Below, one piece after another: positions 1 to 28,370 of a DNA stretch of 28,370 nt (position 1 is the first letter of the stretch; the number at the start of each line of letters is the position of its first letter). The DNA is from a virus. Under the pieces are notes generated by a model. It ran no database searches. It saw nothing but the letters and a program-made list of their open reading frames with translations, and was not told where the DNA came from. Made by a program: the position numbers and the translations under genes. The DNA lies in the IMG/VR virus record IMGVR_UViG_3300042890_002789, positions 1 to 28,370 of that record; one strand, 5' to 3'.

Positions 1-20
1 ACAATAGGAGAAATATACAC

Positions 21-743
21 ATGAAAGACAATCTATTAGACTTAGTAGAACACACGCACGACTTGGGATGCATCGAACTAATTAAAATCACCGGGGATGC
101 CAATGCCACAGAGGTGGTTGGTGTTGGTACTGATAATTCCGTAGTATTGGATGCCAAGTTCACAGTGCCAGAACCCAAGTTCACAGGAACTTTTGGTATG
201 CCTAATTTGGGCAAACTCAAGATCTTGTTGAATTTAGAAGCCTACAAAGAAAATAGCAAACTAACAGTCACGCACAAAGCAACCGGAGAACCCGACGGAA
301 TTGATTTTGAAAATGCTGCAAGCGATTTCAAAAACAACTATAGGTTTATGACATCCGGAGTGGTTTCGGCACAGGTCAAGACACCAAAATTCAGAGGCGC
401 AACCTGGCATATCACATTTGTTCCCACTGTGGTGGCCATTCAACGATTGCGTATGCAAGCACAAGCACATGCTGAAGAAACAAGTTTTCAGATCAAAGTA
501 GAAAATGGAAATTTGGTATGTTTGTTTGGAGATCATTCAACCCATGCAGGGAATTTCATCTTTCACTCAGCAGTGACGGGCCAACTAAAGCGAGCATGGA
601 GTTATCCTACCAAAACTGTGATGAACATTTTGAGCTTGACCGGAGACAAAACCATCAGCATCAGCGACGACGGCTGTGCTCGAATCACAGTGGATTCCGG
701 CCTTGCTACCTATAATTATATTTTACTAGCATTGACTAAGTGA
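21..743 (+). CDS. Phage DNA polymerase sliding clamp (PCNA/gp45-like)
   Basis: Probable ring-shaped processivity factor that tethers the phage DNA polymerase to DNA. The 240-residue length fits phage clamps of the gp45/PCNA type (about 220-260 aa). The clamp-like pattern is seen in two repeats. Residues ~57-85 read FGMPNLGKLKILL then a polar stretch. The second half has an internal GD-S-x4-G strand turn (~170-178), then YPTKTVMNIL (~196-205), SISDDGCARITVD and a final hydrophobic strand YNYILLAL. The start is ATG at 21 with an AGGAG ribosome-binding site at 6-10. It stands 25 bp before an AT-rich methyltransferase and just upstream of dpdA, consistent with a replication and DNA-modification neighbourhood. 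Sequence identity within the clamp superfamily is always low, so the call rests on strand pattern and context. A structure prediction would settle it. An unrelated phage beta-rich protein is the main alternative. Confidence 0.7.
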   Translation: MKDNLLDLVEHTHDLGCIELIKITGDANATEVVGVGTDNSVVLDAKFTVPEPKFTGTFGMPNLGKLKILLNLEAYKENSKLTVTHKATGEPDGIDFENAASDFKNNYRFMTSGVVSAQVKTPKFRGATWHITFVPTVVAIQRLRMQAQAHAEETSFQIKVENGNLVCLFGDHSTHAGNFIFHSAVTGQLKRAWSYPTKTVMNILSLTGDKTISISDDGCARITVDSGLATYNYILLALTK

Positions 744-768
744 TTAGATTTTTCAAAATAGAAATAAT

Positions 769-1443
769 ATGCAAAAAAATATTAATCCCTACAACTTAAA
801 AACATTCAAAGCTTATTTTGAGCAGACTGAACTATGTCACCGCTTAACACAAGATTTTGATAAATTATATTATTCTCTTGCAGATAGATATAATTGCTCG
901 CCTCGGGAACATGTAGGCACTAGACAATTTTTTGCAGTTCCTTTTTATTATTTAAAGTATCTAACAGACAGGAATCCTAAAATAATATATGATATAGGAT
1001 GCGGATGGAATATATTTAAAAAATATATTCCTAATATTATTGGAATTGACCATAATATTAGTAGTGTAGCATATCATGCAGATTTGTATGGTCACGTCGA
1101 TGACGAATATATTCAGCAACATCAGAATTTTTTTGAATCTGCGTTTGCAATATGTTCTTTACATTTTCATCCACTATCGGATTTGCGTAAAGTTGTTTTA
1201 GATTTTATTTCTATGTTATCACCGGGTGGCTGTGGATTTTTAGCACTTAATCTACAACGCATGATCGACCGCGATCCACGATTTGATAATGATTCTTTGC
1301 CTAATTTTGATTTTGAAACAGAGATAAGGACTCAATTGGAAAATATTCCTGCTACTTATCTTGTTTTTGATGTAAATTTATCCAATGGATATGATGACTC
1401 AATGGATGGAAATATAAGACTAGTATGCCACAAGACAATTTAA
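769..1443 (+). CDS. Class I SAM-dependent methyltransferase-like protein
   Basis: Likely a Rossmann-fold methyltransferase of unknown substrate. Residues 73-94 contain motif I (IYDIGCGWNIFKKYIP followed by IIGID), where the GCG loop and the acidic D at the end of beta 2 would bind SAM. A post-motif region with LSPGG (~150-154) resembles the beta-5 area of these enzymes. The protein is 224 aa. The gene is clearly richer in A/T than its neighbours, especially at third positions, which suggests separate acquisition (a moron) between the clamp and dpdA. No strong Shine-Dalgarno is visible upstream. Its 3' end overlaps the dpdA start by 19 bp. The target could be DNA, protein or a small molecule, and nothing in the sequence decides this. 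Confidence 0.6.
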   Translation: MQKNINPYNLKTFKAYFEQTELCHRLTQDFDKLYYSLADRYNCSPREHVGTRQFFAVPFYYLKYLTDRNPKIIYDIGCGWNIFKKYIPNIIGIDHNISSVAYHADLYGHVDDEYIQQHQNFFESAFAICSLHFHPLSDLRKVVLDFISMLSPGGCGFLALNLQRMIDRDPRFDNDSLPNFDFETEIRTQLENIPATYLVFDVNLSNGYDDSMDGNIRLVCHKTI

Positions 1444-3107
1444 CTGCCAAGCAAAACGACTATGCAGTATTCCTGCCAGCCATCAGTGGATTCTATGCCA
1501 CGTTTGTAGGCAAACAACGTGTAGGACCTTATGTGGATCCTGCACGTATGCCTGTGGGTATTCAAGATATGGAACAGATGAATTGGCTCAACAGCCAACA
1601 GGCCTTGTTTCCATACCGCTGGAGTTTGTATTCCGGTGGACATGCTAACCTAGATCTTACCAAAACAGATCCAAGTGAAGATATGGTACGTGCAAGAGAA
1701 GCAGGCACACTGATGCTGGGCGACTCTGGAGGATTCCAGATCGCTAAAGGGCTGTGGCCAGGTGAATGGCGCGATCCTGGCAGCGCAGAAGTCAAACAAA
1801 AAATTGCCAACCTAACTGCACAAGGTACCAGCACCACTGTGACCGACAAAGGCAAAACTGTAACTGTAAATCCCTTAGCAGATTATTTGAAATTAATAGA
1901 TGCTGCTCAGAAAAAACGTGAAACTGTGCTGAAATGGCTAGATGGCATTTGTGATTATGGAATGACATTGGATATTCCAACTTGGGTGATTCACGATAAG
2001 AAAGCAGCCGCGGCATGTGGCATCAGCACACTGACCGAAGCTGTTGCGGCCACCAAGTTCAACAACGAATACTGGATGAAGAATCGCAAAGGTGTCAAAA
2101 ATGGTGGCATGAAGATTCTTAATGTATTGCAGGGCGCCAATCATGACGATGCTGAACGGTGGTATCAAGATATGAAACAGTATTGCGATCCTGCCATCTA
2201 CCCAGATACACATTTCAACGGTTGGAGCATGGGCGGACAGAACATGTGTGATGTGCATTTGGTACTGAAACGTTTGGTAGCTCTGCGTCACGATAACCTG
2301 TTGCAAGAAGGCGTTCATGATTGGATGCACTTCTTGGGCACAAGTAAACTTGAGTGGGCAGTGTTGCTCACAGACATTCAACGTGCAGTTCGCAAGTATG
2401 TTAACCCACGCTTTACTATCAGCTTTGATTGTGCAAGTCCGTTCCTGGCCACTGCCAATGGACAAGTGTATCATCATATTGATTTGCCACACAACGAAAA
2501 GTGGTGCTATAGAATGAGTCCTATTGTGGACGACAAGAAGTATTCCGCAGACACAAGACCATTTGGTCAAGCAGTCATTGCTGATGGCCTAATTGATCAC
2601 TTTGATGAATCGCCTATCAGTTTACAATTGCAAATGAAAGATGTTTGTATATACAAGCCAGGAGATCTAAACAAGATTGGCAAAGAAGGCAACACAAGTT
2701 GGGACAGTTTTAGCTATGCCTTGCTCATGGGACACAATGTATGGACACATATCGAAGCAGTGCAACGTGCCAATCGTGAATATGACAGCGGCAAGTGGCC
2801 GGCCATGATGTGGAATCGAGGAACCAAAGGTCGCACCGGTGACCATGCCATGTTCAAAGATATTGTGGATGCTATCTTTGCCACTGCTGACCGTGGTGAA
2901 GCTGAAGCTATAATTGAGCACTATGATCGGTACTGGATGGACATCATCGGCACTCGAGGATTCAAAGGTGACAAAGCCAAAAATCCTCACAGCCAATTTA
3001 ATAGGTTGTTTAGTTATGATGAAGATGAGGTTGACCAAGACCCCGATGATAGTGTACAATTAGATGCAACTGCACTTGATCAACTTGAACAGGAACAACG
3101 GCAATGA
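1425..3107 (+). CDS. dpdA: DpdA-like 7-deazaguanine DNA transglycosylase (TGT superfamily)
   Basis: Predicted to swap guanine in phage DNA for a 7-deazaguanine derivative, as phage DpdA proteins do. DpdA is related to tRNA-guanine transglycosylase (TGT). TGT landmarks are in order: GDSGGFQ at 99-105 with D100 (TGT TDSGGYQ), an acidic TLDIP at 181-185, NVLQG at 233-237 (TGT IVQG), NGWSMGG at 265-271 (TGT GGLAVG) and SFDCASP at 333-339. In the last of these, D335 matches the TGT nucleophile in FDCVLPTR. I see no CxCxxC...H zinc site of tRNA enzymes. The 560-aa length exceeds bacterial TGT (~375 aa), with an acidic tail at 534-560. The ATG at 1425 overlaps the upstream methyltransferase, and the stop overlaps the next gene by 4 bp. 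FolE, QueD and QueE elsewhere in the window supply the precursor pathway. Confidence 0.87.
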   Translation: MPQDNLTAKQNDYAVFLPAISGFYATFVGKQRVGPYVDPARMPVGIQDMEQMNWLNSQQALFPYRWSLYSGGHANLDLTKTDPSEDMVRAREAGTLMLGDSGGFQIAKGLWPGEWRDPGSAEVKQKIANLTAQGTSTTVTDKGKTVTVNPLADYLKLIDAAQKKRETVLKWLDGICDYGMTLDIPTWVIHDKKAAAACGISTLTEAVAATKFNNEYWMKNRKGVKNGGMKILNVLQGANHDDAERWYQDMKQYCDPAIYPDTHFNGWSMGGQNMCDVHLVLKRLVALRHDNLLQEGVHDWMHFLGTSKLEWAVLLTDIQRAVRKYVNPRFTISFDCASPFLATANGQVYHHIDLPHNEKWCYRMSPIVDDKKYSADTRPFGQAVIADGLIDHFDESPISLQLQMKDVCIYKPGDLNKIGKEGNTSWDSFSYALLMGHNVWTHIEAVQRANREYDSGKWPAMMWNRGTKGRTGDHAMFKDIVDAIFATADRGEAEAIIEHYDRYWMDIIGTRGFKGDKAKNPHSQFNRLFSYDEDEVDQDPDDSVQLDATALDQLEQEQRQ

Positions 3108-3625
3108 ACAGAGAAGGTCACGAAAACGTCCAATTCTTTTTTGGGGAAGAAGTAGAACATACTCCGGCTTTTGGAAAACAAACACTATTTGTAGTTGGCT
3201 TGCAACCTGTGAATGAAATTGCATACCAGTTTGATCGAAATCCACGCGGAGTAGAACATATCTATTTTGGTGCCAATATGAGTTTCCCATCTAGCATACG
3301 CACTAACGATGCTGTGTTTTGGAAGCCATGGGTGAACATGATTACGCCGTTCCTGACCAAGGGATATCTGTGTACATTGGATATTCCAGTTGGCTGTGTA
3401 GAAGGACTGTTAGAAGGTGGCCTGTGCGAGCACAGTAACTTTATTCCAATGATTTCTGTAAAACTTCCTTACATTCGCCAACTTGGCTATAATGCCACAC
3501 TCAAACTAGACGACCGAGACTTTGCGGCAACCAACCCTGGAGTATGGTGCCATAATCTACATGAATTGCAAGATAGAGCTCGGTTCACGGACTGGACTCG
3601 ATACACCAAAGACACAACTGTATGA
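3104..3625 (+). CDS. Conserved phage-type hypothetical protein downstream of dpdA
   Basis: I do not recognise a functional domain. The 173-aa product begins with a segment FFGEEVEHTPAFGKQTLFVV (residues ~11-31) of a kind I associate with marine T4-like phage hypotheticals. It contains four cysteines (~98, 107, 112 and 159), no signal peptide and no membrane segment. Its ATG overlaps the dpdA stop by 4 bp (ATGA), and its stop overlaps the next gene in the same way, so it is probably translationally coupled to dpdA. Context suggests an accessory role in deazaguanine DNA modification, but this is guilt by association only. Confidence 0.75.
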   Translation: MNREGHENVQFFFGEEVEHTPAFGKQTLFVVGLQPVNEIAYQFDRNPRGVEHIYFGANMSFPSSIRTNDAVFWKPWVNMITPFLTKGYLCTLDIPVGCVEGLLEGGLCEHSNFIPMISVKLPYIRQLGYNATLKLDDRDFAATNPGVWCHNLHELQDRARFTDWTRYTKDTTV

Positions 3626-4053
3626 AAATTGGATTGAGTTATAGTCGATGTGTGCGAGACATTGTCAACGGCACAGTGGACATTTCAGATGTGCTGTTGA
3701 TCATTGCTCGTACAGATTTTGATCCGCACGATGACGAGCAGTGGAAGGGCATTTGGCAAGGCTACGGTGGTGGGCAGACTTTTGGAAGTCCGTTTAGTAG
3801 TCCAGAATGGATTGACCATCCTGCCGAAGACGAAGATCGATTTCGTAGCGTAAGTATGATGCTTTACGATGATGGTAAGTTGCATCAGCCTCGACGGTTT
3901 GGGGCACATCCTCAACGCATGCCTTATTATTGGCTAGAAACTGCACTGCCCAACAACGAATTAGACAGATTTCCTGCAGTCAAGCTTGCTTGGGATCAGT
4001 TTCAAACAGTGGCCGGACTTGCCGGTGTTAAATTAGACAAGGCTGCACAATGA
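3622..4053 (+). CDS. Conserved phage-type hypothetical protein
   Basis: Function not recognised. The 143-aa soluble protein has a striking N-terminus KIGLSYSRCVRDIVNG, an IIARTDFDPHDDEQW segment (~27-41) and a PRRFGAHPQRMPYYWLETALP segment (~90-110). These look highly constrained and resemble hypotheticals of T4-like marine phages, from memory rather than from a search. No known catalytic motif is evident; the conserved D, H, R and W residues could belong to a nucleotide- or DNA-binding protein. It overlaps both neighbours by 4 bp, in an operon with dpdA and the MBD4-like glycosylase. Confidence 0.75.
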   Translation: MKIGLSYSRCVRDIVNGTVDISDVLLIIARTDFDPHDDEQWKGIWQGYGGGQTFGSPFSSPEWIDHPAEDEDRFRSVSMMLYDDGKLHQPRRFGAHPQRMPYYWLETALPNNELDRFPAVKLAWDQFQTVAGLAGVKLDKAAQ

Positions 4054-4328
4054 AATGGCTTAAACAGAGATTAAGACACTGGATACTCTATAACAACGAA
4101 GATTGTATTCCATCTGATCGATTAGAAATTCGTACAAGTGACTCACGTTTGAGAAGTCAAGGGTTTGGACTACAGGTGTACAAAGCATCTGGTGGCATTG
4201 TAATTGAGACCAGAGCATATGACGAACGCAAGGATAGAAATAATCTAGGGCTATATGTAATCACAGAAGACCAAGATGTTGGTTACGAAATTGGTAAAAT
4301 TATCACATATGAGAATTTAAAACTATAG
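4050..4328 (+). CDS. Small conserved hypothetical protein
   Basis: Function unknown. The 92-aa product has a basic N-terminus (KWLKQRLRHW) and then alternating strands (LQVYKASGGIVIETRAY, NLGLYVITED). It ends in GYEIGKIITYENLKL, which suggests a small alpha/beta or beta-rich fold. It resembles short hypotheticals seen in T4-like phages, from memory. It starts inside the previous stop (4-bp overlap) and ends 7 bp before the glycosylase gene, so it belongs to the same transcription unit. Confidence 0.7.
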   Translation: MKWLKQRLRHWILYNNEDCIPSDRLEIRTSDSRLRSQGFGLQVYKASGGIVIETRAYDERKDRNNLGLYVITEDQDVGYEIGKIITYENLKL

Positions 4329-4335
4329 ACTACAA

Positions 4336-4746
4336 ATGAAATATCCATTTAAACCCTTGTGCGATGAGCTTATGGTGCAACAACAGATTGCCAACAGTTG
4401 GGAACACATGGTGGGTGTGATCATGTTGAATCAGACCAGTAGAAAGCCTGTAAAAACCACACTGCCGGAATTCTTGTACTGGTTTCCCACGCCACATGCA
4501 CTTCTTCGTGCCAACGAGGCTTTTGTCAAAGGCATTTTGGAACCATTAGGCATGAAAAATATTCGTTATCAGAGATTGATCCGTATGAGTCAAGACTACT
4601 TGACTTGGGATGGCAATGATGCTACTATGCTGTATGGCATAGGAAAATACGGCAGCGACAGTTACGAAATATTTTTCAAACAGAACTACACAGTCAACCC
4701 CACAGACAAAGAATTAAAAAGATATTTACAACAGGAAACAGTATGA
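4336..4746 (+). CDS. MBD4-like HhH-GPD DNA glycosylase
   Basis: Likely excises a damaged or mispaired base from DNA. The 136-aa protein reads almost end to end like the glycosylase domain of vertebrate MBD4. MVGVIMLNQTSRKPV (25-39) matches the IATIFLNRTSGK region, and ILEPLGMKNIRYQRL (67-81) matches LLKPLGLYDLRAK. LYGIGKYGSDSYEIF (99-113) is the helix-hairpin-helix and matches LHGIGKYGNDSYRIF. NPTDKELKRYL (121-131) matches HPEDHKLNKYH, so D124 is the predicted catalytic aspartate. No C-terminal iron-sulphur cysteines are present, as in MBD4. MBD4 acts on thymine or uracil opposite guanine; the substrate here is unknown. Its position between dpdA and a deazapterin-type T-fold gene suggests repair or editing of modified phage DNA. 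The stop overlaps the next gene by 4 bp. Confidence 0.85.
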   Translation: MKYPFKPLCDELMVQQQIANSWEHMVGVIMLNQTSRKPVKTTLPEFLYWFPTPHALLRANEAFVKGILEPLGMKNIRYQRLIRMSQDYLTWDGNDATMLYGIGKYGSDSYEIFFKQNYTVNPTDKELKRYLQQETV

Positions 4747-5186
4747 ACTTAGAACAAAGAGAAACCATCAACAGAATCAGTTCTGCGGCACAAAGAAAAA
4801 TTTGGGTCACATTCCAAAAGGAAGGCATTCATTGCTATCCAGCAGCTGCTACAGATCCTGCATTGGCCACAGGAGACGAATATGATGTTTCGTTCCTCGG
4901 TACTCCGCATAGACACATCTTCCACTTTAAAGTTTGGATAGATGTGTTTCATAATGATCGAGACATTGAATTTATTCAGTTCAAACGCTGGTTGGAAAAT
5001 CTCTACAAAGATGCTATACTAGCATTAGACTACAAAAGTTGTGAGATGATTGCAGATGACCTATATATACAAATAGCCAGCAGATATCCCAATCGTGCTG
5101 TGTGGATCGAAGTGTCCGAAGATGGTGAGAACGGATGCTTGATCAAATATGAACTTTCTCGCCCTAATCTTAACATTACTATTTAA
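4743..5186 (+). CDS. Divergent tunnelling-fold protein (QueD / 6-pyruvoyl-tetrahydropterin synthase-like)
   Basis: Probably a T-fold enzyme acting on a pterin or related substrate; I infer this from a by-eye alignment. HRHIFHFKVWIDVF (56-69) lines up with the QueD zinc/strand segment HGHSFMVRLEITG. IEFIQFK (75-81) lines up with IDFAELK, LDYKS (95-99) with the LDHxxL turn, and SCEMIADDLYIQI (99-111) with the PTSExLAxWIW helix carrying the substrate glutamate (E101). VWIEVSEDGENGC (120-132) lines up with VxVxET...A. H56 and H58 form an HxH pair, and H30 next to C31 could complete a zinc triad. The protein is 147 aa. It overlaps the glycosylase upstream (4 bp) and the radical SAM gene downstream (38 bp). 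A separate, more recognisable queD lies at 16325, so this is a second, divergent family member. Confidence 0.6.
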   Translation: MNLEQRETINRISSAAQRKIWVTFQKEGIHCYPAAATDPALATGDEYDVSFLGTPHRHIFHFKVWIDVFHNDRDIEFIQFKRWLENLYKDAILALDYKSCEMIADDLYIQIASRYPNRAVWIEVSEDGENGCLIKYELSRPNLNITI

Positions 5187-6414
5187 ATTGCTTAAATTTC
5201 ACAAGCTACTGCCGTCTGATCCTAGTCAATATTTCTGTATTGCACCATTTCAGAGTATGAGGCAAAACGCATATGGACGTAACAGTCCGTGTGCGTTTGG
5301 TGCTGGCGAATGGCATCACGGTCACTTAACTCCGGCAGAGCGTTGGGATAGTCTAGAGCTTAATAATCTTAGACAGGCCTTTGTCAATGGCGAGAAACCA
5401 GCTGAATGCCATCGTTGTTGGGCCGAAGAAGATGCTGGTAAAGTTAGTTTGCGTCAACGACAATACGAATACTTTCCAAACGATTATAAAGATTTTATAT
5501 TGACTGGACAGTGGGAACACGGTCCAAAAACTGCAGTGTTTAAAACCAGTAATGTTTGCAATCTGGCTTGTCGTAGTTGCGGAGGTTGGGATACCAACAC
5601 TTATACTCGAGAAGGTCAGGAATATGTTAACATCTATAATACAACAGTAGACGGAAAACCCCATAATAGATTCATTCCAATTTTGCCGCCCAAGCACATG
5701 GATTTTATGCAGTACCGTGATATTGCTAACAATTTAGAAAAAATAGATTTTTTCGGTGGCGAGCCATTTTTAAATATCACACAACTAGATCTATTAGAAT
5801 ATCTTGTTGAGCAGGGTTTAAGTAAAAAGATTACTTTATTCTACAGTACCAATTGTACTAATATGGCTACATCAAGATTAAAACGTGTCTGGAGCAAGTT
5901 CAAGCGCATTGAGATATCAATGAGTATTGATGGCATTGGTGATCAGTTTGAATACTTACGTTGGCCAGGACAATGGAACACTGCCAAGGATGTTATGCAA
6001 GATATGCTAGATTTACAAAATCAGATTGATGCAGAAGTATACACCATGGCCAGTACCACTATCAGCAATATGAATGTATACTACACCGATCAAACATACA
6101 CTTGGCTAAAAGAACAAATTGGCAATGTCTACATCAACATGGTAAATTCCCCTAGCTATTTGTCTTTACATATAATGCCAGATAATGTAAAATCAAGTAT
6201 AAGAAGCTTTGTCAAGAACCCGGAAGTGCTAGGGTATATTGACATACAATTGTCAAACCCACTATCATGGAAGCAATTTATTATTTGGATGAAAAGACAA
6301 GATATATACCGTAACCAAGATTTCTCAACTGTCTTTCCAGAATTTTTTGACATTGTCAACGATGACTGGAACTCAATAACTGATTTATCAGAACAAAACT
6401 TTTATCAACTATAA
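5149..6414 (+). CDS. Radical SAM protein with N-terminal twitch/SPASM-like cysteines
   Basis: Predicted radical SAM enzyme. CNLACRSC at 137-144 is the CxxxCxxC motif (C137, C141, C144) that holds the 4Fe-4S cluster and binds SAM. The FFGGEP motif at ~202-207 is the GGE element contacting the SAM amino group. N-terminal cysteines C30 (CIAPF), C48 (SPCAFG), C87 and C90 (CHRC) look like an auxiliary-cluster twitch/SPASM arrangement, as in peptide- and protein-modifying radical SAM enzymes. Length 421 aa. The start is uncertain: ATG 5149 lies 38 bp inside the upstream gene and gives a hydrophobic leader (~1-20). A TTG at 5188 is possible, but neither has a strong ribosome-binding site. The substrate is unknown. 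Phage-borne proteins of this type are common in aquatic metagenomes, to my knowledge without assigned function. Confidence 0.8.
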   Translation: MNFLALILTLLFKLLKFHKLLPSDPSQYFCIAPFQSMRQNAYGRNSPCAFGAGEWHHGHLTPAERWDSLELNNLRQAFVNGEKPAECHRCWAEEDAGKVSLRQRQYEYFPNDYKDFILTGQWEHGPKTAVFKTSNVCNLACRSCGGWDTNTYTREGQEYVNIYNTTVDGKPHNRFIPILPPKHMDFMQYRDIANNLEKIDFFGGEPFLNITQLDLLEYLVEQGLSKKITLFYSTNCTNMATSRLKRVWSKFKRIEISMSIDGIGDQFEYLRWPGQWNTAKDVMQDMLDLQNQIDAEVYTMASTTISNMNVYYTDQTYTWLKEQIGNVYINMVNSPSYLSLHIMPDNVKSSIRSFVKNPEVLGYIDIQLSNPLSWKQFIIWMKRQDIYRNQDFSTVFPEFFDIVNDDWNSITDLSEQNFYQL

Positions 6415-6433
6415 TCAAAAGGATAATCATACT

Positions 6434-6661
6434 ATGGCCAAATTTGACATCAAACCAAACCCACGTGTTCAACCAATTTTTGAAGATCTCGAACGGTTTT
6501 TGGAATTTTGCCAAGACTACGGATATCGTTACAACGAGAGCGATCTTTACAACTTCAAAAGCTATGCCTGGCAACAGTTTAACAAATGGCATCAAGGCAA
6601 AAATGCCAAGAACATGTGGAGTGAGGACGGTCGTAGATTTGCAGGATATCGTTCTGCATGA
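6434..6661 (+). CDS. Small conserved hypothetical protein
   Basis: Function not recognised. The 75-aa product is hydrophilic and rich in aromatic residues (NESDLYNFKSYAWQQFNKW at ~34-52), with no signal peptide, membrane helix or cysteine pairs. A good AAGGA ribosome-binding site at 6419-6423 precedes the ATG. The stop overlaps the following gene by 4 bp. A longer-looking overlapping frame starting at 6444 is rejected because this frame has the better RBS and an in-phase junction with the next ORF. Confidence 0.65.
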   Translation: MAKFDIKPNPRVQPIFEDLERFLEFCQDYGYRYNESDLYNFKSYAWQQFNKWHQGKNAKNMWSEDGRRFAGYRSA

Positions 6662-7551
6662 TCCATGTGTTCTTTGATTGCGGGTCTTTTGGTAGTACCA
6701 TAGAATCAGTGCTACACAATTACACCGATCATAGTGTACCAATTGACTCTAAAATCTTAGATGATGGGTCTATGCATTCGTTTGTTAAAGAACAACATGT
6801 GACAAATGTCAATATCTTGGATCATTTCCTTAAACATGATACGCCTAATAGTAATGCCATTACTACGCCAACGTATCCGTTTAAGGAATTTAAACTTCCT
6901 ACGATACTCGAGCATTTTTCATTGATCAAGTCCTGGCCAACAGATACGAAAATCCTAGTATTCCAACCAGACCTCAGAGCATGTGAACTAAACTTGTTGT
7001 TTAAGTATCACAAGGTCTGCATCAGTTACATGAATACCGGACTTGATATTATCGTTGGTGACAATCAACACAACATTGTGAATTGGAATCAAGACTACAC
7101 TCATTGGTCGCAGATGAAAACCTGGGAACTAAGAGAATGGCTGAGTCTATTTTACACAGGGTTTGTGCAGGAGTTCATTGATGCTCAACATCAGGTACCC
7201 GATGATTGGTTAAAACTTACCAATACCAATATCTTGTACAATACCAAAGAATCGTTGCTCAAAATAATACATCACTGTGAGTTAACCAACACCAAAGATC
7301 TTACCGAGTTTGTAACTGAATGGCAACAGGCACAGAAATACATTGTGGACGAGTTTGAATTGTTAGACCAGATTATTGATTGTGCCATTACCAATCAACC
7401 ATTGGAGTGGCAACCTATCAACATCATAGCAGAAGCCATTGTGCAACAACGACTGAGAGCAAACGGTTATGAGATTCGGTGTGATGGGCTTGACAAATTC
7501 CCAACTGATGCTATAATGTTCAATAAACTACTAGAGAAAGTACCCCAATGA
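6658..7551 (+). CDS. Hypothetical protein, possibly NTP- or PAPS-binding at the N-terminus
   Basis: No confident family. The 297-aa soluble protein opens with MIHVFFDCGSFGSTIESVL, a beta-strand/GxxGST/helix pattern vaguely like the PAPS-binding loop of sulfotransferase-like proteins. The remainder is helix-rich with many W, H and D residues, and I cannot find the other sulfotransferase motifs. It sits directly before the GT-B glycosyltransferase with a 4-bp overlap, so a role in glycan modification is possible. This is weak inference. Confidence 0.6.
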   Translation: MIHVFFDCGSFGSTIESVLHNYTDHSVPIDSKILDDGSMHSFVKEQHVTNVNILDHFLKHDTPNSNAITTPTYPFKEFKLPTILEHFSLIKSWPTDTKILVFQPDLRACELNLLFKYHKVCISYMNTGLDIIVGDNQHNIVNWNQDYTHWSQMKTWELREWLSLFYTGFVQEFIDAQHQVPDDWLKLTNTNILYNTKESLLKIIHHCELTNTKDLTEFVTEWQQAQKYIVDEFELLDQIIDCAITNQPLEWQPINIIAEAIVQQRLRANGYEIRCDGLDKFPTDAIMFNKLLEKVPQ

Positions 7552-8750
7552 GAAAACTATACTACATGGGCTTGGAAAGTTACGAAGCCCGTTACACCCT
7601 ACAACTGACAGAATGGAACCGACGTGTGTTTGACCGCAGAGGTCTTGACGTTGTGTACGTTCCGGGTACAACTATTGACAATAGTCAAGCTATTTCGGTA
7701 GGACAGGTGCTGGACGCACATGGACGCAGTTATTTTGGCATGAGCCAAATGATGAACCTGGTTCAGTTAATGAAAAACGGAGAGGTCACATATGAAGATG
7801 TTATCTACTTTGAAGACATGTTTCAACCCGGAATTGAGTCCCTTCCTTACATATTTGATCAGATCCCTGCTGATCAGCGGCCTCGTGTGTACGTGCGCTG
7901 TCTTGCTCAGTCCATTGATCCTGATGACTTCGTACATGTATGGGGTATGGCAAAATGGATGGGACTCTACGAACAAATGGTTAATGAGTTTGTGGACGGA
8001 GTTCTTGCCACCAACGAAGAGATGGTTGCTCATATGCGTATTGCCGGCTGGAGTGCTTCTATATACAATATCAGTGGGTTGGCATTTGGCAAAGAGGAAG
8101 TTCTAGAACGCATTGGCGGTGCAGATAATGTACAACCATTTAACAATCGTACACAACGTGTGGGATTTGCTGCAAGGTTTGATCAAGAAAAGCAACCTGA
8201 CTTTTATATGGACTTGATTGAGATGTGGCATGCGCAAGGTCCGTATCCTGTAGAATTTGCTATATTCTCCGGTGGGCCATTGCGTAGCAACAATCGAAAA
8301 TTTATAGATCGTGCAGATGATTTGGCCCGTCAAGGCAAGTTAAAAATTTACGATAATCTAAGCAAGAACGATTACTATGCTCTCCTTAACGATACTCGTG
8401 TGTTGTTTAACTGTGCTTTACAAGACTGGGTCTCCAACACTGTTAGCGAAGCAGATACCCTTGGAGCCAATGTACTATATCCTGCTTACCGCAGTTTTCC
8501 TGAGACTTTTGCAAATGACCCTAACAGGCTCTACATTCCTTGGAGCATAGATGATGCTTATACGAAACTGCATAATTTACTAGAACGCCCACATCATAAT
8601 ATGGGTTTGATTTCAGACTGGAATGACGGCACAATTGATCGGGTAGTCGATATCTTACAAGGCAACGGTGAGCAGTGGAATCGTAGTGGTAACAGATATA
8701 GAGATCATGTGCCGCATGAAAAATATCAAGTGGTAAAGGTTGAACAATGA
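7548..8750 (+). CDS. GT-B fold glycosyltransferase (GT4-like)
   Basis: Likely transfers a sugar from a nucleotide donor. The 400-aa protein has the GT4 layout. The C-terminal Rossmann domain opens with RVGFAARFDQEKQPDFYMDL (204-223), the counterpart of FVGRLxxEKG...L. It also has a FAIFSGG strand (237-243) and VSNTVSEADTLGANVLYPAY (295-314), the counterpart of the ExF...LEAMAxGxPVV nucleotide-sugar-binding region. The acceptor is unknown. Some T4-type phages use GT-B enzymes to glycosylate DNA, but overlap with a GalE-like gene downstream (4 bp) points equally to surface glycans. A 4-bp overlap also joins it to the upstream unknown gene. Confidence 0.75.
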   Translation: MRKLYYMGLESYEARYTLQLTEWNRRVFDRRGLDVVYVPGTTIDNSQAISVGQVLDAHGRSYFGMSQMMNLVQLMKNGEVTYEDVIYFEDMFQPGIESLPYIFDQIPADQRPRVYVRCLAQSIDPDDFVHVWGMAKWMGLYEQMVNEFVDGVLATNEEMVAHMRIAGWSASIYNISGLAFGKEEVLERIGGADNVQPFNNRTQRVGFAARFDQEKQPDFYMDLIEMWHAQGPYPVEFAIFSGGPLRSNNRKFIDRADDLARQGKLKIYDNLSKNDYYALLNDTRVLFNCALQDWVSNTVSEADTLGANVLYPAYRSFPETFANDPNRLYIPWSIDDAYTKLHNLLERPHHNMGLISDWNDGTIDRVVDILQGNGEQWNRSGNRYRDHVPHEKYQVVKVEQ

Positions 8751-9685
8751 TTATAGTAACAGGTGCGTCAGGATTTATCGGCGGAGTAATGTCATTGAAA
8801 TTAAAAGATGCAGGATATTCAGTTATCGGAATTGATCGCCGTCCGTGCCCAGATCATTTAAAATTTTGTTTTGATCAATTCATTGAGTCAGATTTTGTTG
8901 ATGTTTTAGAATTCATTGGCAATTCCGATGCCGATATCGTAATCCATTGTGCCGGTAGTAGTTTGGTTGGTCCTAGTGTGACCGACCCTAAAGAATACTA
9001 TAATAATAACATAGTTAAAACATTGGCATTATTAGACATCATGGTAAAGCATGCACCTGACACTAGACTTATGTTTAGTTCAAGTGCAGCAGTATACGGC
9101 ATACCTATTATGACACCTTGCAGTGAAGTTGATCCGTGCGAACCTATTAGCCCCTATGGTGAAACTAAACTGGCAATTGAATGGATATTGAAAGCATATA
9201 ATCGGGCGTATAATTTAGATTACATAGCGTTTCGTTATTTCAATGCAGCCGGCGCAGATACACTAGGACGGCACGGTCAAGAACCAGGTGCTACTCATAT
9301 TATTGCTCGTGCATTGGAAAGCATTAAAAATAAAACAGATTTTACTTTGTATGGAAACAATTATGAAACTCCTGACGGAACTTGTATTCGTGATTATGTT
9401 CACGTTGATGACATAGCATCAGCCCATATTGCGGCGTTTGATAGAAAAATACCAGCTGGAGTTTATAATATTGGCACTGATAGAGGTATTAGTAATTTAG
9501 AAATACTAAATGAAATTACAACTGTAACTGGTATTGAATTTCCTATAGTTTTTAAAGATAAAAGACCCGGAGATCCTGCAATATTAGTAAGTGAGGCCGA
9601 TAAATTCCAAAAGACAACAGGATGGCAATCTAAACACACACTTACAGATATTATTAGTCATGCATGGAAATGGTATAATTTATGA
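8747..9685 (+). CDS. galE: UDP-glucose 4-epimerase-like extended SDR
   Basis: Likely interconverts UDP-hexose C4 epimers (e.g. UDP-Glc/UDP-Gal), supplying donor sugars to nearby glycosyltransferases. GASGFIGG at 6-13 is the NAD-binding glycine motif. SSSAAVYG (111-118) carries the catalytic Ser, and Y137-GET-K141 is the YxxxK pair. FRYFNAAGAD (~162-171) and LYGNNYETPDGTCIRDYVHVDD (~202-223) are hallmark GalE segments. At 312 aa it is slightly shorter than typical GalE (~338). The start codon overlaps the previous stop by 4 bp and its stop overlaps the next gene. The gene is AT-richer than the 1.4-8.7 kb block. Other 4-epimerases of the same subfamily cannot be excluded. Confidence 0.82.
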   Translation: MIIVTGASGFIGGVMSLKLKDAGYSVIGIDRRPCPDHLKFCFDQFIESDFVDVLEFIGNSDADIVIHCAGSSLVGPSVTDPKEYYNNNIVKTLALLDIMVKHAPDTRLMFSSSAAVYGIPIMTPCSEVDPCEPISPYGETKLAIEWILKAYNRAYNLDYIAFRYFNAAGADTLGRHGQEPGATHIIARALESIKNKTDFTLYGNNYETPDGTCIRDYVHVDDIASAHIAAFDRKIPAGVYNIGTDRGISNLEILNEITTVTGIEFPIVFKDKRPGDPAILVSEADKFQKTTGWQSKHTLTDIISHAWKWYNL

Positions 9686-10704
9686 ATCCAAATCTATCAA
9701 ATAATCAGGTGTTTGCACAATTATTAAGTATACTGCCAGGAGAACATAAAAGATGTATTCCAATAGGTAGTCAGTTTCCTGATGATATTTTAAAAACACT
9801 GGATAAAATCACAGGCCCTGTTGACACTGTACTACTAACCAACGGAGATGTTTGGAGATATGTTGATACAACAGAAAAAATATTTAATCACCCTAATTTA
9901 AAAAATAAAAATATTTTTTTACAAACGTTGGGATACACCAACACTAAATTTGATGCTAGATGTTGGGAAATATCGTATCCATTATATTATTGGAGGATGC
10001 AAAAAACATTGAATCCGTTTACTAATAAGTCCAGCGGCCTGACATATGGATTTAGCTGCTTAAACAACACTGACAATATTCACAGAACATTATTAGGGTA
10101 TAATTTATATAAAAATAATTTATTAAATGATATTATTTTTTCACAGAATATTATAGGCGACAGCTATGCAATTACTCGAGTTGAGCAAGATGCAAAAATC
10201 TTAAATCTTGAACATTTTGAAAAATATAAAAGTTTATTGCCTATTCGATACATCGAGCCGCCTGACTCGGCGTCAGATGTAAATTTTGCTAACAACAATT
10301 TAATTAGTCATGATGCCTACACCAAGGCCTATTGTAATATTGTAACTGAATCTGAATGTGAAGAATATCCATACAGTAGAAACATAAGTATAAATGTCAA
10401 TACAGAAAAAAGTTATAAACCATTCCTGGCTGGGCAGGTCCCCATCATGCTGGCGCCTCGTGGACATATTGACTATCTCAAAGGATTAGGGTTTGAGATG
10501 ATGGAGGATTTACTACCAATGGGCTTTGATCAAATGCCAGTGCTGCAAAAGATTGAAAATATTATCACCACAGTGGCCAAGGGTAAAGATTTCATTGAAA
10601 ATTTTTATTTTAATCATTTAAGAGAAATTAAACACAACTATGAACTTATTAATAGTACCAAAGTTGAAGAACTGGTATATAAAAGAATTAAAGATATAAT
10701 TTGA
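9682..10704 (+). CDS. Glycosyltransferase-like hypothetical protein
   Basis: Probably a GT-B-like transferase, on limited evidence. The C-terminal region 219-275 reads NIVTESE... NVNTEKSYKPFLAGQVPIML...RGHIDYLKGLGFE. This resembles the donor-binding segment of GT10-like and related viral glycosyltransferases (TEKTxKPI..xxPFILxGxxGSLxxLxxLGF). Residues 118-150 (YGFSCLNNTDNIHRTLLGYN...) fit the central SCLNxxxRxHRxxLLxxL pattern of these proteins. No signal peptide is present. The gene is very AT-rich and overlaps the GalE-like gene by 4 bp, suggesting that the pair moved together. Confidence 0.55.
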   Translation: MNPNLSNNQVFAQLLSILPGEHKRCIPIGSQFPDDILKTLDKITGPVDTVLLTNGDVWRYVDTTEKIFNHPNLKNKNIFLQTLGYTNTKFDARCWEISYPLYYWRMQKTLNPFTNKSSGLTYGFSCLNNTDNIHRTLLGYNLYKNNLLNDIIFSQNIIGDSYAITRVEQDAKILNLEHFEKYKSLLPIRYIEPPDSASDVNFANNNLISHDAYTKAYCNIVTESECEEYPYSRNISINVNTEKSYKPFLAGQVPIMLAPRGHIDYLKGLGFEMMEDLLPMGFDQMPVLQKIENIITTVAKGKDFIENFYFNHLREIKHNYELINSTKVEELVYKRIKDII

Positions 10705-10713
10705 AAAATATAA

Positions 10714-11313
10714 ATGAGCTTTGATAAAATACTAAAATTTGAACAATCGTTGTCTGAGTTTACCGGCGCACCTTATGCAATCATGACGGATTGTTGCACC
10801 CATGCAATTGAGCTATGCCTGCGCTATGACCAAGTCAAGGAGTGTGAGTTAACTCCCTACACTTATTTAAGTATTCCTATGACCATGCATAAACTGGGCA
10901 TCAACTACACTTATCAAGATCACGAATGGCAACGCTGGGTTGGTGAATATCCCATTGTGGGCACACGTATTTGGGACAGTGCTCGAAGGTTGCAACACAA
11001 CATGTATCGTCCCGGAACCATGCAATGTCTAAGTTTTGGACACGGAAAACCTTTACATATAGGCCGCGGTGGTGCTATACTGTTAGATGATGAAAAGGCT
11101 TATAACACTATTCTGCAACAAAGATATGACGGCAGAAACTTGACAGTTAGTCCCTGGGAAACCCAAAAGACTTTTAGAGTTGGCTATCATTACAAACCTA
11201 CTATCGAAGAAGCGGAACAGGGACTGGCTTCATTAGAAGTTCTAAAAGAGCTGCAACCAGAACCTAAATTTGTTGCTTATCCAGATTTGCGAAATATTGT
11301 CATAATACCTTAA
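10714..11313 (+). CDS. Short DegT/DnrJ/EryC1-like PLP-dependent protein
   Basis: Resembles the large domain of sugar aminotransferases of the DegT/StrS family. TGAPYAIMTDCCTHAIELCL (17-36) matches the GxxxAxxVxSGTxALxLAL substrate/PLP loop. WDSARRL (87-93) replaces the EDAAxA motif. SFGHGKPLHIGRGGAILLDD (107-126) is the SFxxxKxLxxGEGG motif with K112 as predicted Schiff-base lysine. At 199 aa it is about half the usual 370-400 aa and ends after the large domain, so the C-terminal small domain is missing. It ends with a normal stop and good spacing, so this is either a naturally minimal enzyme or a decayed remnant. Its neighbour at 11323 is an oxygenase-like gene, 9 bp downstream. Confidence 0.65.
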   Translation: MSFDKILKFEQSLSEFTGAPYAIMTDCCTHAIELCLRYDQVKECELTPYTYLSIPMTMHKLGINYTYQDHEWQRWVGEYPIVGTRIWDSARRLQHNMYRPGTMQCLSFGHGKPLHIGRGGAILLDDEKAYNTILQQRYDGRNLTVSPWETQKTFRVGYHYKPTIEEAEQGLASLEVLKELQPEPKFVAYPDLRNIVIIP

Positions 11314-11322
11314 GCAAAAATC

Positions 11323-11859
11323 ATGCTATCTAAAATTCATATTGACATCGACTTTGGCATTTTTATAAATGCAGATTATACCACTCACTCTGGTAGTTGT
11401 ATTAAACATCAAGTTTACGAACTCACTGATGTACACAAAGAGTATGGCGGGTTTCCTAAATCATACTGCTTAGAAAATACACTAATACACCAACTTTGGT
11501 GGAGTCCGGAGCAAATTGATTACAACTCTATTGGAGAAAAACTTGGCATTGAAGTAGTTACAGTGAGTACAATTTTACAACCTCCTGGCTGCGTAGTTCC
11601 GTTGCATAGAGATACGTTTTATCAAATTAATAAAAAATATCCAGATCGAAAAGAGCGTAAAGTTAGGGCAAACATATATCTTGAAGATTATAAATTAGGC
11701 CATTTGATTCAATATCAATCTGATTCTGGGTACAGTACCGATGTTGACTGGAAAGCAGGTGATGGATTTATTTGGGATAACGAAGTACTGCATTTAAGTG
11801 CAAACGCAGGTATGCAAGACAAATATACATTACAGGTATCTGGATTTTTAAAGTCTTGA
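11323..11859 (+). CDS. 2-oxoglutarate/Fe(II)-dependent oxygenase-like protein
   Basis: Probable double-stranded beta-helix oxygenase. H95-R-D97 in VVPLHRDTFY gives the HxD iron motif. VRANIYLEDYKLGHLIQYQ (114-132) is the typical strand region. WKAGDGFIWDNEVLHLSANAG (143-163) supplies the distal iron histidine H157. The layout resembles aspartyl/asparaginyl hydroxylase-like and other phage 2OG oxygenases. At 178 aa it is minimal but complete. An obvious ribosome-binding site is lacking. Its substrate is unknown; hydroxylation of a sugar, a protein or DNA is equally possible. The folE promoter -35 overlaps its stop codon. Confidence 0.65.
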   Translation: MLSKIHIDIDFGIFINADYTTHSGSCIKHQVYELTDVHKEYGGFPKSYCLENTLIHQLWWSPEQIDYNSIGEKLGIEVVTVSTILQPPGCVVPLHRDTFYQINKKYPDRKERKVRANIYLEDYKLGHLIQYQSDSGYSTDVDWKAGDGFIWDNEVLHLSANAGMQDKYTLQVSGFLKS

Positions 11860-11884
11860 CTTTTAGATCTAAATACATTACAAT
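11856..11884 (+). promoter_or_regulatory. Sigma70-like promoter upstream of folE
   Basis: TTGACT (11856-11861), 17-bp spacer, TACAAT (11879-11884). This is a near-consensus housekeeping promoter whose predicted start (~11891) lies about 34 bp before folE. The spacer contains a perfect 12-bp palindrome, TTTAGATCTAAA (11862-11873), which could be an operator or chance. Confidence 0.55.
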
Positions 11885-11924
11885 TAACAAATGCCATCCA
11901 CGGCTATAACTCGGAGAACAATAA

Positions 11925-12761
11925 TTGACAAAAGAATTCACACCAGATTCAGTATTCCATTCAGATACAGATAACAAATTTGTACCAGACAAATTCGAAC
12001 CTCTAGGTAAAGAGGTGTACGTTAAAACAGAAACAGGCCTAGATGCCATGGCCGGAGATGGCGGCTATGAAGAATCATACCTGGGCAATGCCATTCGCTT
12101 TAAAATGCAACGTGATAAAAAACGTTTCTGGGCAGGTGATAACATCAGCGATTATGTTAGCGAAGCCGACAAAGATGTCCTAATCAACGAAGCCGCAGAA
12201 GCATTTGAACTAGTGCTGGATCGATTGCTCATTGATCGCGAAACCGATCCCAACTCAAAAGGCACAGCCAAGCGATTGGCCAAAATGTATTTTAACGAAA
12301 TAATGGCAGGAAGATATGAACCAGCACCCGACGCAACAGCATTTCCAAACGACAGCGAAGACCGATACACCGGAATGCTTGTGGTACGTAGTGAGCTTCG
12401 CAGTATGTGCAGTCATCACCACCAACCTGTCAGTGGCGTTGCTTATATCGGGATTCTTGCCGCTCAAAAGCTCATTGGCCTTAGCAAGTACACTCGTATT
12501 GCTCAGTGGTGTGCTCGTCGTGGCACACTACAGGAAGAACTGTGTAACGACATTGCAAGAGAAATTGAAAAGGCCACAGGTGCAACAGACCTAGGTGTTT
12601 ATATTCAAGCAGTACATGGATGTTGCGAAAACCGCGGCATCATGGCACACAGCAGTTTGACTCAAACTACAGTGCTAAAAGGTGCATTTAATACTGATCA
12701 AAGTACCAAAAAAGAGTTCTTTGATAATATCAAACTGCAACAAGAGTTTGCACCTAGATAA
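11925..12761 (+). CDS. folE: GTP cyclohydrolase I
   Basis: Converts GTP to 7,8-dihydroneopterin triphosphate, the first step towards 7-deazaguanines (and folate). The core is unmistakable. GTAKRLAKMYFNEIMAG (~113-129) matches the TPxRVAKxY helix. MCSHHHQPVSGVAYIGI (161-177) is the CxHHxxPFxGxxxxGY zinc/substrate motif, with C162 and H165. LIGLSKYTRI is followed by VYIQAVHGCCENRGI (225-239), where C233 completes the zinc site. The 278-aa length includes an N-terminal extension of roughly 80 residues beyond the bacterial enzyme. The start is TTG at 11925: an in-frame TAA lies immediately upstream and GGAG (11913-11916) sits 8 bp before, while the first in-frame ATG is codon 42. With QueD, QueE and DpdA in the window, the deazaguanine route is the best interpretation. 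Confidence 0.93.
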   Translation: MTKEFTPDSVFHSDTDNKFVPDKFEPLGKEVYVKTETGLDAMAGDGGYEESYLGNAIRFKMQRDKKRFWAGDNISDYVSEADKDVLINEAAEAFELVLDRLLIDRETDPNSKGTAKRLAKMYFNEIMAGRYEPAPDATAFPNDSEDRYTGMLVVRSELRSMCSHHHQPVSGVAYIGILAAQKLIGLSKYTRIAQWCARRGTLQEELCNDIAREIEKATGATDLGVYIQAVHGCCENRGIMAHSSLTQTTVLKGAFNTDQSTKKEFFDNIKLQQEFAPR

Positions 12762-12766
12762 TTTGG

Positions 12767-12795
12767 TTGACTTAAAAATAACTCTATTGTATAAT
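12767..12795 (+). promoter_or_regulatory. Sigma70-like promoter for the subtilase gene
   Basis: TTGACT (12767-12772), 17-bp spacer, perfect TATAAT (12790-12795). The predicted start near 12802 gives a short leader before GGGAG and the GTG start at 12826. This is one of the strongest promoters in the window and marks the protease as a separately expressed gene. Confidence 0.7.
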
Positions 12796-12800
12796 AGAGT
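12781..12800. repeat. 8-bp inverted repeat over the -10 box
   Basis: ACTCTATT and AATAGAGT form a perfect inverted repeat around a GTAT centre, covering the -10 element of the subtilase promoter. It could be a repressor operator. Its AT-rich composition means chance is also plausible. Confidence 0.4.
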
Positions 12801-12825
12801 ATCATAACTTTAATTGGGAGATTCC

Positions 12826-14850
12826 GTGAAAAAACTCATATTGGCCACTGTGGTGCTACATTCTGCACTGTGCGCGGCTCAAACAACCACCGCTTACAAC
12901 AGTCCGTATCTAGGCACACCTAGTACAGTATTCAGCACTGATCCCAATGCTTGGTCTCTTTTGCCACAGGCAAAAAACAATAGCAATTTGCTTGTTGGTG
13001 CCAACTATGCCTGGAGCCGTGGATGGACTGGCAAGGGCAGTACCATATTGATCATGGACACAGGTATTGATCTCAAAAGTCCGCAGTTTAGTGCGCCTGG
13101 AAAAATTGTAGCCACACTGGACCTGTCTGGCAAAGGCATACAAGATCGCCATGGTCACGGATCAAATGTAGCAGGTATTGCAGCAGGAGCAATGACTGCC
13201 ACTGGTGTTATGGGAGTGGCATTTGATGCCAATTTGGCCATTGCCAAACTCAGTGACAATGCTAATGTAACCAGCGGCAATGCCATCCGTGCTCTGAAAT
13301 GGGCCAACACTGTGAATTCCAATATTGTGGTGGCCAATTTCAGTGCCAACACCGGTTATTCTTCTGCGTACACTGCCAGCGTGACCAAGATAGCACCCGG
13401 AATATACAAGAGCAGTGATAAAAATTACGGCGGAGCAGCCTATTATAATTTAGAATCACCGCAAGCATGGGCATCTGTACTAAGTCCTAAAATGGTGCTA
13501 ACAGTCAGTGCAGGCAACCAAGGACGGCCCTATGTACAAAACCCGGCCACATTTGCCAATGCTACCAACGCCAATGGCAGTCTAGTGCTGAATGGCCAGA
13601 TGCTGGTGGTGGGCAATTGGAATTCAGGATTACAGAAAGTCGAAGGAAACACTGCCGGAACTGTGTGTAAAAATGTTGTAGCAGATGTGTGCAAAGACTT
13701 GTACAAAACATCTGATTTTTACATTCTTGCACCAGGTTCAGCAGTCAATGGCCCGGTGCCCACTTCGGTGAGCAAAACCGGATATAAAACCCTGTCTGGC
13801 TCAAGTCAAGCTGCACCAGCAGTGGCAGGTGCAGTGGCAATTATTAGTCAGTTATGGCCCTACATGACTGCCAGCAATCAGGTGCAGTTGTTGTTAAAAA
13901 CTGCCAACAAAAATTTACCCAACTATGATCCAAATATCATGGGGCAAGGCCTGCTGGATCTGGATCGAGCTACAAAACCACTAGGTAACCTTGCAATTTC
14001 AATGACCGGACGCACTGGAACTACCATGCCGCTTGCAGGTGGTATTGCAGTGAGCAATGTGTCAACTGCCGCAGTTGCCAAATTGAGTTCGGTCAGTGTG
14101 GTAGACAGTATGCAACGTGATTTCACAGTGAATTTGGCACCAGCAGTCAGCGCCAACACTATGATGCAAAATCCCATAATGATCAATGCTGATCCTGGAT
14201 CAAACTGGAGTGGTAGATGGACTGGCCTAACTGCAGGGCAGAATTTGCAAATGCCTATTTTGGCAACGCAGTCCGGCACCGACAGCACAGTTACTGTGGA
14301 CAGTCGAATGTTTGAACCTGATGCAAAATGGGCCAATCAACTGACCTTGACAAATAGTCAATACAATCCTTTTGTGAACTTATCTGGCATGTTTGGTCAA
14401 ACTAATTCGGCAACCACTGTGGAATACAGTCGACTATATCGGGCAGGTGATAAAGAAGGACGTCATACACTGCCACAAGGTTGGTGGGCTCAAGGCGGTA
14501 TCATGACCACCGTGATCAATTATAACACTGCAATGGTAACCAACATAACACCAATTGTGGCAGTGCATGGCATGGCCGGCTACCAATTGAATGATTGGAA
14601 TTTGTTTGCTGGGGTCAAACCCGTAGTGGCACATGGCCAAGTTACTCTGACTGCTCCTTCCAGTGTGGATGCTGACGGAAATATGAACTACAGTGAAATT
14701 CAAAATAAATTAACTGGCAAAACACCAATTGCCTATGCAGGTATAAAATATCAGCACAATTTTAAAGATGGTCAAATTGTGGGCGTTAGATCTGCAGTTG
14801 CAACAGATGGTAGTCGCAACGTAAAAGCTTATTATTCCTGGGTGTTTTGA
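12826..14850 (+). CDS. Secreted subtilisin-like (S8) serine protease with outer-membrane-type C-terminus
   Basis: Predicted exported protease. With GTG at 12826 (GGGAG RBS at 12816-12820), the N-terminus MKKLILATVVLHSALCAAQ is a classic signal peptide cleaved near residue 19. A TTG at 12814 would start within the RBS and add an acidic tetrapeptide, so I reject it. The S8 triad is complete: D78 in ILIMDTGID, H111 in HGHGSNVAGIAAG and S327 in LSGSSQAAPAVAG, with oxyanion N231 in SAGNQG. After the catalytic domain (~60-395), a beta-rich region runs to residue 674. The last ~130 residues alternate polar and hydrophobic residues and end YYSWVF, an outer-membrane barrel-like terminus, so this resembles a short autotransporter. 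It has its own strong promoter. A secreted host-modifying protease on a phage is unusual. It might alter host surface proteins, act in lysis or be a lysogenic-conversion cargo. Confidence 0.87.
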   Translation: MKKLILATVVLHSALCAAQTTTAYNSPYLGTPSTVFSTDPNAWSLLPQAKNNSNLLVGANYAWSRGWTGKGSTILIMDTGIDLKSPQFSAPGKIVATLDLSGKGIQDRHGHGSNVAGIAAGAMTATGVMGVAFDANLAIAKLSDNANVTSGNAIRALKWANTVNSNIVVANFSANTGYSSAYTASVTKIAPGIYKSSDKNYGGAAYYNLESPQAWASVLSPKMVLTVSAGNQGRPYVQNPATFANATNANGSLVLNGQMLVVGNWNSGLQKVEGNTAGTVCKNVVADVCKDLYKTSDFYILAPGSAVNGPVPTSVSKTGYKTLSGSSQAAPAVAGAVAIISQLWPYMTASNQVQLLLKTANKNLPNYDPNIMGQGLLDLDRATKPLGNLAISMTGRTGTTMPLAGGIAVSNVSTAAVAKLSSVSVVDSMQRDFTVNLAPAVSANTMMQNPIMINADPGSNWSGRWTGLTAGQNLQMPILATQSGTDSTVTVDSRMFEPDAKWANQLTLTNSQYNPFVNLSGMFGQTNSATTVEYSRLYRAGDKEGRHTLPQGWWAQGGIMTTVINYNTAMVTNITPIVAVHGMAGYQLNDWNLFAGVKPVVAHGQVTLTAPSSVDADGNMNYSEIQNKLTGKTPIAYAGIKYQHNFKDGQIVGVRSAVATDGSRNVKAYYSWVF

Positions 14851-14851
14851 T

Positions 14852-15247
14852 ATGAAGTACAACACATTAGAACAAGCACAACAAGCAGGTGTGGCACCGT
14901 GGGATGATGTTGTAAAAGAAGATTTCCATGTTGTGGTATTTCGTGATCGTTATCCAGTGACTGTTGGCCATTTGTTGTTTGTTCCAACACATAACACACC
15001 TGATGTAATCACTGAGGCATTCGGCGATGCTCTTAAAGAAGGAGAGCGCATGGTCACTGCAGGTGAATGTGATGCATTTAACATAGGTGTTAACATGGGA
15101 GAGGCTGCCGGACAAACAGTGATGTATCCACATGTGCATTTAATTCCTCGCCGGGTTGGTGACTGTGCTGACCCAGTTGGCGGCGTTCGAGGTGTGATAT
15201 TTGGCCAGGCAAATTACAAGAAAGCCGACTATCAGAATCCGGTATAA
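14852..15247 (+). CDS. HIT-family nucleotide hydrolase/transferase
   Basis: Member of the histidine-triad superfamily, which hydrolyses nucleotide phosphoramidates or dinucleoside polyphosphates. The active segment GQTVMYPHVHLIPRRVGD (~107-124) is the HIT signature; the first triad position is Tyr rather than His (YPHVH), a variant I believe is common in one bacterial and phage subgroup. FRDRYPVTVGHLLFVP (~30-45) and FNIGVNMGEAAGQ (~96-108) are the typical strand and loop. The 131-aa length is normal. The ATG is one base after the protease stop, so it is probably co-transcribed with the protease. Confidence 0.82.
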   Translation: MKYNTLEQAQQAGVAPWDDVVKEDFHVVVFRDRYPVTVGHLLFVPTHNTPDVITEAFGDALKEGERMVTAGECDAFNIGVNMGEAAGQTVMYPHVHLIPRRVGDCADPVGGVRGVIFGQANYKKADYQNPV

Positions 15248-15258
15248 GTAATTGTACC

Positions 15259-15305
15259 AGCAGCCTTTGGCTTTCATCCTGGTATACAAACTTCGCCATC
15301 TATGC
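15259..15305. repeat. Direct repeat copy 1 with hairpin, upstream of the PRMT-like gene
   Basis: About 47 bp that recurs at 16253-16300 with about 40 identical positions. It contains a two-step inverted repeat: outer TACCAG (15255-15260) / CTGGTA (15279-15284) and inner AGCC (15262-15265) / GGCT (15269-15272) around a TTT loop. It ends CTATGC immediately before unrelated sequence. Unlike copy 2, it is not followed by a TATAAT. Confidence 0.75.
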
Positions 15306-15318
15306 GGAACTTAAAAAC

Positions 15319-16248
15319 ATGAATGACGTGTCTCTGACAAATAAAACAGCGATTAATTTTTTAAAAATGATCAACGATAAGTGGCGAAATCAGTTTTATT
15401 ACGATGCTTTGAACAAACACGCCAAAGATAAAATAGTTTTAGACCTAGGATCCGGAACAGGTATTTTGTCTTTCTATGCATTGTCTGCAGGAGCCAAATT
15501 TGTCTATGCTATAGAACGGAATGGAAATGCAGCCGACCTTACATATAAGGTGCTTAAAAGTAAGTTTGATACGTCAAGGTTTGCTGTAATCAACTGTGAT
15601 TTTTGGAAATCTGATTTAGATATAATTAAACATCCGATTGATATACTTGTTAGTGAAACTGTTGGTCCAGGCTTGTTTGATCATGGAATGCTGACTACCT
15701 GGCAATGTATAAAACCTTATCTATCGCCTAACGCTATCAGTATTCCGGATACTCTCAGTTGCGATTTATGGGTTTGGCAAAAACAATTAGACGCGGATTT
15801 TTTGACAACATTAGAACCTGAACATTTATCGGCCAAACTGTCAATGGATGCCTGTTTGGATCAAGATTTTGCCGAAGCATTGATCAGTCAGAATCCGTCA
15901 GATGTAAAACCAATGCGGTGGATAAATATAAATCACATACAGTCCGAGCCTGACTATATCTATACAGATAAAGTTACATACACAATGAACAATTTACCTG
16001 ACTGGTGGTGTGGCAAAAAAACAGACCCAAAAATTTTATTTGACGTTGACGTTGATGCACCAGCATCTGTTGCAATAATTAATAAAATTTCATTTGAGTC
16101 TCAAACTCTATTCCTCAAAGATGCACTCTATATGCCGTGGAGATTTAATCCAGTATTCAATTTAGACTCTGCTGGCAAATACAATATTGGTTACAATAAT
16201 TTTGATCCGACCGGCAACAGATGGGGACAAGAATGGAAGATATTATGA
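15319..16248 (+). CDS. PRMT-like SAM-dependent methyltransferase
   Basis: Likely protein-arginine-methyltransferase-type enzyme. IVLDLGSGTGILSFYALSAG (39-58) is SAM motif I, with acidic E66 (VYAIER) after beta 2. ILVSETVGPGLFDHGML (109-125) parallels the PRMT double-E loop (SExMGxxLxxExML). The first glutamate, E113, is kept, but the position of the second appears to be D or H. PYLSPNAISIPDTLSCDLWVW follows as the PRMT transition into the beta-barrel domain. At 309 aa it is close to a minimal PRMT core. The substrate is unknown and could be a host protein. The gene is precisely bracketed by two ~47-bp direct repeats, suggesting a cassette inserted between the HIT gene and queD. Confidence 0.72.
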   Translation: MNDVSLTNKTAINFLKMINDKWRNQFYYDALNKHAKDKIVLDLGSGTGILSFYALSAGAKFVYAIERNGNAADLTYKVLKSKFDTSRFAVINCDFWKSDLDIIKHPIDILVSETVGPGLFDHGMLTTWQCIKPYLSPNAISIPDTLSCDLWVWQKQLDADFLTTLEPEHLSAKLSMDACLDQDFAEALISQNPSDVKPMRWININHIQSEPDYIYTDKVTYTMNNLPDWWCGKKTDPKILFDVDVDAPASVAIINKISFESQTLFLKDALYMPWRFNPVFNLDSAGKYNIGYNNFDPTGNRWGQEWKIL

Positions 16249-16252
16249 TTCA

Positions 16253-16300
16253 AGCGGCCTTTGGCTTTCATCCCGCTATACAAACTCTGCCAGCCTATGC
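16253..16300. repeat. Direct repeat copy 2 with hairpin, upstream of queD
   Basis: Second copy of the 15259 repeat. The hairpin is kept although the outer stem has changed: AGCG (16253-16256) pairs with CGCT (16274-16277), and inner GCC (16257-16259) pairs with GGC (16263-16265) around TTT. The repeat ends CTATGC directly before TATAAT of the queD promoter. Confidence 0.75.
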
Positions 16301-16306
16301 TATAAT
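16277..16306 (+). promoter_or_regulatory. Promoter for queD with extended -10
   Basis: TATACA (16277-16282), 18-bp spacer, TATAAT (16301-16306) preceded by TGC (16298-16300), an extended -10. The predicted start near 16313 would give a very short leader holding AGGAG (16313-16317) before queD. The -35-like box lies inside direct repeat copy 2. Confidence 0.5.
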
Positions 16307-16324
16307 TAACATAGGAGAAACAGC

Positions 16325-16876
16325 ATGCAATCATCAACACAACAACTAATCAACCACACGGAAGATAACTGGCCAACCACTAGACCAGTGGTTTACAAGT
16401 ATACAAGTACCAAAGAGTACCACGACGCATTTCCATGTGCGTATAGACAGTGGAGGGCAGACAGTCATTGTAATCTAATTCACGGCTATTCATTTAGTAT
16501 GAAGTTTTACTTTGGCACCAACGACCTAGATGTTCGCAACTGGGCGGCAGACTATGGTGGACTAAAAGAACTAAAGAAAACATTAGAAGATCAATTTGAT
16601 CACACACTCATTGTGGCCGCAGATGATCCAGAAATGGCCACATACAACCTGTTGGTAGAGAAAAAGATGGCCAAAGTAGTTGTGTTACCTCGTCTAGGTT
16701 GCGAAGGACTTAGCGACATGCTGTACAAATATGTCAATGGTGTGTACATTCCAGAAATGTGGGGGCCGGGCGAAGCGGCACGTTTGTGGTGCTATCGTGT
16801 AGAAGTGAGAGAAACTCAAAGCAATATGGCATATCGTGAAGGCCATCGTGAATGGAATGAGGATCTTTTTGCGTAA
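16325..16876 (+). CDS. queD: 6-carboxy-5,6,7,8-tetrahydropterin synthase-like protein
   Basis: Second enzyme of the deazaguanine pathway, converting dihydroneopterin triphosphate to 6-carboxytetrahydropterin. The T-fold pattern is clear. SHCNLIHGYSFSMKFYFG (47-64) corresponds to the C...HGHxY catalytic/zinc segment, with C49 and H53. ADYGGLKELKKTLEDQFDH (75-93) matches the DFxxLK...LDH region. GCEGLSDMLYKYV (125-137) holds the substrate glutamate E127, and YRVEVRETQSNMAYR (157-171) is the VxVxETxxxxAxY strand. By my alignment two of the three usual zinc histidines are tyrosine (Y40, Y55); H33 or H48 may compensate. At 183 aa it is longer than E. coli QueD (~120) but similar to phage forms I recall. 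It has its own promoter and AGGAG RBS. Confidence 0.88.
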   Translation: MQSSTQQLINHTEDNWPTTRPVVYKYTSTKEYHDAFPCAYRQWRADSHCNLIHGYSFSMKFYFGTNDLDVRNWAADYGGLKELKKTLEDQFDHTLIVAADDPEMATYNLLVEKKMAKVVVLPRLGCEGLSDMLYKYVNGVYIPEMWGPGEAARLWCYRVEVRETQSNMAYREGHREWNEDLFA

Positions 16877-16887
16877 TATTTGGCGCA

Positions 16888-16909
16888 GTTGGGCAAATAT
16901 TTGCCCAAC
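16888..16909. repeat. Perfect 22-bp palindrome
   Basis: GTTGGGCAAAT followed directly by its exact reverse complement, 11 bp after the queD stop. As RNA it would form a strong hairpin, but only a weak T-rich stretch follows, so it is an imperfect terminator. It also overlaps the -35 region of the promoter-like sequence at 16901, so an operator is an alternative. Confidence 0.65.
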
Positions 16910-16930
16910 CATTATATTGTCATATATAAT
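16901..16930 (+). promoter_or_regulatory. Possible promoter of the glycan island
   Basis: TTGCCC (16901-16906), 18-bp spacer, TATAAT (16925-16930), 55 bp upstream of the GT2-like gene. The -10 is consensus and the -35 matches 4 of 6 positions. The palindrome overlaps the -35. The region between the two genes (109 bp) holds nothing else I can identify. Confidence 0.4.
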
Positions 16931-16985
16931 CACAAACTGTTTTATTATAGCAGGCGTAATCAAGCACTGGAATCAATAGGTACAC

Positions 16986-17819
16986 ATGAACAATCACGAA
17001 TATAAAATTTCAATATTATTGCCTACACGCGGCAGAGGTGATGCACTAGAACGAAGTGTAAAAAGCTTGTTTGAGTTGGCCACCGATCCAGGCGCCATAC
17101 AACTTATGTTGGGCTTTGACAATGACGATACCGACGGTATTTCTGCTTTTGAAAAATCATTGCAACCTTGGTTAGACTCACAAGATATTAATTATATTGC
17201 TATGACGTTTGATCCAATGGGATACACTAGACTCAATGAATATGTTAATACTCTTGCATTAAACTCTGATTCCGACTGGATGATTTTTTGGAATGATGAT
17301 GCGTACATGGAAACACCCGGATGGGACACAGTTATTTCTAAACACACCGGCGAATTTAAATTGTTAGCGTTTCATACTCATAATGATCACCCTTACAGCA
17401 TATTTCCAATTGTTCCCAGAGAGTGGTTAGATACGCTAGGGTACCTAAGTCCACATGGGTTAAATGATGCTTGGTTGAGCCAACAAGCATTTATGCTAGA
17501 CATATGGGAGCGCATACCAGTACATGTAGTACATGACCGACACGATCTTACCGGTAACAATCACGACGATACTTACAAAAACCGGGTGATGTTTGAAGGA
17601 AACCCAAAAGATCCCAGAGATTTTCATCATATGACTTGGTCCAATTTTCGTATGAGTGAAACTGAAAGATTATCAATCTGGATGGCCAAACAAGGCATGG
17701 ATGTTTCTTGGTGGGAAAAGGTCAAATCGGGCAATCAAGATCCCTGGGAAAAACTACGTGACAATGATCCTAACGGTCAAATGAAGCAATATAAAATGTC
17801 TAACGGAATTAGATTATGA
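16986..17819 (+). CDS. GT-A fold (GT2-like) glycosyltransferase
   Basis: Likely nucleotide-sugar-dependent glycosyltransferase. ISILLPTRGRGDALERSVKS (8-27) is the family-2 N-terminal strand with its PTRxR turn. FWNDDAYME (101-109) supplies the DxD-like metal and donor site (D104/D105). RHDLTGNNHDDT (~190-201) may contribute acceptor or metal residues. There is no membrane anchor; length 277 aa. It opens the sugar island and overlaps the following SDR gene by 4 bp. Confidence 0.72.
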   Translation: MNNHEYKISILLPTRGRGDALERSVKSLFELATDPGAIQLMLGFDNDDTDGISAFEKSLQPWLDSQDINYIAMTFDPMGYTRLNEYVNTLALNSDSDWMIFWNDDAYMETPGWDTVISKHTGEFKLLAFHTHNDHPYSIFPIVPREWLDTLGYLSPHGLNDAWLSQQAFMLDIWERIPVHVVHDRHDLTGNNHDDTYKNRVMFEGNPKDPRDFHHMTWSNFRMSETERLSIWMAKQGMDVSWWEKVKSGNQDPWEKLRDNDPNGQMKQYKMSNGIRL

Positions 17820-18766
17820 AAAAAATTGTATATGTCACAGGCTGTTTGGGATTCATTGGGGTGAATGTCACCCGTCAATGCCTAGCACGTGGCTGGCATG
17901 TGATTGGTGTGGACAAAGGTACCTATGCTAGCAATTTTAATTTTTTAACTGAGTTTCAAAAATACGATACATTTAAATTCATACACAAAGATATCAACGA
18001 TCTTGATCGACTGTATGACTGCGACTATATCATAAACACAGCGGCTGAGACTCATGTGGATAATTCAATCATGAGCTCAGAGGTATTTCTAAGTAGCAAC
18101 ATTAATGGAGTACATCGGCTGTTAGAATTGATACGACAACAGCCTGTCCAAAAGCAACCAATATTGTTGCATTTTTCAACCGACGAGGTCTATGGTGACA
18201 TTGATTCAGGAGCCCACACCGAAACTGATTTGTTAAAACCTAGCAATCCTTATTCGGCATCCAAGGCTGCCGCCGACATGTTGATACTGGCCTGGGCAAG
18301 AACTTATGGTATTAAATATGTAATTGTGCGTCCTACCAACAACTATGGCATTGGTCAATACGTTGAAAAACTTATACCCAAAAGCGTTAAATTTCTTGAA
18401 TTAGGCAAATTAATTGATTTGCACAATCACGGTAATCCGGTACGGACCTGGTTGCATGCCACGGATACTGCTAGTGCTGTAATAGCTACCATTGATGCTG
18501 GATGTACTAATGAAATATTTAATATCAGTGGCAATACTGAAATGCCAAATCGAGAAGTGATAAAAAAAATATTATCTTATTATTATGGAGTTAATCATGA
18601 TCACGACTGGGAATCTTTTGTTACTCCCAGTTCTAGACAAGGGCAAGACGTGAGGTATGCTATCGATGATAGTAAACTAAAACAACTGGGCTGGACTGCA
18701 ACTGCTGATTTTGATCAAGAATTGGCCCAGGTAGTCAACCACTACAGAAATAATTTCGTATGGTAA
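17816..18766 (+). CDS. NDP-sugar 4,6-dehydratase-like extended SDR (RmlB family)
   Basis: Probably converts an NDP-hexose to the 4-keto-6-deoxy sugar. TGCLGFIG (8-15) binds NAD. HFSTDEVYGD (119-128) holds the T-D-E catalytic triplet characteristic of dTDP-glucose 4,6-dehydratases, and Y146-SAS-K150 is the YxxxK pair. RPTNNYGIGQYVEKLIPK (~171-188) and VRTWLHATDTA are the standard RmlB substrate segments. At 316 aa it is slightly short. The nucleotide (dTDP, CDP, GDP) cannot be told from sequence. It fits upstream of the E1-like 3-dehydratase at 19485. The stop overlaps the next gene by 7 bp. Confidence 0.82.
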   Translation: MKKIVYVTGCLGFIGVNVTRQCLARGWHVIGVDKGTYASNFNFLTEFQKYDTFKFIHKDINDLDRLYDCDYIINTAAETHVDNSIMSSEVFLSSNINGVHRLLELIRQQPVQKQPILLHFSTDEVYGDIDSGAHTETDLLKPSNPYSASKAAADMLILAWARTYGIKYVIVRPTNNYGIGQYVEKLIPKSVKFLELGKLIDLHNHGNPVRTWLHATDTASAVIATIDAGCTNEIFNISGNTEMPNREVIKKILSYYYGVNHDHDWESFVTPSSRQGQDVRYAIDDSKLKQLGWTATADFDQELAQVVNHYRNNFVW

Positions 18767-19488
18767 AGAATTATTTGGTATGTGCAGTTCGCCCCATATC
18801 GGACAATTGGATGGGCAATGATAGTTCACAATTGTATTTAGACTATCAAGAAATGTATCGTCTAAGACTGGCCAGCTTTCAACACTTTGTAAAAGAACCA
18901 TTTGAAACAATATTGTGGACGGATCCGGCTACCAACGGCGATACCTGTGCATATCAAAATTGGCTTGACATTAAAGAATTATGGCAGCGTGAACCTTGCA
19001 ACGTATTCTGGGCTGGTGCCGACACACTTATGATTCGACCTACAGAATTGTTTTCAGATAGATTTACTGAATATCGATTGTTCAATTATACTGATCCAAA
19101 AAGTCATGGAGATTTTGCACACCATTTCAATGACGACATACAATATTATCCACACACCATGTCACCCAATGTATGGAAACTGGGTGAAGAGTGGTTGACT
19201 CAAAGAGAAACTCACCCAAATCGTAATTGGGGGTTTGACCAGCTAAGACACAATGCCATGTTCTGGAGTCAAGATATCTTAGACTCTGACAGACTACATC
19301 CAGAGATGGCCTATCAAGCAATAAAATTAAGATCCTTGTCTGACCAACTTATGATAGACATTCATAATGAGTGGAACGGTATAGATATAAATCAAGCACA
19401 CATGCTACATTTTCATGGTAGCCGTGGAAGTCAATCAGTGATAACCATCATGAAAGAAATTTGCAGTCAACTTGGAATTAAATTATGA
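18760..19488 (+). CDS. Hypothetical GT-A-like glycosyltransferase
   Basis: Weakly recognised. The 242-aa protein starts YLVCAVRPI and has NVFWAGADTLMIRPTELFSD (81-100), similar in style to the strand-DxD-helix donor site of GT8- and GT32-like enzymes (a GAD triplet replaces DxD). The C-terminal HMLHFHGSRGSQ is also glycosyltransferase-like. It lies inside a run of overlapping sugar genes (7 bp with the gene before, 4 bp with the gene after). I infer a transferase role but could not assign a family. Confidence 0.5.
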   Translation: MVKNYLVCAVRPISDNWMGNDSSQLYLDYQEMYRLRLASFQHFVKEPFETILWTDPATNGDTCAYQNWLDIKELWQREPCNVFWAGADTLMIRPTELFSDRFTEYRLFNYTDPKSHGDFAHHFNDDIQYYPHTMSPNVWKLGEEWLTQRETHPNRNWGFDQLRHNAMFWSQDILDSDRLHPEMAYQAIKLRSLSDQLMIDIHNEWNGIDINQAHMLHFHGSRGSQSVITIMKEICSQLGIKL

Positions 19489-20804
19489 AACAGATATTGG
19501 AAGACATTAAAAAATACATTGATTCTAAACATGCAGACAAGACCTGGGTAGCTGGCCGAGACTTTGTCAACTATGCGGGTCCGTATTTTGACTCAGACGA
19601 ATATGTAGCTGCCGCAGAAGCTTTGCTTAACGGCTGGCTAGTAATGGGTAATAAAAGTCTAGCATTTGAACGCCAGTTTCCTGAACAGTTTGGCAAGACT
19701 CGCGGAGTGCTGACCAATTCAGGTAGTAGTGCCAACCTGCTGATGATGACAGCAATGAAGAGCAAACGTGGCTATAACTTTCCGCAAGGCACCAAGGTGT
19801 TAATGCCCATTGCTGGATTTCCTACTACTTTAAATCCAACTATTCAAAACGGATTTACACCTGTGTTTTGCGATATTGAAATTGACACCTTGAACATTGA
19901 TCTGGCTCCAGCTGAACAAATACTTGCCAACGATCCCGACATACGAATCATTACATTTGCACATGTGTTAGGCAATCCTCCCAACATGGATCAAGTGATG
20001 GAACTGGTCAATCGACACAATCTTGTGCTATTGGAAGACTGTTGCGATGGTCTGGGCACAACATACAAAGGTCAACCTTTGGGCAGTTTCGGCCTAATGG
20101 CATCATGCAGTTTTTATCCAGCACATCACATGACCATGGGCGAAGGTGGCTTTGTGGCCATGAACGACTCTCAACAAGAAGTCATTGTGCGTTCGTTGCG
20201 TGAGTGGGGTCGAGGATGCTACTGCGTTGGGCCCGATGCCAACAAGTTAAAATGTGGTACCTGTGGCAAACGTTTCAACGAGTGGATTCCTGAAATGCCC
20301 GGAGAAATATTTGATCACAAGTATGTGTATGACGAGATTGGTTACAATCTAAAACCCATTGAACTACAAGCGGCCATGGGGCTTGAACAGATTAAAAAAC
20401 TGCCCGAGATACACGCTCTACGTCAGCGCAACTACAATCTGTTGTTTGCCATCTATGAAAAGTACGAAGAGTTTTTTCACTTGCCACGTGCTAGAGAACA
20501 TGCAGATGTGAGTTGGTTTGCCTTTCCTCTTACCATTAGAGCAGGCGCACCGTTTACACGCAACGACATTGTGGACTACTTGGAAGAACGTTTAATCCAA
20601 ACCCGTCCATACTTTGCTGGCAACATCATGCTACAGCCTGCTTACAGCCACTTGATGAATCCTGCAGATGCACGTGACAACTACCCTGTGGCCACACTCA
20701 CAATGAAGAACACATTCTTCCACGGTTGCAGTCCGGTTATTACTCCAGAACAGATTGAGTACATTGGTGAGCAGGTAGACGGCTTTATGAGTTTATTCAA
20801 ATGA
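19485..20804 (+). CDS. rfbH: E1-type NDP-6-deoxy-4-ketohexose 3-dehydratase (PMP, 2Fe-2S)
   Basis: Predicted to remove the C3 hydroxyl of an NDP-4-keto-6-deoxy sugar on the way to 3,6-dideoxyhexoses. The DegT fold is clear: TNSGSSANLLMM (77-88), LEDCCDGLGTTY (183-194) and SFYPAHHMTMGEGGFV (209-224). The decisive feature is His in place of the Schiff-base lysine (H214), the mark of the E1/RfbH/AscC group, which uses PMP without a covalent link. C187 followed by C245-Y-C247 and then C257/C260 (CGTCGKRF) supplies the 2Fe-2S ligands. The gap from C187 to C245 is 57 residues, as I recall for Yersinia E1. At 439 aa it is full length for the group. It overlaps the split ThDP enzyme genes downstream by 4 bp. 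Confidence 0.87.
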   Translation: MKQILEDIKKYIDSKHADKTWVAGRDFVNYAGPYFDSDEYVAAAEALLNGWLVMGNKSLAFERQFPEQFGKTRGVLTNSGSSANLLMMTAMKSKRGYNFPQGTKVLMPIAGFPTTLNPTIQNGFTPVFCDIEIDTLNIDLAPAEQILANDPDIRIITFAHVLGNPPNMDQVMELVNRHNLVLLEDCCDGLGTTYKGQPLGSFGLMASCSFYPAHHMTMGEGGFVAMNDSQQEVIVRSLREWGRGCYCVGPDANKLKCGTCGKRFNEWIPEMPGEIFDHKYVYDEIGYNLKPIELQAAMGLEQIKKLPEIHALRQRNYNLLFAIYEKYEEFFHLPRAREHADVSWFAFPLTIRAGAPFTRNDIVDYLEERLIQTRPYFAGNIMLQPAYSHLMNPADARDNYPVATLTMKNTFFHGCSPVITPEQIEYIGEQVDGFMSLFK

Positions 20805-21829
20805 ACCGCTTAGAAAACAAAATGAGAGTGTGTGATTGGATCGCCGACTACTTGAAGTCAATTGGCGTTGAACGTGTGCACGGATTAATGGGTGGTGGTG
20901 CCAGCGGACTCAATGACGGATTCATCAAACAAGGCATGCCCTACATCTGCTATCACCACGAGCAAGGTGCAGGACATGCAGCCACAGCCGAAAGCAAGTT
21001 CTCTGGCAAACTTGCGGTAGTCAATCCTACAACAGGTTGCGCAGGTACCAACTGTGCAACATCGGTTTTAAATGCATGGCAAGACAGTGTACCTGTTTTG
21101 TTTCTGTCAGGCAATGTTAGATTGGCAACCTGTAGCGGATACATCAACAAAAAGAACAACATCAATGTTCGTAAGTATGGCATTCAAGAACACCATGTTG
21201 TTGACACCTACAAGACCATGACCAAATTGAGTTGCTTTGTTGACAATGTACAAGACGTAGCATACACAATACAATATGCAGTACACTTGGCAACAACAGG
21301 ACGTCCTGGTCCTGTATGGATTGATATTCCGGGTGACATTCAAACGGCACAGATGCCTGAGAATTACAGAGAATATGTTGCCACCGCCTTGGTCGATACA
21401 CTGTCAGACTACGATGGTGTAAAACAAGCTATTGCCAAAGCAGAACGGCCCGTTGTGTTGGCAGGATACGGTATTCGTCAAAGCAATACTGTTGACCAGT
21501 TTGTTAAATTTATTGAACAATATCAAATTCCATATGTCAGCACCTATGGTGCAAGAGATTATACTACTGCCAGCCATCCTCTAAGCATTGGAGCAGTTGG
21601 CATCAAAGGAAGTCGCGCTGGAAACTTTGCTATGCAAAATGCTGATTTACTTATTGTGTTGGGCAGTAGTTTAGGCGCCAGTGTTATTGGTTATGACCCT
21701 AAACAGTTTAGTCCAGACAGTTATAAGATTGTTGTCGACCTCGATATCAACGAGTTAAAGAAAGACATTGTTGAAGTTGATGAAAAATACAATGTTGATT
21801 TAGAAAAGTTTTTTAGGAGTTTGGCATGA
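20801..21829 (+). CDS. ThDP-dependent carboligase, N-terminal half (AHAS/YerE-like PYR + central domains)
   Basis: First half of an acetohydroxyacid-synthase-like enzyme. CYHHEQGAGHAATAESKFSG (~50-69) is the PYR-domain helix, with the glutamate (~E53) that activates the ThDP aminopyrimidine. PTTGCAGTNCATSVLNAW and GRPGPVWIDIPGDIQ are standard AHAS-superfamily segments. The central domain runs from ~200 to 325 (PVVLAGYGIR...ADLLIVLGSSLG). At 342 aa it ends exactly where the linker to the PP domain would begin, and the PP domain is encoded by the next gene. Neighbouring E1 and SDR genes make a YerE-like role, adding a two-carbon unit from pyruvate to a keto-sugar, an attractive inference. A valine-type acetolactate synthase is less likely here. 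The start could also be ATG 20822. Confidence 0.85.
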   Translation: MNRLENKMRVCDWIADYLKSIGVERVHGLMGGGASGLNDGFIKQGMPYICYHHEQGAGHAATAESKFSGKLAVVNPTTGCAGTNCATSVLNAWQDSVPVLFLSGNVRLATCSGYINKKNNINVRKYGIQEHHVVDTYKTMTKLSCFVDNVQDVAYTIQYAVHLATTGRPGPVWIDIPGDIQTAQMPENYREYVATALVDTLSDYDGVKQAIAKAERPVVLAGYGIRQSNTVDQFVKFIEQYQIPYVSTYGARDYTTASHPLSIGAVGIKGSRAGNFAMQNADLLIVLGSSLGASVIGYDPKQFSPDSYKIVVDLDINELKKDIVEVDEKYNVDLEKFFRSLA

Positions 21830-22569
21830 CAAGACAAGAATGGATTGAAAAATGCAATCACTGGAAATCCAAATGGCCGGTAATGCAGGAAGAATATCGT
21901 CCAGCTGAAAATGATTTTCAGTTAAACATCTATGCCATACTTGATGCGATTAATCAGCACAGTTTAGCCAATGACATTTTAATGGGCGATGCTGGCAGCA
22001 TTAGCTATGCAGGTCCTGTTGCATTAAATGCCAAACACGGACAAAGATTTATTTTTAGTCCTGCACAAGCAGATATGGGGTGGGCGTTACCTGCAGCCAT
22101 TGGTGTAAGTATGGCCAGTAATCAACAGGTCATCAGTATCATCGGCGATGGTAGTTTTATGAGTAACATTCAAGAATTAGCCACAGTTAAACAACACGAG
22201 TTGAATATCAAGTTTGTTATTCTCAATAACAACGGTTACCTAAGTATTAAAAATACACAGACAAAATACTTTGAAGGAAGGGTGCATGGAACCAGTGCTG
22301 AAAGTGGCCTGTGGTTTCCTAGCTTTAAAAATATTGCGGTAGCATTTGGCATGCCTTGTGTGGATATCAGAACAAAAGAAGATCTGCGTCTTCATTTCCC
22401 CAATGCCCTTAACAAAAAAGGTCCAGTCATTATAGACTGCCAATGTCTTGGCCAGCAAGAAATATTACCAGCCCAAGCATTAAAAAATGGAAAGCAAGCA
22501 GGCCTACACGATCTAACACCATTCCTGCCAGATGAAGAACTAGCACAGGAAATGATTGTTAAAATATAA
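21826..22569 (+). CDS. ThDP-dependent carboligase, C-terminal half (PP domain)
   Basis: Second half of the split AHAS-like enzyme, binding the ThDP diphosphate and Mg2+. GDGSFMSNIQELATVKQH...FVILNNNGY (~106-138) is the canonical GDG-x(~25)-NN ThDP motif. DMGWALPAAIGVSMAS (~84-99) and GPVIIDC (~203-209) are further PP-domain landmarks. The ATG overlaps the previous TGA by 4 bp, with a strong AGGAG at 21815-21819. The two halves are therefore separate, translationally coupled polypeptides rather than a simple sequencing frameshift. Residues 1-35 (RQEWIEKCNHWKSKWP) correspond to the interdomain linker of the single-chain enzyme. Confidence 0.87.
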   Translation: MTRQEWIEKCNHWKSKWPVMQEEYRPAENDFQLNIYAILDAINQHSLANDILMGDAGSISYAGPVALNAKHGQRFIFSPAQADMGWALPAAIGVSMASNQQVISIIGDGSFMSNIQELATVKQHELNIKFVILNNNGYLSIKNTQTKYFEGRVHGTSAESGLWFPSFKNIAVAFGMPCVDIRTKEDLRLHFPNALNKKGPVIIDCQCLGQQEILPAQALKNGKQAGLHDLTPFLPDEELAQEMIVKI

Positions 22570-22575
22570 AATACC

Positions 22576-23259
22576 ATGCCAAATTCCTTATACCAAAATA
22601 TTCCAGGTCTAGAAAACTCAATTGAATTCAGAGACAATTCGCCCTACGACGAATTAAAAAATCTGTGGTGGCCTCGGTACGATCGGGGCATGTGGAATTA
22701 CATGCATCAGTTTCGAATACTCCCAGAATTTTTTGATCAACTAATGACACATGTCACTGGCAATGCTATTGTAGTGCAAGCCGGCGGCAACTGTGGGCAG
22801 TATGTAAGACAGTTCAGTCAACGATTTAATACTGTATACACATTTGAACCAGATCCAATAAATTTTTTGTGTTTGACTTTGAATTGCGGTGACAATGTAA
22901 TAAAAACACAGGCCTGTGTAGGCAATGAAAGAAAATTTGTAAATCTAGACAGAAGGCACGATTCAGGCGCTATTCATGTAAGCGGTACGGGTAATATACC
23001 CACAGTGATCATTGATGAACTAAATTTACCAGCCTGTGATTTGATACAATTAGACATTGAAGGCTATGAACTTTTTGCGTTGCAAGGCGCACAACGTACT
23101 ATTGAAAAATATCATCCTCTACTTATGATAGAATGGTACGAGCCCTGGGCCCAAAGATACGGCACAAATAAAACCATGCTTGACAATTTTTTAAACAGTG
23201 TAGGATACAGTAAAATTTTAAGTCACAAATCTGATATCGTTTACAAATATCAACCATGA
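22576..23259 (+). CDS. FkbM-family SAM-dependent methyltransferase
   Basis: Likely O-methyltransferase, perhaps acting on a sugar hydroxyl. VVQAGGNCGQYVRQFS (66-81) is the FkbM version of the SAM-binding loop (VxDvGAnxGxY). TFEPDPINFLCL (89-100) holds the acidic ribose-binding residue E91. DLIQLDIEGYELFALQGA (~155-172) is the LKIDVEGxExxVLxGA FkbM signature. The product is 227 aa. Placed after the ThDP enzyme and overlapping the next SDR gene by 4 bp, it may cap or decorate the sugar made by this island. Confidence 0.82.
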   Translation: MPNSLYQNIPGLENSIEFRDNSPYDELKNLWWPRYDRGMWNYMHQFRILPEFFDQLMTHVTGNAIVVQAGGNCGQYVRQFSQRFNTVYTFEPDPINFLCLTLNCGDNVIKTQACVGNERKFVNLDRRHDSGAIHVSGTGNIPTVIIDELNLPACDLIQLDIEGYELFALQGAQRTIEKYHPLLMIEWYEPWAQRYGTNKTMLDNFLNSVGYSKILSHKSDIVYKYQP

Positions 23260-24194
23260 AAACAGCACTGATTACCGGAGCCAATGGATTCATTGGTCAC
23301 TACTTGGTAGAAGAATTTTTAAAAGATCACCGTGTGATCTGTGTGGTACGACCTGGCTCAACCAATATGGAACGGATCAATCACATGCTGGATCGTGTTA
23401 CTGTAATCGAGCACGACATTAAAAATTCTTGTAAACACTTGCCAGCGGCAGATATTATATTACATGCTGGCGCCAATCCTAGTTCGGCTGACAGCTTGAG
23501 TGATCCCACAGCATCTGTCATGGACAATGTGCTGGGCACACTGAACTTGTTGGAACATGCTAGACACACAGGCGTTGAAAGATTTGTGTATTACAGCAGT
23601 GCCGAAGTATTTGGACCTATACCCATTGGTCAAGACAGTCAGCCCAACGATGCCTACAACAGTAATAGTCCCTATGCGGCTGGCAAAGCAGCCGGTGAAG
23701 AACTGTGCATGGCCTATGCCAATTCATTCAATGTCCCTGCAAGTATCATACACATCAACAATACCTTTGGTCCACGCTGCCAGAGCAATCGTTTGCCCGT
23801 GATCATCATACGCAAATTACTCAATAATGAAACTTTAGACATACATGTGGGGCCCGATGAGTTGATTGGTGGACGTCGTTGGTTTTATGCTGGAGATGTT
23901 GCTGGTCATACTCGATTTATATTAAAGATGCAATCCGCTCGTTGTGAAAAATGGAACAGTGCCGGTGATAGGTTTATCAACAATCTTGAGTTTGCCCAAC
24001 ACATTGCTCAAATAATGGACTGTGAATTATCTTATCGGTTAGTTCCAGTTGATCGCCCCGGGCATGACTTGTGTTTTAGTGTTGATCCTAGAAAATTATA
24101 TGAACTAGGATGGCATGCGTCCGACTCCTATGAAGAACGATTAACCGAAACCGTCAATTGGTATAATAACAATCCTGAATGGCTTGTACGATAA
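23256..24194 (+). CDS. NAD(P)-dependent extended SDR, NDP-sugar epimerase/reductase
   Basis: Nucleotide-sugar-modifying SDR. TGANGFIGHY (7-16) is the dinucleotide-binding loop, SSAEVFG (114-120) and Y140-AAG-K144 form the catalytic set, and NNTFGPRC (~167-174) and GGRRWFYAGDVA (~205-216) are typical substrate-binding segments. At 312 aa it is full length for the family. The family includes dehydratases, epimerases and 4-ketoreductases. In this island a reductase for the branched or dideoxy keto-sugar (YerF-like step) is a plausible but unproven assignment. It is the last gene before a strong promoter. Confidence 0.77.
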   Translation: MKTALITGANGFIGHYLVEEFLKDHRVICVVRPGSTNMERINHMLDRVTVIEHDIKNSCKHLPAADIILHAGANPSSADSLSDPTASVMDNVLGTLNLLEHARHTGVERFVYYSSAEVFGPIPIGQDSQPNDAYNSNSPYAAGKAAGEELCMAYANSFNVPASIIHINNTFGPRCQSNRLPVIIIRKLLNNETLDIHVGPDELIGGRRWFYAGDVAGHTRFILKMQSARCEKWNSAGDRFINNLEFAQHIAQIMDCELSYRLVPVDRPGHDLCFSVDPRKLYELGWHASDSYEERLTETVNWYNNNPEWLVR

Positions 24195-24223
24195 TTGACA
24201 ACACCCAATTAATATTGTATACT
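24195..24223 (+). promoter_or_regulatory. Sigma70-like promoter for the queE-nadE-amidinotransferase operon
   Basis: Perfect TTGACA (24195-24200), 17-bp spacer, TATACT (24218-24223). Predicted start at about 24230, next to the ATG of a tiny ORF. The downstream leader (to 24305) contains a 6-bp hairpin TTGCCA-AGA-TGGCAA (24252-24266). Confidence 0.7.
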
Positions 24224-24228
24224 AGCAT

Positions 24229-24309
24229 ATGAAGAAAATCTATTACTCTTGCCAAGATGGCAACACACAATATTCTTTTAAAAGTATTCCAATCAAGGTC
24301 ATATTATGA
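24229..24309 (+). CDS. Possible 26-aa leader peptide upstream of queE
   Basis: ATG at 24229 opens a 26-codon frame (MKKIYYSCQDGN...SIPIKVIL) whose TGA overlaps the queE ATG by 4 bp, a layout suited to translational coupling. The predicted transcription start falls at or next to its first base, so it would be translated as a leaderless or almost leaderless message. No Shine-Dalgarno is present in the transcript. The function is unknown; it may be a regulatory leader peptide or simply a chance frame in the 5' leader. Confidence 0.35.
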   Translation: MKKIYYSCQDGNTQYSFKSIPIKVIL

Positions 24310-25160
24310 AAATAAAAGTAAGCGAACTATTTTACAGTTTACAAGGCGAAGGTCGTTTTGTAGGTGTTCCAAGTGTGTTTTTGAGAACATTTGGGTGTAA
24401 CTTTACCTGTGCAGGGTTTGGTTGTGCACCAGGAAAAAAATCCTCAGGCGCAGATGAAATTGCCCAAGTGGTGCATTTATACAATCGCTTTGAAGATTTA
24501 CCATTGGTAGAAACAGGATGCGATAGTTATGCGTCATGGCATCCAGATTTTAAACATCTGAGCCCAAGTTATACCACAAATCAAATTGTGGATCAAATGA
24601 CTGCACTAACACCAAATAAACAATGGACACAGAAAAATGGCAACGATGTTCATCTGGTTATCACTGGTGGAGAACCACTGTTAGGATGGCAACGAGCATA
24701 TGGCGAATTATTGGATCATCCCAAAATGGCAGATCTTCGGAACATCACTTTTGAAACAAATGGCACCCAACCTTTACAAAAAGAATTTAAAGATTATCTT
24801 GGTCACTGGCGTACCGAGAACAAAGAAATTACATTCAGTGTCAGTGCCAAACTTTCAGCCAGCGGCGAGAGTTGGGAAGACGCTATCAAGCCAGATGTTG
24901 TGGCCAACTATCAAGAAGTTGGTACTGTTTATCTTAAATTTGTTGTGGAAACAGACACACACATTGAAGAAGCTGTCAAAGCAACACAAGAATTCAGAGC
25001 AGCTGGTTTCAACGGTGTGGTTTATCTAATGCCCCAAGGTGGTGTTGTTGAACCGTACAATAAAAACCGACAACGAATAGCTGATATTTGTTGTGAACAG
25101 GGCTGGAACTACAGCCCTAGATTACATGTAGACTTATGGGGTAACGGATGGGGCAAGTAA
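24306..25160 (+). CDS. queE: 7-carboxy-7-deazaguanine synthase-like radical SAM enzyme
   Basis: Third enzyme of the deazaguanine pathway, rearranging 6-carboxytetrahydropterin to 7-carboxy-7-deazaguanine (CDG). SELFYSLQGEGRFVGVPSVF (6-25) is the QueE N-terminal signature. LRTFGCNFTC (26-35) begins the cluster motif, TGGEPLLGWQ (~119-128) is the GGEP motif, and ITFETNGTQPL and FSVSAKLSASGE are family segments. The cysteines are C31, C35 and C40, giving CxxxCxxxxC rather than the normal CxxxCxxC; C72 (TGCDSYASW) is another possible ligand. At 284 aa it is longer than E. coli QueE (~223). It overlaps the nadE-like gene by 13 bp. Confidence 0.9.
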   Translation: MKIKVSELFYSLQGEGRFVGVPSVFLRTFGCNFTCAGFGCAPGKKSSGADEIAQVVHLYNRFEDLPLVETGCDSYASWHPDFKHLSPSYTTNQIVDQMTALTPNKQWTQKNGNDVHLVITGGEPLLGWQRAYGELLDHPKMADLRNITFETNGTQPLQKEFKDYLGHWRTENKEITFSVSAKLSASGESWEDAIKPDVVANYQEVGTVYLKFVVETDTHIEEAVKATQEFRAAGFNGVVYLMPQGGVVEPYNKNRQRIADICCEQGWNYSPRLHVDLWGNGWGK

Positions 25161-25900
25161 AAAATCAAATTGTACACTGGATCAAAGAATATGCCGAAAC
25201 AGCCGGTATGAAAAGTTTGGTAGTAGGCATATCGGGCGGTATTGATTCAGCAGTGGTCAGTGCGTTGTGTGCTAGCACTGGTATTCATACAGTGGCAGTT
25301 TCTATGCCCATTAGGCAACGACCTGAACTGCATGATTTAAGTATGCGGCAAGGTGCTTGGTTGGCCCAAAACTTTGATAATGTGCGTCATGAAATTATCA
25401 ATTTGACCGCGGTGTTTGATGAATTTGAAACACGTATGAATACCTACAACAATGTGTTGGGATTTGCCAACAGTCGTAGTCGATTGCGCATGGTCACGCT
25501 GTATCAAATTGCACAAAGCACACAGGGATTGGTGGTAGGCACAGGAAACAAAGTTGAAGACTTTGGTGTTGGATTTTATACCAAATACGGCGATGGTGGT
25601 GTAGACATCAGTCCCATTGGGGATTTATATAAATCTGAAGTATGGGCATTGGGTCGAGAATTGGGTATCATTGAAGATATTATCAACGCAGCGCCCACAG
25701 ATGGATTATGGGACGATGGTCGGACCGACGAGGATCAACTGGGCGGATTGACCTACAAAGATTTAGAACTTGCAATGCAACAAGACCAAGGCGAAGTGTT
25801 GGTAAAAGGCAGTACAGAATTACACAATTTACAGACTTATCAGGCCATACGTGCAAAAAGTCTACACAAGATGAATCCAATTCCTGTATTTAAAAAATGA
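25148..25900 (+). CDS. nadE: NAD synthetase-like ammonia-dependent amidating enzyme
   Basis: By sequence a standard NadE: an ATP-pyrophosphatase that adenylates a carboxylate and amidates it with ammonia, canonically nicotinate adenine dinucleotide to NAD+. SGGIDS (29-34) is the PP-loop. NSRSRLRM (~108-115) matches the NExARxRM dimer/substrate helix. VVGTGNKVEDFGVGF (129-143), YTKYGDGGVDISP (144-156) and PTDGLWDDGRTDEDQLG are NadE-specific. The glutaminase domain is absent (250 aa). It starts inside queE and its stop overlaps the amidinotransferase start by 4 bp. Because the canonical CDG-amidating enzyme QueC is missing from the window, a role amidating CDG is worth considering; NAD+ supply is the default. 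Confidence 0.85.
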   Translation: MGQVKNQIVHWIKEYAETAGMKSLVVGISGGIDSAVVSALCASTGIHTVAVSMPIRQRPELHDLSMRQGAWLAQNFDNVRHEIINLTAVFDEFETRMNTYNNVLGFANSRSRLRMVTLYQIAQSTQGLVVGTGNKVEDFGVGFYTKYGDGGVDISPIGDLYKSEVWALGRELGIIEDIINAAPTDGLWDDGRTDEDQLGGLTYKDLELAMQQDQGEVLVKGSTELHNLQTYQAIRAKSLHKMNPIPVFKK

Positions 25901-26919
25901 TCAATTCAAATTTTGGCTTTACTCCATTGAAGGAAGTATGGTTAGGAGATTGCTATCCTGCTGGCTGGTACGATCATTTGCCAAATGAAATTGCTGATCC
26001 ATTTAGACAAATAACAGAATGGACCAAACAAGACACTGGAAAATTACAAAAATTTTTAGAGGATAAAGGAGTAGTAGTTAAGCGTCCGGTATTTGATTCA
26101 ATTGATAGCTATCTTGATAACAATGATAATTTAGTAAAACCTCCTATATGTCCTAGAGATCACTATTTGGTGCTTGATAAAACATTATATAGTCTGCATA
26201 ATAAATTAGAAAAAGATCCATGGCAGCACATTATGGATGAATACAAGAATTTAGGATACGATGTGCAACCATCAACGCAACAACAGCCAATAAATTACAT
26301 TAACCCACCATCGTTGGTTCGTATGGGGCAGGATTTGTACTTAGACATTCACACTCATTCGGATGTCTGGAGGGATTCATGCGAATGGATGGTTAATACC
26401 GCTAGAAATTACCGTGTTAATATTTCTGAGACCTACGGGCACAGTGATGCAGTATTTTGTCCAGTGGCGCCCGGTGTGTTAGTATCAAGTCATTACAAAA
26501 CAAATTATGATCAAAGTTTTCCAGGATGGGAGGTATTTCAAATTCCTAAAAATTTAAATAATGCCACTTTTGACATGCAACAATGGAACACATCAAGCGA
26601 TACTATTAACAACAATAAATCGTTTGCTAATCATGTGCTAACTCTTGCTAGTGATTGGGTAGGTGATTTTAGAGAAACAGTATTTGAAGTTAACATGTTA
26701 GTATTAGATGAAAAAAATGTTGTTGCAATGAAAGAATATCCTCCATTGATAAAATGGTTACAAGATAAAGGTATTACAGTACATCATTTTGATCTGCGTA
26801 CCAGGAGTTTTTGGGATGGTGGGTGGCACTGCTTAACTTTGGACATACACCGTGAAGACACTCAATTTGATTTATTTCCAGAACGTGGCAAAAATGGAGT
26901 TTATTGGCGACAACAATGA
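25897..26919 (+). CDS. Amidinotransferase-superfamily protein (AGAT/StrB-like)
   Basis: Predicted guanidino-modifying enzyme that takes the amidino group of arginine to an amine acceptor, or a hydrolase of the same fold. LKEVWLGD (11-18) matches the family opening strand. PPICPRDHY (82-90) resembles the MxPRD segment with D88. ETYGHSDAVFCPVAPGVLV (178-196) aligns with HLDxxFxPLxPG of AGAT and gives H182 and D184. GGWHCLTLDIHRE (308-320) is the catalytic-cysteine segment (GGxxHCxTxDIRR) with C312. The 340-aa length suits StrB and AGAT. It is AT-rich compared with nadE. Operon position after queE-nadE suggests a modified deazaguanine, while the nearby sugar island suggests guanidino-sugar formation as in streptomycin biosynthesis. 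The acceptor cannot be decided from sequence. Confidence 0.8.
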   Translation: MINSNFGFTPLKEVWLGDCYPAGWYDHLPNEIADPFRQITEWTKQDTGKLQKFLEDKGVVVKRPVFDSIDSYLDNNDNLVKPPICPRDHYLVLDKTLYSLHNKLEKDPWQHIMDEYKNLGYDVQPSTQQQPINYINPPSLVRMGQDLYLDIHTHSDVWRDSCEWMVNTARNYRVNISETYGHSDAVFCPVAPGVLVSSHYKTNYDQSFPGWEVFQIPKNLNNATFDMQQWNTSSDTINNNKSFANHVLTLASDWVGDFRETVFEVNMLVLDEKNVVAMKEYPPLIKWLQDKGITVHHFDLRTRSFWDGGWHCLTLDIHREDTQFDLFPERGKNGVYWRQQ

Positions 26920-26933
26920 ACAAAATTTCACAC

Positions 26934-26973
26934 TAGCACTTAAAACCAGATAAATTAGTCTGTAGCACTCAAA
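26934..26973. repeat. Paired 11-bp direct repeat in the gap upstream of the dehydrogenase gene
   Basis: TAGCACTTAAA (26934-26944) and TAGCACTCAAA (26963-26973), 10 of 11 identical, start 29 bp apart. A weak -10-like TATATT follows at 26977-26982. It might be a regulator-binding pair; it is short enough to be chance. Confidence 0.3.
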
Positions 26974-26993
26974 TGTTATATTAAGGAAAACAA

Positions 26994-28229
26994 ATGGCAA
27001 AAATTGGATTTATTGGAATTGGCAAACTCGGTCTTGACTGTGCCGAAGTATTTGCAGAAAAACATGAGGTACGTGGTTACGATATCTACCCACGTACCAG
27101 TGATAGTGTTCAAGTCTGCGATATTGCAGAACTTGTTGACGAAAGCGAATGGATTTTTATTGCGGTTCCTACTCCGCATGCTGAAGGGTATGATGGATCT
27201 GTACCCAGTTCGCACATGGAGCCTCGCGACTTTGGACACAACGCAGTAATTGACGCCATTAATAAAATCAATGCCAATGCCACTACACCTAAAAAAGTTG
27301 TGTTGATTAGCACAGTACTACCTGGAACTACTAGACGCAAGTTCATAACATTACTTGATCCCAAACATGAATTTTGTTATAATCCCTATTTGATTGCCAT
27401 GGGCTCAGTAAAGTGGGATATGACCAATCCAGAAATGGTAATCATTGGCACAGAAGACGGTAGCTTGACTGGAATTGCAGGCAAATTAATCGATCTCTAT
27501 AAAACCATCATGGAAAATGATCCACGTTATGAAGTTGGTACATGGGACGAGTGTGAATCAATCAAGATTTTTTATAACACATTTATCAGTGCCAAGGTCG
27601 GTCTTGTGAATATGATTCAAGATTTTGCAATGAAAATTGGCCATATTGATGTTGATGTAGTTACTAATGCGCTTGCAAGAAGCACCATGCGTATCATGGG
27701 ACCAAAATACATGACCGCAGGTATGGGAGATGCAGGTGCTTGCCATCCACGTGATAACATTGCATTGCGTTGGCTGGCCAAAGAATATGAAGTTGGATAT
27801 GATTTGTTTGACACAGTGATGTCTGCTAGAGAAATGCAGGCAAAAAATCTTGCACAGTTTTTAGTTGATCAAGCAAAAACTCATGTCATGAGCATTGTAA
27901 TTCACGGCAAGGCATACAAACCAGATGTTGAATACTGTATTGGATCTTATTCTACCTTGGTAGGACATTATGTGAAGCAATTAGGATTTAATTGCAGATA
28001 CATAGACCCATTGGCAGATGATAAGACAGATGTTATATCTGAAATCCATACACCGTCGGTAGTATTGTGGGCGCATAATCGCAAGATCACTTACGAGTAC
28101 ACTGGCAATCAAGAAGATACACAACCTTATTGTGAAATTCCCAAAGGGTCTATCATTGTTGATCCTTGGCGCAAGATGAGTCAATTAACTGACTATACTG
28201 TTATTCACTATGGTAACACAAGAAGTTGA
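26994..28229 (+). CDS. UDP-glucose/GDP-mannose dehydrogenase family protein
   Basis: Likely NAD-dependent oxidation of a nucleotide sugar C6 alcohol to a carboxylate (uronic acid donor). GFIGIGKLG (5-13) is the Rossmann loop. FIAVPTP (55-61) and STVLPGTT (106-113) are family segments. SIKIFYNTFISAKVGLVNM (189-207) carries K191 and N195, and GMGDAGACHPRDNIAL (243-258) contains catalytic C250 in place of the usual GGSCFPKD context. The C-terminal domain with GKAYKPDVE and DP segments follows. The 411-aa length is typical. The ATG has a clear AAGGA (26983-26987). The GAC rather than GSC loop and the odd HMEPRDFGH insertion suggest a diverged substrate. Confidence 0.8.
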   Translation: MAKIGFIGIGKLGLDCAEVFAEKHEVRGYDIYPRTSDSVQVCDIAELVDESEWIFIAVPTPHAEGYDGSVPSSHMEPRDFGHNAVIDAINKINANATTPKKVVLISTVLPGTTRRKFITLLDPKHEFCYNPYLIAMGSVKWDMTNPEMVIIGTEDGSLTGIAGKLIDLYKTIMENDPRYEVGTWDECESIKIFYNTFISAKVGLVNMIQDFAMKIGHIDVDVVTNALARSTMRIMGPKYMTAGMGDAGACHPRDNIALRWLAKEYEVGYDLFDTVMSAREMQAKNLAQFLVDQAKTHVMSIVIHGKAYKPDVEYCIGSYSTLVGHYVKQLGFNCRYIDPLADDKTDVISEIHTPSVVLWAHNRKITYEYTGNQEDTQPYCEIPKGSIIVDPWRKMSQLTDYTVIHYGNTRS

Positions 28230-28274
28230 TAGGCGCAGGATATTCAGTGTTTGAGTTTTGTTGTTATGACGCAA

Positions 28275-28293
28275 AAGAACATGTAGTGTTCTT
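28275..28293. repeat. 7-bp stem hairpin upstream of the last gene
   Basis: AAGAACA (28275-28281) pairs with TGTTCTT (28287-28293) around TGTAG, just before the RBS of the last gene. No T-tract follows, so it is not a typical terminator. It may shield or time the ribosome-binding site. Confidence 0.35.
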
Positions 28294-28310
28294 ACTAAAA
28301 GGAAAACCCA

Positions 28311-28370
28311 ATGGGAATGTTTGACAAGCTATTTAAAAAAACAAAGCCAGTGGCGGCACCTGCAGCACCC
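28311..28370 (+). CDS. Start of an unidentified gene (cut by the window end)
   Basis: ATG at 28311 (or 28317), with an AGG-containing RBS at 28300-28302, opens a frame running off the window: MGMFDKLFKKTKPVAAPAAP. It has a basic amphipathic N-terminus followed by an Ala/Pro-rich linker, so a linker to a downstream domain is likely. The function is not recognisable from 20 residues. Confidence 0.55.
   Translation, partial: MGMFDKLFKKTKPVAAPAAP

Follow-up and report, generated by a model that had tools for sequence, protein, structure and literature searches.

Branched dideoxy sugars occur in bacterial lipopolysaccharides (LPS) and in antibiotics. The yersiniose A pathway of Yersinia pseudotuberculosis (E1/E3, YerE and YerF) combines a CDP-glucose 4,6-dehydratase and a cytidylyltransferase with an E1 3-dehydratase, an E3 reductase, a ThDP carboligase and an SDR. 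Three classes of ThDP enzyme have been reviewed as branching keto-sugars, namely YerE-like enzymes, alpha-KADH2 and split transketolases (PMC12247030). The known alpha-KADH2 enzymes and split transketolases come from secondary-metabolite clusters for antibiotic branched sugars, and the transketolases only from Streptomycetes. No phage branched-sugar pathway was reported in the literature searched, which did not cover most subscription papers and preprints.

The sequence analyzed here, referred to as the window, is a 28,370 nt stretch of viral DNA (positions 1 to 28,370 of IMG/VR record IMGVR_UViG_3300042890_002789). The original prediction described a run of mostly overlapping genes for a branched 3,6-dideoxy sugar, and all of the genes it named were found, on the + strand and mostly with overlaps of 4–7 nt (Table 1). 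The run is opened by a GT2-like gene that overlaps the RmlB-type gene by 4 nt. The profile scores, and the recurrence of almost the same gene order on numerous independent contigs, exclude chance assembly of this cassette. The glycosyltransferase gene between those for RmlB and E1 had been overlooked in the first reading.

Table 1. Genes of the predicted branched-sugar cassette (positions refer to the window).
Feature	Position	Strand	Evidence
GT2-like glycosyltransferase, opens coupled run	16986..17819	+	phrog_14945 9.6e-15; weak PF00535
RmlB-type NDP-glucose 4,6-dehydratase, putative step 1	17816..18766	+	Pfam 1.5e-53; TIGR01181 295.6 bits
GT-A-fold glycosyltransferase (predicted)	18760..19488	+	AlphaFold2 pLDDT 93.4; Foldseek matches
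E1 / RfbH-type PMP- and [2Fe-2S]-dependent 3-dehydratase, putative step 2	19485..20804	+	NF011936 432.9 bits; 3bcx
YerE-like ThDP carboligase subunit 1 (PYR + central TH3)	20801..21829	+	PF02776 + PF00205; catalytic Glu (HHEQ)
YerE-like ThDP carboligase subunit 2 (PP domain)	21826..22569	+	PF02775 6.4e-35; GDG...NN ThDP/Mg motif
FkbM-family methyltransferase	22576..23259	+	PF05050 1.9e-12; TIGR01444 over cut-off
Extended SDR (second SDR)	23256..24194	+	PF01370; motif comparison

In common with the yersiniose A pathway, the cassette has a 4,6-dehydratase, an E1 with His and [2Fe-2S] cysteines, a ThDP carboligase, an SDR and, as predicted, a 3,6-dideoxy-4-keto sugar as acceptor. It differs in having a dTDP-type RmlB where Yersinia has a CDP-glucose dehydratase, in lacking an RfbF-like nucleotidyltransferase and an E3, in the division of the ThDP enzyme between two genes, in its linked glycosyltransferase and FkbM genes, and in its viral setting. 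The window does not fulfil the criteria that would define yersiniose A itself (CDP-glucose 4,6-dehydratase with cytidylyltransferase, and E3).

The RmlB-type protein scored far higher with the dTDP-type model TIGR01181 (295.6 bits) than with the CDP-type TIGR02622 (68.5 bits), but did not reach the TIGR01181 equivalog cut-off (365.1 bits), so that from its sequence it is probably of the dTDP type and not the CDP type. CDP- and dTDP-sugar routes had been left as alternatives; the latter is favored over the former, on which the one Yersinia-like bacterial cluster checked relies. The Asp-Glu dehydration pair (STDEVYG) and YxxxK were present in all 122 phage RmlB copies checked. In the second SDR the corresponding motif is SSAEVFG, without the dehydratase Asp but with YxxxK retained, and this protein is a probable ketoreductase or epimerase. 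The assignment of E1 proved sound, as its score with the RfbH model NF011936 (432.9 bits) exceeds the curated cut-off of 423, and its best solved relative is the Yersinia E1 (3bcx, E 3.9e-95). All 146 phage E1s share a His at the position of the PLP lysine, as well as four [2Fe-2S] cysteines (C-X57-C-X-C-...-C) that align with Yersinia C193/C251/C253/C261; the spacing to the last cysteine is five residues longer than in Yersinia.

The ThDP enzyme had been described as an AHAS-like carboligase in two genes, and the split is borne out by its Pfam domains, PF02776 and PF00205 being in one gene and PF02775 in the next. When the two parts were concatenated, the best solved relative was JanthE (8rph; 306 bits), the YerE-like ThDP ketone ligase of Janthinobacterium, against 204 bits for AHAS-I and 199 for 5ahk. 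Firm grouping with acetolactate synthases would have refuted the original prediction, but in the phylogeny, for which bacterial relatives were retrieved by a phage-derived profile, the window enzyme lies among YerE-like enzymes with AHAS/Gcl excluded (SH-aLRT 99), and an AU test rejected grouping with acetolactate synthases (p = 0.00018). JanthE is a single chain of 619 residues and comes from a different YerE-like lineage than the split window enzyme; two other phage enzymes (L129 and L135) form the sister group of JanthE, and its CDG motif occurs in two phage enzymes. All 102 phage ThDP enzymes have the catalytic Glu, and 101 of them a GDG/GEG/CDG...NN motif; the window has both (GDG...NN). 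YerE-like bacterial relatives are 35–42% identical to the window enzyme and have E1 nearby at 54/80 loci, some of which are ordered RfbF-RfbG-E1-aminotransferase-ThDP-SDR. Such clusters (for example L163, L164 and L196), whose clade includes some of the closest bacterial relatives of the window enzyme, share the E1 family and the order E1-(aminotransferase)-ThDP, but are of the CDP type (TIGR02622 499.8 bits for L163), have a cytidylyltransferase and an unsplit ThDP gene, and carry an aminotransferase that is absent from the window. The comparisons support a YerE-like ketosugar ligase, with acyl transfer to a keto sugar and activity of the split form being inferred.

Gene identities, motifs, phylogeny and modular swapping are observed for the cassette, and we consider it likely that they reflect an operon with which the phage makes an activated C4-branched 3,6-dideoxyhexose. 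Which nucleotide and donor acid are used, what the product is, in which order the late steps run and where the sugar goes are inferred, without biochemistry. RmlB would convert host NDP-glucose, probably dTDP-glucose, to a 4-keto-6-deoxy sugar. E1, supplied with electrons by a host reductase, would take the 3-hydroxyl off this intermediate to give the 3,6-dideoxy-4-keto sugar. The split ThDP enzyme would then decarboxylate a 2-oxo acid and place the acyl unit on C4, forming a branched tertiary alcohol, which the second SDR may reduce or epimerize. The FkbM enzyme, identified as originally proposed along with the second SDR, may O-methylate the sugar, and the GT-A-fold enzyme, perhaps together with the GT2-like one, would carry out transfer. 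Such a pathway would most likely yield a C4-branched 3,6-dideoxyhexose linked to an NDP, probably dTDP, as the substrate of a phage glycosyltransferase. The proposed branched 3,6-dideoxy sugar pathway is in this way supported by gene identities, motifs and the YerE-like placement, while its product has not been shown experimentally.

As had been remarked, no obvious E3 or sugar nucleotidyltransferase is evident. E3 reductase domains (PF00175/PF00111) were found in 0/17 related phage contigs (up to 337 kb) and in none of the window proteins scanned, and a sugar nucleotidyltransferase is likewise missing from the window, with PF00483 present in only 2/18 related contigs (up to 337 kb), both matches being weak. 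Both functions must therefore be supplied by the host, making the pathway host-dependent. Clamp similarity indicated no host, matching only large phages.

In related phages, the RmlB-E1 core is nearly constant while the slot after E1 changes between three classes of ThDP module, which may be YerE-like, transketolase-like or PDH-E1-like. Loci were collected using E1 as seed, so that sampling was unbiased as to ThDP, and 46 of 52 non-redundant loci carried a ThDP module. Directly adjacent to E1 it was transketolase-like in 17, YerE-like in 17 and PDH-like in 10, with two more ThDP modules within 8 kb; a short SDR takes the place of the module in four loci. Phages with E1s that are 97–98% identical can carry different classes. 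In the reverse direction, transketolase-like seeds had E1 directly upstream in 29/32 cases, and the two sets of counts together reject chance co-occurrence of E1 and ThDP. The transketolase-like and PDH-E1-like pairs of the slot are small (about 200 + 180 residues) and stand in the place of YerE, recalling the split transketolases and alpha-KADH2 of antibiotic pathways. Steps 1 and 2 would thus be kept, and variation in the branch would follow from the exchange of step 3 or its replacement with a short-chain reductase. The cassette is carried by large aquatic viruses of bacteria, and this swapping among close relatives suggests a diversified sugar coat on virus or host. A broader proposal, which we put forward only tentatively, is that aquatic T4-like phages use a plug-in system of glycan diversification, with a fixed 3,6-dideoxy-4-keto core and an interchangeable C-C ligase slot drawn from three distinct ThDP superfamilies, namely YerE-like enzymes of several lineages, split transketolases and PDH-E1-like enzymes, by which near-identical phages display differently branched sugars on the virion or host surface in a manner resembling antigenic variation. 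Transketolases of this system would then be the first outside Streptomycetes to branch keto-sugars.

The destination of the sugar is less certain. The protein encoded between RmlB and E1 has no Pfam, NCBIfam or PHROG match, but Foldseek searches with its confident AlphaFold2 model (pLDDT 93.4) returned glycogenin/GT8/GT6 enzymes (E about 1e-6 to 1e-5) and the capsid glycosyltransferase of PBCV-1 (2p73, 4e-5), and from the modelled fold it is a candidate for transferring the finished sugar. A virion protein is a plausible recipient, though we would stop short of calling it probable. It is also possible that the branched sugar is put on host lipopolysaccharide or capsule during infection and blocks superinfection, since bacterial YerE-like pathways lead to LPS O-antigens (PMC12247030) and cyanophage sugar clusters have been read as host-surface modification against superinfection (PMC7824862); neither PF02397 (polyprenyl-phosphate sugar transferase) nor PF01943 (flippase) was found in 17 related phage contigs, however, so this route would need host machinery. 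Some other or unknown destination is unlikely but cannot be disregarded.

The presence of a short-chain reductase in the slot at four of the 52 E1 loci implies that the E1 product is usable unbranched in some phages, and the cassette might likewise make an unbranched 3,6-dideoxyhexose of the abequose or paratose type, with the ThDP enzyme acting on another molecule such as an acyl substituent. We regard this as distinctly unlikely, because the ThDP genes lie directly behind or overlap E1 in the window and most relatives, the ThDP classes with a known or proposed action on keto-sugars are all three represented in the slot, and the window cassette lacks a reductase of the short-SDR type.

The prediction had also raised use of the sugar on the phage's own DNA. 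Phage-encoded DNA glycosyltransferases with diverse glycans are known (Pyle et al. 2024, cited in PMC12619734), and FolE, QueD and QueE in the window point to deazaguanine chemistry. Decoration of modified bases is nonetheless very doubtful, as the structural matches of the GT-A-fold enzyme are to glycogenin/GT8/GT6 enzymes and a glycosyltransferase for a viral capsid; hydroxymethyl-pyrimidine DNA in particular is an unlikely and unsupported destination, PF00303 (thymidylate synthase/deoxycytidylate hydroxymethylase family) being absent from 17 related contigs. The least credible reading takes the two ThDP genes for an acetolactate synthase that serves branched-chain amino acid synthesis and lies in a sugar cluster by chance. 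In its favor are the AHAS-like NCBIfam/Pfam labels, the similar names that annotation pipelines give such phage genes, and a phage survey table listing ilvB under branched-chain amino acid and pantothenate genes alongside rfbG/rfbE-type genes (PMC8226683). That identity is rejected by the tree, the AU test and the AHAS equivalog scores (about 110–182 bits against cut-offs of 538–1084); moreover, JanthE is closer, bacterial and phage genes for such enzymes are linked to E1, and the same position is filled elsewhere by transketolase-like or PDH-like pairs, neither of which is an acetolactate synthase.

If the branched-sugar reading is correct, viruses would themselves carry out and diversify complex sugar chemistry, and the cassettes would be a large potential source of ketone-accepting ThDP ligases. 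Sugar biosynthesis, and not central metabolism, may then be the role of phage genes called ilvB, transketolase, pyruvate dehydrogenase or aspartate aminotransferase, and the function of phage sugar clusters becomes directly testable in almost identical phages distinguished by the ThDP slot alone.

A PDH-like gene alone is not diagnostic of the cassette, since 54 of 71 PDH-seeded loci had no E1 nearby; these seeds also pick up, on other phage contigs, a distantly related mini-PDH family. E1 is found at about 41% in cyanophages S-B05 and S-H68, with no ThDP module detected near it. ThDP matches in cultured phages are distant, mostly resembling bacterial acetolactate synthases or host-derived contigs. 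The aminotransferase that the window lacks is kept by many related phages.

Within the window, an IMG/VR virus record of 28,370 bases, the cassette comprises eight plus-strand genes lying nearly end to end, with six of the seven junctions overlapping by 4–7 nt and the remaining one formed by a 6-nt gap. The 4,6-dehydratase, E1, split ThDP enzyme, FkbM methyltransferase and SDR named in the original prediction were all recovered by profile searches, but it had not listed a 242-residue protein, unclassified by profiles, for which a GT-A glycosyltransferase fold is predicted with high confidence (pLDDT 93.4). The identification of E1 as a 3-dehydratase with His for Lys and cluster cysteines also stood. 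Its score exceeds the RfbH cut-off, and the best solved relative is Yersinia E1. When 146 phage homologues are aligned with Yersinia E1, neither the histidine replacing the PLP lysine nor any of four cysteines varies. In E1 these cysteines form the C-X57-C-X-C-X7-C cluster; the window protein has 5 additional residues ahead of the last cysteine compared with Yersinia E1.

Features of the window and of two other viral loci
Position	Feature	Remarks
1425-3107	560-residue protein	DSGGFQ motif by eye; no Pfam/PHROG match
10714-11313	199-residue DegT/DnrJ-family protein	Partial domain match only; kept in relatives
11925-12761, 16325-16876, 24306-25160	FolE, QueD, QueE-like genes	
12814-14850	Subtilase	N terminus signal-like
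16986-24194 (+)	Cassette	Order by profiles: GT2-like glycosyltransferase, RmlB-type 4,6-dehydratase, unclassified protein, E1/RfbH, ThDP N and central domains, ThDP C domain, FkbM methyltransferase, SDR
25148-25900	NAD synthase	Also in syntenic relatives
25897-26919	340-residue protein	No assignment
L112:8214-11771	Further E1 neighbourhood	HAD-like protein; unsplit YerE-like enzyme, placed with relatives from Rhodocyclaceae; 373-residue protein resembling a sialic-acid synthase by eye only
L310:5637-8615 (also L303-L347)	Distant mini-PDH family, other viral contigs	Three consecutive genes: transketolase-pyrimidine-domain gene, radical SAM gene, E1_dh-alpha gene; GT2-domain gene upstream

The window dehydratase scores 295.6 bits against the RmlB profile and 68.5 against the CDP type, without reaching the RmlB equivalog cut-off, and its STDEVYG and YxxxK active-site motifs occur in all 122 phage copies checked. 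In contrast, a bacterial cluster of like layout (L163) pairs a CDP-type dehydratase (499.8 bits) with a glucose-1-phosphate cytidylyltransferase. The nucleotide carried by the window sugar is inferred, from sequence, to be dTDP. The second SDR has lost the Asp of the dehydratase pair, and a role as reductase or epimerase is likelier for it.

When concatenated, the two ThDP subunits matched JanthE with 306 bits, well over AHAS-I (204) and 5ahk, which is PpYerE (199). Two papers class JanthE as a ketone ligase of the YerE-like kind (PMC12188165, PMC12247030). A 107-row tree places AHAS and Gcl outside the YerE-like set (SH-aLRT 99); in it, the split phage enzymes group with a few unsplit ones, near bacterial enzymes for which linkage to E1 and an aminotransferase is common. 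The bacterial rows were retrieved with a phage-derived profile, which limits inference on the nearest bacterial source. The comparison with YerE and AHAS proposed in the original prediction thus went against an acetolactate synthase: forcing the split enzymes to join AHAS cost 131 log-likelihood units (AU p 0.00018). Two unsplit phage YerE-like enzymes (L129, L135) are sisters of JanthE and carry its unusual CDG ThDP motif.

The strongest evidence that the gene position after E1 is a keto-sugar branching step is that the three ThDP classes competing for it are those named in a 2025 review as branching keto-sugars. Scans of viral contigs gave at least 80 ThDP and at least 80 E1 loci. Among the matches listed, 52 non-redundant E1-seeded loci had more than 2.5 kb downstream, and E1 was followed by transketolase-like (17), PDH-E1-like (10) or YerE-like genes, either close to that of the window (10, six with a class I/II aminotransferase) or of other lineages (7); four had a short SDR, two had a ThDP module within 8 kb, and in two none was recognised. 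Assignments as transketolase, E1_dh and aminotransferase are backed by Pfam; the PDH-beta-like partner itself matches no Pfam family. Different classes accompany E1 proteins that are 97–98% identical, and a 70-row E1 tree, in which many branches are weak, shows 26 changes of class; the starred branches alone force about five changes per class for the three main classes. Conversely, of 32 eligible loci with transketolase-like seeds, 29 had E1 immediately upstream. In the review (PMC12247030), the ThDP groups that branch keto-sugars in nature are YerE-like enzymes, alpha-KADH2 and, merely as a proposal and in Streptomycetes only, split transketolases. The mini-PDH loci, which have no E1, are possibly a further phage sugar-branching or C-C ligase system.

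In many phages and 20 of 80 bacterial loci, the ThDP gene is accompanied by an aspartate-aminotransferase-like gene, often directly between it and E1. This aminotransferase is a possible source of the 2-oxo acid donor; the YerE-like enzyme ErwE favours 2-oxo acids that are longer and hydroxylated (PMC12247030). The window lacks this gene, and we therefore infer that its donor is pyruvate or host-supplied. The original prediction saw no obvious E3 or nucleotidyltransferase, and related phage records, possibly incomplete, yielded only two weak NTP_transferase matches (18 records) and no E3 domains (PF00175/PF00111; 17 records). Subject to that incompleteness, the pathway has to draw both its precursor and its electrons from the host.

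No structural genes were recognised in the window itself; a major capsid protein of the T4 type is encoded in 7 of 17 related records, and large phages have the clamps nearest to that of the window. The related records examined contained neither a flippase nor a polyprenyl sugar transferase nor any PF00303 enzyme, which argues against both hydroxymethyl-pyrimidine DNA glycosylation and de novo O-antigen assembly. Possible targets of a soluble glycosyltransferase are virion proteins and host glycans that are still being built. Virion protein glycosylation has phage precedents (Freeman et al., as cited in PMC12619734), and the often-swapped branch chemistry is in keeping with selection acting on an exposed glycan. 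We rate a virion protein slightly over the host surface, neither being demonstrated. No ThDP module was detected at the cyanophage E1-family sugar clusters of S-B05 (L241) and S-CAM7 (L243), which adjoin tail-fibre or endosialidase genes.

The biochemistry of the cassette is of a known kind. As far as the literature searched shows, its occurrence in a phage, its dTDP-type front end, the splitting of its YerE-like enzyme and, most of all, a ThDP slot with interchangeable contents have not been described. Elsewhere in the window, the FolE, QueD and QueE-like genes together with the DSGGFQ protein suggest preQ0/deazaguanine modification of DNA or tRNA.
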